Below, piece by piece: positions 1 through 64,000 of a stretch of DNA of 64,000 nt. A program made the translations under genes and the position numbers. Each line of letters begins with the position of its first letter. Within the stretch, counting starts at the first letter, position 1. The notes below the pieces were generated by a model, which ran no database searches, had not been told where the DNA came from, and saw only the letters and a program-made list of their open reading frames with translations. Source of the stretch: Bacteroidota bacterium. Lineage in GTDB: Bacteria > Bacteroidota > Bacteroidia > Flavobacteriales_D > Sanyastnellaceae. The stretch is from NCBI GenBank assembly GCA_002746975.1, contig NVXE01000004.1:70187-134186 (forward strand), in the 5' to 3' direction.

Positions 1-2
1 TG

Positions 3-1280
3 TCAGTTGAACAATCCTTATTAATTCATGCAGGGAATAATGCAGTACCACATCAATTAATTATTCGATCGTCAAAAGGAAATAACAGGCCTGTACAACT
101 ACTCTTCAATACATCAATATTTGTAATGAAGTCTCCAGTTCAAAATGAATCGAATATTGAAATTAAAGAAAATGTTAGAGTAGTAAAACTAGCTGCCTCA
201 ATTATACATTGTCACCCATCAATGTATAGGTCAAATGCTACAGATGTTAGGGCGTCCTTAATGCTAATTAAGGATGCTTCAGAACTATTAGAGATTTTGT
301 TAGAGGGAGGACACTCTACAATTGCAGGTCGATTAATTGGAGCATATAGAAATTTGGGACAAGAAAAAATAGCTTCAGGTATTTATAAAACTATGAAGTC
401 AGCAGGATATGATGTTAGAGAAACAGATCCTTTTGAAGAAGAAACTCCAATTCTATTAAATAGTAGGGAGCCTTCTCCTTATGTAAACAGAATTAGGTTA
501 ATGTGGCATGAAATGCGAAAAGAGGTAATAGAAGCCTTTCCTGAAGCACCAAAATCAGACATTAACGTTGGTTCTTATATGACAGACATAGAAGAATTGT
601 ACCTCACAGATGCATATCATTCATTATCTATTGAAAAATATATAGTATCCCCAGAATTAATTGAGCGTGTTAGGTCAGGTTCTTGGGATGCAAAAGAAAA
701 TGAAGCAGATAGAAAACAAAAAGACGCAATGGCAGCTAGAGGGTACTGGCAAGCATTTATTGTAGTGAAATCGAGTATTAAACAAATATTATCAGGAGAA
801 AATGCCGGAACTGTAGTTGATAGAGAACTTGGAGATTGGTATAGAGAATTATTTGCTCCTAGTGTAAGTGCAGGTTTGATAAAGCCATCTGATTTGGCTG
901 GTTATAGAAATGCTCAGGTTTATATAGGTCATTCTAAACATACACCAATTAATAAAGATGGAGTAAGAGATGTAATGCCATTACTCTTTGAGCTTTTACG
1001 GGAAGAAAAGGAGGCTAGTGTTAGAGCGGTACTAGGACATTTTGTGTTTGTCTACACACATCCGTATATGGATGGAAATGGTAGAATTGCTAGATTCTTA
1101 ATGAATGCTATGTTAGCCTCTGGAGGCTACCCTTGGACTGTAATTCCTTTGGAACAACGAGATAATTATATGGAAGCACTTGAATCTGCAAGTGTAGAAC
1201 AAGACATCAGTAAATTTGCAAAATTCTTAGCTTGGCTTGTGACTGAAGGATTAAAAGGTAAGCCTGTAGCAAAATTATAG
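3..1280 (+). CDS. Fic-domain AMP-transferase, AbiEi/Fic type (5' partial)
   Basis: Fic proteins transfer AMP (or related groups) to hydroxyl side chains of target proteins. The catalytic loop HPYMDGNGRIAR (bases about 1058-1093) has the His, the acidic residue, the GNGR anion hole and the closing Arg. An upstream alpha-inhibitory motif reads HSLSIEK (about 620-640); the inhibitory Glu is kept, but the usual Gly/Asn after it is Lys. The frame is open without a stop from the window edge, and the residues before the first ATG (126) resemble the N-terminal regulatory part of the long AbiEi-like Fic proteins. I therefore read the gene as continuing upstream and not starting at 126. Such proteins often sit in accessory DNA and act as self-contained toxin-like or regulatory modules; the target cannot be told from sequence. 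Confidence 0.85.
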   Translation, partial: SVEQSLLIHAGNNAVPHQLIIRSSKGNNRPVQLLFNTSIFVMKSPVQNESNIEIKENVRVVKLAASIIHCHPSMYRSNATDVRASLMLIKDASELLEILLEGGHSTIAGRLIGAYRNLGQEKIASGIYKTMKSAGYDVRETDPFEEETPILLNSREPSPYVNRIRLMWHEMRKEVIEAFPEAPKSDINVGSYMTDIEELYLTDAYHSLSIEKYIVSPELIERVRSGSWDAKENEADRKQKDAMAARGYWQAFIVVKSSIKQILSGENAGTVVDRELGDWYRELFAPSVSAGLIKPSDLAGYRNAQVYIGHSKHTPINKDGVRDVMPLLFELLREEKEASVRAVLGHFVFVYTHPYMDGNGRIARFLMNAMLASGGYPWTVIPLEQRDNYMEALESASVEQDISKFAKFLAWLVTEGLKGKPVAKL

Positions 1281-1355
1281 CGTGTTATTGTATAATACTT
1301 ATCCTCCACATAAGTCGTCAGCATAAGTTGGACGTCCCCCCATATTTAGAACATC

Positions 1356-1427
1356 CTAAAGTAGAATTTCGGCGGTTATTAATTGCTGATTGAACACTTC
1401 ATCGGGAGTTAAATCATTAAGGAAGGT
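1356..1427 (-). pseudogene. C-terminal scrap of an integrase-core transposase
   Basis: Directly after the trpS stop, the minus strand stays open for 23 residues and ends in a stop. It contains LTPDEVFNQQL, which resembles the C-terminal tail of integrase-core transposases (IS3, IS30 or IS481 type). No start codon or DDE residues are present, so it is a scar and not a gene. It suggests past insertion or deletion between trpS and the Fic gene. The family assignment is a guess from one short motif. Confidence 0.35.
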
Positions 1428-1432
1428 TCAGT

Positions 1433-2404
1433 TTAGTAGCCGATTTTTGAACGGACTCGTGATAGGACGTCTGAAGCGACAACTCGAGCGCGGGCGGAGC
1501 CCTGCGCGAGGGCGAAATCGATCTCTTCTCGATTCGCCATTAGCTCGTTAAAGCGCGAGCGTTCGGAGGCGTAACCGTCCACGATAGCTTCGAGAAGAGC
1601 TTTCTTTGCGTGGCCCCAACCATATCCTCCTGCTCGTAGCGCGTTCGCCATTTCTAGGGCGTCATTTTCGGAAGAGACGAGCTTGAAAAGGTTGTAAACA
1701 ACAGATGAGTTGGGATTTTTAGGGTCTTCAAGGGGTGTTGCATCGGTGATTATTTCCTTATTGATCACCTTTTTAAGCGTCTTAGGATCGTCGAAGATAT
1801 TGATGGTATTGCCCTGTGACTTAGACATCTTTCCTCCATTAGTTCCAGGAACGTACATAGTGGATTCTCGTGTTAATACCTCTGGAAGGACGAAGGTTTC
1901 TCCAAACTTATGATTGAACCTGGAGGCGACATCGCGGGTCATTTCTAGATGTTGCATTTGGTCTTTACCTACGGGAACCTTCTCTGCATCGTAAAGTAAA
2001 ATATCAGCAGCCATGAGCATAGGGTAGCCGAAAAGGCCAGCGTTGACATCCTCAAGCCGCCCTGATTTATCCTTAAAACTATGGGCTAGACCTAGGCGAG
2101 AGTACGGAAACATGCACTGTAAATACCAAGCAAGCTCAGTAACTTCTGGCACATCACTTTGCCGATAGAATACACTTCTAGATGTGTCTAACCCACAAGC
2201 GATCCATGTAGCAGCAGCAGCATAAGTGTTGTTGCGGAGGAGATTACCATCTTTTATTTGGGTCAAAGAATGCAAATCTGCTATGAACAGATAAGAGTCA
2301 TTTGCGGGATCATTCGCAAGTTCTATGGCAGGTTTTATAGCGCCTAAGACATTCCCTAGGTGAGGGGTGCCAGTACTTTGAACGCCAGTGAGAATACGTG
2401 CCAT
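1433..2404 (-). CDS. trpS: Tryptophan-tRNA ligase
   Basis: Class I aminoacyl-tRNA synthetase charging tRNA-Trp in the cytosol. The HIGH-like signature is GTPHLGN (residues 12-18) and the KMSKS loop is GGKMSKSQGN (about 190-199). At 323 residues it is the normal bacterial length. It is the last gene of aspS-brxA-trpS on the minus strand, 16 bases after the brxA stop, so probably co-transcribed. No feedback leader or T-box is visible in the short gap. Confidence 0.97.
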   Translation of the reverse strand: MARILTGVQSTGTPHLGNVLGAIKPAIELANDPANDSYLFIADLHSLTQIKDGNLLRNNTYAAAATWIACGLDTSRSVFYRQSDVPEVTELAWYLQCMFPYSRLGLAHSFKDKSGRLEDVNAGLFGYPMLMAADILLYDAEKVPVGKDQMQHLEMTRDVASRFNHKFGETFVLPEVLTRESTMYVPGTNGGKMSKSQGNTINIFDDPKTLKKVINKEIITDATPLEDPKNPNSSVVYNLFKLVSSENDALEMANALRAGGYGWGHAKKALLEAIVDGYASERSRFNELMANREEIDFALAQGSARARVVASDVLSRVRSKIGY

Positions 2405-2420
2405 ATTGGTTAAATGTTAA

Positions 2421-2831
2421 TTAGCAGAATTCGTTGAATGCCTGCTTTAGGTGGTCAGCAATCGCTTCAGCAGAGTTTCCTTCGATGTGATGACGCTCTA
2501 CCATCATAGCAATCTTTCCATCCTTGAAAAGGGCAATACTTGGAGATGAAGGAGGGTAGGGTAGCATAAACTTGCGAACGTGAGCAACGGCATCGATATC
2601 GTATCCAGCAAAGGAAGTTGTGATATTGTCAGGTAGTTTTTCGTTATCGAGGCAAGCGATCATAGCAGGGCGCATAGATCCCGCTGAGCAACCACAAACG
2701 CTATTTATTGCGACAAGAGTAGTACCGGGCTTTTCGAGCGCTTCTTTCACATCTTCGACAGTGAGGAGTTCTTTATAGCCAGCTTCTACGAGCTCGGCTT
2801 TCATTGGGGTAACTAGTTCTGTAGGATACAT
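2421..2831 (-). CDS. BrxA/BrxB family bacilliredoxin
   Basis: Small thioredoxin-fold protein of the YphP/YqiW (BrxA/BrxB) family. In Bacillus these remove bacillithiol from oxidised proteins. The signature CGCSAG motif is present near residues 47-52, and the 136-residue length is typical. Its start overlaps the aspS stop by one base (TAATG), which suggests translational coupling. Whether this organism makes bacillithiol cannot be decided here; many Bacteroidota carry the protein. The family call is firm; the exact thiol partner is inference. Confidence 0.9.
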   Translation of the reverse strand: MYPTELVTPMKAELVEAGYKELLTVEDVKEALEKPGTTLVAINSVCGCSAGSMRPAMIACLDNEKLPDNITTSFAGYDIDAVAHVRKFMLPYPPSSPSIALFKDGKIAMMVERHHIEGNSAEAIADHLKQAFNEFC

Positions 2832-4585
2832 TATTTAGGAGTATGTGTAGATTTCAATTGTAATTCCGAGTATTGCTCGTCGTGTATAGGAGATGGAGCG
2901 TCGATCATCATATCGCGTCCAGAGTTGTTTTTAGGAAATGCAATAAAGTCCCGGATAGAATCTGAGCCTCCAAACATAGAGCAAAGTCTGTCAAAGCCTA
3001 ATGCAAGCCCTCCGTGGGGAGGAGCTCCATATTGGAATGCGTTCATAAGGAAACCGAACTGAGCCTCTGCTTCTTCAGGCGAGAATCCTAGGAGGTCAAA
3101 CATCCTAGCTTGAAGCTCTCTATCGTGGATTCTGATAGATCCTCCGCCTATCTCCACCCCGTTTATTACCATATCGTAAGCGTTCGCTTTTACTTTACCG
3201 GGATCAGTATCGATTAGGGCAAGTTGATCTGGCTTAGGCGAAGTGAAAGGGTGATGCATAGCGTGATAACGCTCCGTGTCTTCGTCCCATTCTAAAAGAG
3301 GGAAGTCCATTACCCAAAGCGGTTTAAAGACTTTCGGGTCGCGAAGGCCTAGCTCTGTACCCATGTAAAGCCTAAGCTCTCCAAGTTGTTTACGTGTTTT
3401 ATCTAAATCACCGGATAAAACTAGAATTAGATCTCCCTTATTTGCGCCAGTCTTTTCTGCCCACTCCGCTCTTGCGTCATCGTCGAAAAACTTATCTACG
3501 CTACTTTTCGTAGTACCGTCCTCGTTCATTTTACAGTAGATAAGTCCTTTCGCACCTATCTGAGGACGCTTAACCCAGTCCGTAAGTTTGTCTAATTGTT
3601 TGCGAGTATAATCCGCAGCTCCTGGAACGACAATTCCTAATACAGCCTCAGCGCTATCGAAAACTCCGAATCCTTTGCCCTGAGTTACTTCTGCCATATC
3701 ACAGAACTTCATCTCGAAACGTACGTCTGGTTTATCTGAACCATAAAGACACATAGCATCGTCATAATCCATTCTAGGGAAGTCTTCAATTTCGACATTT
3801 AGAACAACCTTGAAAAGGTGGCGTACCATACCCTCGAAGGTGTTTAGAATATCTTCCTGCTCCACGAAAGCCATCTCGCAGTCTATCTGAGTAAACTCAG
3901 GCTGACGGTCGGCTCTTAGGTCTTCATCTCGGAAACACTTCACGATTTGGTAATAACGGTCGAAACCACTCACCATGAGAAGTTGCTTGAATGTCTGAGG
4001 GCTTTGAGGAAGTGCGTAAAATTGTCCGGGGTTCATTCTACTCGGCACTACGAAGTCTCGAGCTCCTTCCGGGGTGCTTTTTATAAGGTAAGGGGTTTCA
4101 ACATCGATAAAACCTACCGAATCGAGGTATTTACGAGTTTCCATACCTACCCTGTGTCGCAACATGATATTCTTCTGAACGGGAGCCCTACGAAGATCTA
4201 GATATCTATACTGCATCCTTAAGTCGTCCCCTCCGTCAGTTTCATTTTCAATAGTAAAAGGAGGCGTCTTACTAACGTTAAGAATCTCAAGCGATTTTAC
4301 ATCGATCTCGACTTCTCCAGTAGGATTTTTTTTGTTTTTACTTTCCCTCTCTATAACCTCACCCGATACTTTTATTACGAATTCCCTTCCAAGTTTGCGA
4401 GCTTTCTCACAAAGTGCAGCGTCCGTTTCCATATTGAAAACGAGCTGAGTAATCCCATACCTATCTCGAAGATCCACAAAAGTCATCCCCCCTAAGTCAC
4501 GTGCTTTTTGGACCCAACCAGAAAGTGTAACAGTAACCCCATTATTATCGAGGCGCAATTCGCCGCAAGTGTGTGATCTATGCAT
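2831..4585 (-). CDS. aspS: Aspartate-tRNA ligase
   Basis: Class II synthetase charging tRNA-Asp. The N-terminal OB-fold anticodon domain starts at HRSHTCGEL. Motif 2 is [14 protein letters not shown] (about residues 214-227), and the class II motif 3 is [15 protein letters not shown] near the C-terminus. At 584 residues it is the bacterial type with the inserted GAD domain. The start is supported by a perfect -7 box TATCTTTG (4597-4590) ending exactly 4 bases before the ATG, so the mRNA is probably leaderless. It heads a unit with brxA and trpS. Confidence 0.97.
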
Positions 4586-4589
4586 CTTG

Positions 4590-4597
4590 CAAAGATA
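4590..4597 (-). promoter_or_regulatory. -7 box TATCTTTG of aspS, 4 nt from start
   Basis: Perfect match to the Bacteroidota TAnnTTTG box on the minus strand, followed by CAAG and the aspS ATG. Transcription should start at or next to the start codon. No TTTG is seen at the expected -33 position. Confidence 0.7.
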
Positions 4598-4614
4598 GAC
4601 TGCATAGGGTCTTT

Positions 4615-4651
4615 ATTTCCTATTTGTGTATTTAGGATTTAGATAGGAAAT
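4615..4651. repeat. 9-bp inverted repeat between creD and aspS
   Basis: ATTTCCTAT (4615-4623) and ATAGGAAAT (4643-4651) are a perfect inverted repeat with a 19-base spacer, located between the creD stop and the aspS promoter. There is no T-tract, so it is a weak terminator at best; an operator is equally possible. Confidence 0.35.
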
Positions 4652-4656
4652 AGAAT

Positions 4657-6009
4657 TTAGGATTCCTTTGTCTGGTCTGCATACCAGTCAATTTTTCTAG
4701 ATAAGAACATAACTACTCCTAAAACGAGTAAAAGCCCTACACTTCCCATTAGAAGGGCATAATCCTGCATTTGGATTATGGAATAAATAAATAAGTACAG
4801 TAGAGTTAAGATTCCACAAATCACTTTTGTTAGCCTCGAATTTTTTGCAAAACTATGAGCATACATTGTTATCATTGAAATAATACTTATACTAGAAATT
4901 AAGTAGCTAATGTTAAAGGGTATATGCTCCGAGAGTGCGATTAGCAAGGTGTAAAATACACATAGTGCCAAACCTACAATGATATACTGTATCGAATGTA
5001 TCCTTACATTATTCAATATCTGAACGAAAAAGAAGAGTAAAAAAGTAAGCGCGATAAACATAGACGCATATTTCGCAGACCTCATGCTTTTTAAGTATTC
5101 ATCTACGGGAACGATTAACTTCACCCCGAATGAAGATTCGTATATTCCGTGAGTAGCGCCACGAAAGCTTTGTGGGTATGGCCTGTTTAAGTGTAGTACG
5201 TTCCAACTTGTGGTAAACCCATCATCTGAAATCTCCCTAACATCGGGGAGGAAGGCACCGTCAAAACTAGGATGCTTCCAAGTAGAACTCAGAGAAACGT
5301 TCGTCGATTTCCCGAGAGGTATAAAGTTCAGGCTAGAGCTTCCATTAAAGTCTAATTGTAGTGAAAAATTCAAATCGGAAGTCCCCTCGACGTTAAGCTG
5401 TGTTTCACTCTCTAATTTAACGGGAACACGACAGCTAATCCCATTATTTATTACGTCACTAGTCTCGATTCCCGGTTTAAACTCGAAAAGTTCGCCATTC
5501 CAATTTAAAGAAACGCCCTCTTGAATTCCTCTTAAATCTGACAGCCCTAACGAAATGAAAGCATCATCCCAAATAACATCCTTATCATCGATTTTCCACT
5601 CCTCGAAATTGGGATTAGAGAAATTCCCAGACATACTTAGATTCGAATTATAGACGATTACTTCATAGATACCCCGATATCGCATCTCAGGTAACACCTC
5701 ACCACCAATATTTAACTCATTTGGCAAAAAATGAGCATATTCTCTTGTTTGGACTAATTTGAAAGTATCATCCTTGTCAAAGACCTTATTATAAGTGTTA
5801 TACGGAATAGTTAATACCAAACCGAATACTGTTTGATCCTCCCCCCACTTAGAACTAACCTCTCTGATAGCCTCCTCCTGCCTATACTCTCGCTCACGGA
5901 TTAAGTCCTTAACCATAGAAACAGGAATTAATAAAAACAGCAAAAGAATTCCTATAGTAAGGAGCTTAACAGTAATAGAATTTTTTAACCAGTTATTTAC
6001 TTTCGACAT
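4657..6009 (-). CDS. creD: CreD-family inner-membrane protein
   Basis: Resembles CreD, the inner-membrane protein whose overproduction in E. coli affects colicin E2 tolerance and which is controlled there by CreBC. There is one N-terminal membrane segment, a long non-cytoplasmic domain (about residues 45-300) with the family motif YPQSFRGATHGIYESSFGV, then about five hydrophobic helices. The 450-residue length fits the family. No creBC two-component genes lie alongside, as is common in Bacteroidota. Its molecular function is unknown. It is followed by aspS on the same strand but aspS has its own promoter. Confidence 0.85.
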   Translation of the reverse strand: MSKVNNWLKNSITVKLLTIGILLLFLLIPVSMVKDLIREREYRQEEAIREVSSKWGEDQTVFGLVLTIPYNTYNKVFDKDDTFKLVQTREYAHFLPNELNIGGEVLPEMRYRGIYEVIVYNSNLSMSGNFSNPNFEEWKIDDKDVIWDDAFISLGLSDLRGIQEGVSLNWNGELFEFKPGIETSDVINNGISCRVPVKLESETQLNVEGTSDLNFSLQLDFNGSSSLNFIPLGKSTNVSLSSTWKHPSFDGAFLPDVREISDDGFTTSWNVLHLNRPYPQSFRGATHGIYESSFGVKLIVPVDEYLKSMRSAKYASMFIALTFLLFFFVQILNNVRIHSIQYIIVGLALCVFYTLLIALSEHIPFNISYLISSISIISMITMYAHSFAKNSRLTKVICGILTLLYLFIYSIIQMQDYALLMGSVGLLLVLGVVMFLSRKIDWYADQTKES

Positions 6010-6039
6010 TCAAAAAATTAAACGCGTAAGAAATGAGAA

Positions 6040-6570
6040 TTATTGTTTGGGCTTTGAAAACATGCCTTCGTTAAACTCATCTGAACCCCCTTTAGGGATA
6101 GACAAAGATTTCCAATCTTTACTGATCATTTTTCCAATAAAGACAATTTGACCTATATGATATGGATAGTGAGCAAGTTGCCTATTGATAGCTTCAGTAA
6201 TGGAATGCTCCTCATTTCTAATATAAATGGTCTTAGACTCAAGATCATAAATACTAATCGAGTCTAATGCTCTAAACAGACACTCCCATCCCTGATTCCA
6301 CTTTTCCAACATTTCTGACCTGGTTTTTATATCTGCTCTAAATTCATTATCCCGTTGTCTCCACTCTTTCTCACCATCAGTTGTAAGGAAATCAGTCCAT
6401 CTTGACTTCATATTCCCTGATAGATGCTTTACGATTATAGCAACACTATTTGATTCTTCACGATACTGCCAAAACAATTCATCATCATTTAGCTGGCTGA
6501 AAGTTTTTTCCCCAAGTGATTTATAATATTCGAATTGTGAATTAACACTTTTCAGGTAGCCTTTTGTCAT
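6040..6570 (-). CDS. DinB-superfamily protein, DUF1572 type
   Basis: Four-helix-bundle protein of the DinB/DUF1572 family, related to metal-dependent thiol transferases such as the bacillithiol transferases. The N-terminal His in IVKHLSGNMKSRWTDF and the C-terminal HYPYHIGQIVFIGK (two His) fit the usual three-His metal site. I start at 6570 (176 residues, MTKGYL) since the family begins here; the frame is open back to 6615. Substrate unknown. It is the distal minus-strand gene of the accessory block. A second DinB-fold gene lies at 10128. Confidence 0.8.
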   Translation of the reverse strand: MTKGYLKSVNSQFEYYKSLGEKTFSQLNDDELFWQYREESNSVAIIVKHLSGNMKSRWTDFLTTDGEKEWRQRDNEFRADIKTRSEMLEKWNQGWECLFRALDSISIYDLESKTIYIRNEEHSITEAINRQLAHYPYHIGQIVFIGKMISKDWKSLSIPKGGSDEFNEGMFSKPKQ

Positions 6571-6749
6571 AATAGCTTGCGTTTTTGTGTTTAACGTCGG
6601 GTAATAAGTTAACATTAATTATTGTCATATTTACCCGCCTCCCCACTTGATGTCAGTTACGAAAAAGCCACAACTTCCAGCGACATATTCTATACTAGGA
6701 AGTAATTTCATTCAAGAAGGAGGGAATATGACTGACGGGACATTCTGAT

Positions 6750-8051
6750 TTAATTAGAAGAATGGCTATTTGTTTTCGCTCCAGTCTTTTTATAAACATA
6801 CTCAATTATGAAGCAGAAGGTGAGGATACCCATCGCTATTAAAACACCTGTTTTGTTAGATGTGTACTGCTGAACGATTAATACAATAGCAGCGATAAGA
6901 CATAGTATAAAACCTATTATAGGAATAAATTTATTTCCTTTTATTTCCTTTGACAGCTTGTACCCCACATAATTAACCATTGCAAATATTATTAAAAACC
7001 CCACACTTCCAGCAGTTGAGATACTCTCTAAATTCAGTGAATTTGCAATAACCAAAGTCATCACAGCTGTAATAAACAACCCTATAGGCTGATTCCATAA
7101 TTTACTGGTTAGTTCGTGAGGTAACTCATCATCTTCTGCGATTTCATAACTTACTCGACTACCTCCATATAAAGAGGCGTTTATTGCAGAAAACGTAGAG
7201 ATTAATGCGGCTATTGTGATAATTGTAAATCCAATTTTCCCAAGCATAGGTTTGGCCGCTGCCGCCAAAACATAATCTTGAGCAGTTGAAATTTCACTAA
7301 AGGGTAATGACCCCACTGTGATTATTGCAATAATTACATATAGTAAAATCACAAATATTACAGAGTAATAGTATGCCTTAGGAATATTTACTTTTGGGTT
7401 TTCAATATCTGGGGCAGCATTTGCAATTAGCTCAAATCCTTCATAAGCAACAAAAATTACCATTCCAGCGGCTAATAAATTTAGAGGGTTTTCCCAATTA
7501 CTTATAGATAATTGATCTAAATGTGGATTCCCGAACAGGCCGTACGCTCCGATAAAGACAAAAGAAATTAAAATAATCAGTTTAATAATGACAGCATATG
7601 ATTCAATTTGGCCTACAATTTTTATGCTGTAATAATTTATTGTAGTAGCAAAAATAATGATGGCGCTTAGATAGATATGATAATCGAGGGCTACATTACT
7701 TGTAATTTGGAATAAATTAGGGGCATAAGAACCAAAAGCAGATGCATAAAGAGAAAGCATTATTATATAACTTACCCATAATAAGTTATTAATCCCACCA
7801 CTAAAGACACCTTTCCCGAAACCCTGGTTAATAAATTTCACAGTACCGCCCCTATTAGGAAAAGTAAGAGATAATTTCACATAGCTATAAGATGTAATAA
7901 GCGCAATTGCTCCTGCAAGTAGAAATGAAACAGGTGTTCCTCCTTTCCCTAGCGCAACGGCCAAACCCAAAACCGCAAAAATACCTCCCCCCACCATTCC
8001 ACCAATGCCAATTGAAATTGCTTCTTTTAGGCCTATTTTCTTTGAACTCAT
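6750..8051 (-). CDS. APC-superfamily amino-acid permease
   Basis: Integral membrane secondary transporter with about 12 hydrophobic segments over 433 residues. The N-terminal IGIGGMVGGGIFAVLGLAV is the unwound helix-1 glycine motif that binds the substrate amino group in APC transporters. Substrate specificity cannot be read. It starts 2 bases after the DUF3050 stop, so the two are probably translated from one mRNA. A second, different APC permease is at 11466. Codon use is AT-rich like the rest of the island. Confidence 0.9.
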   Translation of the reverse strand: MSSKKIGLKEAISIGIGGMVGGGIFAVLGLAVALGKGGTPVSFLLAGAIALITSYSYVKLSLTFPNRGGTVKFINQGFGKGVFSGGINNLLWVSYIIMLSLYASAFGSYAPNLFQITSNVALDYHIYLSAIIIFATTINYYSIKIVGQIESYAVIIKLIILISFVFIGAYGLFGNPHLDQLSISNWENPLNLLAAGMVIFVAYEGFELIANAAPDIENPKVNIPKAYYYSVIFVILLYVIIAIITVGSLPFSEISTAQDYVLAAAAKPMLGKIGFTIITIAALISTFSAINASLYGGSRVSYEIAEDDELPHELTSKLWNQPIGLFITAVMTLVIANSLNLESISTAGSVGFLIIFAMVNYVGYKLSKEIKGNKFIPIIGFILCLIAAIVLIVQQYTSNKTGVLIAMGILTFCFIIEYVYKKTGAKTNSHSSN

Positions 8052-8053
8052 AA

Positions 8054-8851
8054 CTACAGGATCGTTTTTTCTTTTAGCAAGACACTGTTCTTCGATTTTT
8101 TTCTTTCGATAGAGTCATTTATAGCGTCCCAAAGCGCAATTCGCTTCTCCAATGATTGCTTAGCTACAGCTAATGTTTCGTTCCATTTTCCTAGGTCATT
8201 GCCACAAAGTTCGGTAACCATTTGAAGAGATAGTGGACCGTGCTCATCTCCGTCAAGCTCGATATGTCTCTCAAGATAGTATTTAAGCTTGCTACCGGAG
8301 TCAGATTTACTAAGTATTTCGATAAACATATCTGGAATAACATCCTCTCTGCCAAATGTAAAGGATGAAGCAATTAAGTGAGATTTACCAGTTTTGATAA
8401 TTGAAAATGAAAACATAACAAAGTCCGAAACTCGGTGATCTATATTTATTTCATCTAAAGCATATTCTATAGAATGGCCGGATTTAATAATTCGAATAAA
8501 ATCATTAATCTCATGTGTGTTTGCACTTGCTTGTGTCATAGCATCCAGATACATTTCAAAATGGCTTTTGGGCTCTCCCAATTCGTTAATGTCACTTTCT
8601 TCGCCGTGAACAATTTCATTTATAAATCTAGCAAGAGTTGGGTTGGATGAAGGCGTCCAGGGGATTTCAATATTTGTAAGTTTTATTTGTAGGCTCTTTA
8701 AAAGAGACATGAAATCCCAGACAGCAAACACATGATTTTCCATGAACGTTTTAATGTCATCTTCTGTTGTTAGATTTTTATAGAGATCATGACGTTGTAA
8801 TATATCCCTTAATTTAGATATTTCACTTTCGATATGCTGTATTTGATTCAT
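8054..8851 (-). CDS. DUF3050 family protein (heme-oxygenase-like fold)
   Basis: 265-residue soluble helical protein matching DUF3050, a family predicted to have a heme-oxygenase-like fold. Conserved-looking blocks are [28 protein letters not shown], and [15 protein letters not shown]; the scattered His/Glu pairs could hold a di-metal site as in heme-oxygenase-like oxidases. That last point is inference. It is immediately upstream of the APC permease (2-base gap), which suggests that its substrate or product is an amine or amino-acid derivative. No experimentally known function that I can cite. Confidence 0.8.
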
Positions 8852-8912
8852 TCTTTTGATTGCTAGTTATGAGTACTCCGATCAGACGTAAACGCAATTG
8901 AATACGAGATTG

Positions 8913-9863
8913 TTACTTATTCCAGTTTAGTATTACGTCTCCTATTTCTGACCCTATGACATTTAAAATAGATAGGTGATTTTGATCAGGAATTATTTTT
9001 GTGTTGCTTCTTTCGTCCTTACTTAATGGTAGGGAGGCATATTTAATTACCTTTTTTGGTTCAAATAATTCATCGTTCTCGCCTACAAATATTGCAACAG
9101 GTTGTGAAATGTTTTGAAACTGCTTCACGGGATTGTTTGGCGTTAAAGCCTTAGACATGTTTACGCTTATTGACCTGACAATTAAAGGGTTTCTGTCTAA
9201 AACGTTTTGAGGATAATTGAAATAAACTACATCAGAATGTTGCATTAATAATCCACATGACATCCCATTTAGCACAAACTTCCATATTTCCACCTTAGCA
9301 AAAGGAATCCTTTCCTCTCTTTCTGTATCTGATTTATATCCTAGTTCAGGTGATATAAATATATAGCCGGAAATATTTTCTTTCTTTTTCCATTGGCTAT
9401 AATTTAATACTAACCCACCTCCTGAGGAGTGGCCGCCTAAATAGATAGGTAAATTGCTGTCCCTTTTTACAAGTTGAATAATCTCGTTAATATCACGATA
9501 TAGACTATTTACTTTAGGACTATCTCCTCTTTTACCCCCCGACAATCCGTGTCCTCTTAGGTCAATTAAGATAGTTTCGATGGAATACTCTTCTCTTAGT
9601 GTTTGTGCTAATTGCAGATATCCGAGTTTACTATGTACTCCTCCGCCATGAATAAAAATTAACTTAGCAACTGGAGCTATTGTAGGCTTGAATTGATAAT
9701 ATTGGATTTTTGTTTTGTCATAACTTTCAATTGTATTCGAATTAAATTGGAAGTTGTCATTTCTACCTTGTATTTCAACAAATGAAAATGATGACGGTTT
9801 TTCTTGTGCAGAAGCACCCAAGCTTATTAAAAGGCTAATAAAAGCAATTAATTGAATTCTCAT
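8913..9863 (-). CDS. Secreted alpha/beta hydrolase, monoacylglycerol-lipase-like
   Basis: Signal peptide (residues 1-19, ending ASAQ) followed by a serine-hydrolase fold of the S33/Hydrolase_4 type. The oxyanion region is FIHGGGVHSK, the nucleophile elbow is GGHSSGGG, the Asp is in VGENDELF and the His in DQNHLSI. LIDLRGHGLSGGKRG is typical of lysophospholipases and monoacylglycerol lipases. It is exported to the periplasm or beyond. It lies 61 bases upstream of DUF3050 on the same strand and may share its transcript. Substrate unknown. Confidence 0.85.
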   Translation of the reverse strand: MRIQLIAFISLLISLGASAQEKPSSFSFVEIQGRNDNFQFNSNTIESYDKTKIQYYQFKPTIAPVAKLIFIHGGGVHSKLGYLQLAQTLREEYSIETILIDLRGHGLSGGKRGDSPKVNSLYRDINEIIQLVKRDSNLPIYLGGHSSGGGLVLNYSQWKKKENISGYIFISPELGYKSDTEREERIPFAKVEIWKFVLNGMSCGLLMQHSDVVYFNYPQNVLDRNPLIVRSISVNMSKALTPNNPVKQFQNISQPVAIFVGENDELFEPKKVIKYASLPLSKDERSNTKIIPDQNHLSILNVIGSEIGDVILNWNK

Positions 9864-9945
9864 TTGATTTTCAGTGATATTAGGTAGATAAAGTACAGCT
9901 TTCTACATGTTAGGAAGTCTGAAAGGATGTAAATTAAAACATCAT

Positions 9946-9953
9946 CAAAGATA
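9946..9953 (-). promoter_or_regulatory. Candidate -7 box TATCTTTG upstream of the hydrolase
   Basis: Consensus TAnnTTTG box on the minus strand 82 bases before the hydrolase start, in a 264-base gap that otherwise shows no gene. No good -33 TTTG; a TTTC lies at roughly the right distance. Unproven. Confidence 0.35.
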
Positions 9954-10127
9954 CTGGCTAAATAACGAGTACTACAGAAATTAAGTGGTGCGAATTACCT
10001 CACAGCGTTTCTAACAAGAACGTCCACAAGATCTTGTAATGTTGTTTTAAACCTACGGCTATGGTAGTCTTAATTTGTGGGTTTTTTCTTTGCTCAAATA
10101 AGACAAGCTAGAAAGCTTTTGATTAGT

Positions 10128-10667
10128 TCATTTGTCATTCTCCGACTTGTTTAAAAAAGCATCAAGTCTTTGCTTTTGTCTCAAATGATGTTTAAAGTGC
10201 AAAAGAATTAAACGGTACCACTCTTCTGCGTTCAAATAAGAAAATCCGGGGAGCAAAGTTTTGCCTTTTTTGTCAGTTTTAAATTTTTCAAGAGTCCTTT
10301 CCATTTCTTGCTTTACTTTTCGCAACCCCATCTTAATTTCATTAACGCTGTCCGGTTGCTTAGGCGTGTACTCTTCTGATGCTTGGATTTTTATTTTTAT
10401 AGGAGGGAATCCGTTTATAATAAAATAAGAAACAAAGGCCTGTAAATTTTTATTTTCCTTTTTATTTTCCGAAGATTTAAGGCATTGATTAACCTGTTGT
10501 AAATGAGATCTCAATGTCCCATCAATCAGGTGTTGGTATAGTTGTCCCATTGACCAACTCTCGGGCTTTTCCTTTCTCGTTAATTGATTAAAGTCGTAAT
10601 GATCTAACTCCGTTTCCCAAAAATCTAATATCGTAAGAAAGCGATTTAATGTCTTTTTATTGTTCAT
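10128..10667 (-). CDS. DinB-family protein
   Basis: 179-residue DinB-like four-helix protein. Motifs: WSMGQLYQHLIDGTLRSH at the N-terminal side and LLHFKHHLRQKQRL at the C-terminus, giving the usual spaced His residues of a DinB metal site. Related family members transfer bacillithiol or related thiols to electrophiles. I choose the ATG at 10667, since the 18 residues before it are basic and unlike the family. It follows the pirin gene after 25 bases, so probably one transcript with pirin and the permease upstream. Confidence 0.8.
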   Translation of the reverse strand: MNNKKTLNRFLTILDFWETELDHYDFNQLTRKEKPESWSMGQLYQHLIDGTLRSHLQQVNQCLKSSENKKENKNLQAFVSYFIINGFPPIKIKIQASEEYTPKQPDSVNEIKMGLRKVKQEMERTLEKFKTDKKGKTLLPGFSYLNAEEWYRLILLHFKHHLRQKQRLDAFLNKSENDK

Positions 10668-10692
10668 ATTTTGGCGAGCCTTTAAGAAATAT

Positions 10693-11412
10693 TTATCCTT
10701 CGTTATCGTAACCAGAATCAATAGGAGACTTTAAAATGAATAATTCACTTTTACTTTTGGCAATTAAATCGATTTTTGTAATTCCCGACACTTTAGTAAA
10801 ACTGTCTTTTCTCATATCACTTCCCATAATATTAATTTCTCCTTCCATTACGTATAATGAGTGAAAGCTGTTAGCATCAAGATTGAATGAATGCTGTCCT
10901 GCAGGAATTTTATATCGTTTTACTGAAATTCCAGATGCATCTGTTTGAATAGGAGAGCCTTTCCCAACATAAGATTTGACCTCTAATTCACCTTCTTTTA
11001 CCCAATTAAATAATTGAGCAGGATAATCTTTATAATATGGATTCTTTTTTAATGATTTACTATAGTCAGGATTAAACCAAATTTGAAATGCTCTAGATCC
11101 CTTTAAATATTTTTCTGAATGCTGTATCCCACTACCGGCTTTAATATGCTGTACCGCATCAGCGTTTAAAGGAGTCCAAGCATTACTAGCAGTATCAAAA
11201 TGTTCTAACCCGCCTTCAAAAACAAAGGTTAATATTTCAATCCCCTCATGTGGATGCATTGGGAAAGTACCCTCTTCAAGAGCTTCAACATTTGCCCAAT
11301 AAATAAGATTTGAATATAAAGGATCTCCTGCTATAGGTTTGTTCTCTAGAAGTCGTCCTCCAAATAATGAAACCTCTTTCTGCTGTTTTCTAGATTTAAT
11401 TTGTAATTTCAT
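10693..11412 (-). CDS. Pirin-family bicupin protein
   Basis: Pirin-like double cupin. The N-terminal cupin keeps the metal-binding set MHPHEGIEIL (two His), HFD and IQHSE. Bacterial pirins can act as quercetin dioxygenases or bind partner enzymes; the role here is unknown. The C-terminal cupin is less conserved, as is usual. I start at MKLQIK (11412); an ATG three codons earlier (11421) is possible. It lies in a run with an APC permease upstream and DinB downstream. Confidence 0.88.
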   Translation of the reverse strand: MKLQIKSRKQQKEVSLFGGRLLENKPIAGDPLYSNLIYWANVEALEEGTFPMHPHEGIEILTFVFEGGLEHFDTASNAWTPLNADAVQHIKAGSGIQHSEKYLKGSRAFQIWFNPDYSKSLKKNPYYKDYPAQLFNWVKEGELEVKSYVGKGSPIQTDASGISVKRYKIPAGQHSFNLDANSFHSLYVMEGEINIMGSDMRKDSFTKVSGITKIDLIAKSKSELFILKSPIDSGYDNEG

Positions 11413-11465
11413 TAAGTACATTTTTGTTAAAGGTATACCTAGTAAGCTCTATGTAGAACAAGTTT

Positions 11466-12785
11466 TTAATCGCCTTTTCCGAGATTCATTATTGATTTAT
11501 AATTCATTAAGAAATATAATATCGATAATACCCCGAAGAATAATCCGAGGGCAATAATTTTATTGCTTGATAGATTTGATAGAAACCAAATAATTACAAT
11601 TATTGAAAGTATCGGAACTAAAAGGCCGCCAGGTATTTTAAAGCAGTCATCTCTAGAATGTATCTTCTTACGCCTCCTTAATTTGATAGGGGCTATTGAC
11701 ATGCCTAATGCAATAATCAAAGTAGAAGCACTAGATAAAATAGCCAACTCCTGAAATCCTCCGAAGCACGAAAAGATAAAACAAAATGCTGAGAATACGA
11801 TTATGGATACATAGGGAGTCACGTATTTGCTATGAACCTTAGATAACAGCTTAATTGGGATAACATTATCTTTAGATGCTGCGAATAAGATCCTGGGTAT
11901 ACTCAAAATGAAGCTGCTAATTGTTCCAAACATAGAAACGGCTGCCCCTACGGTTAATAATCCAAACCCTACGGGTCCGAAAATCTGGTTTGCAACTTCA
12001 CCTAATGGATTTTCTATATAAGAAGGAAGCGAAGATCCCAAGACTCCCTGTGCAACCGTCTGAACTAATACATAGATTATCCCAACAATAAATACGCTAA
12101 AAAGAATTGCTCTAGGGATAGTACGTTGAGGATTTCGGACCTCGCCACTTACTGAAAGTGCTGAACCGGCACCAGTAAAAGCAAAGAATAAAATAAGAGA
12201 GGTCGTTCCGATTTCGTTTATAGAAGGGGTAATTTCCCACACTAAGTTTGAAATTTCAATATCTTTAAAGCCCCAAAACACGATCAATAAAAGAGGGGCT
12301 ATCTTAATAAAAGTAATAATCTTAACAAAGCCGACTCCCTTTTTAAGACCTATTACATTGATATATCCTAAACCGGAAAATAGAAGCAGAAAAAAGGATA
12401 TTCGAATTATCTCACTTTGAAGAAAAGGGAATAAGCGGAAGATTACAGAAATAACGGCATTTGCTACAGCACCTACTCCTGTTATAGATGCGAGCAACAT
12501 AATACATGCCGCTAAAAACCCAGCGTATTTGCCAAATGTTTTTTCAAAGTAAATATATACCCCGCCAGTCTCAGTTATTTTGCTCCCAACTTCTGCGAAA
12601 CACAACATAATCAAGGTTATTAATATCCCACAGAAAACGTATGCCAAAATACTGGCTGCGCCTAAGTCGGCTGCAACAATAGCAGGCAACACAAATATCC
12701 CTGAACCAATTACGATATTAATAATATTAGAGCTAAGCCCTAAAAAGCCAATTTCTCTTTTTAATTCACCTATTTTGTTACTCAT
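11466..12785 (-). CDS. APC-superfamily amino-acid permease
   Basis: 439-residue, about 12-helix amino-acid/polyamine/organocation transporter. The helix-1 motif is IVIGSGIFVLPAIVAADLG, and FFAFTGAGSALSVSGEVRNPQRTIPRA is the typical helix-6/loop region. It resembles the LAT/cationic amino-acid exchanger branch more than the permease at 6750, which has a different helix-1 sequence. Substrate not assignable. It lies 23 bases after the SCO gene, so it could be transcribed with the copper/nitrite genes, although no functional link is obvious. Confidence 0.88.
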   Translation of the reverse strand: MSNKIGELKREIGFLGLSSNIINIVIGSGIFVLPAIVAADLGAASILAYVFCGILITLIMLCFAEVGSKITETGGVYIYFEKTFGKYAGFLAACIMLLASITGVGAVANAVISVIFRLFPFLQSEIIRISFFLLLFSGLGYINVIGLKKGVGFVKIITFIKIAPLLLIVFWGFKDIEISNLVWEITPSINEIGTTSLILFFAFTGAGSALSVSGEVRNPQRTIPRAILFSVFIVGIIYVLVQTVAQGVLGSSLPSYIENPLGEVANQIFGPVGFGLLTVGAAVSMFGTISSFILSIPRILFAASKDNVIPIKLLSKVHSKYVTPYVSIIVFSAFCFIFSCFGGFQELAILSSASTLIIALGMSIAPIKLRRRKKIHSRDDCFKIPGGLLVPILSIIVIIWFLSNLSSNKIIALGLFFGVLSILYFLMNYKSIMNLGKGD

Positions 12786-12808
12786 AGACTTGACAATATG
12801 TGATGCGC

Positions 12809-13516
12809 TTATTCAACCAACTCTGTAATCTTAGAGGTTATGACATCATTATCAACCCCTAAGCCTTCTTGTTGGTAATATAGCACACCTTGCTCATCAA
12901 AGACACTTATTATATTAGAGTGAGAAAACAGGATAGGAGAAATTTGTTTGTACTTAACAGCTAATACGTTAGAGAATTCTCGGACATCCTCAACAGTCCC
13001 TTGCAAAAAGACCCATTGGTCATTATCCATTTTGTTTTCAATAGCATATTCTTTTAACCTTTCTGGAGTATCAGTATCAGGGTCTATACTTACGAATACG
13101 TATTTAACGGCACTACTGTTAACTTTATCGTGAATATTTCTAATATCAGCAACTAATCTTGGGCAGGCTGATTTACAAGTTGTATAAATCATTACCATTA
13201 CTAAGACATCGCCTTTAAGTTCTTTAAGCTCAATGGTTTTGTTATTTTGGGTATTCCATTTTGAGGTAAGATTGAAAATAGACTCCTCGGAGATGTAGTT
13301 TTCATCTGCATTTATCGTTTCAATAGTTGCATTTATGTTTTTTAAATCCATAGAACAAACTGGGCAGGTACCTTTTTGCTGATATGTTTTTTCTCCTTCG
13401 CATTTCATAGGGCATTGATATTCAGTTTTTGATTTATCAATAGCCCCATTATTACAAGAGTTGAATAAGAATAAAGCAGTAAGCAAAAAAAATGACAGGA
13501 GAATGTTTTTTTGCAT
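12809..13516 (-). CDS. SCO1/SenC copper-chaperone lipoprotein with heavy-metal-binding domain
   Basis: A lipoprotein signal (cysteine in LFLFNSC) is followed by a small heavy-metal-binding module with two CP motifs (CPMKCEG and CPVCSMDL), then a SCO/thioredoxin-fold domain. The SCO copper ligands are visible as TCKSACP (CxxxC) and a distal His in LFSHSNIISVF. SCO proteins deliver copper to copper sites in respiratory enzymes. Lying in the nirK cluster, it may load the copper nitrite reductase rather than cytochrome oxidase; that is inference. The ATG at 13516 is chosen because it puts a clean lipoprotein signal at the N-terminus; the frame is open to 13546, which would overlap nirV. Confidence 0.9.
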   Translation of the reverse strand: MQKNILLSFFLLTALFLFNSCNNGAIDKSKTEYQCPMKCEGEKTYQQKGTCPVCSMDLKNINATIETINADENYISEESIFNLTSKWNTQNNKTIELKELKGDVLVMVMIYTTCKSACPRLVADIRNIHDKVNSSAVKYVFVSIDPDTDTPERLKEYAIENKMDNDQWVFLQGTVEDVREFSNVLAVKYKQISPILFSHSNIISVFDEQGVLYYQQEGLGVDNDVITSKITELVE

Positions 13517-13530
13517 AATATTCAGTTTTA

Positions 13531-14292
13531 TTAATCTTTTGCACACCTAAAGCCTAAATTTAAAATACAGTAATTTGCTTTAACACTGCTCCTAAATGCA
13601 TACCTCATAAAAGCCGCATAATTCATTAAATCAGAAGCCCCAACACTAGCTCCAGCACAAAATAGTTGTCCATCGGCATTTTTGCTATTACGAGACTCTC
13701 CCGAAATAATAACAGAATTGAAATCGCTAGTCCATTCCCATATCAAGCCATGCATATCCCAAACCCCCCAATAATTTCTGAAAGTACTTCCGACAGAACG
13801 CCTGTATGTCTTTGGACTTTCATATCCAGAAGTAATTTTTTGGTTAAAAAGACTGTCTTTTTGAGCATTCCTATCAGTTTGATTTGCCATAGCCACATAT
13901 TCCCACTCATTCATCGTAGGCAGTCTTTTACCCTGACATCTACAATAGGCTTTCGCAGAAAACCAAGAAACCGACGTAACGGGGGATAGAGGGTTCACAA
14001 GATTACCCAAAGTGGTGTCATTTTCCCATTGAGATAAATAACTAGCTTCAGCAAATAGCTTAATCACTTTAGACTTTTTCCACTTAGGATTTTTCTGCAC
14101 AAAATCTAAATACTGCTGATTTGTCACAGGATATGTATCTAGTAAAAAATCATCAACCACAACACTAATTGTATCAGAACCGTATAAAGGAATAAACTCC
14201 CCCTTTCTGATTTCTTCCATAGGAACTTGCACTTGACTAAAGCAAACCACTTGAGCTAAAAAACATATTGTAAAAAATTGAAGTTTAATCAT
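13531..14292 (-). CDS. nirV: NirV-like SUMF1/FGE-family protein
   Basis: Signal peptide (about 1-19, VVCFSQ) and a formylglycine-generating-enzyme-type fold: FLLDTYPVTNQQYLDFV, then PVTSVSWFSAKAYCRCQGKRLPT, then IWEWTSDF, and the C-terminal NLGFRCAKD. The LFCAGASVGASD...NYAAFMRYAFRSS stretch matches my memory of NirV proteins, which accompany copper nitrite reductase genes. True FGEs use two active-site Cys that bind copper; here the first (FC) is kept, while the second position appears lost. So formylglycine synthesis is unlikely and a structural or copper role is possible. It lies 9 bases after the porin stop. Confidence 0.82.
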   Translation of the reverse strand: MIKLQFFTICFLAQVVCFSQVQVPMEEIRKGEFIPLYGSDTISVVVDDFLLDTYPVTNQQYLDFVQKNPKWKKSKVIKLFAEASYLSQWENDTTLGNLVNPLSPVTSVSWFSAKAYCRCQGKRLPTMNEWEYVAMANQTDRNAQKDSLFNQKITSGYESPKTYRRSVGSTFRNYWGVWDMHGLIWEWTSDFNSVIISGESRNSKNADGQLFCAGASVGASDLMNYAAFMRYAFRSSVKANYCILNLGFRCAKD

Positions 14293-14301
14293 TTTTTACA
14301 G

Positions 14302-15747
14302 CTACTCGTTTTGAGATAAAAAATCGGGTTTAATGATAATCATTAACCATCCCCAATTATTATTTTGGCTAACCCTTCCCTGCCCCTCATAGTTTACCAC
14401 ACCCTTAACATACGCGAGTGTTTCTGTCGCAAGCATTACGGAATAACCAGCCTTAAGTACAACACCTTTTGAGATGTCAGTGCCAAATGTGAAATCGAAT
14501 TCAGTGCCAAAATATGATGGCATAGTTTGCAACTGATCCACGCCTGAGATGTTGCCTATTGTTGCTAAAGCTATTTGATTTTCCTGATCAATCTTAAATC
14601 CGTCTAACACCTCATTCGCCGCAGAAAAAGCATGAACGTCTAGGCCATACCAATAATTATCCTTTTTGTGTTTTAATTTCATATATACATCACGAAGTCC
14701 TACGTTTCCAACGTGGTTTCCAACATAGAAATAATCCATAAAGCCATTAAACTTATGATTCGTACCATACAAAGGGGTGAAGGAATGTGTCTTAGTTCTA
14801 TAACTATATGAGGTATCTGCCAAACTTTGTCCGCTTAAATATTCATATCCGATAGTAGATGTAAGATGATCAGTAATGTTATATGATACATCACCACTAA
14901 AATTTATTGCCGAAATATGCTTATCGTAGTCTCCGTTAATATCGGTGAAGACTTGAGTTCTATCTCCTAATATTCCAGTTTGGTAATAAAAGGAAGCATT
15001 TGAGGACACCTTACCTTTTGTATAAACCAAACGCGTACCCATAGTCTGACTGTACTTGTCGTTATAGGTAATATCTGTTGGCTGATTATTTATTCTGACA
15101 GAATCTAATTGTTCTTTCCCATTATTTAAAAATAGCAGACTCACGTTAAAATTATCATTAAACTTATTGTGTATCCAGAAATATTGAAATGATTTATAGT
15201 TCCCTTTCGATGCCGTTGTATTTTCTAAAGCAGCTTTGTCTTGATTGTATGCTCCAGCAATTTGAAATTGGAGATTTCCCTTATTGTAAATAAACATCGC
15301 AGCATCATGGCTTCTAGCTTGTTGAGCCCAGTTTACATTTCCAAAAATCCTACTATCATCTAAAATAATTTCCTGACGTCCGAATTTAAAGGAAAGATAC
15401 TTATTCAAAAAGGCTTCTCCCCAAGCTTCATGTAGGCTTAGATAGGCCCCATTTGGATTAATTCCGGAATACGTACTGATTAATTGCGGTTGGCTACCCC
15501 ATACATGTATGTCTTGAAGAGACATTTTAACTCTGTAGCCGTCAGCTTTATATCCAAAATTTAATCTAGTTCTCTGTTGTACAAATGCGGCAGGGTTTTG
15601 AGCAGAATCGGTTACGCTTTTATATCCATGTCTGTACTCAAAACGAGGTCGTAGCTCTCCAGTTATTGAGAGTTGAGCTATAATGGAATTATTAATAATT
15701 AAAAGTCCAAATAAGCTAAAAATTAGTTTGGTTATATTCTTCCTCAT
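14302..15747 (-). CDS. Outer-membrane beta-barrel porin, alginate-export family
   Basis: 481 residues with a signal peptide (ends IIAQ) and an alternating amphipathic beta pattern throughout, beginning SITGELRPRFEYRHGY as in alginate_exp-type porins. FGRQEIILDDSRIFGNVNWAQQARSHDA is the conserved block of that family. It sits between nirK and nirV in a tight minus-strand run, a layout seen around nirK in Bacteroidota. It may admit nitrite or release a product. It is not evidence of alginate export, since no alginate genes are near. Confidence 0.82.
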   Translation of the reverse strand: MRKNITKLIFSLFGLLIINNSIIAQLSITGELRPRFEYRHGYKSVTDSAQNPAAFVQQRTRLNFGYKADGYRVKMSLQDIHVWGSQPQLISTYSGINPNGAYLSLHEAWGEAFLNKYLSFKFGRQEIILDDSRIFGNVNWAQQARSHDAAMFIYNKGNLQFQIAGAYNQDKAALENTTASKGNYKSFQYFWIHNKFNDNFNVSLLFLNNGKEQLDSVRINNQPTDITYNDKYSQTMGTRLVYTKGKVSSNASFYYQTGILGDRTQVFTDINGDYDKHISAINFSGDVSYNITDHLTSTIGYEYLSGQSLADTSYSYRTKTHSFTPLYGTNHKFNGFMDYFYVGNHVGNVGLRDVYMKLKHKKDNYWYGLDVHAFSAANEVLDGFKIDQENQIALATIGNISGVDQLQTMPSYFGTEFDFTFGTDISKGVVLKAGYSVMLATETLAYVKGVVNYEGQGRVSQNNNWGWLMIIIKPDFLSQNE

Positions 15748-15796
15748 GGTAATTTGAATTTATAAGGATTCTAGTTAAACACATCGAGACTTATTT

Positions 15797-17233
15797 TTAC
15801 TGGTTTTTAACTTCAGCAACCATACTAGGAGTTATTTCAGATTTATTATTCCCCCAATTGTTATAAACGTAGGTAAGAACATTTGCGACTTCCTCATTTG
15901 TTAATACTTGGGCAGGCATTACACCGTTGAATGATTTACCATTAACAGTAAACGGACCGGTTTTTCCGTTAAGAACAACATCAATTGCACGATTAACATC
16001 TGCATTTAAGAAATCGGAACCAGAAAGAGGAGGGAAAGCACTTGGTATTCCTTGTCCATTTTGTTGATGGCAAGCGATACAGGTTTTAAGGTAAACTTGT
16101 TTTCCTAAAGTAATTCTATCATCTTTAGATGCAGCGATTGAAGCTTTCGGAGCAGGATTAGTAACCTGAATTGCCCCCCCCTCAGGATGGTAAACCCCTT
16201 CTTCTATTTTACCTTTAAATAGCTTTTCATCTTCTTTTCCCTGTACTTTCAACATACCTAAAGCACCTTTGTTGAATGCTCTAAAAATCGAATGGTCTAC
16301 TAATAAAAAAGTGCCGGGCACTTCTACCTTCAACTCTACCATGGCTGCTCCTCCAGCTGGAATCAAAGTGGTTTGGACATCGTGATTAACTAAAGACCCC
16401 GCCTCAACGTTAACGTTATCAAAATGTTCTCCAATTATATGGAAAGAAGAAATTAAGTTAGGCCCGATGTTTCCCATAAAAATCCTAACGGTTTCGCCTA
16501 CGTTAGCAGTAAGAGCGTTATCTCCGACTAAAGCACCAACTTTACCGTTAAAAACAACATAATCAGGGTTTTCAGCAATTGCTTTTTCCATACTAAAAGG
16601 TTGTAATCCAGGCTGTCCATTTTTACCTTTTGTATAGAACTCACTTTGCATTACATAGTACTCTCTGTCCACTTCAGGCAAACCTCCTTCTGGTTCAACT
16701 AATATTAAACCGTACATACCATTTGCAATATGCATTCCTACTGGTGCAGTTGCGCAGTGATAAATGTATAATCCTGGATGTAATGTTTTAAATTCAAAAG
16801 TAACTTCATGTCCAGGCGCCACGAGCGATGATTTGGCTCCTCCACCTGTTCCCGTTACAGCATGCATGTCAATATTGTGTGCAAGCTTATTATTAGGGTT
16901 GTTTTTTAAGGTGACCTTAACCTCATCGCCAACTCTTGTTCTAATAAACTTTCCTGGAACTTGTCCTCCGAAAGTCCAGTAGACATATTTCACACCGTCT
17001 GCTAGCTCTCCTTCTTTCTCAAGAATTTCAAGACTGACTTCTACGACTTTTGCTCTACGATCTCCGACTGGAGGAGGAACATTAGGAGCGTCTGTAAGCT
17101 CGGCTGTAATCCTTCCATGAATCATAATTTGTGTTGGGTCAACAGGTTTCTTTTCTTCTTCAGTTCCATTAATGGAACAAGCGGTAAGTAAAACGATACT
17201 TGACAGAGCTAAAATACTAATTGATTTTTTCAT
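15797..17233 (-). CDS. nirK: Copper nitrite reductase (AniA type) with C-terminal cytochrome c
   Basis: Reduces nitrite to NO. The lipobox LLTAC (Cys 19) predicts a lipoprotein. Two cupredoxin domains follow. Ligands are all visible: HNIDMH (type 1 His, catalytic Asp, type 2 His; about 118-123), YHC (type 2 His, type 1 Cys; about 158-160), then APVGMHIANGM (type 1 His and Met), the catalytic SSFH, and LVDHSIF (type 2 His). The CATAPVGMH spacing matches Neisseria AniA (class II). After about residue 365 comes a class I cytochrome c with CIACH and a distal Met in GVMPAQ. The fused haem domain should hand electrons to the copper site. It lies 112 bases after copA and heads the porin-nirV-SCO run. 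Confidence 0.95.
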   Translation of the reverse strand: MKKSISILALSSIVLLTACSINGTEEEKKPVDPTQIMIHGRITAELTDAPNVPPPVGDRRAKVVEVSLEILEKEGELADGVKYVYWTFGGQVPGKFIRTRVGDEVKVTLKNNPNNKLAHNIDMHAVTGTGGGAKSSLVAPGHEVTFEFKTLHPGLYIYHCATAPVGMHIANGMYGLILVEPEGGLPEVDREYYVMQSEFYTKGKNGQPGLQPFSMEKAIAENPDYVVFNGKVGALVGDNALTANVGETVRIFMGNIGPNLISSFHIIGEHFDNVNVEAGSLVNHDVQTTLIPAGGAAMVELKVEVPGTFLLVDHSIFRAFNKGALGMLKVQGKEDEKLFKGKIEEGVYHPEGGAIQVTNPAPKASIAASKDDRITLGKQVYLKTCIACHQQNGQGIPSAFPPLSGSDFLNADVNRAIDVVLNGKTGPFTVNGKSFNGVMPAQVLTNEEVANVLTYVYNNWGNNKSEITPSMVAEVKNQ

Positions 17234-17345
17234 GATTTAACATTCAATTATTTAATAACTTACAAAGGCCGCGCGGTTAAGCGTTTGTTACAAGCAAGTT
17301 ACGATATAATCGAGATTAACATCCTGTTTTAGGCAACTATTTTTA

Positions 17346-19829
17346 TTATTTATTCAAATCTATATTTCTTAATCGTAAAGAGTTTCCAATAACAGAAACA
17401 GAACTAAAACTCATCGTTGCTGCTGCTATCATAGGGGATAATAATAGCCCGAAAAAAGGATATAATAAACCTGCGGCTATAGGTACTCCAAGTACATTAT
17501 ATATAAAGGCAAAGAACAAGTTTTGTTTTATATTTCTCATAACCGATTTGCCCAGGTTTATAGACTTTACAATACCCATCAAATCGCCTTTTACAAGCGT
17601 CACTTCACTGCTTTCAATTGCAACATCTGTTCCCGTACCCATTGCAATACCAATATCTGCTTGTGCTAACGCAGGAGCGTCATTAATTCCATCACCTGCC
17701 ATCGCGACGACTTTGCCCTCGGATTGTAATTTTTTAATGACTTCTAATTTATCTTCAGGTAAACATTCTGCTTGAAAAGAAGCCAAATTCAATTGATCTG
17801 CTACTGATTTTGCTGTTCTTGTATTATCACCAGTCAACATAATTACCTCAATTCCTTCTTCCTGCAAGCGCGCGATAGCGTTTTTACTGGTTTCTTTTAT
17901 GGCGTCAGTAATAGTAACATAACCCAATACACTTTCATTAACCGCAATAAAAGAAACGGTCTTTCCTAGTTTCTGTTCTTCAACTACCATGTCATCAATT
18001 TCTTTAGAAATGGATGCTTTAACTTGTTCCATTAACTTTTTGTTACCCAGTGTAATTTTTTTGTCGTCAACAGTTCCAATAACACCTTTTCCCATAACGG
18101 CTTCGAAATTTTGTGTGTCTTTAATTTCCAACCCTTTTTCTTTACCGTAATTAACAATTGCCTCAGCTAAAGGATGTTCGCTATGCTGGTTTATTGAGGC
18201 GATATATACCAACAGTTCTTTATCAAATTTACCAGAAGCATTAACTACTTTTTCTACAGATGGTTTTCCTTCTGTAATAGTTCCAGTTTTATCAGTAATT
18301 AAAACATCTACTTTATTTAGATTTTCTAACGCTTCAGCATTTTTTATTAAAACGCCATTTTGAGCACCTTTTCCAACACCTACCATTACTGCCATAGGTG
18401 TTGCTAAACCCAAGGCACACGGACAGGCAATTATAAGTACGGCGATGGCATTAACAAAGGCATATACCAATGCTGGTTCAGGCCCAAAAATCTTCCAAAC
18501 AATAAAAGTTATTATAGAAATTAGTATAACTATTGGCACAAAATATGTAGAAATTTTATCAGCCAATTTTTGAACGGGAGCACGACTTCTACTTGCGTTA
18601 TTTACCATTTGAATGATTTGCGATAGAAGGGTTTCAGACCCAACTTTTTCTGCAGACATAACAAAAGATTTGTTACCATTAATGGTTCCTGAACTAACTA
18701 AATCACCCACTTTTTTATCCACAGGTATGGGCTCACCTGTTATCATGGACTCATCTACATTACTGTGTCCATCAGTAATTATCCCATCAACTGGAATTTT
18801 ATCACCTGGTTTTACACGTAACAAGTCACCTTTCTTAATTGAGTGAATAGGTACCACCTTATCACCGTCAGGTGTTACCAAAACAGCTTCACTTGGTGCT
18901 AATTTCAGTAATTCTTTAATTGCTCCACTAGTTTGGCTATGTGCTCTAGCTTCTAATAATTGACCAAGTAAAACCAAAGTCAATATTACGGTAACGGCTT
19001 CAAAATAGACGAATACTGTTCCGCTTTCGGTTTTAAATTGCTGAGGGAATACATCAGGAAAAAGTAAAGCAAAGACACTAAATAGAAAGGCAACACCGGC
19101 ACCTATTCCTATTAAAGTAAACATATTCAAATTCCACGTTTTTATGGATGTATATGCGCGTTCAAAAAACATCCACGTTGCGTAGAACACAACAGGTATA
19201 GATAATGCAAACTGAATCCAATTCCACGTTAATTGATCAAATACTTTAGCTAAAGGATTGCCAGGGATTAATTCCCCCATAGCAAGAATGAATATAGGAA
19301 CCGTAAATAAAATTGCTATTTTAATTTTTTTAAGCAACTTCTGATAGGTTTTATCTTCTTCGCTTTCGGTGGGCTCCATAGGGATTAAATCCATTCCACA
19401 TATAGGACAAGCACCTCTTTCATCACGAATGATTTCTGGGTGCATAGGGCAGGTATATTGAAAAGCTGCTTGTAGTCTAGGCTGTTCGACCAAATCCATT
19501 CCACAAACCGGACAATTACCAGATTTATCATAAGTTTTTTCACCCTCACAATGCATAGGACAATAAAATGTGCCGTTTCCCTCTACAGGCTTTTTTGCTT
19601 CAGAATGTTTCTCATGACCAGGCATTTCAATGGTATAATGTAAACCCGCTTTAAGTAAAGTCTCCTGCAATTTATCTAATGAAATATGCGAAGTCATCTC
19701 TAAAGTAACCTCGTTCTTTTTAAGGTCGGCTTCTACTTTTGTAATAGCATTTAAACTACCCAAAGCAGACTCTACATTGGTTTTACAACCATTGCAAGTC
19801 ATTCCGGTGATTTTGTATGTATGTTTCAT
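17346..19829 (-). CDS. copA: Copper-exporting P1B-type ATPase
   Basis: 827-residue P-type ATPase pumping Cu(I) out of the cytosol. Order: HMA domain with MTCNGC (Cys 12, Cys 15), two heavy-metal-binding modules ([15 protein letters not shown] about 89-112; [14 protein letters not shown] about 126-147), eight membrane segments, the intramembrane CPC in [11 protein letters not shown] (about 467), the phosphorylation loop DKTGT (about 510), and hinge [12 protein letters not shown]. It precedes nirK on the same strand by 112 bases. Co-location with a copper enzyme and SCO suggests it keeps copper balance or supplies periplasmic copper for NirK. Regulation not visible; no CueR or CsoR gene is near. 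Confidence 0.96.
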
Positions 19830-20263
19830 AGTTTGCCTTCAAGAATATGTACTAGTTATTTCGTTAAATGTAGTAATAAGGTAAAGTTATGGCTATTTTT
19901 AATATGCGAATTATTTATAATATCAGATATAACACTATAGATTTAGTATAAATAGTTAAGCCAAAAGATGACGCTTAAATATATCCAGAGCCCAATAAAT
20001 AATATATGTACTGTTGTTTCAAATGTTTTTCCTTTCCACAACTTTGTAGAATATCCAAATAGTTGAATTATGTATGTAAGACACTTACTCTCCTAAATTG
20101 TCATTATACCTCACACTAACAAAGTATATTTATAATAACAATTATGTCAATAACAGCACTTAATAAATCAATGTGTTAAGTAACGCTATGAGTATTAGCC
20201 TTTTCAGCCATTCAAGGCGATAAAAATAATTCACATAAAAACTTGTAATTTAACTATTTTTTG
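19830..20263. other. Gene-free gap between copA and the IS remnant
   Basis: AT-rich stretch of about 430 bases. The only coding-like content is the short minus-strand fragment at 19943-20092 (listed separately). No consensus TAnnTTTG box was found close to the copA start, and no tRNA or terminator was recognised. Confidence 0.5.
19943..20092 (-). pseudogene. Orphan C-terminal fragment of a membrane protein
   Basis: The minus strand is open for 49 residues between two stops, with no ATG start. It reads YIIQLFGYSTKLWKGKTF followed by a hydrophobic helix and ends WLNYLY. The amphipathic start plus single helix look like a protein end and not random sequence. Family not recognised. It may be a gene truncated by rearrangement near the IS element, or a small protein with a non-standard start. 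Confidence 0.25.
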
Positions 20264-21226
20264 ATCGGATTAACGGGTTAAAGACCACAACGTAAATAGA
20301 TTACGCTCAAGATAGGTTGATTTGTAGTATTAAAGCAACACTACAATGAAAAAGACATTACTTTGAACACGTTTTTAAGAGAGTTCCACAGCGAACGACC
20401 ATGCCTTGAGTTACTGATTGACCAAAAGTGGTAGGCTGGATTTACTTGTTGGAGATGTTCTCACAAGAAATTTGTAAAAGACAAAAAATGGCATCACAAG
20501 CGATGCGCAGGCTGTAAGTATGACGAGTCTGCTACAGCTCACACATTATTTCATAAACTCAAATTTCCTATAGAATCTGCAGTTACGATCGTTTACATTT
20601 TAAGCACAGTTAAGAAGGTAATGAGCTCTTGTGAGATAGCTAGGCAGTCTAATATTCATCAAGAAACCGCCTGGTTTTTCAAGAGGATAGCTCAAGAGGC
20701 AATGAGCATCTCACCAATTAGAAAACTCAAGGATAATGTTGAGGCTGATGAAACTTTTATGGGTGACTTTGAACCCGGAAAACCTGGACGTAGCAAGGGT
20801 AAGAAGCGAGCTGTTGAGATATGCATTGAGGTTGATTACTCAGACCCTAAATCAAAAACAGGAAAGATAAAATAGAGGGTGCATTAGATAAGATGGTGGA
20901 GCATGGTTCTGTGTTAACGACAGATGGTTGGAGAGGGGAGGGTATGGGTCTGCAGCGCACAATCACTGGCATGATGTGGCGGACTGTAACAATGGTGAGA
21001 ATTTTAAACTCCTTCATTGGCATATTTTCAACTTGAAGAATTGGCTGCGTGGAATACATCATCATGTATCAGGATCACACTTGCAATCTTACCTTCACGA
21101 ATTTAATTATCGCTTTAACAGAAGAAATCATGGAAACAGGATTGTGTACGGGCTACTATCTGTGATGTGTTCAATGTCAGAAATGCAGTATTCAAGCCTT
21201 ATAGCACTTTAACCCGTTAATCCGAT
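20264..21226 (+). mobile_element. Decayed IS1595-type (ISXO2-like) element with intact 20-bp terminal inverted repeats
   Basis: ATCGGATTAACGGGTTAAAG at 20264-20283 is the exact reverse complement of 21207-21226, giving a 963-base element. Inside lies a broken transposase gene. Eight-base target duplications typical of the family are not evident; both flanks share only TTTTG, which is weak in AT-rich DNA. The ends are perfect while the gene is dead, so it could still be moved by a related transposase. Confidence 0.85.
20346..21212 (+). pseudogene. IS1595-family transposase, multiply disrupted
   Basis: Stitching frames gives a recognisable transposase: an early frameshift after MKKT, an in-frame TAG after DQKW, a zinc ribbon (CWRC ... 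CAGC), the first catalytic Asp in EADETFMGD, a second in LTTDGWRG, and the C-terminal HLQSYLHEFNYRFNRR of ISXO2-like proteins. A stop and apparent deletion near 20875, and a second frameshift near 20937, break the middle. At least four lesions make it nonfunctional. The two longest surviving frames are 20621-20875 and 20928-21212. Confidence 0.85.
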
Positions 21227-21263
21227 TTTGTTTATTATTCTATGAGTTCTTATTTCTTAAAGT

Positions 21264-21518
21264 TCAAATAAGTTTTTTGGGTATTGCATGAAACCCTGTT
21301 ATTTGAACCTTGTCTTCGATATCGTTAATTTTCACTAATGCGGATGTGTAAATAGTTAATTCAATAGGAAACACGTCATGATTAATTTTCACGTCTTTAA
21401 TCCCTTTTAGGGATAAAATTCTATTCTTAATTCTTTCCAAATCTGATTGTTCTCTTGCATTTGTACTAAATATTTTTCCTAAATCTCCTGGTATTACATT
21501 TTCGGATAATAAGCTCAT
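21264..21518 (-). CDS. Small HMA-fold-like protein lacking the metal-binding cysteines
   Basis: 84 residues with the beta-alpha-beta pattern of heavy-metal-associated domains: RIKNRILSLKGIKDVKINHD followed by a strand rich in hydrophobics. The CxxC metal motif is absent; there is no Cys at all. Comparable short proteins occur beside copper ATPases in Bacteroidota. The IS remnant now separates it from copA on the same strand. It might regulate or bind partners rather than metal; function unknown. Gene status is supported by a clean frame and sensible protein, not by a strong ribosome site. Confidence 0.55.
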   Translation of the reverse strand: MSLLSENVIPGDLGKIFSTNAREQSDLERIKNRILSLKGIKDVKINHDVFPIELTIYTSALVKINDIEDKVQITGFHAIPKKLI

Positions 21519-21919
21519 TATATTTTTGTTGATTTAATCGTTAATAATGCACGATGATTTGTATGACTCACTAGAATATCATTGATTTAACTATCTACGC
21601 TAAAGTTACCTTTTTTCAGTTAAAAGTTCGCACTTAAACTGTTCAAATTAATCTTTACTTATTTTGCCTGACCTTGAATCTAAGTATATTTAGGGTTGTA
21701 GGACTGTTATTTCCCAATCATTATTGACTAATTCATATAACGTTCTTTCGTGAAGCCTACTTCTTTTAAGGAAACAAATATTGAATTTGGGTAACCATCC
21801 AAACCTATCGTTGAGAAACAACACGCACCAGGTATATTAAACCATTTTTCAAATAGTAGTAAAGGGTCATTTTCTATAGGGTTTTCTTATATTTTGTATT
21901 GAGCAACCCGTTTATGTTT
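21519..21919. other. Gap of about 400 bases with one gene fragment
   Basis: Between the HMA-like gene and the lipoprotein gene. It contains the pyridoxamine-oxidase fragment at 21728-21886; the remaining AT-rich sequence shows no gene, tRNA or convincing promoter. Confidence 0.5.
21728..21886 (-). pseudogene. Fragment of a pyridoxamine 5'-phosphate oxidase-like protein
   Basis: Open for 52 residues between an in-frame TAA and TAG on the minus strand, without a start codon. It contains DPLLLFEKWF and STIGLDGYPNSIFVSLKEV, matching the N-terminal FMN-binding half of PNPOx proteins (the ATVDEDGRPSSRIVLLK block). The rest of the enzyme, including its FMN-binding C-terminal half, is missing. It is a remnant, and it lies 0.5 kb from the decayed IS, consistent with local erosion. 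Confidence 0.5.
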
Positions 21920-22402
21920 CTATTCTCGGATTAATACTTTTCGCATAGTTTCATTGTTTCCATTCTCAAAATATCGAATCAGAATCGTATCAATATTTAA
22001 TGTATTAGCATTGTGTAATTCGATATCTAAAGTGCCGTTATTTAAGTTTGTAAATGTTTGTCTGTTATCATAAAATGAAGAAACGGTACAGTTTTGTTCA
22101 TTTTCATAAAACCATACTTCTCCACTTATGAGCATTAGTTCAATTTTCAAAGAACTACCTTCTAGTATTGTCGCTCTCATAGAACTGTTTTCTTCATTTA
22201 ATATTAAAGTATCAACTCCAAATAAAATATTTGTTCCATAGGCTCCTATCTCTGGATATTCAATAGCACAAGCAACGCAGGTTCCCCCACAATCAATTTC
22301 AACTTCATCTTGATTTTTTAGGCCATCATTACATGTTTCGGAAGTTCCCTTATTACAACTGGCTAAGACCAACAAGATTAGTATTAGGTTTAAATAGTTC
22401 AT
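21920..22402 (-). CDS. Lipoprotein with DCGGxCxxC cysteine motif
   Basis: 160 residues. The lipoprotein signal ends LVLASC (Cys 16). Directly after comes CNDGLKNQDEVEIDCGG followed by TCVAC, a Cys-rich module common in Bacteroidota surface lipoproteins. The rest looks beta-rich and gives no recognised domain. Likely anchored to the outer membrane, function unknown. No neighbour on the same strand is close enough to imply an operon (DUF6090 gene begins 78 bases upstream of its start region). Confidence 0.65.
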   Translation of the reverse strand: MNYLNLILILLVLASCNKGTSETCNDGLKNQDEVEIDCGGTCVACAIEYPEIGAYGTNILFGVDTLILNEENSSMRATILEGSSLKIELMLISGEVWFYENEQNCTVSSFYDNRQTFTNLNNGTLDIELHNANTLNIDTILIRYFENGNNETMRKVLIRE

Positions 22403-22479
22403 TTCGTTAGTACACGTTTTTTAAAAAGTTTAAAGTTAAATGTGCTCTATTCAATTTTCAATAAATATTATAGGGTATT

Positions 22480-23205
22480 TCATTTCTGCTTATCTGGTTT
22501 TGTTAATTCAATAATTCTATCTAGGCAAAACTCCAATGTTTCATATTGCCCATCATTCAAAATATTTTCAAGCGTCCCCCTTCTTAAATAAAGAAGATAT
22601 TCCAATTCAAGCGATTCCAAAATAGATAAGTCATATCTATGATCTTTGAAATTGAAATTAAAATCTAATTTCCCTATCATTAACTCGTCGAAATTAGTGT
22701 ATATCACCGTTCTGCTTATTAGTTCATCTTCTTGGTAATCAAGTAGAAGGTCTTGCCAAGACATTAAGAGTTTACGCAATTCATCATTTCTAATAATATC
22801 GATTGAAGAAGAATTTATTAAGCCAACAATTGAACTTTGAGAAGGATTAAAAGTCCAAGATTGTGTGATATTTTCAAGATGTTTTGCAATAGTATCTAAG
22901 TTATTTTTTTCTATATCTATAGGAAACATAGAAATTAAATTATCGCAACCCTTTAGAGCTAGTTTATGGTAAAAGGCAACAGAGTCTAATTGAGTTTTGT
23001 TTATTGTAAACTCATTGTGAATTGCACTCAATATGGTTTTTTCTTTTCTTTGATTCTTACGAATGTCATTCCAATTATTAATTTGTAGCGCGATTAAAAT
23101 TCCTATAACTACCAGAATAATTTCTCCGGCAGCATACTTAAGATACTTGCCAGCTTTATTTCCCCCCACAAGGTCGTAACGTATTCGTCTAAAGAATTTT
23201 ATCAT
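22480..23205 (-). CDS. DUF6090 family membrane protein
   Basis: 241 residues. The N-terminus MIKFFRRIRYDLVGGNKAGKY then a membrane helix (EIILVVIGILIALQINNW) is the hallmark of DUF6090 proteins, which are abundant and often multicopy in Flavobacteria. The remainder is a soluble helical domain predicted outside the cytoplasm. Function unknown. It is divergent from the XRE gene at 23488 across a 282-base gap. Confidence 0.8.
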   Translation of the reverse strand: MIKFFRRIRYDLVGGNKAGKYLKYAAGEIILVVIGILIALQINNWNDIRKNQRKEKTILSAIHNEFTINKTQLDSVAFYHKLALKGCDNLISMFPIDIEKNNLDTIAKHLENITQSWTFNPSQSSIVGLINSSSIDIIRNDELRKLLMSWQDLLLDYQEDELISRTVIYTNFDELMIGKLDFNFNFKDHRYDLSILESLELEYLLYLRRGTLENILNDGQYETLEFCLDRIIELTKPDKQK

Positions 23206-23487
23206 TCGTTGTTTTTTGTATAATGAAGCACAACCGTGTCGATATGATAAGTTGTGGTTTAAGCACCTAATTTAGCAATTATAAGTCGAATGTAAAATCA
23301 ACGGGGATTTTCGAAAGGATGATAATTGCAATCAATTATTTATGTAACTTGTATCAAGTTGCTGTTTTATTTAGGAGTGTTAGATTGCTGTCTATAAGCT
23401 GTCACAATACTGTCGTATCAATGTCGAATTCTAATGAAGGCTTATAATTACCTTTGCTCATTAGGCAATATTAAAACCTCAAGAAGA

Positions 23488-23946
23488 ATGAATCTTAATA
23501 CGATTAATATAAGGGATATTAAAAAAATGAGATTAGAACGTCATTGGTCACAAGATCAACTAGCAGATATGAGTAAATTAAGTATAAGAACTATTCAACG
23601 AATTGAAAATGGAGAAAATCCTGGTTTAGAATCATTAAAATCTTTGGCAGCCGTTTTCGAAATTAATATTGCAGGTTCTGATAAGACAGAAGAAGAAGAA
23701 CAGATTAAAAAAGAAGAAGAGTACGTTCAATATCTTAAAGGTTTTTATAAACTTCTTGCAGTTGCTATTTTAAGCCTGATTGTTCCATTTGTTCTTGCAG
23801 TAAGTGGCTCAACTAATTGGATCTTGTTTTTATTGATACTACTTTCTTGGGGAGTATTGTTAGGAGTATATTCTCTAAATGTTTTTGACTTATTTGGAGA
23901 GAAATGGAGAAGAAGAATGATTAATAAGAAATTTAAAAAGAACTAA
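23488..23946 (+). CDS. Membrane-anchored XRE-type HTH regulator
   Basis: 152 residues from the ATG at 23488, preceded by an AAGAAGA purine run; the frame extends back to 23434. The N-terminal HTH_3 helix-turn-helix is WSQDQLADMSKLSIRTIQRIE. A charged linker (EEEEQIKKEEE) is followed by two membrane helices (VAILSLIVPFVLAV and ILFLLILLSWGVLL). The DNA-binding domain would thus be tethered to the membrane. Targets are unknown; the divergent DUF6090 gene is an obvious candidate. Confidence 0.8.
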   Translation: MNLNTINIRDIKKMRLERHWSQDQLADMSKLSIRTIQRIENGENPGLESLKSLAAVFEINIAGSDKTEEEEQIKKEEEYVQYLKGFYKLLAVAILSLIVPFVLAVSGSTNWILFLLILLSWGVLLGVYSLNVFDLFGEKWRRRMINKKFKKN

Positions 23947-24047
23947 TGGTTTAATTAACCAAAACGGTTTGAAGATGGTGCACTTGGCATTTTGAAACCC
24001 TTTATTCTAAATTTAGTATTAATTTTATTGCTACGATTTTCGTGTTT

Positions 24048-24731
24048 TTATTCTTTTGAATTAACTTCCTTATGCTGTCTCAGTAATTGAGGTAAGCCTT
24101 TAAGAAATTCATATAATGCTCTCACCCCACCAATAAGTAATGTTCTTACAGCGGTATACAAAGGAGGTTTGACAACACCATAATAATCCTTGTATACAAC
24201 CTTATCAGGATCCAGTAATACCTTTTTCAAAGCATCAATGTTCGTCCAGTTTGCCCTAAACTTGACAACCCCATCTTTGCCAATTACATAAGTCATGTTT
24301 GGCATGCTTCCATATAATTTATGGGCAAACCCATCGATTGTGTCTACTAAGACTTCCCTCTTTTCATTGTAAAGCTTACTTGTAGATTTTGCATTATCCA
24401 TTTTCTCAACAAAACTTGTTATTTGTTTTGTTCTCTGTCCTGGGTGGGCTTCTCTAACATATAAAAGTAAAAAATGGACGTTAGGGTATTGCTGTTTTAA
24501 CAAATTCATGGGTTCTGTTGTGTTCGCATACATAGGACATGTAATGCTACCTGTATCTAGAACTACTGTTTTGTCTAAATAATCGGATAACATAACGGTT
24601 TTCCCATCTAAAGTTTTGGCCTCAAAGTCAATATAATTATCTCCAGCTTTTGGTCCATGGAACTTTGTGAAGTTATAATCTGAGGGGTTAAAATGCTTAT
24701 AATTATATATAGAAGTATTCTCTTTTTTCAT
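24048..24731 (-). CDS. Deiodinase-like thioredoxin-fold protein
   Basis: 227 residues. DTGSITCPMYA, then LLLYVREAHPG, then VLVDTIDGFAHKLYGSMPNMTYVI match the pattern of iodothyronine-deiodinase-family proteins, where the catalytic selenocysteine sits in a GSCTUPPF context; here Cys occupies that position (TCP). The N-terminus has no signal peptide; a C-terminal helix region (TLLIGGVRALYEFLKGLPQLL) may associate with membrane. Bacterial members have unknown substrates and could be peroxiredoxin-like reductases or dehalogenases. A near-consensus box TATCTTTA lies 16 bases before the start. Confidence 0.7.
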   Translation of the reverse strand: MKKENTSIYNYKHFNPSDYNFTKFHGPKAGDNYIDFEAKTLDGKTVMLSDYLDKTVVLDTGSITCPMYANTTEPMNLLKQQYPNVHFLLLYVREAHPGQRTKQITSFVEKMDNAKSTSKLYNEKREVLVDTIDGFAHKLYGSMPNMTYVIGKDGVVKFRANWTNIDALKKVLLDPDKVVYKDYYGVVKPPLYTAVRTLLIGGVRALYEFLKGLPQLLRQHKEVNSKE

Positions 24732-24974
24732 GATTTGTTATTAATCGTAAAGATACTTTATGAAGCGATCTTTAGATTGTTATTTTTTTAGGGGAGTTTA
24801 AAGTTTTACTATATTCTTTTTTTAAATGGATTTCAAAAAACAAGAATTTACTTATAAATATTGAGTGTTTAAACTATATCTATGTTGTATTAGTTTTCGG
24901 TGGTATTGTAGTAATTTTATTTTTTTACTTATGTCACGGATGAAGTTATAACCTTACACTTATTTCCTATGCAG

Positions 24975-24982
24975 TAAATTCG
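24975..24982 (+). promoter_or_regulatory. -7-like box TAAATTCG, 4 nt from the carboxylase start
   Basis: TAnnTTCG variant followed by CCGT and the ATG at 24987. The spacing is identical to that at aspS, secA and others, which supports the start and a leaderless transcript. Confidence 0.55.
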
Positions 24983-24986
24983 CCGT

Positions 24987-26555
24987 ATGCAAAACAAGCA
25001 CGAATCTTCAACGGACAGACTTCAGAGAATGAATGCCGAAGCCATTTTAGGTGGAGGGGAGAAGCGAATTTCGTCACAACACGCGAAAGGGAAACTTACT
25101 GCGCGGGAAAGGATAAGTTTGCTGATAGATCCTGGAACTTTTGAAGAATTGGGGAGGTTGGTGACGCATAGGTCAACGAATTTCGGATTGGATAAGCAGA
25201 AGTTTCTAGGTGATGGGGTAGTGACGGGGTATGGGAAGGTGAATGGGAGGCTGGTGTATGTGTTTTCGCAGGATTTTACTGTACTCGGTGGTTCGTTAGC
25301 AGAAGCTCATGCGGAAAAGATTTGTAAGATCATGGATCTCGCGATGGAGAATGGGGCGCCGGTAGTAGGACTTAACGATAGTGGAGGGGCGAGGATTCAG
25401 GAGGGAGTAGTAAGTTTGGGGGGATATGCGGATATTTTTCATAGGAACGTTCGAGCTAGTGGGGTAGTACCTCAGTTGTCGCTCATTTTGGGACCGTGTG
25501 CTGGGGGAGCAGTGTATTCTCCAGCTTTGACGGACTTTACGTTTATGGTGGAAGGGTCATCGTATATGTTTGTGACGGGCCCAAGCGTAGTTAAAACGGT
25601 TACACATGAGGAGGTAACGTCGGAGGAGCTTGGAGGAGCTAAGACTCACGCTACGAAATCTGGGGTGACACACTTTACAGCGGCACACGAAGCGGAGGCG
25701 ATAGATCAGGCGAAGAAGATTTTGGGCTTTCTGCCACAGAATTGTGAGGAGCAGCCGATGATGAAGAAGTATGAGATGGGCGAGATGGGCGAAGAGGGGG
25801 AGAGTCGTCCCAAATTGGATACGTTGATACCGGAAAATGCTCAGCAGCCATACGATATTCGCGAGGCGATTGCAGAGTTGACGGATAAGGATACTTTCTT
25901 GGAAGTTCAAAAAGATTACGCAGAAAACATCGTCGTAGGCTATGCTAGACTTGCGGGGAGGTCTATTGGAATTGTCGCGAATCAACCGGCATTTCTTGCT
26001 GGAGTTCTAGATATTCTCGCTTCGAAGAAGGCAGCGAGATTTGTGAGGACATGTGATGCATTTAATGTTCCATTACTGGTGCTTGAGGATGTTCCGGGAT
26101 TTCTGCCTGGGACGGATCAAGAGTGGAATGGGATAATTACTAACGGAGCGAAATTACTTTATGCCTTTTCAGAAGCAACGGTTCCGCGAATAACGGTAAT
26201 AACTAGGAAGGCGTACGGGGGAGCTTATGATGTGATGAATAGTCGGAATATCGGAGCAGACATGGTCTATAGTTGGCCTACCGCCGAGATAGCGGTTATG
26301 GGAGCTAAAGGCGCGGCGGAGATAATATTTAGGAAAGAGATCTCCGGTGCATCAGACCCCGCCGCGAAACTCGCAGAAAAAGAGCTCGAATACGCAGAGC
26401 TATTTGCTCACCCTTATAATGCCGCCGCTCGAGGTTATGTAGACGAAGTAATAACTCCTTCGGACACACGAATTAAGCTTATTCGAGCATTTGAGATGCT
26501 CAAAAATAAGGTTAGTAATACACCGAGAAAAAAGCACGGGAATTTACCGCTATAG
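24987..26555 (+). CDS. Biotin-dependent acyl-CoA carboxylase beta subunit (propionyl-CoA carboxylase type)
   Basis: 522-residue carboxyltransferase subunit that moves CO2 from carboxybiotin to an acyl-CoA. N-terminal CT domain: RISLLIDPGTFEELG, DSGGARIQEG and GPCAGGAVYSPALTD (oxyanion loop). C-terminal CT domain: NQPAFLAGVLDI, DVPGFLPGTDQEW, RKAYGGAYDVM, and the tail KKHGNLPL, as in propionyl-CoA carboxylase or methylmalonyl-CoA decarboxylase. Between domains is a short acidic insert, EMGEMGEEGE, encoded by a 9-base tandem repeat. No biotin carboxylase subunit is adjacent, so the partner is elsewhere. Substrate choice is inference. Confidence 0.93.
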   Translation: MQNKHESSTDRLQRMNAEAILGGGEKRISSQHAKGKLTARERISLLIDPGTFEELGRLVTHRSTNFGLDKQKFLGDGVVTGYGKVNGRLVYVFSQDFTVLGGSLAEAHAEKICKIMDLAMENGAPVVGLNDSGGARIQEGVVSLGGYADIFHRNVRASGVVPQLSLILGPCAGGAVYSPALTDFTFMVEGSSYMFVTGPSVVKTVTHEEVTSEELGGAKTHATKSGVTHFTAAHEAEAIDQAKKILGFLPQNCEEQPMMKKYEMGEMGEEGESRPKLDTLIPENAQQPYDIREAIAELTDKDTFLEVQKDYAENIVVGYARLAGRSIGIVANQPAFLAGVLDILASKKAARFVRTCDAFNVPLLVLEDVPGFLPGTDQEWNGIITNGAKLLYAFSEATVPRITVITRKAYGGAYDVMNSRNIGADMVYSWPTAEIAVMGAKGAAEIIFRKEISGASDPAAKLAEKELEYAELFAHPYNAAARGYVDEVITPSDTRIKLIRAFEMLKNKVSNTPRKKHGNLPL

Positions 26556-26616
26556 TCTTGTCCTAGCAATAGGTTTGGCCTAAAGAATTAGACTCAATAA
26601 AAGTCTACTGGATAAT

Positions 26617-27666
26617 CTACTTGATTAAAAGCGCGTCGCCGTAAGCATAGAAACGGTAGCCCTCTTTGATAGCCTCATTGTAAGCCTCCATGATAAGATC
26701 GTGGCCGGCGAAAGCAGACTGAAGCATAAGCAGAGTCGATTGAGGGGTGTGGAAATTCGTGAGTAGGCTGTCAGCCACACGGAAATCGTACTTAGGGAAG
26801 ATGAACTTATTCGTCCAGCCACTAAATTCCTTCAACGTATCGGTAGTACTTACTGAAGTTTCGAGTGCACGCATTGCAGTAGTTCCGATAGCGCATATAC
26901 GACGTCCTTCAGATTTCGCTTGGTTTACACGCTGAACGCAATCTTTACCAATAATAAGCTGCTCGCTATCAACTTTATGCTTGGTTATATCCTCTACCTC
27001 CACTTCGCGGAAAGTTCCAAGCCCGATGTGCAGAGTTATGAAAGCCATATCTATGCCTTTAATCTCGAGGCGTTTTAAAACCTGCTTAGAGAAGTGAAGC
27101 CCGCCTGTTGGGGCAGCGACAGCTCCTTCGGTTTTTGCATAAATGGTTTGGAATCTTTCGATATCTATGTCCTCTGTCCCGCGGTCTATATAGCGTGGGA
27201 GAGGAGTTTCTCCTAGCTCTACTATTTTCGCCATAAACTCAGACTTAGGTCCGTCGAAAAGAAATCTTAAAGTACGCCCTCTAGAAGTCGTGTTATCGAT
27301 TACTTCAGCAACGAGTTCATCATTGTCACCGAAGTATAGTTTATTTCCGATACGAATCTTACGTGCGGGATCAACTAAAACATCCCAAAGCATGCTCTCT
27401 TCGTTCAGCTCTCTTAGGAGGAAGACCTCGATAACAGCTCCGGTCTTTTCTTTATTTCCGTAAAGACGAGCTGGGAAAACTTTAGTGTCGTTAGCAACGA
27501 AAACATCACCCTCGTCGAACATTCCGAGAATATCCTTGAACATCTTATGCTCAAACTTTCCAGTCTTTCTGTCAACAACCATCATGCGGCTATCGTCACG
27601 ATTATCAAGAGGGTATTGCGCAATTTGTTCGGTCGGGAGATCGAATTTAAAGTGCGAAAGTTTCAT
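26617..27666 (-). CDS. queA: S-adenosylmethionine:tRNA ribosyltransferase-isomerase
   Basis: Makes epoxyqueuosine at tRNA wobble position 34 from preQ1-tRNA and [23 protein letters not shown] is the typical N-terminus, so the ATG at 27666 (349 residues) is preferred over the open frame back to 27705. Further blocks: [60 protein letters not shown]. It follows truB after about 90 bases on the same strand; both are tRNA modification genes. Confidence 0.95.
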
Positions 27667-27754
27667 TCTTTGAGCAGCCATGCGAGTAGAGTTTTTTAGG
27701 TGCAATTTATGAGCGCGCGAAGCTAATCAAAAACACCATGTAAGTCAAGTGTTT

Positions 27755-28525
27755 TCACTCATTTTTTCCAGTCTCACCTGCTTTCTTGACAGCGTTGAGT
27801 AATTCGTCTAAATTCCATGCTTTGTCTGAGGTGAAATTTCCGCTTCTGGTTCTTCGTAAAGATGTCAATGTGCCTCCTACTCCGAGTGCTTTTCCTAGAT
27901 CGTGGGCTATGGATCTTATATAAGTACCTTTAGAACAAACCACTTCAAATTTTACGTCAATAACGTTGAAATCACCTTCTTGGATAGTTACTGTTTCTAC
28001 GGAAATAATATCGAAGGAATTTACTGTAACGCGCTTCGTTTTTAGAGCCACGGTTTTTCCTAGGCGGGCAGCTTTATATGCTGTGACACCATCAACTTTC
28101 TTTGCACTAAATTGAGGGGGCATTTGGTCTAATTCACCAGTCAATTTAGAGGCGGCGAAAGCGATCATTTCAGAGGTGATATTCGAAATAATGTCAGGGT
28201 CGCCCCAGCTATCTATCTTTGTTTCAGCATCATACGAGGGCGTGGTAATTCCCAAACGAATGGTTCCAGTGTAGGTTTTTTGCTCAGCTTGAAGAAGGTC
28301 TATGGTCTTAGTTTTTCTGCCAGTACAAATAACAAGAACACCTGTGGCAAGAGGGTCTAAGGTGCCTGCGTGGCCTACCTTGATTTTCTTAATATTGAAC
28401 GTGTGTCTTATAGTGCCTCTTACTTTATTAACGACATCGAAACTCGTCCAAGTAAGGGGTTTGTCTATGACTAGCACCTGACCTTCTTGAAAATCTTCTA
28501 ATGAATTAAAGTTATTTTCATGCAT
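27755..28525 (-). CDS. truB: tRNA pseudouridine-55 synthase
   Basis: Converts U55 of the T-loop to pseudouridine. Signature GHAGTLDPLATGVLVICTG contains the catalytic Asp (D in TLDP, near residue 57). MPPQFSAKKVDGVTAYKAARLG and CSKGTYIRSIAHDLG are also family blocks. 256 residues is normal. It follows mfd by about 30 bases and is followed by queA, so the three are likely one transcript. Confidence 0.96.
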   Translation of the reverse strand: MHENNFNSLEDFQEGQVLVIDKPLTWTSFDVVNKVRGTIRHTFNIKKIKVGHAGTLDPLATGVLVICTGRKTKTIDLLQAEQKTYTGTIRLGITTPSYDAETKIDSWGDPDIISNITSEMIAFAASKLTGELDQMPPQFSAKKVDGVTAYKAARLGKTVALKTKRVTVNSFDIISVETVTIQEGDFNVIDVKFEVVCSKGTYIRSIAHDLGKALGVGGTLTSLRRTRSGNFTSDKAWNLDELLNAVKKAGETGKNE

Positions 28526-28557
28526 TTTAAGAGCTTTTAATGCGTTTTAATGAGGTT

Positions 28558-31500
28558 TTAATATGTTTTAGAGCGTTTTCTTGCTTCTTCGGCAGCTTTT
28601 CTTCCGCTAGTCATATCTGCCGCCTCCGATGCGGTCATACCTGCCATGTCTTCGAAAATACCCAGCGCTAACCGTATGCTATTTACATTTTCAATGCGTA
28701 AACGGAGAGCTCCGTTTCTTTGGTACATGCTGGTATTTTTAGTGTTATGCTTGAGGTAGTTGAGGACTCTAGCGAACATAGGACCTTGGAAATACGGGCT
28801 TTTTTCTTCGCTAACGAATGCGGCGATGAGTTTTCCAGACTTGAGGATGACCTTTTCCATTCCGAGTATGCGAGAGACCCACCTAAACCTCATGGTCATA
28901 AGTAATTCTATAGTCTCGTTAGGCATAGGGCCAAACCGGTCTTCTAGCTTCACCTTGAACCCTTCTAAGTCGTGCTCGGTATCTAGGCCGTCGAGTTCTC
29001 GATATAGAGTAATACGTTCGGGAATATCGCTAATATAATGGTCTGGGATTAGGATGGAGAAGTCCGTCTCGAGGATGGTTTCCTCTACATACTTACCAGT
29101 TTCCCTCCTCTCTTCTTCGAAAAGTTCATTAAACTGTTCCTCCTTGAGTTCTCGAACGGCATCGGCTAGGATGCGTTGGTACATATCGAATCCGATATCT
29201 GAGATAAACCCACTTTGCTCGGCTCCAAGGAGGTCGCCAGCCCCTCGAATGTCGAGATCTCGCATAGCGATTTGGACTCCGCTACCTAGATCACTAAACT
29301 GCTCTAAAGCCTGCAATCTCTTGCGGGACTCTTCGGGCAAAGAACTTAAAGGGGGAGACATGAGGTAGCAAAATGCTTTGCGGTTAGAACGTCCCACTCG
29401 ACCCCGGAGCTGGTGTAAATCGCTAAGCCCAAACTTATGCGCGTCGTTAATCAAAATAGTGTTTGCATTACTTATATCGATGCCACTCTCGATAATGGTA
29501 GTAGCGATTAAGACATCGTACCCTCCTTCTATAAAGACAGCCATAACATTTTCGAGGGCTTTACCTTCCATTTGGCCATGACCTATACCGACTCTCACGT
29601 CGGGACATAGACGCTGGATAATCCCGGCAACATCCTTGATATTTGCGACACGATTGTGTACGAAATACACCTGACCACCACGACTTACCTCATAGCTAAT
29701 AGCGTCACGTATCATCTCTTCATTGAACGAAGTTAAAATCGTTTCTACTGGATGACGATTCGGAGGAGCAGTTCGAATAATGCTCAAATCTCGCGCACCC
29801 ATTAACGAGAACTGTAACGTCCTTGGAATAGGAGTTGCCGTAAGAGTGAGAGTATCCACATTCTCTCGCAGAGTTTTAAGCTTGTCTTTTACGCCTACAC
29901 CAAATTTCTGCTCTTCATCTACAATGAGAAGACCTAAATCTTTGAACTCTACTCGTTTGCCCACGATAGCGTGAGTTCCGATTAAAATATCTACCTCACC
30001 AGATTTCACTTTAGAAAGTGTCTCACTAAGTGCTTTACCAGTTTTAAATCGATTTATATAATCAACTTTTACGGGAAAATCCTGAAGCCTCCTAGAAAAA
30101 CTCCTTGCGTGTTGCATAGATAGAATAGTCGTAGGGACAAGCATAGCTACCTGTTTTCCATCAGTAGCCGCTTTGAAAGCTGCTCGAATAGCCACCTCGG
30201 TTTTTCCAAACCCCACATCTCCACAGATAAGTCTGTCCATAGGGACCACTTTTTCCATATCCTCTTTTACAGCTTTAGTCGCCGTGTGTTGGTCTGGGGT
30301 ATCTTCGAACATAAAGCTTGCCTCGAGCTCGTGCTGAAGGTAGCTATCAGGTGTAAACGCAAATCCCTCTGCGGCTTTTCTTTTCGCGTACAGTTGAAGT
30401 AGGTCGTAGGCGATTTGCTTAACACGACTCTTCGTTTTTGCTTTTGTTTTCGCCCAAGTAGCGGTGCCGAGTTTATTTACAGACGGCTTAGTACCTTCTT
30501 TCGAAGTGAATTTAGAAATGCGGTGAAGCGAGTGAATACTCACATATAACACGTCACCGCCTTTATAAGAAAGTCTGATAGCTTCCTGCTCTTTCCCGTT
30601 AACTTCAATTTTATGTAGCCCACTAAACTCCCCGATTCCATGATCTATATGCACCACAAAATCACCCACTTCAAGCGCCATAAGTTCCTTAATCGTAAGA
30701 GCCTCCTTACTTTTTCTAAAACCATCTTTCAGACGAAACCTGTGATATCTATCAAAAAGTTGGTGATCAGTATAGACCAAAACCTTTAAGGCCTTATCCA
30801 CAAATCCTTCACTGAGTTCCATGGGAATAGGCGTGTATGGCACGTCAGGACTTTTCTCCCCATTCTCATCTTGCCTATCCGAAAAAATATCGTGAAGTCG
30901 TTCTAATTGTGTTGCTTGGCCCGACACTATAACGTTTACGTAACCGTTCCTGTTATTTGCTATCAGGTTAGTAGCTATCATATCGAAATGCTTATTAAAA
31001 GCGGGCTGCTCCGTCATGCCATATTCAACAGTCGTGCGCTCTGGGAAGCTCTTCCCTCCCCTGAATTCTATGACGGAAAAATCAGCAATAATTCCCTTGA
31101 AAATTTTAGGGTCTAAATAAAGTTCGTTAGGAGGTGTTCTCTTCGTTTCACCTACAAGTCTCTCGTAATGAGCAGTAGCCTTTTCGAGTTCCTTTTCTAA
31201 TCCTAACTCACAACTCAAAACGTCATTCATCCAAACAACGGATTTCGAAGGGATAAAGCTAAAGAACGGTTCTTGTTCTTCGTGGAAAGTTTTACTCGTG
31301 TTGCTACCCACATTCGGAACAATAGTTGCACGAGTAAGCTTGTTTACACTGAGCTGACTTACAGGGTCGAATTTTCTAATACTCTCGATTTCCTCTCCGA
31401 AAAATTCTATTCTATAAGGATGGTCGAACGAAAAGCTAAACACATCGACAATACCTCCACGCATAGCATACTGACCAGGTTCGTAAACGAAATCAACCTT

Positions 31501-32046
31501 TTCAAATCCGTATTCGAGAAAGACTTCGTCGAGGAAGTCTAGCGTGAAATTATCGCCCACGTTTATCAAAAAGGTCTGCGCGCTAAGCTCCTTTTTCGTA
31601 ATTACTTGCTCACTCAACGCTCCGGGATAGCTAACTATAACACAGCCCTCGCGCCCTCCATTTATTTCGTTCAACACCTCAGCTCTCATTGCGATGTTTG
31701 CATTTTCCGTAACCTCCTCTTGGTACGGTACCCGCGCAGACCTCGGAAATAAAAATGTCGGCCTAGGATTTTCTACTAAAACCTGCTCTAGATCGTTCAT
31801 GAAATAAGCCGCTTGCTCCTTATCATCAAGCACGAAAACATGATGTCTAAATGCACCACCCTTTTCTAAAACGTTCTCTCTCTCTCTCTCGAAAACGCCA
31901 GCGGCTATTAACGCTAACGACGATCCTACTACGCCTTTCAGTTCTATTTTCGTACCGAGATTTTCGAGCGCGCCTAAAATCGTTCCAGTCCGCGGGTCGC
32001 GTCGGTAGAAATTTAATAAGTCGTCCGGTCTCATCGAGCTTTTCAC
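28558..32046 (-). CDS. mfd: Transcription-repair coupling factor
   Basis: Removes stalled RNA polymerase and recruits UvrA. Order in 1162 residues: UvrB-like N-terminal region, CarD-type RNA-polymerase-interaction domain (VGDFVVHIDHGIGEFSGL), helicase Walker A GDVGFGKTEVAIRAAF, DEEQ box, translocation domain with QLRGRVGRSNRKAFCY, and C-terminal UvrA-blocking domain. The first codon is GTG (32046), with an ATG four codons in. A near-consensus TATCTTTA lies 6 bases before the GTG. Codons about 53-57 are an uninterrupted (GA)8 tract that could slip. Confidence 0.97.
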   Translation of the reverse strand: MKSSMRPDDLLNFYRRDPRTGTILGALENLGTKIELKGVVGSSLALIAAGVFERERENVLEKGGAFRHHVFVLDDKEQAAYFMNDLEQVLVENPRPTFLFPRSARVPYQEEVTENANIAMRAEVLNEINGGREGCVIVSYPGALSEQVITKKELSAQTFLINVGDNFTLDFLDEVFLEYGFEKVDFVYEPGQYAMRGGIVDVFSFSFDHPYRIEFFGEEIESIRKFDPVSQLSVNKLTRATIVPNVGSNTSKTFHEEQEPFFSFIPSKSVVWMNDVLSCELGLEKELEKATAHYERLVGETKRTPPNELYLDPKIFKGIIADFSVIEFRGGKSFPERTTVEYGMTEQPAFNKHFDMIATNLIANNRNGYVNVIVSGQATQLERLHDIFSDRQDENGEKSPDVPYTPIPMELSEGFVDKALKVLVYTDHQLFDRYHRFRLKDGFRKSKEALTIKELMALEVGDFVVHIDHGIGEFSGLHKIEVNGKEQEAIRLSYKGGDVLYVSIHSLHRISKFTSKEGTKPSVNKLGTATWAKTKAKTKSRVKQIAYDLLQLYAKRKAAEGFAFTPDSYLQHELEASFMFEDTPDQHTATKAVKEDMEKVVPMDRLICGDVGFGKTEVAIRAAFKAATDGKQVAMLVPTTILSMQHARSFSRRLQDFPVKVDYINRFKTGKALSETLSKVKSGEVDILIGTHAIVGKRVEFKDLGLLIVDEEQKFGVGVKDKLKTLRENVDTLTLTATPIPRTLQFSLMGARDLSIIRTAPPNRHPVETILTSFNEEMIRDAISYEVSRGGQVYFVHNRVANIKDVAGIIQRLCPDVRVGIGHGQMEGKALENVMAVFIEGGYDVLIATTIIESGIDISNANTILINDAHKFGLSDLHQLRGRVGRSNRKAFCYLMSPPLSSLPEESRKRLQALEQFSDLGSGVQIAMRDLDIRGAGDLLGAEQSGFISDIGFDMYQRILADAVRELKEEQFNELFEEERRETGKYVEETILETDFSILIPDHYISDIPERITLYRELDGLDTEHDLEGFKVKLEDRFGPMPNETIELLMTMRFRWVSRILGMEKVILKSGKLIAAFVSEEKSPYFQGPMFARVLNYLKHNTKNTSMYQRNGALRLRIENVNSIRLALGIFEDMAGMTASEAADMTSGRKAAEEARKRSKTY
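31875..31890. repeat. (TC)8 / (GA)8 dinucleotide tract inside mfd
   Basis: Sixteen bases of perfect TC repeat on the plus strand, read as (GA)8 in the mfd coding direction and encoding alternating Glu-Arg. It lies about 160 bases into the gene, where loss or gain of one unit would shift frame and truncate Mfd. Confidence 0.9.
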
Positions 32047-32063
32047 GGACGTTAAAGATAGTG

Positions 32064-33095
32064 CTACTTTTCTCGCTTCGGGAGGGTATCCATGGAACGA
32101 TTTTTTGCCGCTAACTGGCAGGCCAAAAATGCATGGATGAGGTTGCGATTTCCTACGTAATACGGACTTCTTTCGTGAAGCTCAGTAGGAATTCTATCCA
32201 TAACCCTTCCTTCGTCATCGATAGCCATTCCCCCAGCTTGTTCGGCTATGAATGCTAGAGGTGCACACTCGTATAGGAGGCGAAGTTTTCCAAGAGGTTT
32301 TTTCGCTAGGGAAGGGTAGAGGTAGATTCCTCCTTGGATGAGATTCCTGTGAAAGTCGGCAACGAGAGAACCGATATAGCGAGCTCTAAAACGAGCTCCT
32401 CTCGTTTGGCGACAACCATCGACAAAAAGGCGTGATGGGAGAGAACATTTTCCGAGAAGAGCGTCGTTTATAGAGTAAATACGACCTCTTTCGGGAAATT
32501 CCATGGCGGGATGAGAAAGGAAGAACTCGCCTACGGCAGGGTCGAGGGTAAAGCCGTTTACTCCAGATCCTGTTGTGTAAACAAGCATAGTAGAAGAGCC
32601 ATAAAGGATGTAGCCAGAAGCGATTTGGTTTACACCTGGCTGAAGGAAATCCACATCTGAAATCGGCTCACCCATAGGAGTGACGCGGCGGTGGATGCTG
32701 AAAATAGTGCCTATACTTACATTTACATCTACGTTAGAACTTCCATCTAATGGGTCAATAAGGACTATGTATTTCCCCTTACGACCTTCATCTCCACATA
32801 TTATTGGCGACTCTTGTTCCTCAGAGCCTATTCCCGCAACAGACCCTCCAGATGCGAGAATTCTATTGAAAGTCGAGTCAGCATAAACGTCTAGCTTTTG
32901 CTGTGCTTCGTCTTGAATGTTTATGGAACCAGCTTCACCTAGAATCCCTGCAAGACCTGCTCGATTTACCTGATGATTGACAATTTTTGAGGCTACTCCG
33001 ATATCTGTTAAGAGGCGCGTTAATTGCCCAGATACGAAAGGGAAGGCTGCTTGGCCATCCATGATAAACTCCCCAAATGTTTTGGCCTTGCTCAT
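32064..33095 (-). CDS. fbp: Fructose-1,6-bisphosphatase, class I
   Basis: Gluconeogenic hydrolysis of fructose-1,6-bisphosphate. MSKAKTFGEFIMDGQAAFPF aligns with the family N-terminus, so I start at 33095 (343 residues), where AAAGGAC precedes the ATG; the frame is open to 33185 but that extension is unlike the family. Metal-binding loops: SEEQESP, VLIDPLDGSSNVDVNVSIGTIF, and the C-terminal LLYECAPLAFIAEQAGG. 18 bases before mfd on the same strand. Confidence 0.95.
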   Translation of the reverse strand: MSKAKTFGEFIMDGQAAFPFVSGQLTRLLTDIGVASKIVNHQVNRAGLAGILGEAGSINIQDEAQQKLDVYADSTFNRILASGGSVAGIGSEEQESPIICGDEGRKGKYIVLIDPLDGSSNVDVNVSIGTIFSIHRRVTPMGEPISDVDFLQPGVNQIASGYILYGSSTMLVYTTGSGVNGFTLDPAVGEFFLSHPAMEFPERGRIYSINDALLGKCSLPSRLFVDGCRQTRGARFRARYIGSLVADFHRNLIQGGIYLYPSLAKKPLGKLRLLYECAPLAFIAEQAGGMAIDDEGRVMDRIPTELHERSPYYVGNRNLIHAFLACQLAAKNRSMDTLPKREK

Positions 33096-33214
33096 TTCAA
33101 GTCCTTTTTTGAAGTCGTATTGCCGGAATAAGCTCCGGCGCTCGGAGAAAAACGTAAAGTTAAGTCGCGAAGACGCTTTGCGCACACAACAGACTTAGGT
33201 ATTAATTCGAAAGA

Positions 33215-33997
33215 TTAATTTGCAACGGGTAATAGAGCTATTGCGAGTCGATGGAAATCTGTCGGACTTAGTTGCTCGGCTCGTTCTTTAAGAAATTCTT
33301 TAGGAATATCTGATTCTGCAAATCCTGCGTTAGTTAACGCGTTGCGTAATGTTTTGCGTCGTTGACCGAAAGCACCTTTTACAACACGCTTGAGATGTAA
33401 AAACGAACAGCCTGGATCTATCATGTCATTACGCAACAACCTAATTACTCCACTTTTCACTCTAGGTGGAGGGTCGAAAGCATCTTCGTGAACCGTAAAT
33501 AGATATTCGATATCATAATAAGTTTGTAGGAGTACGCTTAATATTCCATACGTTCTAGAACCTGGACCTTCGGCTATACGTTCTGCAACTTCTTTTTGGA
33601 ACATGCCTACTACTTCTGGCACCCTCTCACGCCAATCGAGAACTTGAAATAATATCTGAGATGAAATATTATAAGGGAAGTTACCCGCTACAATAAAGTG
33701 CTTTCCATTTGGGAAAGCGAGATCTGGATTCCATCTGAGTAAATCTACTCCGTGAACTTTTTCAGAGGGTAGAAGCTCTTCTGTTATTAGAAAGTCTACA
33801 CTCTCTTCATCTAGCTCCACTACATGAAGGTCCAAATCACCTCTATGTAGTAATGGTATAGTTAAGGCTCCAGTACCAGGCCCTACTTCTAAAACAGAAT
33901 TACAATGCCTATGGCAAGTAATAGACTCTGCTATTTGAGTTGCTATTCCGGGGCCGGTTAGAAAGTGTTGACCTAAATGTTTTTTTGCTCTTACCAT
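33215..33997 (-). CDS. rsmA: 16S rRNA dimethyladenosine transferase
   Basis: Dimethylates two adjacent adenosines in helix 45 of 16S rRNA. The N-terminal KKHLGQHFL is the family start; the SAM-binding motif is VLEVGPGTGALT, and the catalytic motif is VAGNFPYNISSQIL (NFPY type of NLPY). 260 residues. The start overlaps the DUF4286 stop by one base (TAATG), so translational coupling is likely. The gene closes the serS-lipoprotein-TPR-DUF4286 run. Confidence 0.97.
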   Translation of the reverse strand: MVRAKKHLGQHFLTGPGIATQIAESITCHRHCNSVLEVGPGTGALTIPLLHRGDLDLHVVELDEESVDFLITEELLPSEKVHGVDLLRWNPDLAFPNGKHFIVAGNFPYNISSQILFQVLDWRERVPEVVGMFQKEVAERIAEGPGSRTYGILSVLLQTYYDIEYLFTVHEDAFDPPPRVKSGVIRLLRNDMIDPGCSFLHLKRVVKGAFGQRRKTLRNALTNAGFAESDIPKEFLKERAEQLSPTDFHRLAIALLPVAN

Positions 33998-34314
33998 TAC
34001 GATGCTTTCCCTTCGTGAAGAACAGGTAGAATAGTTCTAAAAGACGCTACTTTATCCCCCCATTTCTTGTTGAATTCGGCCTGTAGGGAAGGAGCGCACT
34101 CTGTTTGGTATTTATTGAATGCAGCAGGGGAATGTGCAATGTACTGTACAGCATAAGTTTCACCCCCTTGTTCATCTCCTTCTACTCGGCACAGCTTATA
34201 ATCACGAAAGTGACCAGTTGCAAGAACAGCGGGAATGTGCTCTTCTACCATGTAATTTAGCCAGTCTTTAGCACAGCTTGCATCTACAGAAATAGTAATA
34301 TTGTAAAGTATCAT
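33997..34314 (-). CDS. DUF4286 family protein
   Basis: 105 residues, a small ferredoxin-like alpha+beta protein. MILYNITISVD followed by WLNYMVEEHIPAVLATG and the middle motif YAVQYIAHSPAAFNKYQ are the DUF4286 signature. Soluble, no signal peptide. The start overlaps the TPR gene stop by 4 bases and the stop overlaps the rsmA start. This tight placement next to rsmA recurs in Bacteroidota as I recall it, but the function is unknown. Confidence 0.88.
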   Translation of the reverse strand: MILYNITISVDASCAKDWLNYMVEEHIPAVLATGHFRDYKLCRVEGDEQGGETYAVQYIAHSPAAFNKYQTECAPSLQAEFNKKWGDKVASFRTILPVLHEGKAS

Positions 34315-36143
34315 GGCTCTGGTTTATCAGTATTTTCGGTTAATTCTCGATACCTTTTTCTCGCTTCAATTACATGAAGAGATCCAGAAAATTCAAAAAT
34401 AATTCTTTCGTAAAGCTCAGTAGCTTTCTCTAAATTTCCGAGTTTGGAGTCATAAATTAGAGCTAAATTGTATAGGGCATCATCAGCTGTAATATCGTCG
34501 AAATGTAGGTCAACAACTTCTTGGAAATACGAAATGGCAGAATCTAACTCTTCCTTCTGTAATGCGATATCACCTTTTATCATTAAAATTTCATCCTCCA
34601 AAGCGTGTCCAGGCCAAGCCTTAATCAAGGTATCCAAAGTACTCACTGCTTCATCATATCGTCTTTGCATAATTAATAAATCAGCTCTTGCGAACATTTG
34701 CATAGGTTCGAAAATGGTATCTAGATTGAAATTGTCAGTAATAAGTAAACTTAAATCGATAGCATCGTTGCTTATGAGTTTTGATGTCGAAGCCTTTAGA
34801 GCATCGAGTTGAGTTTGGGCCCAAGTAAAATCTCCTGTATAGTAGCTAATACGTGCGTTTCTATATTTCGCCTCGTGTCCTAATGGATCGTCCTTAAAAT
34901 CTAATATTATTTGTGAAAATAAAAGTGATGCATCCCAAACCAAGTCCTCAAATACATAAATATCACCTAGTTCAAGCTTACACGCAGCAGCCACCCTAGA
35001 ATTAAGCCCTGGAATTGCTAGAGTTTCCTCCATTATTTCCATCGCTTCTTCTCCTCTGTCTAAATAAAAAGCAAGAATATGAGCTCTATTCTTAAGCATA
35101 ATTGCGGTCTCCGGTTTAATACCGAGGTCTCGAATGCTAGACGCATAGTCAGCTTCCAATTCACTTAATCCAATTAAATCCGAAGGAATTTCCTTAGTCA
35201 AAGCATGAAACCTCACTTGTAAAAGTTCATTTCTAGCGGTGTAAAAATATGGAGAGCTTTCCCCCTTAGAAGCTACGTATCCATAGCATTTCATAGCTGT
35301 CTCTAAGTCGTCGTTTGCAGCGGCGGTATTACCTAATTCCATCAATCTAACTCCGATTTCCTTGAGTCTAAGGTCTAATGACCTAGCGTGAACAAATGCT
35401 GATGCGAAGTCCTTTTCTTGTGTGAAATACCAAACCAACATTTCTGGAAAAATCACATCGTTAGGATATTTTTTTACTGCTCGAAGAAGGCCTACTCTAA
35501 CTATTTCGCCATTTTCTGGCTCAGTCTGCAACCTGAGATTTCTGTTAAGACTATTCTGAACAGTTCGCAAATAACTAGGAGTCTTGTGTAATAGTTCTAG
35601 AAAACTATCGACCATACCTTCATAATCTCTTCTCATACCTTGAAGGTTAGCGAACTGATAATGGAAATCTGTCGTTCCTAACGACTGAGCTTTTCTATAA
35701 GTCTCGTACGCCATATCTAGTTCGTCGAGCTTTATAAACGCATTCGCTAGGCGTATCGCTTGGCTTTTCCCTGGTTGTAGAAGGTCTAAAGCTTCATCGA
35801 AGGCCTCTATAGCTAGTTCAGGTCTCCCGAAGTGTAGATATAAAGATCCCAAGTCGACATAGGCGGTAGATTTACTATTCCTATGCGTCCTTTTTAACCT
35901 CTTCTTAACGAGCTCTTCCGCCTCACTGAACTCATCCATCGCAAGGAGCGACTGATAATACATTTGGTATACAACATTCGTTTTATTCTTTTTATAAATC
36001 TCTACCAAATAGAGTCTCGCTTGCTCATAACTCCCCTCGTTATAATAAAATTCTGCCAACTCAAGATCTGTCTGAGCCGATACGAAATTCGCTCCACCGA
36101 AAGTTACGAACGCGATTATTATGAGAGTTCTAAATAATTTCAC
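34311..36143 (-). CDS. Exported TPR-repeat protein
   Basis: 610 residues with a signal peptide (cleavage near SAQ) and tetratricopeptide repeats along the whole chain, for example LAEFYYNEGSYEQARLYLVE near the N-terminus and ATELYERIIFEFSGSLHVIE at the C-terminus. Likely a periplasmic or outer-membrane-associated scaffold; the final repeats resemble those of BamD/YbgF-like proteins. No catalytic domain. It overlaps the lipoprotein gene upstream by 4 bases (ATGA) and DUF4286 downstream by 4 bases, so all three are probably made together. Confidence 0.82.
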   Translation of the reverse strand: MKLFRTLIIIAFVTFGGANFVSAQTDLELAEFYYNEGSYEQARLYLVEIYKKNKTNVVYQMYYQSLLAMDEFSEAEELVKKRLKRTHRNSKSTAYVDLGSLYLHFGRPELAIEAFDEALDLLQPGKSQAIRLANAFIKLDELDMAYETYRKAQSLGTTDFHYQFANLQGMRRDYEGMVDSFLELLHKTPSYLRTVQNSLNRNLRLQTEPENGEIVRVGLLRAVKKYPNDVIFPEMLVWYFTQEKDFASAFVHARSLDLRLKEIGVRLMELGNTAAANDDLETAMKCYGYVASKGESSPYFYTARNELLQVRFHALTKEIPSDLIGLSELEADYASSIRDLGIKPETAIMLKNRAHILAFYLDRGEEAMEIMEETLAIPGLNSRVAAACKLELGDIYVFEDLVWDASLLFSQIILDFKDDPLGHEAKYRNARISYYTGDFTWAQTQLDALKASTSKLISNDAIDLSLLITDNFNLDTIFEPMQMFARADLLIMQRRYDEAVSTLDTLIKAWPGHALEDEILMIKGDIALQKEELDSAISYFQEVVDLHFDDITADDALYNLALIYDSKLGNLEKATELYERIIFEFSGSLHVIEARKRYRELTENTDKPEP

Positions 36144-36754
36144 TTTTCGCTTATTAATTCCTGTTCTGACACCCCTCTAGCCCACATTCCTTTCTTTACA
36201 GTAATTAAACTATCGATTGCATCCCAACTTGAAGAGTCTGTTGATAATCCCAGTCTAATTAGACGGGAAGTTTCTAATAGAACTAGATCAAGATTTTTGA
36301 CGGCATCGAGTTCTATTTGTAGATTTTCATTTAAATATTTAGCGTTTATAGTATCTCCGTTTGCATCAATTGTTATCTCTAGCTCTATAACTTCTCTCAA
36401 ACCTTTAAGCTGAGAACGACATCTTTCGATTTCGTTTTTTAAACCACTAATTCTGCTAGGTACGTCCTTTAAATACCTGCTCGCTAATGCCAAGTCACCC
36501 ACTATTTTTGCGTCTGATTGAACGAAGACTACATTACTGTCTAAAGCAAGCCACTTAAACTCCTCTTTCGCTTGACTTAATCGAGCTCTCACTGAATTTA
36601 TAGAGTCGGTGGGGAATGCGGAAACAGAGGTTTGGGCTAAATGAACCTTATCAATAGCACGGTTAATTTCTAAAACACTTTCGCTATCGCCGCAACCCGA
36701 TAAAATTAAGAGGCTTAAAGAGATAGATAAAATCGTTAAATAGAAATGCTTCAT
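36140..36754 (-). CDS. Helical lipoprotein of unknown function
   Basis: 204 residues, lipoprotein signal ending LILSGC (Cys 21). The mature part is predominantly helical and charged, with heptad-like patterns (ISGLKNEIERCRSQLKGLREVIE), suggesting a coiled-coil. Family not recognised. It lies between serS and the TPR gene and overlaps the latter by 4 bases; a lipoprotein/TPR pair would fit an envelope complex. Function unknown. Confidence 0.7.
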   Translation of the reverse strand: MKHFYLTILSISLSLLILSGCGDSESVLEINRAIDKVHLAQTSVSAFPTDSINSVRARLSQAKEEFKWLALDSNVVFVQSDAKIVGDLALASRYLKDVPSRISGLKNEIERCRSQLKGLREVIELEITIDANGDTINAKYLNENLQIELDAVKNLDLVLLETSRLIRLGLSTDSSSWDAIDSLITVKKGMWARGVSEQELISEK

Positions 36755-36767
36755 TTAGGAGGACTAG

Positions 36768-38036
36768 TTATATACTTTCAAACCCTACGAAAGGTACGAG
36801 AGCTTTAGGAATATTCACTCCTTTTTCGTCTTGGTGGTTTTCCAGTAAAGCAGCGACTATTCTCGGAAGAGCTAAAGCAGAGCCGTTTAACGTGTGAACT
36901 AATTGATTTTTCCCATCAGTTCCTTTAAATCTACATTTAAGTCTATTTGATTGGAAAGTTTCAAAATTAGAAACAGAACTCACCTCAAGCCATCTTTCCT
37001 GTGCTGCACTCCAAACCTCAAAGTCGTATGTCATAGCAGCCGTGAACCCCATATCTCCAGCACAAAGTCGTATGATTCTGTACGGCAATTCAAGAGCTTC
37101 GAGCAATCCCTTCACATGATCGACCATTGAGTCAAGCGTTTCATGAGATTTATCGGGATGCTGTATTTGGACTATCTCAACTTTATCGAACTGGTGCAAG
37201 CGATTCAATCCACGCACATCTTTACCATAACTACCCGCTTCACGACGGAAACAAGGGGTGTATCCACACAACTTAATCGGTAATTCAGAAGCGTTAAGCA
37301 TCGTATCGCGATAGATATTTGTGAGAGGCACCTCAGCCGTAGGTATCATGTATAAATCATCGACAGGCATGTGGTACATCTGCCCTTCTTTATCGGGAAG
37401 TTGACCCGTACCAAATCCACTGTCTGCATTTATCATCAAAGGTGGAATATATTCAGTATATCCAGCTTCATCAGCGTAATCCAAGAAGAACCGAATAAGT
37501 CCACGTTGCAATTTGGCTCCTTTTCCTTTGTAGAAAGGGAAACCAGCCCCAGTAACCTTAGAACCCAAATCGAAATCTATGATGTCTTTTTCCTTTGCTA
37601 TTACCCAATGAGGCTTATTGTTCTTACCTAAGTCTTTCTTCTCTCCCCAACTAGCAATAAGTTCGTTATCCTCTTCGGACTTTCCAGCAACCACTAGATC
37701 ACCTGGAGTGTTAGGTAGATAAGATAAAAGTTCGTGGACCTCATTTTCTAAGGCATTCATTTTATCGCGCAAACTCACAGTTTTTTCTTTCAAACCAGAA
37801 GTTTCCGACTTCACAACTTCAGCTTCTTCACGCTTCCCTTCGCGCATAAGTTCACCTATTTTTCTACTTAAAATATTACTTTCTGCAAGCACACTGTCAA
37901 GTTCCTTCTGAATACCTCTTCTTGAAGAGTCAAGAGAAAGGATTTTATCAACTTGTTCTGTAACATCAAGTCCACGTTTTGCAAGAGATGAGATAACGCT
38001 ATTGCGTCTTTCACGTAAGTAGGATAGTGTAAGCAT
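36768..38036 (-). CDS. serS: Serine-tRNA ligase
   Basis: Class II synthetase. The N-terminal antiparallel coiled-coil arm (about residues 30-105, rich in charged heptads) grips the tRNA-Ser long arm. Motif 2 is CFRREAGSYGKDVRGLNRLHQF and motif 3 includes NGSALALPRIVAALLENHQ. 422 residues, normal length. First gene of the minus-strand run; the rpmA terminator upstream separates it from the ribosomal-protein genes. Confidence 0.97.
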   Translation of the reverse strand: MLTLSYLRERRNSVISSLAKRGLDVTEQVDKILSLDSSRRGIQKELDSVLAESNILSRKIGELMREGKREEAEVVKSETSGLKEKTVSLRDKMNALENEVHELLSYLPNTPGDLVVAGKSEEDNELIASWGEKKDLGKNNKPHWVIAKEKDIIDFDLGSKVTGAGFPFYKGKGAKLQRGLIRFFLDYADEAGYTEYIPPLMINADSGFGTGQLPDKEGQMYHMPVDDLYMIPTAEVPLTNIYRDTMLNASELPIKLCGYTPCFRREAGSYGKDVRGLNRLHQFDKVEIVQIQHPDKSHETLDSMVDHVKGLLEALELPYRIIRLCAGDMGFTAAMTYDFEVWSAAQERWLEVSSVSNFETFQSNRLKCRFKGTDGKNQLVHTLNGSALALPRIVAALLENHQDEKGVNIPKALVPFVGFESI

Positions 38037-38097
38037 ATTTTCTAAGCTGGTAATTTCGGGTATTTCCGACCAAAATAAAATTAGTTAATAAACAAAA

Positions 38098-38123
38098 ACT
38101 CCCGCCCCGAAGGGGACGGGAGT
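38098..38123 (-). terminator. Intrinsic terminator after rpmA
   Basis: ACTCCCG and CGGGAGT form a GC-rich stem with extra C/G pairs inside around a short GAAG loop. On the minus strand it is followed by a T-rich stretch (TTTTTGTTT). It lies 28 bases after the rpmA stop and so ends rplU-rpmA. Confidence 0.85.
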
Positions 38124-38151
38124 CCTAAAGAGTTAGAGGAATAAATTCCTA

Positions 38152-38418
38152 TTACGCTTCGCCTCCCGCAGGGACTACGGAAACAAACGAGCGATTATTA
38201 CGTTTCTTACGGAATTCAACAATTCCGTCAGTAAGTGCGTACAAGGTGTGATCCTTGCCGATTCCTACATTAGTACCAGGATGGTGAACTGTACCACGTT
38301 GGCGAACTAGAATGTTACCAGAAATACAAAATTGACCACCGAAGATTTTTACGCCCAGTCGTTTCGACTGTGACTCACGTCCGTTTTTCGAACTACCTAC
38401 ACCTTTTTTATGCGCCAT
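38152..38418 (-). CDS. rpmA: 50S ribosomal protein L27
   Basis: 88 residues. The N-terminal [24 protein letters not shown] is the L27 signature, including the tail that reaches the peptidyl-transferase centre. No N-terminal extension needing cleavage is present, in contrast to Firmicutes. Follows rplU by 40 bases and ends at a strong terminator. Confidence 0.98.
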
Positions 38419-38458
38419 GATATATTAAATTTTCAACTTAGCTATTAAGCTTCGCCGA

Positions 38459-38827
38459 TTACGCTTCTTTTGTATTTTCAGTTTCCGCAGCTGGAGCTGC
38501 TTTTTTCTTAGCCGCTGCCTTCTTAATATCCGTAATACGGATTTCAGTTAGGTAAGGACGGAAGCCGTTAAGCTTTTGGTATCCTTTACGACGTTTCTTC
38601 TTAAAGATAAGAACCTTATCTCCTTTTAAATGCCTCTCTACAGTGGCATGAACGGCTGTGCCGTTTATAGCTGGGGCGCCAACTGTTACGTCTCCTGCTT
38701 TGTCTGTTAAAAGAACTCGATCGAACTTGATCTTTGCTCCTTCTTCAGCGTCCAAGCGGTTTACGAAAACCTGTTGGTCTTTTTCTACCTTATACTGGTG
38801 CCCTGCTATCTCTACGATTGCATACAT
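38459..38827 (-). CDS. rplU: 50S ribosomal protein L21
   Basis: 122 residues. YAIVEIAGHQYKVEKDQQVFVNRL and the basic KKKRRKGYQKLNGFRPYLTEIRI (split over this block) are the L21 features. A C-terminal extension rich in Ala/Lys (KKAAAKKKAAPAAETENTKEA region) extends past the core, as often in Bacteroidota. It has a consensus -7 box 42 bases upstream, so unlike several neighbours it has a normal leader. Confidence 0.97.
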   Translation of the reverse strand: MYAIVEIAGHQYKVEKDQQVFVNRLDAEEGAKIKFDRVLLTDKAGDVTVGAPAINGTAVHATVERHLKGDKVLIFKKKRRKGYQKLNGFRPYLTEIRITDIKKAAAKKKAAPAAETENTKEA

Positions 38828-38869
38828 GAAAATATAATTTACCCCATAGAATTATATCTAAAGGGGGCG

Positions 38870-38877
38870 CAAATATA
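38870..38877 (-). promoter_or_regulatory. -7 box TATATTTG of rplU-rpmA
   Basis: Consensus TAnnTTTG on the minus strand with a TTTG 20 bases further upstream as -33 element. Leader to the rplU ATG is 42 bases. A small inverted repeat (GGGCTT/AAGCCC) sits in the spacer. Confidence 0.7.
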
Positions 38878-38924
38878 GGGCTTAGAGTTGTAAAGCCCAA
38901 ATTTCATCCATTAGAGTGATCTTT

Positions 38925-39860
38925 TCAACTTTTCGTTCGCTTACCCACCCCATTGACGATAGCTACACCGGATAAAATAATAGCTCCACCAGTAAAATGT
39001 ATTGCCAAAAGAACTTCTCCATCTAACCATCCCCATATTGCTGCAAAAACTGGAATTATATATGTGACAGAGCTTGCCGTTAATGCATTTGTCCATTTTA
39101 TAAGCCCATTAAATAATATAAGCGCACCTGCAGTACCTATTGCAGCAAGAACAGAGACTGCGACCATTCCTTTTACTCCGTGATCATTCTCTATAAAAAT
39201 CGTGCTTACTTCCGAATTTATAAGTACGAATAAAGCTGGTGGAGTTACCAAAAGAAGTGCTATCGCTGCGATGGTAGTTGATGGCATATCTTGAAGTTTG
39301 TTCTTTAAAACATTGACGCTAATACCATAAAACAATGTTGCTAAGGCAATTCTGCCACAAGCCCACCATTCAAGATCTCCGTTTACATCAGCAAGCCCCC
39401 CACCACCTATTGCTAGAATTAGCGCACCTACAAATCCGATTAACAGCCCTGTAAATTGTCTTTTACTCACTACCGTATGAAATACAAGAGCAGCAACAAC
39501 CATAGTGAAAAGCGGGGTGAGTGCATTCAACATTCCAGCTATTGCAGATGGGATTTCTGTCACAGCCGAGGTGAAAAGATAAGCGGGCAATAAATTTCCA
39601 AACACTCCCACAGCGAGTAGAGGTAGCCATTGAGATCGCTTTACGTTTCTAAGATGTCGAATAGAAAACGGTAATAAGACAGCTCCAGCAATTGAAATCC
39701 TCAAAGCAGCAACATCAAGTGCGGAGTAAACAACCTCTCCACTAGAGTCGAAGAGGGCAATTTTCATTAAAATAAACGAACTTCCCCACACGAATGCGAG
39801 TAAAATCAAAGTTCCCCAAATAAATAATGTTGATTTTCCCTTTTCCATTTCCTTTTGCAC
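38925..39860 (-). CDS. EamA-family (DMT) transporter
   Basis: 311 residues with ten hydrophobic helices arranged as two EamA repeats. The N-terminal ILLAFVWGSSFILMKIAL and the middle ALTPLFTMVVAALVFHTVV are the repeat hallmarks. Likely an exporter of metabolites or amino acids; substrate unknown. The first codon is GTG (39860) with an ATG four codons in; the -7 box TACATTTG (39875-39868) lies 7 bases before the GTG. Divergent from the HMA-lipoprotein gene; the promoter boxes are 15 bases apart. Confidence 0.88.
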   Translation of the reverse strand: MQKEMEKGKSTLFIWGTLILLAFVWGSSFILMKIALFDSSGEVVYSALDVAALRISIAGAVLLPFSIRHLRNVKRSQWLPLLAVGVFGNLLPAYLFTSAVTEIPSAIAGMLNALTPLFTMVVAALVFHTVVSKRQFTGLLIGFVGALILAIGGGGLADVNGDLEWWACGRIALATLFYGISVNVLKNKLQDMPSTTIAAIALLLVTPPALFVLINSEVSTIFIENDHGVKGMVAVSVLAAIGTAGALILFNGLIKWTNALTASSVTYIIPVFAAIWGWLDGEVLLAIHFTGGAIILSGVAIVNGVGKRTKS

Positions 39861-39867
39861 AGTTTGG

Positions 39868-39875
39868 CAAATGTA
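39868..39875 (-). promoter_or_regulatory. -7 box TACATTTG of the EamA gene
   Basis: Minus-strand consensus box 7 bases before the GTG start. The divergent plus-strand box at 39891 is 15 bases away, so both polymerases would compete for the same stretch. Confidence 0.5.
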
Positions 39876-39890
39876 AGTCTCCTTCAGGCC

Positions 39891-39898
39891 TACCTTTG
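39891..39898 (+). promoter_or_regulatory. -7 box TACCTTTG of the HMA-lipoprotein gene, 4 nt from start
   Basis: Consensus box, then ATAC, then ATG at 39903. No Shine-Dalgarno; predicted leaderless. Confidence 0.65.
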
Positions 39899-39902
39899 AT
39901 AC

Positions 39903-40322
39903 ATGAACAGAAAACTCATAACACCTACAATTTTGACAGCCCTGTTTGCTGTGATTACTTTTTTCTGGACGAGTTGCGGAGAGCCTCCTTATGCGGGAGA
40001 CATAACAGTGACGGAAGTAAATATGGTAGGAGCGCTAGAAAAAACAGTTGCAAAATTAGAGATAGATGGGATGATGTGTGAGGTAGGTTGTGTAGCGAAA
40101 GTGAAAAAGGAGCTTTTAGAGCAAGATGGAGTCTCGAATGTTATTATCGATTTTGAAAAAGGACGTAAATCGAATTTCGCAATAGTAGAATACGATCCTT
40201 CTACGAAAGACGCTCTTTCATTATCTAGCACCATTACAGACATCGCAGACGGAAAACTTTATGGAGTAAGAGCGGTTGAGGTTACGAATTACGCCCCGGC
40301 TTCTTCTACCTTAGCGGAGTGA
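39903..40322 (+). CDS. Lipoprotein with CX3C heavy-metal-associated domain
   Basis: 139 residues. Signal ending FWTSC (lipobox Cys 25) followed by an HMA-like fold: AKLEIDGMMCEVGCVAKVKKELLEQDGV. The cysteines are spaced CX3C rather than the usual CXXC. Membrane-anchored on the outer face of the inner membrane or outer membrane. It overlaps ctaA by 4 bases (GTGA), so a role in metal supply for the haem-copper oxidase is plausible; this is inference from context. The -7 box 4 bases before the start fixes the ATG. Confidence 0.8.
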   Translation: MNRKLITPTILTALFAVITFFWTSCGEPPYAGDITVTEVNMVGALEKTVAKLEIDGMMCEVGCVAKVKKELLEQDGVSNVIIDFEKGRKSNFAIVEYDPSTKDALSLSSTITDIADGKLYGVRAVEVTNYAPASSTLAE

Positions 40323-41302
40323 AACGAATAACTAATATTGCCTTTGTACTTGTTTATGTAGTCGTTCTAGCGGGTTCTGTGGTGCGCATGACTGGAGCAG
40401 GTATGGGGTGCCCGGATTGGCCTAAATGTTTTGGCCTATTAATTCCTCCCACTTCTGAAGACCAAATTAGATGGGCGCCAGAAACAAACTACTCTGAGGG
40501 TCGTATGGTAATTGAGCGCGACACGCTATGGTATGCTACCCAAGATCATATTTCGTCCGATGGGAGTTTTAACACATCTAATTGGGCTCCTTATACTAAG
40601 CATGACTACGCAGAGTTTAATGCGATTCATACTTGGACAGAGTACATAAATAGACTTTCGGGTGCGCTTTCTGGAATTCCGATTTTACTGCTATTTATAC
40701 TTGCGATTCGTTCTAGAAAGCGGACTCCCATAATTCTAGCCTCAGCAACTCTCGGGTCTGTTTTATTTGTAGCTTGGCTCGGAAAACTCGTAATAGACGG
40801 AAACCTAATTCCCAATTCTATTACTATTCACGCAGTAAGCGCTCTTGCGATATTGCTTTTCCTAGTAGGGCTTATACAGTATTATGACGGCCGTAAAGTC
40901 CAAATAAAAAAATCTATACGAGCTTATATATATGCTTCTATAGTGCTCTCATTTTTACAACTTGTTCAAGGAACTCAGGTTCGAGAGGTAGTAGATATCG
41001 CTCTAGAATCTGGCATTTCCCGTGCGAACATTATTTCCAGCTTGCCAGATTGGTGGATTATCCATCGCTCTGGGGTTTGGCTTCTTATCGCGATTCACGC
41101 ATTGTGGGCAGTTCCTATGTTGAAGATGCCTCGTTTCGCACTCTACGCGAAGCTTGTAATCGGTATACTTTTAGCCCAAACCCTTACGGGCATACTTTTC
41201 TCTAGATTCGGTTTCCCAGCATTCGCTCAGCCGATACATATAGTGCTTGGATTTGGCTTAATATTAGTAGACCTCCGAGCTGTCTTAGCTTCGAAGGTCT
41301 AA
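40319..41302 (+). CDS. ctaA: Heme A synthase, COX15/CtaA family
   Basis: Oxidises haem O to haem A for cytochrome oxidase. 327 residues, eight membrane segments. Visible haem-ligand His residues: WTEYINRLSGAL region (EYxNR variant), TIHAVSALAIL, WIIHRSGVWLLIAIHALW and QPIHIVLGFGL. VRMTGAGMGCPDWPKCFG is the first loop, with two cysteines. Start is GTG overlapping the upstream stop by 4 bases, so coupled translation is expected. No cox genes are nearby. Confidence 0.92.
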   Translation: MKRITNIAFVLVYVVVLAGSVVRMTGAGMGCPDWPKCFGLLIPPTSEDQIRWAPETNYSEGRMVIERDTLWYATQDHISSDGSFNTSNWAPYTKHDYAEFNAIHTWTEYINRLSGALSGIPILLLFILAIRSRKRTPIILASATLGSVLFVAWLGKLVIDGNLIPNSITIHAVSALAILLFLVGLIQYYDGRKVQIKKSIRAYIYASIVLSFLQLVQGTQVREVVDIALESGISRANIISSLPDWWIIHRSGVWLLIAIHALWAVPMLKMPRFALYAKLVIGILLAQTLTGILFSRFGFPAFAQPIHIVLGFGLILVDLRAVLASKV

Positions 41303-41327
41303 TAAGGTCTAATTAAAATCTAGAGTC

Positions 41328-41350
41328 GAAGTTGAATTGGAATCAACTTC
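41328..41350. terminator. Hairpin between convergent ctaA and nrdA
   Basis: GAAGTTGA and TCAACTTC form a perfect 8-base stem with a 7-base loop; the nrdA stop codon lies inside it. No clear T-tract on either strand, so a weak bidirectional terminator is the best reading. Confidence 0.45.
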
Positions 41351-43712
41351 CGCACATTTCGCAATCGTCACCATTTTCTATACTGCACATAGCGACTGCT
41401 TCCTCTGGAGTTAGCTCAGGAGCTTTACCGCTGTCTTTTGCGGTCTTGTACTTTTTATCGATAGTGAACTTAATTGCATCAGCTGCGGCTTTCGTTCGGA
41501 GATAATACATTCCCGTCTTGAGTCCACTCTTCCATGCATGGAAGTGCATTGAAGTAAGCTTAGAATTTGTAACGTTCTCCATAAAGATGTTGAGCGATTG
41601 TGATTGGCAAATGTAAGCCCCACGATCAGCAGCCATATCTAAGATAGAGCGTTGAGAAATTTCCCAAGCAGTACGGTAAAGTAACTTTATGTTGTCAGGA
41701 ATCTCATTGATGTTTTGGACTGAACCATTAGCAGCAATAAGGCGATTCTTCATTTCTGTATCCCAAAGCCCTAACTTCACTAAGTCACGTAGCAAGTGCT
41801 TGTTTACAACGATAAATTCTCCAGAGAGAACGCGTCGTGTATAGATGTTAGACGTGTATGGCTCGAAGCACTCGTTGTTCCCAAGAATTTGGGCAGTAGA
41901 AGCAGTAGGCATAGGTGCGATAAGCAGAGAATTGCGCATTCCATGTTCTTGAATTTCTTCCTTTAAAACATCCCATTCCCATCTATCGGATGGTGTAACA
42001 TCCCACATATCAAATTGAAGAATTCCTTGTGAAGCAGGAGAGCCTTTATAAGTTTCATAAGGCCCTTCTTCTTTCGCCATGTCTTTAGAAGCAGTACAAG
42101 ATGCGTAGTAAAGAGTTTCAAAAATCTCCTTATTTAATTTCTTAGCCTCGTCAGAGTCAAAAGCGTGACGCATTAAAATAAACACGTCTGCAAGTCCTTG
42201 AATACCGATACCTATAGGGCGGTGTCGCATGTTAGAATTACGCGCCTCCACTACTGGGTAGTAGTTTCTATCGATAATACGGTTTAAGTTCTTAGCAACC
42301 TGATACGTTATCTCAAATAACTTATCGTGATCGAAAGTACCGTCCGATTTAACAAACTTAGGAAGAGCTACAGAAGCTAGGTTACAAACGGCAATTTCGT
42401 CAGGAGCAGTGTATTCTATGATCTCCGTACAAAGATTAGACGAGCGTATGGTGCCGAGGTTCTTTTGATTTGATTTGGCATTAGCTGCATCCTTAAAAAG
42501 CATGTAGGGAGTACCTGTCTCCACTTGGCTATCCAATATTTTAAACCAAAGATCCTGAGCCTTGATAGTCTTACGGCCCTTACCTTCTTTCTCATACTTC
42601 GTGTAAAGGGCTTCAAACTCAGCACTGTGAGTTTCAGGTAGCCCTGGGCATTCATTAGGGCACATCAATGTCCAATCCCCATTTTCTTCGACTCTCTTCA
42701 TAAAGAGATCTGGAATCCAAAGAGCATAGAAAAGATCTCTAGCGCGTTGTTCCTCTTTTCCGTGATTTTTACGCATCTCTAAGAAATCGTAAACATCTGC
42801 GTGCCATGGCTCTAAATACATCGCGAAAGAACCTTTACGGCGTCCACCTCCTTGGTCAACATAACGAGCCGTGTCGTTGAATACACGTAGCATTGGAACG
42901 ATACCGTTAGAAGTACCGTTAGTCCCCTTTATGTATGAACCTTTCGCACGAATGTTGTGCATAGCGAGGCCTATGCCTCCAGCGCTTTGTGAAATCTTAG
43001 CACATTGCTTTAACGTATCGTAAATACCTGAAATACTATCCTCTTTCATTGTGAGGAGGAAGCATGAAGACATCTGAGGCTTAGGTGTTCCAGAATTGAA
43101 GAGAGTAGGTGTAGCATGAGTAAACCACCCTTCACTAAGCATATTATAGGTACTCACAACTGAGTCCAAATCATCTTTGTGAATACCTACAGAAACACGC
43201 ATCAACATATGTTGAGGGCGCTCAGAAATCTCACCGTTCATCTTTAACAAGTATGAACGCTCTAAAGTCTTAAATCCGAAATAGTCATAACTAAAATCTC
43301 TATCGTAAATTATTTGAGAGTCTAGAAATTCTGAATTAGTTTGAATTATTTCATATACGTCTTCTGCAATTAAACTTGCTGGCTCACCTGTTATGGGGTC
43401 AACATAATTGTGAAGATCACTTATTGTATCAGCGAAGGATTTTTTTGTCGATTTATGCAAATTGCTGACAGCAATTCTACTAGCAAGACTAGCATAGTCG
43501 GGGTGTGTTACAGCATTAGTTGCAGCAACTTCGGCAGCTAGATTGTCGAGTTCAGTAGTTGTTACACCATCGTAAACACCTTCGATAACGCGCATCGCAA
43601 CACGTTGAGGGTCTACAGATTCGTGGAGACTATAACAAAGCTTTTTAATTCGAGCAGTGATCTTGTCAAATTGGACAAGCTCACGTCTTCCGTCGCGTTT
43701 AACTACGTACAT
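41343..43712 (-). CDS. nrdA: Ribonucleoside-diphosphate reductase alpha subunit, class I
   Basis: 789 residues. An N-terminal ATP-cone ([22 protein letters not shown]) provides allosteric control. Catalytic barrel blocks: the first active Cys in [15 protein letters not shown], the [17 protein letters not shown] loop, [20 protein letters not shown], and the C-terminal redox pair DDCEMC. Works with NrdB to make deoxyribonucleotides. It lies 46 bases downstream of nrdB on the same strand, so the order is nrdB-nrdA, the reverse of E. coli. Confidence 0.97.
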
Positions 43713-43758
43713 GGTAAATATCTTGAGGGTGGTTCAGGTAGGGCAATATAAAATTCAC

Positions 43759-44838
43759 TTAGAAGTCGGCATCGATGCTGAAGCTTTTGCTATCTTCAGA
43801 ACCGTGGTTCATGACACCGGCTTTTTGATACTCGCCAACCCTTTTTTCAAAAAAGTTGGTTTTACCTTGAAGCGAAATCATATCCATAAAGTCAAAAGGG
43901 TTCGTTGCGTTGTAAACCTTTTCGTTTCCAAGTTCAACGAGTAATCTATCAGCAACGAATTCGATGTATTGTTGCATTAAATCAGCATTCATGCCTATTA
44001 GGCGAACTGGCAGTGCCTCAGTAACAAAGACCTTCTCCATCTCAACAGCATCAGTGATAATCTTCTCTACAACTTTCTTAGGAAGTTTGTTTACTAGGTG
44101 GTCATTGTAAATGAGGCAGGCGAAATCACAGTGCATTCCTTCGTCACGAGAAATAAGCTCGTTTGAAAAGGTAAGTCCTGGCATAAGCCCACGCTTCTTC
44201 AACCAAAAGATTGAACAGAAGCTTCCGCTGAAGAAAATCCCTTCAACAGCAGCAAATGCAACGAGTCTTTCAGCAAAACTCCCCCCATCAATCCATCTCA
44301 ATGCCCATTCCGCTTTAGTTTTAACGAAGGGAAGTGTTTCTATAGCGTTAAATAGGTGCTCCTTCTCTTTAGTGTCCTGGATATATGTGTCTATAAGAAG
44401 AGAGTAGGTCTCCGAGTGGATATTCTCCATCATGATTTGAAAACCGTAGAAGAATTTTGCCTCAGTGTATTGCACCTCTTTGACAAAATTCTCAGCTAAA
44501 TTTTCATTTACAATACCATCAGATGCTGCGAAAAAAGCGAGTACATTTTTAATAAAGAAACGCTCATCATCGTTTAATTTGTCATTCCAGTCGACAAGGT
44601 CAGCAGATAAGTCTATTTCCTCAGCAGTCCAGATACTAGCTTCTTGTTTTTTGTATTCAGCCCAAATATCATCGTGCTCGATAGGGAATAATACAAAACG
44701 ATTAGGGTTTTCTTTTAAGATAGGTTCCTCCACAGATGTGTTCTCTGGCAAAACTTCTTCAATAGAAGTCTGTTGAGTCAAGTTTATCAACTCCATATCA
44801 TTATCAATCTCGTTCGTTTTAGGGGAGGGTTGTTCCAT
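43759..44838 (-). CDS. nrdB: Ribonucleoside-diphosphate reductase beta subunit, class I
   Basis: 359 residues; ferritin-like radical-generating subunit. Metal ligands: the acidic residue in [21 protein letters not shown] (Glu, His and the radical Tyr), EGIFFSGSF and [10 protein letters not shown]. The N-terminal about 50 residues are an acidic extension. The conserved Tyr argues for a tyrosyl-radical type (class Ia/Ib) and not a Tyr-lacking variant. The C-terminal tail should dock to NrdA. Confidence 0.97.
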
Positions 44839-45163
44839 GTCTCTTGACTTTATAATGCGGTATCGAATACGGTTTAGGGTGTCTTAGAAGCTAAAAAAGG
44901 GTGCTTCAATTAACGTATCAAAGAAACGCTTTAGACCCCTATATGCGCAACCCTATTTAGTTCACATTTGGGATGAGTTTTTAACACTATTGTTAATAGA
45001 GGGGCTTAACTTACTGTAGCACACGCATTAAGCCCTGTTGCGGGGTGTGTGATTTTAGGGATAAAGTGCCAAAACACCTATTTTCTTGGCACGGTTTTTT
45101 CCAACAAAAAACTCATGATTATTACAATGACTATTAGGAACAGTACTAACGTACTTTTGCACC
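44839..45163. promoter_or_regulatory. Divergent control region nrdB / secA with three inverted repeats
   Basis: 325 bases without a gene. Contains the palindrome TTAACA-CTAT-TGTTAA (44981-44996); a CACAC...GTGTG pair near 45021-45052; and GTGCCAA/TTGGCAC (45066-45072 and 45086-45092) with a 13-base spacer, followed by GGTTTTTT. The first is a good candidate operator for nrd; no NrdR-box consensus was recognised. The third could be a terminator-like hairpin on the plus strand. The secA box is listed separately. Confidence 0.5.
45152..45159 (+). promoter_or_regulatory. -7 box TACTTTTG of secA, 4 nt from start
   Basis: Consensus box, then CACC, then the secA ATG (45164). No Shine-Dalgarno; predicted leaderless. 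Confidence 0.65.
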
Positions 45164-48100
45164 ATGCTTAAAGGGCTTTTAAAAATATTTCTAGGAGATA
45201 AATCGTCAAGCGACCTGAAGGAAATTCAACCTGTCGTAGACGAAATTCTGAAGGCCGAAGAGGCTCTTCTTACGATAAGTGCAGATGAACTTCGCGCAAA
45301 ATCATCACTTCTCCGCAACCGAATTCACGATTACGTTTCAGACTTACAAAGTGAAATTGATGACCTAAAATTAAAATCAGCATCTATGCCAGAGTCAAAT
45401 CTGGATGCAAAAGAGGCGGTTTTTAATAAAATCGACAAGTTGGAGGAAAAGATTAATGAAGAATTAGAAGTAATTCTTTCAGAAGTTCTTCCTGAGGCGT
45501 TTGCGATTATGAAGGAAACTGCAAAACGCTTTTCAGCAGACGAAGATATTGAGGTTACGGCATTAGAATACGATAAAAATATAGCGGCTTCACGTGATAT
45601 GGTCACTATCCAAGGGGATAAAGCATATTGGAAAAAGACGTGGAAAGCTGCTGGGTCAGAGGTGAATTGGAATATGGTCCACTACGACGTACAGCTCGTA
45701 GGTGGAGTTGCACTCCATAGAGGCAGTGTGGCAGAGATGCATACGGGTGAGGGTAAAACACTCGTTGCTACTTTACCGGTATTTCTCAATGCTTTGACAG
45801 GAAGAGGTGTTCACCTTGTAACTGTGAATGATTATCTCGCTCGAAGAGACTCGGAGTGGATGGGGCCGATTTATGAATTCCATGGTCTTACTGTGGATTG
45901 TATCGATAGGCATCAACCTAATAGTGAGGCTCGTCGTGAGGCTTATAAATGTGATATAACATTTGGAACGAATAACGAGTTTGGTTTTGATTATTTGAGG
46001 GATAATATGGCCCAAAAACCAGATATGCTCGTTCAACGCCGCCATCATTATGCGATTGTGGATGAGGTTGATTCGGTTCTTATTGATGAGGCTAGAACCC
46101 CGCTTATTATTAGTGGGCCTACACCTAAGGGCGATGAGCAAGAGTTTGAGTCTCTCAAGCCCATGGTTGTTAAGCTTATTCAAGTTCAACAAAAGGCGGT
46201 ACAAGAATTTTTACGTGAAGCTAAGAAGCTTCTTTCAGATGGTCTGTCTAAGAGTGAAAAAGAAGCAGCGGGACTTGCTCTTTACAGGGCTTTCCGTGGA
46301 CTTCCTAAGTCGAAGCCGATTATTAAATTCCTCAGTAATGAAGGAATGCGCCAACTTCTACTTAAGGTTGAAGCGATTTATTTAGCTGATAATCAGAGAG
46401 AGATGCATAAGGCAGATGCGGAGTTGTTCTTTGTTATTGATGAGAAGCAAAACCAAATAGAATTGTCTGAAAAGGGTATCTTATTCCTCACTCAAGGAAT
46501 GGACGATGACTCATTCTTTACCATGCCTGACATTGCTACAGAGCTAGTTAATGTTGATAATTCGGACGCTTCAGAAGAAGAAAAGTTGGCTCGTAAACAA
46601 GAGGTGATGCAGGATTATGGCGTAAAATCTGCTCGCATTCATTCTATGAATCAACTTCTGAAAGCGTATACTTTATTTGAGAAAGATATCGAGTACGTTA
46701 TCATGGATAACAAGGTGAAAATCGTCGATGAACAAACCGGTCGTATCATGGACGGTCGTCGTTATTCAGACGGACTACACCAAGCTATTGAAGCGAAAGA
46801 AAATGTAAAAATCGAAGCTGCAACTCAGACCTATGCTACCGTAACTCTGCAGAATTTCTTCAGGATGTACCATAAACTTGCCGGAATGACAGGAACGGCG
46901 GAGACTGAAGCAGGAGAGTTTTGGGATATATACAAATTAGACGTAAAAGTCATTCCCACGAATCGCCCGATAGCGAGGGATGACAGGGAAGACTTAGTGT
47001 ACAAAACGAAACGTGAGAAGTACAACGCGGTAATCGAACACGTGGAAGAATTGAGCAAGGCGGGACGTCCTGTTCTTGTGGGAACGACAACTGTTGAGGT
47101 GTCGGAATTACTTTCGAGGATGCTCGATATGAGAGGGTTAGAACATCAAGTTTTGAACGCGAAACGTCATCAACAGGAGGCCGAGGTTGTAACTCGTGCC
47201 GGACAAGCTGGGACTATAACCATCGCTACAAACATGGCTGGTCGTGGTACGGATATTAAACTTACGGAAGAAGTTAAAGCTGCAGGCGGACTTGCAATTG
47301 TAGGTACTGAGCGTCATGACTCCAGACGTGTAGATAGACAGCTTCGTGGTCGTGCTGGTCGTCAAGGAGATCCAGGCTCGTCGCAATTCTATGCTTCTCT
47401 CGAGGATGATTTAATGCGACTTTTCGGTTCGGACAGAGTTGCGAAAATGATGGATAGGATGGGGCACCAAGACGGTGAGGTCATTCAGCATAAGATGATT
47501 TCGAAGTCTATAGAGCGTGCTCAGACGAAAGTAGAGGAAAACAACTTCGGAATTCGTAAAAGATTATTGGAGTATGACGATGTAATGAACGCTCAGCGTG
47601 AGGTTATCTATAAGCGTCGTAGAAACGCACTTTATGGAGATAGGATTAGAACGGATATCGCGAATATGTTCTTCGAACTTGTAGAAGCGAATGTTGATTC
47701 GACCCACGAGTTTAAGAATTACGAAGGCTTTAGGCTTGCGATGTTAACGAACCTGGGGATGGAGGCCCCGGTATCTCAAGAAGTATACGACACATCGAAA
47801 ACGGATGATTTGGTATATGAGTGTTATGCCAAATCTGAAGCTCACTATCGTGCAAAAATCGACGACCTAGCTCGTAGAGCGCATCCAGTAATACAGAGGG
47901 TGTACGATGATGATTCTAATGATTTCGAAAATATTCTAGTTCCATTTACAGATGGCCGTAAGACCATTCAAGTGAGTGCGAATATTGAAGAAAGTGTTAC
48001 TACTGAGGGGAAGAGTGTTATGAAAGCACTCGAAAAGCAAATAGTTCTTGTTGTTATAGACCAACATTGGAAGGAGCATCTTCGATCTATGGACGATCTT

Positions 48101-48523
48101 AGAACGAACGTTCAGCATGCTAGACATGAGCAGAAAGATCCACTCCTAATTTATAAGTTTGAGTCATACGAGCTTTTCAAGCAAATGATTCAAAAGGTGA
48201 ACGCCGAAGTTGCATCGTTCTTGATGAAGTGTACTATACCTACGAACGTAAGCGACCAACCGGTAAAGCAGGCCAAAAGAGTTGAAACAGCTCCTATAGG
48301 AACTACTTCTAAGGCAGGAGTACAAAATATTGCAGAGCAAAACTTAGCTTCTCGAGCAGCGGTAGGTGGGGGAGGTGCTATTTCTCCAGGTCGTCCCGGA
48401 CAGCAACAAGCACCAGCTCGCCCTAAGCCGGTAGATCCGATTCGTACAGATAAGAAAGTTCAGCCGAACTCACCTTGTCCGTGTGGCTCAGGTAAGAAGT
48501 ATAAAAAGTGTCACGGAAAGTAG
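45164..48523 (+). CDS. secA: Preprotein translocase ATPase
   Basis: Motor of the Sec pathway. 1119 residues, longer than the about 900 of E. coli, as usual in Bacteroidota. Walker A MHTGEGKTLVATLP, DEVDSVLIDEARTPLIISG, then a long insert with Lys-rich helices (about residues 325-430), FFRMYHKLAGMTGTAETE, TNMAGRGTDIKL, QLRGRAGRQGDPGSS, and the C-terminal SEC-C zinc motif PCPCGSGKKYKKCHG. The start is fixed by a -7 box 4 bases upstream. The C-terminus overlaps the convergent DUF72 gene by 36 bases. Confidence 0.97.
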   Translation: MLKGLLKIFLGDKSSSDLKEIQPVVDEILKAEEALLTISADELRAKSSLLRNRIHDYVSDLQSEIDDLKLKSASMPESNLDAKEAVFNKIDKLEEKINEELEVILSEVLPEAFAIMKETAKRFSADEDIEVTALEYDKNIAASRDMVTIQGDKAYWKKTWKAAGSEVNWNMVHYDVQLVGGVALHRGSVAEMHTGEGKTLVATLPVFLNALTGRGVHLVTVNDYLARRDSEWMGPIYEFHGLTVDCIDRHQPNSEARREAYKCDITFGTNNEFGFDYLRDNMAQKPDMLVQRRHHYAIVDEVDSVLIDEARTPLIISGPTPKGDEQEFESLKPMVVKLIQVQQKAVQEFLREAKKLLSDGLSKSEKEAAGLALYRAFRGLPKSKPIIKFLSNEGMRQLLLKVEAIYLADNQREMHKADAELFFVIDEKQNQIELSEKGILFLTQGMDDDSFFTMPDIATELVNVDNSDASEEEKLARKQEVMQDYGVKSARIHSMNQLLKAYTLFEKDIEYVIMDNKVKIVDEQTGRIMDGRRYSDGLHQAIEAKENVKIEAATQTYATVTLQNFFRMYHKLAGMTGTAETEAGEFWDIYKLDVKVIPTNRPIARDDREDLVYKTKREKYNAVIEHVEELSKAGRPVLVGTTTVEVSELLSRMLDMRGLEHQVLNAKRHQQEAEVVTRAGQAGTITIATNMAGRGTDIKLTEEVKAAGGLAIVGTERHDSRRVDRQLRGRAGRQGDPGSSQFYASLEDDLMRLFGSDRVAKMMDRMGHQDGEVIQHKMISKSIERAQTKVEENNFGIRKRLLEYDDVMNAQREVIYKRRRNALYGDRIRTDIANMFFELVEANVDSTHEFKNYEGFRLAMLTNLGMEAPVSQEVYDTSKTDDLVYECYAKSEAHYRAKIDDLARRAHPVIQRVYDDDSNDFENILVPFTDGRKTIQVSANIEESVTTEGKSVMKALEKQIVLVVIDQHWKEHLRSMDDLRTNVQHARHEQKDPLLIYKFESYELFKQMIQKVNAEVASFLMKCTIPTNVSDQPVKQAKRVETAPIGTTSKAGVQNIAEQNLASRAAVGGGGAISPGRPGQQQAPARPKPVDPIRTDKKVQPNSPCPCGSGKKYKKCHGK

Positions 48524-49411
48524 TAAAGGCATTTTTACGTTCAGAGAGCAAATTTCTTTAACTAGTTTCGAGAATAGTATGCAAGTTTCGGGAGTGTGAA
48601 CACTGTCAGAAGTATGTACTAATAGGTCGAAAGATTCAAGAGGAGTCCCGTTTTTTATCATTTCGGCGATTTGTTTGGCCCAAAATCTCAATCGAAGATT
48701 GTCAGATGCATGACCGCTATATCCTCCAAATCGAACTAATAAAAAGGGAGCTGTGATTCTCATATGCACTGCGTCCCGTCTTCCCCCGGTATCACTGATA
48801 ACAGCTCCGATTCCGAGTTCGGACATTAATGCCCAAATCGCTTCCGCTTCCGCGCTTCCGCTGAACCAGTCTGGATGCCTAAATTCTACGGCCATTTTAA
48901 GCTCTAAAGGCCAAGATTTTAAATATTCAGCGAGTTTTTTACTGTGTTTCGGAGCATAATGTGGCGGAAGTTGTAGAAAAGCAGGTCCGAGTTTTTCGCC
49001 CAAAGCGAGGATGCCGTCAATGAAATCATCGGTAGGGCTTTCGCAATTGCCGAATCTTCGATAGTGACTAATAATCGCTGGAAATTTCGGGCAGAAAATA
49101 AAATGGTCGGGCATTTCGGCCGCCCAGGCCGCCATTTTTTCGGGTGGGTATATTCGATAGTGTGTCGCGTTAAATTCGATAGTCCCGAACTGGCGGCCGT
49201 AATGGGAGGCCCAAGTTCGCATGGGATCTTTTTCGGGGTAAACCTTACCTCGCCAAGATCTTATTGTCCACATCGTACCCCCAGCTCTGACTTTTGGTAC
49301 TCCTTTATATATGTTGCCTTTAGAAGATTTACTCCACTCGATTTTGCAATTGGGCAATTGCCAATCGATTTTATCTAGTTCTTGCTGTGATTCTATCTTA
49401 CCAAACTTCAC
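48488..49411 (-). CDS. DUF72 family protein
   Basis: 307-residue TIM-barrel-like protein of the DUF72 (YecE) family. WASHYGRQFGTIEFNATHYRIYPPE and KMAVEFRHPDWFSG and LLVRFGGYSGH are family blocks. Function unknown. Its GTG start (49411) is preceded by TAGATTCG and exactly four bases, matching the leaderless pattern. The last 12 residues are read antisense to the secA SEC-C codons, so the tail is probably a run-on beyond the normal family end. Confidence 0.85.
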   Translation of the reverse strand: MKFGKIESQQELDKIDWQLPNCKIEWSKSSKGNIYKGVPKVRAGGTMWTIRSWRGKVYPEKDPMRTWASHYGRQFGTIEFNATHYRIYPPEKMAAWAAEMPDHFIFCPKFPAIISHYRRFGNCESPTDDFIDGILALGEKLGPAFLQLPPHYAPKHSKKLAEYLKSWPLELKMAVEFRHPDWFSGSAEAEAIWALMSELGIGAVISDTGGRRDAVHMRITAPFLLVRFGGYSGHASDNLRLRFWAKQIAEMIKNGTPLESFDLLVHTSDSVHTPETCILFSKLVKEICSLNVKMPLLLSVTLFILLT

Positions 49412-49415
49412 ATTA

Positions 49416-49423
49416 CGAATCTA
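49416..49423 (-). promoter_or_regulatory. -7-like box TAGATTCG of the DUF72 gene, 4 nt from GTG
   Basis: TAnnTTCG variant, then TAAT, then GTG. Supports a GTG start. Confidence 0.5.
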
Positions 49424-49494
49424 ACTCCGACGCGAGTGAATTAAATAGATAAGGAATCATTAATATTTCGTTTTTTTAAAGAAAAATTTATAGT

Positions 49495-50163
49495 ATGAAG
49501 AATTTATTTGAGGCACTTCTTGAGTCTATAGTCCCTCGTACATGTATGAGTTGTGGTAGAGAGGTAAGATATGAGGGGCATATAGCAGGAGCTTGTACTA
49601 TATGTGTTACCGATTGGGGAGTGTTTGAGTTCGGGGATATTTCTAAGACTTTGTTTAAAGAGAGATTTTTTGTGACTTGGTGTGCTTTGGGTTTCAGGCT
49701 AGGAAATGGAACGAGTAGAGCAATCATACATAAATGTAAATATGGTGGAGAGCCAGGCCTTGTGAAAGAATTAGGTAGATGGATGGCGACAAGGTGGCCT
49801 GCCCCTCCCATAGATGTAGTGCTTGTACCTATACCTGTACACTGGAAAAGGAGGTTGCAGCGAGGCTATAATCAAGCGGAGAAGTTGGCTATGGGAATGA
49901 GTGAGGTTTGGTCTGTTGAGGTGGACTATTCAAGACTTGTCAGATTAAAGCATGGTGATTCATTGACGGGCTCAACGAGAGAGGGCAGAGAAGAGGCTCT
50001 ACGGGAAACATATGGAGTTGCAAATATTGATATTTTGGATAATCGGCCTGTGGTTCTGGTAGATGATGTACTTACTACAGGTGCTACACTGAGGGCTTGT
50101 AGAGAAGTATTTGAAATACATGGTAGAGAGGTGATAGGGGCAGCTGTTCTAGCTCTAGCGTGA
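49495..50163 (+). CDS. ComF-family phosphoribosyltransferase-like protein
   Basis: 222 residues. An N-terminal zinc ribbon (CMSCGRE ... CTIC) and the C-terminal PRPP-binding loop VVLVDDVLTTGATLRAC typical of ComF/GntX. In naturally transformable bacteria ComF helps bring single-stranded DNA into the cytosol; in others its role is unclear. VPIPVHWKRRLQRGYNQAEKLA is also a family block. No other competence gene is close. Confidence 0.92.
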   Translation: MKNLFEALLESIVPRTCMSCGREVRYEGHIAGACTICVTDWGVFEFGDISKTLFKERFFVTWCALGFRLGNGTSRAIIHKCKYGGEPGLVKELGRWMATRWPAPPIDVVLVPIPVHWKRRLQRGYNQAEKLAMGMSEVWSVEVDYSRLVRLKHGDSLTGSTREGREEALRETYGVANIDILDNRPVVLVDDVLTTGATLRACREVFEIHGREVIGAAVLALA

Positions 50164-50179
50164 ACCGTGTGTAAGACAG

Positions 50180-50187
50180 TATATTTG
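50180..50187 (+). promoter_or_regulatory. -7 box TATATTTG upstream of the GAF reductase gene
   Basis: Consensus box with a 10-base leader to the ATG at 50198; a short leader, not zero. Confidence 0.5.
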
Positions 50188-50197
50188 TCGGAATACG

Positions 50198-50647
50198 ATG
50201 AAAATAGGAATAGAAATAGTAAAAAGTCTCGAAGCATTAGTTGACTCGGAAGAAAACTTAATCGCTAATTTGGCAAACACGTCATCACTTTTGATGAGTT
50301 CGGGGAACTACCATTGGGTAGGCTTTTATTTTGTAGATAAAGAGCAAGATGAGTTAGTATTAGGTCCATTTCAAGGGCCTATAGCTTGCACAAGATTGAA
50401 AAGAGGTCGCGGGGTATGTGCAAAATCCTGGGAAAGTAAAAAAACGATTTACGTAGAAGACGTTGAGTCCTTTGAAGGGCATATTGCGTGTAGTTCACTG
50501 AGTAAGTCAGAAGTAGTAATCCCTTTGATAGTAAAAGACGAGGTAGTTGCTGTATTAGATATAGACAGTGCAGAAATTCAAGGATTTTCACTTAGTGAAA
50601 TTTCAATTTTTGAGTCAATAGTAAAGGTAATTCAGGCCAAATGGTGA
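50198..50647 (+). CDS. Free methionine-(R)-sulfoxide reductase (GAF domain)
   Basis: 149-residue GAF-fold protein of the fRMsr type, which reduces free Met-R-SO. The three conserved Cys are visible: IACTRLKRG, RGVCAKSW, HIACSSLSKSE. NYHWVGFYFVD and EVVAVLDIDS are family blocks. Cytosolic. It overlaps the lipoprotein gene downstream by 7 bases. Confidence 0.92.
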   Translation: MKIGIEIVKSLEALVDSEENLIANLANTSSLLMSSGNYHWVGFYFVDKEQDELVLGPFQGPIACTRLKRGRGVCAKSWESKKTIYVEDVESFEGHIACSSLSKSEVVIPLIVKDEVVAVLDIDSAEIQGFSLSEISIFESIVKVIQAKW

Positions 50648-52221
50648 GATTTATTACTTCGTATTTAGCGATGATGATTTTATTGTCGTGTGCTCAAGTG
50701 GGGACGCCAAGTGGGGGAGCTTACGATGTGGATCCTCCTAAGATCATTTCGATTTATCCAGAATTAGGAGCTACTGGAGTTTCTATAAATGAGGGGGGTA
50801 CTATAATAGTAACATTTGACGAATACGTAAAAGTTCGAGATTTAAATACTCAACTTTTAGTTTCACCACCTCTTTTAAAGCCTGTAGAGTGGAGTATGAG
50901 AGGCAAAACCGTCACTTTTACTTGGACGGAAAATCTTAAAGAAAATACGACCTATGTATTCCAATTTGGAGATGCAATTATCGACGTAAGAGAAGGTAAT
51001 CCAGCTGAAAATTTTCTTCACGCCTTCTCAACGGGCACGGTATTAGACACCTTATCCTTAAAAGGAACAGTTCAAGATGTCTTTACTTCCGAAGCTAAAA
51101 GTGATGTGAGGATATTTATGTATGAGGAATCAGTTAGTATTGATTCAATTTCGGATAGCTTTCTTCATATCAAGCCCAAATTCGTTACAACTACGAATTC
51201 TCTCGGAGAGTTTGACCTAGAATATTTGCCACGTGGAAATTACAGAATAATCGCAGTAAGTGATGATGATAGAGATTACGCTTGGAGCGGTGGTGAGGCA
51301 CTGGGGATTCTTCAAGATGTGGTTGAAATTTCTGGTGCAGACTCAATTTCTAGTCCTATTCGCCTACAAGAAACCCCACCATCTCCGCTAAAGTACTTCG
51401 TTAAACAATCTATAGATTCATTAGGATTAATAGAGATAGAATTAAGTAGTGAATTAGAAAAGGGAGATACGTTATATGTGGGAGAGAGGCGGAGTTTTAT
51501 TGATGGTACCACGTTATGGGTTTGGAGTGAAAAAGAGAGAGAAATTTCCGACGAAGAATTTATAATCTGGTCAGGAGCCGACACCTTAAATCTTAGCGAG
51601 GTGGGATATGTTGCAACAAAATCCGTTGAAGTAATCAGCGCACCAGAGGGACAGCAGATTTCGACTACTCTTGCGAGCATCAAATTTTCTCGTCCGATTT
51701 ATAAATTGCACGAAAACCTGTTTGAACTTTCTCGCTTGGATACCATAGCTGAAAGTATTGAGATTGATTCTATTTGGGTAGACCAAACCTCTCCGTTTTC
51801 TATCCAATTAAAGGGGAATTTCGGGAGAGGCGAAGTTTTAAGCCTGCTTTTACTTCCAGGGTCGGTTGAAGGTCAAGGAGGAGTGGTTTTTAAAGACTCT
51901 ACGGAGATTAAATGGAGTACCTTTCACAAGAACGAACTAGGGGAATTAAAAGTCATCATTGATAGAACGGGATGGCTTGAGTTAATCTCACCAAATGGAG
52001 AAGTTGTTAGGAAAGAAAAGCTTAATAAAGGTGAGTCGGTGTACTTTAAAAATATAACACCGGGATCATATGAGCTTAAATGGACGGGAGACGAGAATGA
52101 AAATGGATATTGGGACGAAGTAGATCTTAAGAAGTGGCAAGCTCCCGAAGAGGCTATATTGATGCCGTCAAAAATCAAAATAAAAGCCGACTGGAGTCAC
52201 GAAATAAAGTGGCTTAACTAG
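50641..52221 (+). CDS. Big_5-type Ig-like-domain lipoprotein
   Basis: 526 residues. Lipoprotein signal ending MILLSC (Cys 17). DVDPPKIISIYPELGATGVS then IIVTFDEYVKVRDLNTQLLVSPP is a Big_5 (Ig-like) domain, common in Bacteroidota proteins of this type. The rest is beta-rich, with an SdrD/CarboxypepD_reg-like stretch (FDLEYLPRGNYRIIAVSDDDRD). Likely outer-membrane lipoprotein; function unknown. Start overlaps the GAF gene by 7 bases. Confidence 0.8.
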   Translation: MVRFITSYLAMMILLSCAQVGTPSGGAYDVDPPKIISIYPELGATGVSINEGGTIIVTFDEYVKVRDLNTQLLVSPPLLKPVEWSMRGKTVTFTWTENLKENTTYVFQFGDAIIDVREGNPAENFLHAFSTGTVLDTLSLKGTVQDVFTSEAKSDVRIFMYEESVSIDSISDSFLHIKPKFVTTTNSLGEFDLEYLPRGNYRIIAVSDDDRDYAWSGGEALGILQDVVEISGADSISSPIRLQETPPSPLKYFVKQSIDSLGLIEIELSSELEKGDTLYVGERRSFIDGTTLWVWSEKEREISDEEFIIWSGADTLNLSEVGYVATKSVEVISAPEGQQISTTLASIKFSRPIYKLHENLFELSRLDTIAESIEIDSIWVDQTSPFSIQLKGNFGRGEVLSLLLLPGSVEGQGGVVFKDSTEIKWSTFHKNELGELKVIIDRTGWLELISPNGEVVRKEKLNKGESVYFKNITPGSYELKWTGDENENGYWDEVDLKKWQAPEEAILMPSKIKIKADWSHEIKWLN

Positions 52222-52235
52222 AGAGGCTCGTCGTT

Positions 52236-52931
52236 TTAGCCGTTAATATCTAAGAATTTGTTTACAGATTTAAGGGCGCCGAAAACGACTAAAGTATCTG
52301 TTTCTCGTATCACCGTCTCTGGCTGAGGTACACCTATAATGTGTTCCGTTGTTTCGGTCTTTCCATCAATTTCTTCTTCAAATTCTCTTCGAATTGTAAT
52401 TAGGCGAAGTCCATATCTTACACCTAATGAGATGTCCTTTAAAGTTCTACCACAACAGTTAGGTGGAGCTTTTATTTCAGCGATTTCATATTCGTCAGGT
52501 AGCCGCAGGAAACCACGTATGCTAGGGTTAATTAATCGTTCTGTCACAACAGCTGCTACCTCACTCTCGGGACTTAAAATCTCTTTTACCCCAAGTGACT
52601 TGAGTATGCGATGCTGATTATAATCGTTTGCCCTGACTATGATGCGAGGAATTTTTAAATCGATAAGATTTAAAGTTGTTAGAACGGTTGCTTCGAAATT
52701 TTCGCCAATGGCAACTACTGCAGCCTCCATGTCTTGGACGTTTTGGGCTTTTAAAGCTTTTTTATCAGTAGAATCAAGAGTGATTGCTAATGCTACGTCT
52801 TCTTTAAGTCCTTCTGCGCGCTCAGGCTTTATGTCGAAGGTATATACTTCGGCTCCTCGTTTTGCGAGAGAAAGAGCGATTTGAGTTCCGTAGCGGCCAG
52901 TACCTAAAACGGCGAATCGAGATTTTACCAT
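52236..52931 (-). CDS. TrkA/KtrA-type K+ uptake regulatory protein
   Basis: 231 residues. Cytosolic RCK_N Rossmann domain with FAVLGTGRYGTQIALSLAKRG (GxGxxG nucleotide loop), then RCK_C. Controls gating of a Trk/Ktr potassium channel through nucleotide binding. The channel subunit (TrkH/KtrB) is not in the window. Convergent with the Big_5 gene (15 bases). Promoter box GACATTTG, a weak match, sits exactly 4 bases before the ATG. Confidence 0.9.
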   Translation of the reverse strand: MVKSRFAVLGTGRYGTQIALSLAKRGAEVYTFDIKPERAEGLKEDVALAITLDSTDKKALKAQNVQDMEAAVVAIGENFEATVLTTLNLIDLKIPRIIVRANDYNQHRILKSLGVKEILSPESEVAAVVTERLINPSIRGFLRLPDEYEIAEIKAPPNCCGRTLKDISLGVRYGLRLITIRREFEEEIDGKTETTEHIIGVPQPETVIRETDTLVVFGALKSVNKFLDING

Positions 52932-52955
52932 ATTACAAATGTCGGAATGAAAGGT

Positions 52956-54242
52956 TCAAGTTCGAGGATTTATCAAAGCTTCTTCTAAGATTATTCCAAA
53001 CCGAGCTATATCTTCGAATGAGTTATAAAGAGGTACGGGAGCCATTCTAATAACGTCGGGCTCACGCCAATCTACGACAACTCCTTGAGAAGAAAGTCTA
53101 TCGTAGAGGTCACGACCTTGACCATGGGCGATAATACTGAGTTGAGCGCCTCGTTTTTCTGGGCTCGAAGGGGTAATTATTTCGAGATTTACATCGGTTG
53201 AATATGCAACTTCGCGAACGATTTTTTCTAAAAAGGCTGTAAGTCTTAGGGATCGTTCTCGGAGCTTATTAATTCCACCAGCTTCCTCAAAAATTTCTAA
53301 TGAAGCTTTATGGACGGCCATATTTAACACTGGTGCATTACTCATCTGCCAAGATTCTGCAGTTCCCATACTAACATAGTTAGGATCCATTTTAAAACGA
53401 GATGATTTTTCATGTCCCCACCAACCTTCGAGTCTTGGGATTCCCGAATTGTGATGACGTTCGTGAACGTATATCCCGCTCACTGCTCCAGGGCCCGAAT
53501 TCATATACTTATAACTACACCAGCATGCAAAATCTACATTCCAATTGTGTAACTCGAATGGGACATTGCCCATTCCGTGGGCTAAATCGAAACCACACGT
53601 GGCACCGACTTTATGAGCTGCTGAGGTTATGCTTTTTAAATCGTGAAGCTGTCCAGTGTAATAATTGACTCCTCCTATCATTACTGTAGCGAGCTCCTCA
53701 CCTATATCGAATATTGCTTTCTCAATATCTTCAAGACGCAAACAATGTTCTCCTTCACGAGGTTCTAATTCTATTAAATCTAAGTCGGGGTTGCCGTCAT
53801 GAAAATCGATTTGGCTTAATAGAGCATAACGATCGGAAGGAAAGGCCTTCGCCTCACATAATATCTTCTTGCGATTCCCCTTAGGTCTATAAAAACTAAC
53901 TAAAAGCAAGTGGAGGTTTACGGTAAGTGCATTCATCGCAACTACCTCAGAGGGGAGAGTTCCTGCTAATTTTGAGAGGTGAGTGGAGAATAACTCATGG
54001 TAGTGCATCCAAGGATTTCGTGCTTTGAAATGTCCTTCAACTCCGTGAATCGCCCAATCATCAAGTTCAGTTTTAAGTGCGTCTGAGGCAGATCGAGGTT
54101 GTAAGCCCAAACTATTCCCAGTGAAATAAAGGCAATCACTGCCATTATGCTGTGGAATATGGAATTTATCTCGAAATGAACTTAATTCATCTGAAGAATC
54201 GAGCTGACGAGCTAGAACTAGGTTTGGACTATTAGATACCAT
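52956..54242 (-). CDS. kynU: Kynureninase
   Basis: PLP enzyme cleaving kynurenine to anthranilate (or 3-hydroxy form) plus alanine. 428 residues. CFTG-type start region YFTGNSLGLQPRSA, the substrate loop, and CWCSYKYMNSGPGAVSG with the PLP Lys. YVSMGTAESWQMSNAPVLNMA is also diagnostic. No kynurenine 3-monooxygenase or tryptophan dioxygenase lies nearby. The start overlaps the UbiA-like gene by 25 bases; a box TAATTTTG lies 5 bases before the ATG. Confidence 0.95.
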   Translation of the reverse strand: MVSNSPNLVLARQLDSSDELSSFRDKFHIPQHNGSDCLYFTGNSLGLQPRSASDALKTELDDWAIHGVEGHFKARNPWMHYHELFSTHLSKLAGTLPSEVVAMNALTVNLHLLLVSFYRPKGNRKKILCEAKAFPSDRYALLSQIDFHDGNPDLDLIELEPREGEHCLRLEDIEKAIFDIGEELATVMIGGVNYYTGQLHDLKSITSAAHKVGATCGFDLAHGMGNVPFELHNWNVDFACWCSYKYMNSGPGAVSGIYVHERHHNSGIPRLEGWWGHEKSSRFKMDPNYVSMGTAESWQMSNAPVLNMAVHKASLEIFEEAGGINKLRERSLRLTAFLEKIVREVAYSTDVNLEIITPSSPEKRGAQLSIIAHGQGRDLYDRLSSQGVVVDWREPDVIRMAPVPLYNSFEDIARFGIILEEALINPRT

Positions 54243-55069
54243 GAGAGCAAAATTACGAATTGCAAAGAGAGCATCCCATCAAGTAGTAAAGTATGATGCC
54301 TGTTGCGTTTAAATTTATTGAAAAACTTTGGAGAAACAAATGGAATAGAAATGATGGCATGTATGAAAAGACCATATCCAATAATAGGGTTTATGAGCCC
54401 ACCTAATGCCAAACCTCCCCACACCGCTCCAGACCCACCCACAAGCCACATCGCACGCACTAAAGCTCGTTCTATCCCTAAAACCTGAGGAATAGTTTTC
54501 ATTTTAAGGTCATCGATTTCTAAATCGCTCACATCAAAAGGAATTGTAATACCCGCTATATATAAAGTTCGGGAAACGAATACCGCAACAAGAATACCTA
54601 CATAAACCGTTGAGATTTTATCTATTAAAATAACAGGAAACACAACAGTAGTTAGTGCCCATACGATTGAAATTAAAGGCAATTTTAAATACGGCTTTTC
54701 TCTAAGTGGAAAAGAGGCATATGATATTCCTAAAAGGATAAGAACGCCCCCCATGAAGTATGCATCGTGGGTAAAAGACAAATCAAAGTACTCTAGAATA
54801 GCAACGAGAATACACCCCCAAACGATGACCAGTCCTAGTCCGAATTTCTTGTAGAAATCAACAATAACTGGTCTAGCTGTGTGTGGAAAAGACCTAACCT
54901 TGATAAATCTCTGAGCGGAGTAACCAAGTCCAGTCAAAGCAGTAACTAAATAAGCGGAATCGAGTGTTTCAAGCTTTAAACCGAGCGAAAGCCCAGTTAG
55001 AATAACTGTAGCTCCTGCTCCAAGTGCAATTAAAATATTAGTAAATCCGAGAAACTTTTCAAGAAGCAT
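54218..55069 (-). CDS. UbiA-like membrane prenyltransferase with degenerate first Asp motif
   Basis: 283 residues, about eight helices. A UbiA-like second motif is kept: FDVSDLEIDDLKMKTIPQVLG. The first Asp-rich motif (NDxxDxxxD) should fall near residues 45-60, but that place reads SAQRFIKVRSFPHTARPVI, without the Asp set. It may be an inactive or altered member. The ATG at 55069 is preferred to the open frame back to 55102; CACCTTTG lies 4 bases before it. Divergent from gcvP. Confidence 0.7.
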   Translation of the reverse strand: MLLEKFLGFTNILIALGAGATVILTGLSLGLKLETLDSAYLVTALTGLGYSAQRFIKVRSFPHTARPVIVDFYKKFGLGLVIVWGCILVAILEYFDLSFTHDAYFMGGVLILLGISYASFPLREKPYLKLPLISIVWALTTVVFPVILIDKISTVYVGILVAVFVSRTLYIAGITIPFDVSDLEIDDLKMKTIPQVLGIERALVRAMWLVGGSGAVWGGLALGGLINPIIGYGLFIHAIISIPFVSPKFFNKFKRNRHHTLLLDGMLSLQFVILLSWYLIVQT

Positions 55070-55073
55070 TGTA

Positions 55074-55081
55074 CAAAGGTG
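55074..55081 (-). promoter_or_regulatory. -7-like box CACCTTTG of the UbiA-like gene, 4 nt from start
   Basis: One mismatch to TAnnTTTG, then TACA, then ATG (55069). It lies 8 bases from the divergent gcvP box at 55090. Confidence 0.45.
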
Positions 55082-55089
55082 ATAAAATA

Positions 55090-55097
55090 TATCTTTG
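55090..55097 (+). promoter_or_regulatory. -7 box TATCTTTG of gcvP
   Basis: Perfect consensus box with a 38-base AT-rich leader to the ATG at 55136. An ATTG 18 bases upstream may be the -33 part. Confidence 0.6.
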
Positions 55098-55135
55098 CAC
55101 ATTCATTTTACTTCGCCCCCTTTCATTTTAATAAT

Positions 55136-58018
55136 ATGGAATTAGGAAGTTTCGCCTCAAGGCATATGGGTCCTCGTTTTGAAGACCAAACCAAAATGCT
55201 CGCAACCATAGGTTGTAGCTCGATAAACGAACTTATCGAAAAGACTGTGCCTACGGCGATTCGCCTGAGGGAACCGTTAAATCTCCCTGCTTCTTTAACT
55301 GAGAGTGAGTATCTAGAACACGTTGATGCCCTCGCTTCGAAGAACGTTACTTTCAGAAATTACATAGGTATGGGATATTACCCAACTGAAGTTCCTAGTG
55401 TAATCAGGAGAAATGTATTAGAGAATCCGGGTTGGTATACAGCTTATACTCCATACCAAGCGGAAATTGCCCAAGGAAGGCTGGAAGCTCTTTTAAATTT
55501 CCAAACGATGGTTTGTGATTTAACGGGTAAGGGGATTGCAAATGCATCATTACTTGACGAGGGGACAGCTGCTGCTGAAGCTATGGCGATGTTGTTTTCT
55601 ACCCGCCCTCGTAAACAATCTAAGGCGGGAGCGAAAACATTTATTGTAGATACAGCAGTATATCCTCAGACGTTTGCTGTAATGAAAACACGAGCTAAGT
55701 CGTTTGGGATAAATATCGTAGAAGCGCCTCGCTCTGAATGGGTTTTTACCGAAGACGTTTTCGGTTGCTTACTTCAATACCCTGATGCAAATGGCGAAGC
55801 AGAAGATTATTCATTACTAGTCACAAAAGCTCATGCTTCGGAGGTAAAAGTCGTGATGGCGACGGATTTGATGGCTCTACTGATGTTAAAAAGCCCAGGC
55901 GAAATGGGTGCTGATGTAGTTGTGGGTAGTTCTCAAAGATTCGGCGTGCCTATGGGGTATGGAGGGCCTCATGCGGCCTTTTTTGCTGCTGACGAAAGCT
56001 ACAAAAGAAGTTTTCCGGGAAGAATTATAGGTGTAAGCGTGGATAGAAATGGTGGAAGAGCCTTACGAATGGCTCTACAAACTCGTGAACAGCACATCCG
56101 TCGTGATAAAGCTACATCGAACATTTGTACTGCTCAAGCTCTTCTCGCTGTTATGGCTTCTATGTACGCAGTTTATCACGGACCTAAAGGTTTGCGAAAT
56201 ATTGCAGAAAGAATTCACACTCGTACCAAATCATTTGCAACGGCATTAAATTCTAATTCGACCATGGAGGTCGTGAATGCTCGTTATTTCGACACCATTA
56301 AAATTAGAATTAAAGGAGGAACTGACGCTATAAATGCATTGATTGCTAGGGCGAACGCATTAAAAATAAACATACGTTATTTTAATGATGGCGAACATGT
56401 GGGAGTATCCTTAAATGAACGCACAAACATCGAAGACTTAACGAACCTGTGTTCTGTTTTCGGTGTGCCTTTAGTTCAGGGGGTTGAAATAGACAGAGCG
56501 TTTTTAGGAACACTCTACCGTGGTATCGATTATCTAAATCACAAGGTCTTTAATAGTCATAGGTCTGAAACTGCCATGATGCGGTACATTAAGTATCTCG
56601 AAAACCGTGATTTTTCTCTTGTTCATGGAATGATACCTCTTGGATCGTGTACTATGAAATTGAATGCTGCAACAGAACTCTTACCTATTGCTTGGTATAA
56701 ATTCGCAGAGCTTCATCCTTTCTGCCCACCCGAACAGGCTAAAGGGATGATAGAGATTTTGCAGTCGCTAGAGAGTGATTTGGCACAAATTACAGGATTT
56801 GATAGGGTTACTCTTCAGCCAAACAGTGGTGCAAATGGGGAATATGCCGGTATGATGGTTATTCAGGCATATCACGAAAGTCGTGGTGAGGGGCATAGAA
56901 ATGTGTGTCTAATTCCTTCGAGTGCTCACGGTACGAATCCAGCCAGTGCTGCTATGGCGGGACTTAAAATTGTGGTAGTGGGTTGTAGGGAGAATGGAGA
57001 CGTAGATATTGACGATTTAAAAGAAAAAGCAGAGCTTCACAGTACTAACCTTAGTTCTATTATGATAACCTACCCTTCTACTCACGGAGTTTACGAGGAG
57101 GGAATTCTAGAAATTACAGAAACGATACATTCTTATGGCGGGCAAGTCTATATGGACGGAGCTAATATGAATGCTCAAGTAGGATTAACAAGCCCGGGAA
57201 ATATCGGTGCTGACGTATGCCACCTCAATCTTCATAAAACATTTGCTATTCCTCATGGAGGGGGTGGACCTGGAGTTGGGCCTATAGGAGTTGCAAAACA
57301 TCTTACACCATTTCTGCCAGGTCACTCTATAGTTCATAAGGGAGGCGCTCAATCAATTTCGGCTGTTAGTTCAGCGCCATTTGGAAGTGCATTAATAGGT
57401 CTCATTCCATATGCCTACACTCGTATGCTCGGAGCTAAAGGGGTGACACAAGCGACTGAAATAGCTATTCTGAACGCTAACTATCTCAAGGCTAGACTTG
57501 AAAACGCCTATGATATTCTATATCAGGGAAAAAATAACACCGTTGCTCACGAAATGATAATTGACTGCCGCTCTTTTAAATCGAGCGGAGTTGAAGTTAT
57601 TGATATCGCGAAACGATTAATCGATTACGGATTTCACGCTCCTACTATATCTTGGCCTGTTGCGGGAACTATGATGGTAGAACCGACTGAGAGCGAGTCG
57701 TTAGAGGAGTTAGATCGCTTCGCCGACGCCCTACTTAGTATAAGAGAGGAGATTCGTTTAATAGAACTAGGTGAGGTCGATTCGGAAAACAACGTTCTGA
57801 AAATGGCACCCCACACAGTTATTGAAGCTACCGCTTCGGAATGGACACATCCCTACTCTAGAGAGAAAGCCGTTTATCCGGTTAAAGGGTTGAGAAATAT
57901 TAAGTTTTGGCCTCCAGTAGCGAGAGTAAATGATACGTATGGAGATAGAAACTTAATGTGTAGCTGTCCTCCGATTGAAGATTACATAGACGAACATGAG
58001 GAAGCACTTAACGTTTAA
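55136..58018 (+). CDS. gcvP: Glycine dehydrogenase (decarboxylating), P protein
   Basis: PLP enzyme of the glycine cleavage system, 960 residues. The ATG at 55136 gives the standard N-terminus FASRHMGPRFEDQTKML; the frame is open to 55079. The PLP Lys is in HLNLHKTFAIPHGGGGPG, flanked by the glycine-rich loop. Other blocks: GMGYYPTEVPSVIRRN, GSCTMKLNAATE, PSSAHGTNPASAAMAG. Single-chain form, not the split gcvPA/PB of Gram-positives. GcvH and GcvT are not in the window. Confidence 0.96.
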   Translation: MELGSFASRHMGPRFEDQTKMLATIGCSSINELIEKTVPTAIRLREPLNLPASLTESEYLEHVDALASKNVTFRNYIGMGYYPTEVPSVIRRNVLENPGWYTAYTPYQAEIAQGRLEALLNFQTMVCDLTGKGIANASLLDEGTAAAEAMAMLFSTRPRKQSKAGAKTFIVDTAVYPQTFAVMKTRAKSFGINIVEAPRSEWVFTEDVFGCLLQYPDANGEAEDYSLLVTKAHASEVKVVMATDLMALLMLKSPGEMGADVVVGSSQRFGVPMGYGGPHAAFFAADESYKRSFPGRIIGVSVDRNGGRALRMALQTREQHIRRDKATSNICTAQALLAVMASMYAVYHGPKGLRNIAERIHTRTKSFATALNSNSTMEVVNARYFDTIKIRIKGGTDAINALIARANALKINIRYFNDGEHVGVSLNERTNIEDLTNLCSVFGVPLVQGVEIDRAFLGTLYRGIDYLNHKVFNSHRSETAMMRYIKYLENRDFSLVHGMIPLGSCTMKLNAATELLPIAWYKFAELHPFCPPEQAKGMIEILQSLESDLAQITGFDRVTLQPNSGANGEYAGMMVIQAYHESRGEGHRNVCLIPSSAHGTNPASAAMAGLKIVVVGCRENGDVDIDDLKEKAELHSTNLSSIMITYPSTHGVYEEGILEITETIHSYGGQVYMDGANMNAQVGLTSPGNIGADVCHLNLHKTFAIPHGGGGPGVGPIGVAKHLTPFLPGHSIVHKGGAQSISAVSSAPFGSALIGLIPYAYTRMLGAKGVTQATEIAILNANYLKARLENAYDILYQGKNNTVAHEMIIDCRSFKSSGVEVIDIAKRLIDYGFHAPTISWPVAGTMMVEPTESESLEELDRFADALLSIREEIRLIELGEVDSENNVLKMAPHTVIEATASEWTHPYSREKAVYPVKGLRNIKFWPPVARVNDTYGDRNLMCSCPPIEDYIDEHEEALNV

Positions 58019-58066
58019 GTGTTATCAAGTCTGTAAATCATCATACGAATTAAGCAAATCTAGTTC

Positions 58067-58074
58067 TATATTTG
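58067..58074 (+). promoter_or_regulatory. -7 box TATATTTG upstream of the first T9SS gene
   Basis: Consensus box with a 39-base AT-rich leader to the ATG at 58114; no obvious -33 TTTG. Confidence 0.5.
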
Positions 58075-58113
58075 CCATGAGAATTTGAATAATCAAACCA
58101 TAAACCGCTCAAT

Positions 58114-60084
58114 ATGAAGCAAATATACTTTTTTATAGCTACGATGTTCGTTGGAACAATCGCTACTGCTCAGGTTAAGATGCCTGTGCAAGCTGCTAAA
58201 GACGCTAAAACGTCTAACATTAACTCTGAAGCTCCTACTCAGGCTGCTCGTGCAGTATTCTGGAGTCATGATTGTAACATTGATAACTGTGGAGATTGGT
58301 CTTTCGACAATGGTGCTCTAGAAGTAGGTGCTCCATGGACTGGTATTGACATTAACTTTTCTTGTACTACTGATGGTCCTTCAGGTCCTTACAACCAGTG
58401 GGCAGGAGGCTCAGGTGATGGGACCGCAGCAAGTGCGATGAACTCAACGACTTCGGCTAACGGTCTAATCATTGTTGATTCTGATTTGTTTGGAGCAGAT
58501 GCAAACTACGATGCAAACTGGGTTGAGAACTGTTGGTTCCAAACAGCAATGCCTATCGATTGTTCTACTCACCCATACGTAAGTATCTCATTAGAGACTC
58601 GTTACCGTTGCTGGGATAACGGAGCGTCTGATGATAGCGAGAAGTGCTTAATCGAAGTGAGTCGTGACGGTGTAAATTGGCCTTCTATTGATAGTTGGGA
58701 TGAAGCGTCTGGTACTGTAGATTACGGTGATGGAGTTATGGTTCCTAGTCGTAAAGAAGTTTTTCCAGGATTTGAAACTAGCGACACATCAGACAACCCT
58801 TCGTTACTAGAATTCGACATTACTGAAGCTGCTGGTTCTCAAGGTACAGTTTACGTCCGTTTCCGTTGGTCTGGAACATGGGGTTATAGCTGGGAGATTG
58901 ATGATATCAAGGTATATGATACCCCTGCAAATGATACTCGTATCGACAACTATGTTAGTTACACGGATTTCGAGCGTACTGGATACTATGAGTACGGTGC
59001 TTGGGCTCAGTCTCAAATTCCTGCTGATCTAGCCGCTGGTGCGAAGGTTTATAACGTAGGATATGATTACCAAACTAACGTGACTCTTGAAGTTAATGCA
59101 AACGGAGTTGTAGCTTCTTCTGAGGCAATTAACCTCGATTACACAACTTCTGATACTTTATCAGTTGCCTATATGCCTACTGGTTTAGGCACAGTTACTG
59201 TTGATTATACACTTTCAGCTGCTATGGCTGATGAGAATCCTAGCAATAACACTGCTTCACAATCATTTGAAGTTACTGATTTAACTTGGGGACGTGATGA
59301 CGGAATTCCTACAAACTCAGCACCTGGAGATGGAACAGACGATTACATCGCTGTATCTCTTTTCGACATTGTTGAAGACGTAGTTATTTATGCTATTGAT
59401 GTTGCTATCATGGATGGTTCTGAAACAGGAACATCTGTCATTACTCACCTTTTCGACGGACTTGACGATACTTTCCTAGTTGATCAGTACGGTGGGATTC
59501 TTCAGAGTTCTGACGAGTTCGATATCATTGCAGGAAACACAAATGCAGAAGGCGAGCCAGTTACAACTTGGTACACTTTTGTATTTCAAAACCCATTTAT
59601 GGCTTCAGCGGGTGATTGGCTAGGTGCAGGTTTTGAGCACTATGGTGGATCAAACGTTCAATACGGAGAGTCTAAATTTACAGCGGACAATACAGCATAC
59701 ATTTATGGACCTTTCGGAGCGGGATCTGCTTATGACTGGTACTATACTAATGAAGTTCCTATGGTGCGTTTAAACCTAGACCCTAATGCGGTTAACACTA
59801 TTTCAGAGGAGCAAGTGAACACAACTGGATTTCAAATGTTCCCAGGCTTCCCTAACCCTACAAATGGAATAACTAGAGTTCAGTTCCGTTTAGACCGCGC
59901 GTCTGATGTTACTTTTGAAGTACGTGATATAACAGGAAAGATTGTTTTCTCAAGAGATATGGGAACTCAAGCACCTGGTTACAACAGTATTTCTATAGAT
60001 GCTTCTGACTTCGCTGCTGGTGCCTATACATACACTTTAACGGTAAATGGCGAGAGAGCTACTGACCGTTTAATGGTTAAGTAA
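58114..60084 (+). CDS. Secreted T9SS cargo protein, paralogue 1
   Basis: 656 residues. Signal peptide (ends GTIATAQ) and a C-terminal type A sorting domain: FPNPTNGITRVQFRL, then FEVRDITGKIVFSRD and YTYTLTVNGERATDRLMVK. The mature part is beta-rich with repeated Asp/Gly/Asn/Ser-rich turns and a carbohydrate-binding-like or MAM-like stretch (CLIEVSRDGVNWPSIDSW, VYVRFRWSGTWGYSWEIDDI). No catalytic residues recognised. Probably a surface adhesin or matrix protein. A related gene follows, 102 bases downstream. Confidence 0.82.
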   Translation: MKQIYFFIATMFVGTIATAQVKMPVQAAKDAKTSNINSEAPTQAARAVFWSHDCNIDNCGDWSFDNGALEVGAPWTGIDINFSCTTDGPSGPYNQWAGGSGDGTAASAMNSTTSANGLIIVDSDLFGADANYDANWVENCWFQTAMPIDCSTHPYVSISLETRYRCWDNGASDDSEKCLIEVSRDGVNWPSIDSWDEASGTVDYGDGVMVPSRKEVFPGFETSDTSDNPSLLEFDITEAAGSQGTVYVRFRWSGTWGYSWEIDDIKVYDTPANDTRIDNYVSYTDFERTGYYEYGAWAQSQIPADLAAGAKVYNVGYDYQTNVTLEVNANGVVASSEAINLDYTTSDTLSVAYMPTGLGTVTVDYTLSAAMADENPSNNTASQSFEVTDLTWGRDDGIPTNSAPGDGTDDYIAVSLFDIVEDVVIYAIDVAIMDGSETGTSVITHLFDGLDDTFLVDQYGGILQSSDEFDIIAGNTNAEGEPVTTWYTFVFQNPFMASAGDWLGAGFEHYGGSNVQYGESKFTADNTAYIYGPFGAGSAYDWYYTNEVPMVRLNLDPNAVNTISEEQVNTTGFQMFPGFPNPTNGITRVQFRLDRASDVTFEVRDITGKIVFSRDMGTQAPGYNSISIDASDFAAGAYTYTLTVNGERATDRLMVK

Positions 60085-60110
60085 AGAACTTAATTTACCA
60101 AGTATTTCCT

Positions 60111-60147
60111 AAAAGGGGGAGGCCAAAACGGTCTTCCCCTTTTTTTA
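60111..60147 (+). terminator. Intrinsic terminator between the two T9SS genes
   Basis: AAAAGGGG pairs with CCCCTTTT, extended inward by GAGGCC with GGTCTT (two G-U pairs), closed by an AAAAC loop, and followed by a run of T. It separates the paralogues transcriptionally. Confidence 0.85.
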
Positions 60148-60186
60148 CACAGTTTTTTACGTAATTTGCCAACTTAATTTAAGAAT

Positions 60187-62220
60187 ATGAAACATTTGAC
60201 TTTAACTCTTGGAGCTATTTGCATTTTTGCAGTTGCTTCTGGCCAACGTTTGGAGAAGATTCACACGTTTGCAAACACAATTACTGCAGCAACAGTTGCT
60301 GAAGCGGATCAAGCTCTACTAGACGGGCTTGTTGCACGCGAGACTCAGCGTGGTGGTGGGAATATACTTTTCGCTGAAGATTTCTCTAACGGATTCGATG
60401 GAATTAACGGAAACGGTGCATGGACAACAGAAGATAACGCAAATGACAGCTTATGGATTTGGGTTGCACCAGGTAACACAGGATTCTATCACAATGGAGA
60501 CGCAACAGGTGTTGCTCACCCTGGTGGAGAATTTTCTACTAACATCGGAGCTCTTGAATCTGGAACTCCTGAAAATGGATGGATGATTTTCGATTGTGAT
60601 TACCTCAATTCGCCTATTGCAGATGGTTATCAGGATACAGACGGTTCTTTAACTAGCCCTATGATAGACTTTACGAATAACGGATCAGTTATTTTGAGTT
60701 GGGATCAGTACTTTAGGTACTGCTGCTACCCATATGCTCCTATCTATGTTGACGTAACTAACGATGGCGGTACTACTTGGACAACCTTTGACGGTCATGG
60801 TTCTTTCATTGAGGCCGCTAACACAGCTTCTGCGAATCCACTTCCGACAACTCTTGATATCAGTTGTGTTGCTGCTTATAGCGATTCGGTACAGTTCCGT
60901 TTTACTTACACTCAAGCTCCTGAGACAGGGAACTCATACAGCCACTACTATTGGGGAATTGACGATGTAGTAGTTTCTTCTAATGTTAACGCAGATGATC
61001 TAGCAATGGTTCAACTTTCTAATGGAGATATCTTTAACGTATGGGAGTATAGAGTTACACCTTTGGCCCAAACTATTGCAGCAGCAGACGGCGGTGTTCT
61101 TGCTTGTGTTATTTACAGAAATAATGGAACTGAGAACCAAGATGCTGTCGAGGTACTTGTTGAGGTATTAAACGAAACAGGTGATGTTCTAGCAACAGTA
61201 ACAGAAACTATTCCTACGGTTTACTCATTTGCAAATGGTCTTAACTGTCCTGCTAATGCACAAGACACCATTTATATCGCTACTGGATGGGAGCCTTCAG
61301 TTACTGGAAATTACATCCTACGCTCTACTCTAACTTCTGGTAGTAGTACTGATGTTACTCCAGAGGATAACACAATGTCTAAGGTTATAGTTTTCTCAGA
61401 TGATGAATATGGACACGACGATGAAGCAGTTTTAGACGGCGAGATGTTCCCACGTGAATCTGATATTGCTGGCATGTATGACCCAACCGGTCAAGGATCT
61501 TTTTACCATGCAGTAAATGGAGGCTCAATGGCTTACGGGTTGACTATTGATTTCGGTGAGAACTGTGGACTTAATATCGATGGAGCAGTTGCTGAACTCG
61601 AATTTGAAACTCGTCTCTACTTCTACGATAGTGCTCTAGGAATAACCGATAGTCCTTTTGAGAGTACATTCTGGACTTATGATACTGATTGGAGTAATGT
61701 TGGACCTTACTATTTAGCATTTGAGGATCCAATTTCTTTAGACGCGGGTTCTGTTTACTTCGTAGGTGTTATTTCGGAGTATGAGAGTGAAGGAGGCTTG
61801 ACTGTTCAGGCTCAATTAAACAGCGATACTGACAATAGTACAGGTGAGTATAATGTTACTGGTGATGGAGATTTTGTTTGGTTTACATCCCAAACATATA
61901 CGCCTGCAATTCGCTTAATACTAAGTGAGAGAGTGGCTGTTGATGAGATTGCTAATTTGAATGGAATCAACTTGGGCCAAAACGTGCCTAATCCGGCTAC
62001 TAATATTACCACTTTCAATTTCAATATCACTCAGAACCGCACGGTTAAATTTGAGATTCGTGATTTAAGTGGTCGTATTGTAAAAAGCATTGAAAAAGGT
62101 AGTCTTGGAGCAGGAGCTCATTCGATTACTTACGATGTTAGCTCACTTTCTAGCGGATTATACACTTATACACTGATTGCAGACGGTATCTCAATCACTA
62201 AAAAGATGGTGGTTCGTTAA
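60187..62220 (+). CDS. Secreted T9SS cargo protein, paralogue 2
   Basis: 677 residues. Signal peptide ending VASGQ. Domain order matches paralogue 1: an N-terminal jelly-roll-like region (GAWTTEDNANDSLWIWV), YVDVTNDGGTTWTTFDG and HYYWGIDDVVV, then beta-sandwich repeats, then the sorting domain (VPNPATNITTFNFNI; FEIRDLSGRIVKSI; LIADGISITKKMVVR). Likely displayed on the cell surface. Partner or substrate unknown. It has its own strong terminator downstream. Confidence 0.82.
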   Translation: MKHLTLTLGAICIFAVASGQRLEKIHTFANTITAATVAEADQALLDGLVARETQRGGGNILFAEDFSNGFDGINGNGAWTTEDNANDSLWIWVAPGNTGFYHNGDATGVAHPGGEFSTNIGALESGTPENGWMIFDCDYLNSPIADGYQDTDGSLTSPMIDFTNNGSVILSWDQYFRYCCYPYAPIYVDVTNDGGTTWTTFDGHGSFIEAANTASANPLPTTLDISCVAAYSDSVQFRFTYTQAPETGNSYSHYYWGIDDVVVSSNVNADDLAMVQLSNGDIFNVWEYRVTPLAQTIAAADGGVLACVIYRNNGTENQDAVEVLVEVLNETGDVLATVTETIPTVYSFANGLNCPANAQDTIYIATGWEPSVTGNYILRSTLTSGSSTDVTPEDNTMSKVIVFSDDEYGHDDEAVLDGEMFPRESDIAGMYDPTGQGSFYHAVNGGSMAYGLTIDFGENCGLNIDGAVAELEFETRLYFYDSALGITDSPFESTFWTYDTDWSNVGPYYLAFEDPISLDAGSVYFVGVISEYESEGGLTVQAQLNSDTDNSTGEYNVTGDGDFVWFTSQTYTPAIRLILSERVAVDEIANLNGINLGQNVPNPATNITTFNFNITQNRTVKFEIRDLSGRIVKSIEKGSLGAGAHSITYDVSSLSSGLYTYTLIADGISITKKMVVR

Positions 62221-62248
62221 GTCAAACCCCCAGTATTTACTACTAATT

Positions 62249-62284
62249 GAAGAGGTATTCTTAATTGAGTACCTCTTCTTTTTT
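62249..62284 (+). terminator. Intrinsic terminator after the second T9SS gene
   Basis: GAAGAGGTA and TACCTCTTC form a perfect 9-base stem with a 12-base loop, followed by six T. It lies between the T9SS stop and the GH3-like promoter. Confidence 0.9.
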
Positions 62285-62303
62285 GTGTTATTTTCTTCTT
62301 GAG

Positions 62304-62311
62304 TACTTTCG
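62304..62311 (+). promoter_or_regulatory. -7-like box TACTTTCG of the GH3-like gene, 4 nt from start
   Basis: TAnnTTTCG-type variant of the box, then CACT, then ATG at 62316. A TTTG lies 18 bases upstream. Since the longer open frame starts inside the terminator, this box decides the start. Confidence 0.55.
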
Positions 62312-62315
62312 CACT

Positions 62316-63818
62316 ATGGGATTGAAAGCATCTTTAAGTAAGCCGTTCGCTAGAGCGGCCATGGTTGAGTTGAAAATGAAGTCGGCAAATCCGGTAGCTG
62401 CACAATTAAAACAACTTAACGAAATCGTAAAAACGGCGGCAAAAACTGCCTTTGGAAAAGATCACGGACTAAAGGACGGAATGACCTTAGAAGCTTTTCA
62501 GCGCGCAGTTCCTGTTAGGGATTACGAGGGGCTGAAAAGTTATTTGGAAAGAGCAGTCGCAGGAGAGTCAAATGTGGTTTGGCCAGGTAAGCCTAAATAC
62601 TTTACAAAAACTAGCGGCACTACCTCAGGGGCTAAATATATACCTATAACAGAGGACAGTCTTTCGAATCACATTGCAGGTGCTAGGAATGCCTTATTAG
62701 GCCAAATTGTGGGCTCAGGTAATGCTAGTTTTGTGAGTGGAAAAATGATTTTCTTGCAGGGAAGTCCTGAATTAGATGAAACGGAAGGAGGGATTCCACT
62801 AGGTAGATTATCTGGGATAGTTGCTCATCATGTTCCTAAATACTTACTGAGGAGTAGGCTGCCTTCTATGGAGACAAACTGTATTGAGGATTGGGAAGAA
62901 AAGATAGATGCGATAGTTAAGGAAACTGTTGATGAGGATCTTAGATTAGTGAGTGGAATACCTACTTGGGTACAGATGTATTTTGAAAAGCTTCTCAAGT
63001 ATACAGGTAAGAAAACAGTTGAGGAAGTTTTTCCCAATCTGAGTTTGTTTGTCCACGGAGGAGTGGCTTATGGTCCATATTCTGAGAAATTTAAACAACT
63101 TATCGGTTTTGATATTGACCGTGTGGAGATTTATCCAACTTCAGAAGGGTTTATAGCTTTTCAGGACAAACCAGGTGTTGAGGGGATGCTATTAAATATC
63201 AGTGATGGAATTTTCTTTGAATTTATCCCTATGGATAAATACAATGAAGATAATAGACCTCGTTTAACAGTTGAGAAGGTAGAAATAGGAGTGAATTATG
63301 CAGTAATTCTGACTACAAATGCTGGATTATTCGGATATGATATAGGTGACACTGTGAAGTTTGTTTCTTTAGACCCATTGAGAATTGTTGTTACAGGTCG
63401 AACAAAACACTTTATTTCTGCATTTGGAGAGCATGTAATTGCGGAGGAGGTTGAAGCGTCAATTTCTGAATCGGTTGAAAAAAACGGTGGAGTAATATCG
63501 GACTTTCATCTAGCTCCTCAAGTGAAGCCGAAGAAAGGCAAGCCCTATCACGAATGGTTGATTGAATTTGACAATAAACCTAAGGATATGACAGCCTTTT
63601 CGGCAGACTTAAACCAAGCTCTGAGAGATAGGAACACATATTATAATGATCTTCAGAAAGACGGCGTGTTAAGTCCCGCAGTTGTTACGCCTCTTGTGAA
63701 AGGGAGCTTTATTGCTGCTATGAAGTCTAAGGGTAAGTTAGGAGGCCAAAACAAAATACCTCGCCTCGCAAATGATAGAGTTTTAGCGGACTTACTCCTT
63801 GATCCGAAGAAAAAATGA
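62316..63818 (+). CDS. GH3-like acyl-adenylate-forming protein
   Basis: 500 residues, ANL/GH3 superfamily. In plants GH3 enzymes conjugate amino acids to jasmonate or auxin; bacterial members are of unknown substrate. KYFTKTSGTTSGAKYIPITED is split here by the family P-loop (TSGTTSGAKYIP). Later blocks: EIYPTSEGFIAFQD, NAGLFGYDIGDTVKFV and RTKHFISAFGEHV. It ends overlapping the udk start by 4 bases (ATGA). Not evidence of plant-hormone action. Confidence 0.85.
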   Translation: MGLKASLSKPFARAAMVELKMKSANPVAAQLKQLNEIVKTAAKTAFGKDHGLKDGMTLEAFQRAVPVRDYEGLKSYLERAVAGESNVVWPGKPKYFTKTSGTTSGAKYIPITEDSLSNHIAGARNALLGQIVGSGNASFVSGKMIFLQGSPELDETEGGIPLGRLSGIVAHHVPKYLLRSRLPSMETNCIEDWEEKIDAIVKETVDEDLRLVSGIPTWVQMYFEKLLKYTGKKTVEEVFPNLSLFVHGGVAYGPYSEKFKQLIGFDIDRVEIYPTSEGFIAFQDKPGVEGMLLNISDGIFFEFIPMDKYNEDNRPRLTVEKVEIGVNYAVILTTNAGLFGYDIGDTVKFVSLDPLRIVVTGRTKHFISAFGEHVIAEEVEASISESVEKNGGVISDFHLAPQVKPKKGKPYHEWLIEFDNKPKDMTAFSADLNQALRDRNTYYNDLQKDGVLSPAVVTPLVKGSFIAAMKSKGKLGGQNKIPRLANDRVLADLLLDPKKK

Positions 63819-64000
63819 AGATAGTAGCCTTAACGGGAGGAAGTGGGTCAGGAAAGTCCACGATTCTGGAAGGTTTGAAGGAGTATTTCGGTGACGAAAT
63901 AACAATACTATCGCTAGACGACTACTACCGCCCTAAGTCTGAGCTGCCTGTAGATGACAAAGGAGAAACTAATTTCGACTTGCCAGAAGTGATTAACTAC
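63815..64000 (+). CDS. udk: Uridine kinase, 5' part (runs off the window)
   Basis: First 62 residues. Walker A GGSGSGKST (residues 8-16), then LSLDDYYRP, and the NFDLPE block, all as in uridine/cytidine kinase, which phosphorylates uridine to UMP. The start overlaps the GH3-like stop by 4 bases. The rest lies beyond the window. Confidence 0.9.
   Translation, partial: MKIVALTGGSGSGKSTILEGLKEYFGDEITILSLDDYYRPKSELPVDDKGETNFDLPEVINY

Follow-up and report, generated by a model that had tools for sequence, protein, structure and literature searches.

The gene at 24048-24731 of the window (the whole 64,000-nucleotide stretch that was analysed) encodes a Cys-form protein of the T4_deiodinase type (PF00837). 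We put at about one in two the probability that this protein is a horizontally acquired, cytoplasmic one-Cys redox enzyme at the inner membrane, with a lipophilic hydroperoxide as its likely substrate and an external thiol as its reductant. The features discussed are as follows.

24048..24731, minus strand: deiodinase-like protein gene, an ORF with an ATG start, 227 aa and a single Cys
24534..24542, minus strand: T64-C65-P66, at the selenocysteine (Sec) position of animal deiodinases; C65 codon TGT at 24537-24539
24438..24461, minus strand: Y91-V-R-E94-A-H96-P-G98 block, residues 91-98, the counterpart of the animal EAHP block and aligned with DIO
24282..24353, minus strand: V127LVD...G134..H137..YG...PN..YVI150 block, residues 127-150, aligned with a DIO3 stretch; H137 and P144 invariant in the bacterial set
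24054..24164, minus strand: C-terminal two-helix amphipathic tail, residues 190-226, from the model and the hydrophobic moment; candidate membrane-surface contact
4600..24955: AT-rich variable region, flanked by genes that by eye resemble those for an aspartate-tRNA ligase and an acyl-CoA carboxylase
23434..23946: convergent neighbour encoding an HTH-2TM domain fusion

The ORF encodes a thioredoxin-fold protein, and the TCP, YVREAHPG and VLVD...YG...YVI motifs listed in the original prediction are all present exactly as claimed. The predicted replacement of Sec by Cys was likewise correct, since the codon of C65 is TGT and the residue is therefore an ordinary Cys rather than a TGA-encoded Sec. 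Both T64 and C65 were invariant in all 19 family members and align with the TCP of 4tr3 and 9h48, which are both Sec-to-Cys mutants. No selA was found in the window's genome (95% complete), in a search whose control set matched 4 of 14 genomes including E. coli and scored above the cut-off in one. The dN/dS ratio was 0.10 to 0.13 in the three of ten comparisons with unsaturated synonymous sites, the other seven being saturated and not computable; by these ratios the gene is under purifying selection. No full Bacteroidetes-type promoter was found before the gene. A promoter scan gave 9 promoter-like sites against 5.1 expected, and the terminator scan found no terminator.

The family was assigned first by profile searches. 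The Pfam T4_deiodinase model matched the window protein with 31 bits (gathering cut-off, 27; E, 2e-7), and in the scan of its own genome this was the single match, at 30.5 bits. The AhpC-TSA model narrowly passed as well (27.5 bits; cut-off, 26; E, 3.3e-6), with a weaker E-value, so that the better match was to the deiodinase model and not to AhpC. When 19 members were scanned at E <= 0.01, T4_deiodinase matched all of them, AhpC-TSA matched 17, and Redoxin matched 8. The best NCBIfam match was deiodinase_rel (NF038285) at 72.7 bits, under its curated cut-off of 250; model positions 173-324 of 347 correspond to residues 24-160, and the N-terminal half of the model is unmatched. A single-sequence search of the PDB gave DIO2 first (2.1e-6) and DIO3 second (3.2e-4), while the profile of the 19-member family gave DIO3 (7.1e-15), DIO2 (1.2e-13), and next ResA (6.5e-9).

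The AlphaFold2 model, computed from 18 sequences, had a mean pLDDT of 88.1 and a pTM of 0.87. In VIA-align it aligned best to 9h48 (DIO2; Z 18.0, rmsd 2.5, 154 residues aligned) and then to 4tr3 (DIO3; Z 17.1, rmsd 2.9, 157 aligned), followed by a DsbE-type protein (Z 15.8) with other thioredoxin-fold proteins close below, these comparisons barely covering the protein past residue 177. The claim of a deiodinase pattern was borne out by the Pfam score, the PDB profile search and this fold alignment. When ordered by Foldseek E-value, the list was led by ResA chains, with DIO3 at rank 9 and DIO2 at rank 10.

The same data bear on whether the protein is a plain AhpC/BCP-like peroxiredoxin or a TlpA/ResA-like thiol oxidoreductase that merely resembles deiodinases. 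These families belong to the same thioredoxin superfamily, the single reactive Cys is as in 1-Cys peroxiredoxins, and the AhpC-TSA score over its cut-off, the Foldseek order and the small step in Z to other thioredoxin-fold proteins all speak for such a reading; both families nevertheless rank under DIO2 and DIO3 by profile and by Z. The PxxxT/SxxC active-site motif of AhpC/TSA proteins is not matched: S62 occupies the T/S place, but Pro never occurs at position 58, where 18 of the 19 members have Leu and the other has Ile. Nor is the CxxC of ResA, as the window protein has CPMY and none of the 19 members has CxxC, which argues against a ResA-type dithiol exchange. The deiodinase_rel model matched all 19 members, compared with 3 for the ResA model, and the EAHP block, which is not known from AhpC/TSA and TlpA/ResA proteins, is kept. 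This alternative is deemed quite unlikely.

The conservation pattern locates the likely active site. Invariant columns in 18 sequences include G61, S62, T64, C65, P66, R93, E94, A95, H96, P97, K110, D130, G134, H137, P144, N145 and W162. With the Mycolicibacterium plasmid protein added, S62, T64, C65, R93, E94, H96 and H137 were invariant in 19 of 19, and Y91 was present in 16. The proton relay described around Sec130 of Dio2 consists of Ser127, Thr129, Tyr157, Glu160, His162 and His182 (PMC11592359). Five of these six residues are represented in the window protein, by S62, T64, Y91, E94 and H96, and C65 takes the place of Sec130. The sixth, His182, aligns with I104, and His occurs there in only one of the 19 members, the distant L043. 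The window protein is thus like animal DIO2 and DIO3 (9h48 and 4tr3) in its thioredoxin fold, GSxT-C/U-P and Y..EAHP motifs and five relay residues, and these two are its top matches by profile and by Z; it differs from them in having Cys rather than Sec, a short loop-D and no His at the place of Dio2 His182. Relative to the bacterial profile, the loop-D stretch is longer by 9 residues in DIO3 and by 12 in DIO2, and R93 and H137 are unmatched in both aligned DIO sequences.

A single cysteine was found in the window protein, in 10 of the 11 close members (for L041, in the domain only) and in 14 of the 19 members overall. Since there is no second cysteine, oxidised C65 would need an external thiol. 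For animal deiodinases, re-reduction has been proposed to proceed through a Prx-like cascade within the molecule (PMC11592359), and a single-Cys protein cannot use such a cascade in the same way. Because of the short loop-D, the missing relay His and the single cysteine, the protein is, as judged from its sequence, deiodinase-like by descent and not an iodothyronine deiodinase.

Two further groups of deiodinase-like sequences stood out. In six proteins of one family of the class (f20, genus g39; L006, L010, L011, L013, L018 and L024), the Cys/Sec position holds Asp or Asn, in the motifs GSITDPP, GSITNPP, GSISNPP and GSLTNPP, so that they have no catalytic chalcogen; ELHPG...YG..PN is retained. 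Three others (L007, L008 and L023) are deiodinase-like proteins of about 450 to 470 aa with GSYTCPVFR or GSYTCPIFR plus EAHP, and by eye they appear to be exported and to have a C-terminal sorting-type domain.

The model ends in two helices at residues 191-200 and 203-226. The tail has a hydrophobic moment of 0.72 at residues 202-219, with a modest hydrophobicity (KD19, 1.0). It occurs in all 11 close members, with KD19 values of 1.0 to 1.7, and seven of the eight distant members have instead a strongly hydrophobic, transmembrane-like C-terminal stretch (KD19, 2.08 to 3.27), L043 being the exception. From the hydrophobic ends of the distant members and the amphipathic tails of the close group, we infer that the family associates with membranes through its C terminus, presumably in a peripheral version in the close group. 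Animal deiodinases are anchored at the N terminus, in contrast to the hydrophobic or amphipathic C-terminal part of this family. Alternatively, the amphipathic tail could mediate dimerisation.

The proposed mechanism combines these elements. The amphipathic C-terminal helices would hold the cytoplasmic enzyme at the surface of the inner membrane, and C65 would be activated by the hydrogen-bond and proton network of the retained Ser62, Thr64, Tyr91, Glu94 and His96. The activated C65 would then attack a lipophilic substrate at an electrophilic atom. A hydroperoxide is the most probable target, a halogen or another leaving group a possible one, and the oxidised Cys would afterwards be reduced by an external thiol. 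On these sequence features, a peroxide substrate is possible, and so is dehalogenation.

The deiodinase-like gene is the last gene at the right-hand end of the variable region, because homology with genus mates restarts just past it, at about 24956-24970 and shortly ahead of the carboxylase-like gene (24987), and the AT-rich interval lies on its other side. The G+C content of the measured interval genes was 0.30 to 0.39 (0.345 for the deiodinase-like gene), compared with 0.44 to 0.48 for six flanking genes. When 20000-26600 was queried, a match was obtained in 13 of the genus's 14 genomes, the window's own among them; left of the restart point, the other genus genomes gave only two short matches, at window 20264-20417 in G013 and over 56 bases in G001. 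In the genus mate G005, a single contig carries two blocks that match window 1427-4599 and 24969-26555, and about 7.9 kb of other DNA lies between them, compared with 20.4 kb in the window. The right block is also found in G009, together with a 50-base match at 4548-4597 and other DNA between the two. One 0.76-kb piece (8115-8864, 70%) is common to the region and G011, and the region is therefore described as variable and not as wholly absent from kin.

Because the deiodinase-like gene converges with its HTH/2TM neighbour and diverges from the carboxylase-like gene, it is probably transcribed alone. Farther genes of the region include pirin and a copper-linked cluster at 12809-19829 that comprises SCO1, a heavy-metal P-type ATPase and a Cu-oxidase/cytochrome c fusion that by eye resembles a nitrite reductase. 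Also inside the variable region, at 20621-21212, are two short ORFs that by eye resemble pieces of an IS1595-type transposase.

No match was found in the 13 other genomes of the genus (61 to 97% complete) or in the 11 other genomes of the family that were searched. At the order level, 2 of 15 genomes had weak matches (30 to 32%), to proteins of about 515 aa; at the class level, 57 of 395 genomes matched at E <= 0.001, with a close match only in the window genome and in G299 (72%). A genome-wide pattern scan, one of whose two patterns requires a Cys codon so that Sec relatives could escape it, gave 16 loci, nine of them close (65 to 81% by best segment) and seven distant (30 to 34%). The nine close loci are from Tamlana (three), Aquimarina, one Bacteroidetes MAG, Sulfurovum MAGs (two), a Sulfurimonadaceae MAG and a Campylobacterota MAG. 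The phylum of G434 gave one match in 298 sampled genomes, which was the search centre itself, and Tamlana's family (searched around G431) gave five matches in 397 genomes, two of them full-length, including the centre. The ten close relatives, at 67 to 80% identity to the window protein, are thus patchy in Flavobacteriaceae and Campylobacterota.

Genes in four Campylobacterota genomes are 67 to 69% identical to that of the window, and this, together with the absence from nearly all sampled kin on both sides, suggests that the window gene was probably acquired by horizontal transfer. The tree does not settle whether transfer occurred between phyla, as most forks within the close group are poorly supported and single clades were not rejected for Campylobacterota (p-AU, 0.5) or Bacteroidota (p-AU, 0.465). 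A first reading in which the Campylobacterota copies were split was dropped on that value of 0.5. A single clade of the three Tamlana copies was rejected (p-AU, 0.03), this group having been named after inspection of the tree. The first tree was made without the G1026 copy, whose protein has the same sequence as the one from L035.

Other origins and forms were considered. No phage or viral origin was indicated, with no matches in 50,697 phage records and a negative pattern scan of viral contigs. Plasmid carriage was limited to a 31% identical relative on a Mycolicibacterium plasmid, annotated as deiodinase-like, and a 25% TlpA-type match. For a Sec form, genome searches reading through stops in the few groups sampled gave no homologue with an in-frame stop among the matches listed, a sampling that leaves Sec relatives possible.

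There was no general gene neighbour among the relatives' loci, where ten neighbouring proteins were scanned with Pfam and the rest judged by eye. No conserved operon emerged: a carboxylase gene is close by in two loci only, the window and L034, and this was treated as chance. The same view was taken of pirin-like genes, which occur around L034 and L046 and, in the window, at a distance of 13 kb. A cyclic-nucleotide-binding (Crp-type) gene, present in L036 and L039, was the sole neighbour to recur directly upstream, in two of the nine close loci. A DoxX gene adjoins L034, and genes of the carboxymuconolactone-decarboxylase (CMD) type and for glutaredoxin adjoin the Mycolicibacterium plasmid copy. 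At L041:7173-8627, on one contig of a Campylobacterota MAG, a UbiE-type SAM methyltransferase runs in frame into the deiodinase-like domain to give a 484-aa ORF; genes for CMD, thioredoxin-like and MarR proteins lie nearby. The context in relatives is redox-flavoured and lends the redox reading slight support.

A single invariant Cys in an isolated gene whose neighbours shift between loci could also suit a thiol-based protein with a sensing, chaperone or repair role instead of an enzyme acting on a small substrate. Such a role was considered very unlikely, given that the catalytic hydrogen-bond set, needless for a simple sensor, is mostly invariant.

The halogenated aromatics that had been proposed as substrates correspond to a different reaction, in which the protein would be a reductive dehalogenase of natural compounds of this kind, C65 accepting the halogen as an X+ equivalent, in the way that Sec accepts iodine in the animal enzymes, and a thiol then removing it. 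This is favoured by the descent and core active site common to DIO2 and DIO3 and by the named close relatives, which include marine-type genera and MAGs. In its favour as well, a dimeric Dio3 construct with Cys in place of Sec continued to form rT3, although this swap is stated to cut Dio activity about 1000-fold (PMC11592359). The gene is, however, rare in Tamlana's family, and inspection of the neighbouring ORF lists by eye revealed nothing recognisable as a dehalogenation gene. In the proposal of the same source, loop-D contains the Asp that contacts iodine and a conserved Trp (PMC11592359), and it is in this stretch that DIO3 and DIO2 have 9 and 12 residues more than the bacterial profile. 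The short bacterial loop-D therefore makes a halogenated-ring substrate less likely. The proposal was found to be unsupported, and dehalogenation as the main activity is considered unlikely.

Bacterial Sec and Cys deiodinase-like proteins from the Sargasso Sea were reported in 2005, with a possible redox function suggested (PMC1088965). The window protein shares with them the PF00837 family, a bacterial source, the Cys form and the suggested redox function, and since both forms were reported at that time it adds to an already known kind. The bacterial Sec form is listed as UxxC (PMC9312934, PMC13188914), and by these descriptions it is set apart from the window protein, which has CPMY, no second Cys and an amphipathic C-terminal tail. 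A selenoprotein fused to an EF-hand domain has also been noted (PMC9402790). The original statement that bacterial homologues have no known substrate agrees with these open-access sources, in which no tested activity is given.

By sequence comparison, the window protein belongs to a sparsely distributed subgroup with a distinct anatomy, marked by the amphipathic tail. More speculatively, and in our estimation rather improbably, there may be a mobile, membrane-tethered one-Cys deiodinase-type family, distinct from the UxxC selenoproteins, that acts on lipid-soluble substrates of the inner membrane; the L041 fusion would then hint that the substrate undergoes methylation as well as reduction and is, for example, a quinone-like or halogenated aromatic compound. 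The substrate of the bacterial deiodinase-like proteins bears on the origin of the animal deiodinases. With a small, natural Cys-type member having a single cysteine in named strains (Tamlana and Aquimarina), this question becomes approachable without selenoprotein expression.
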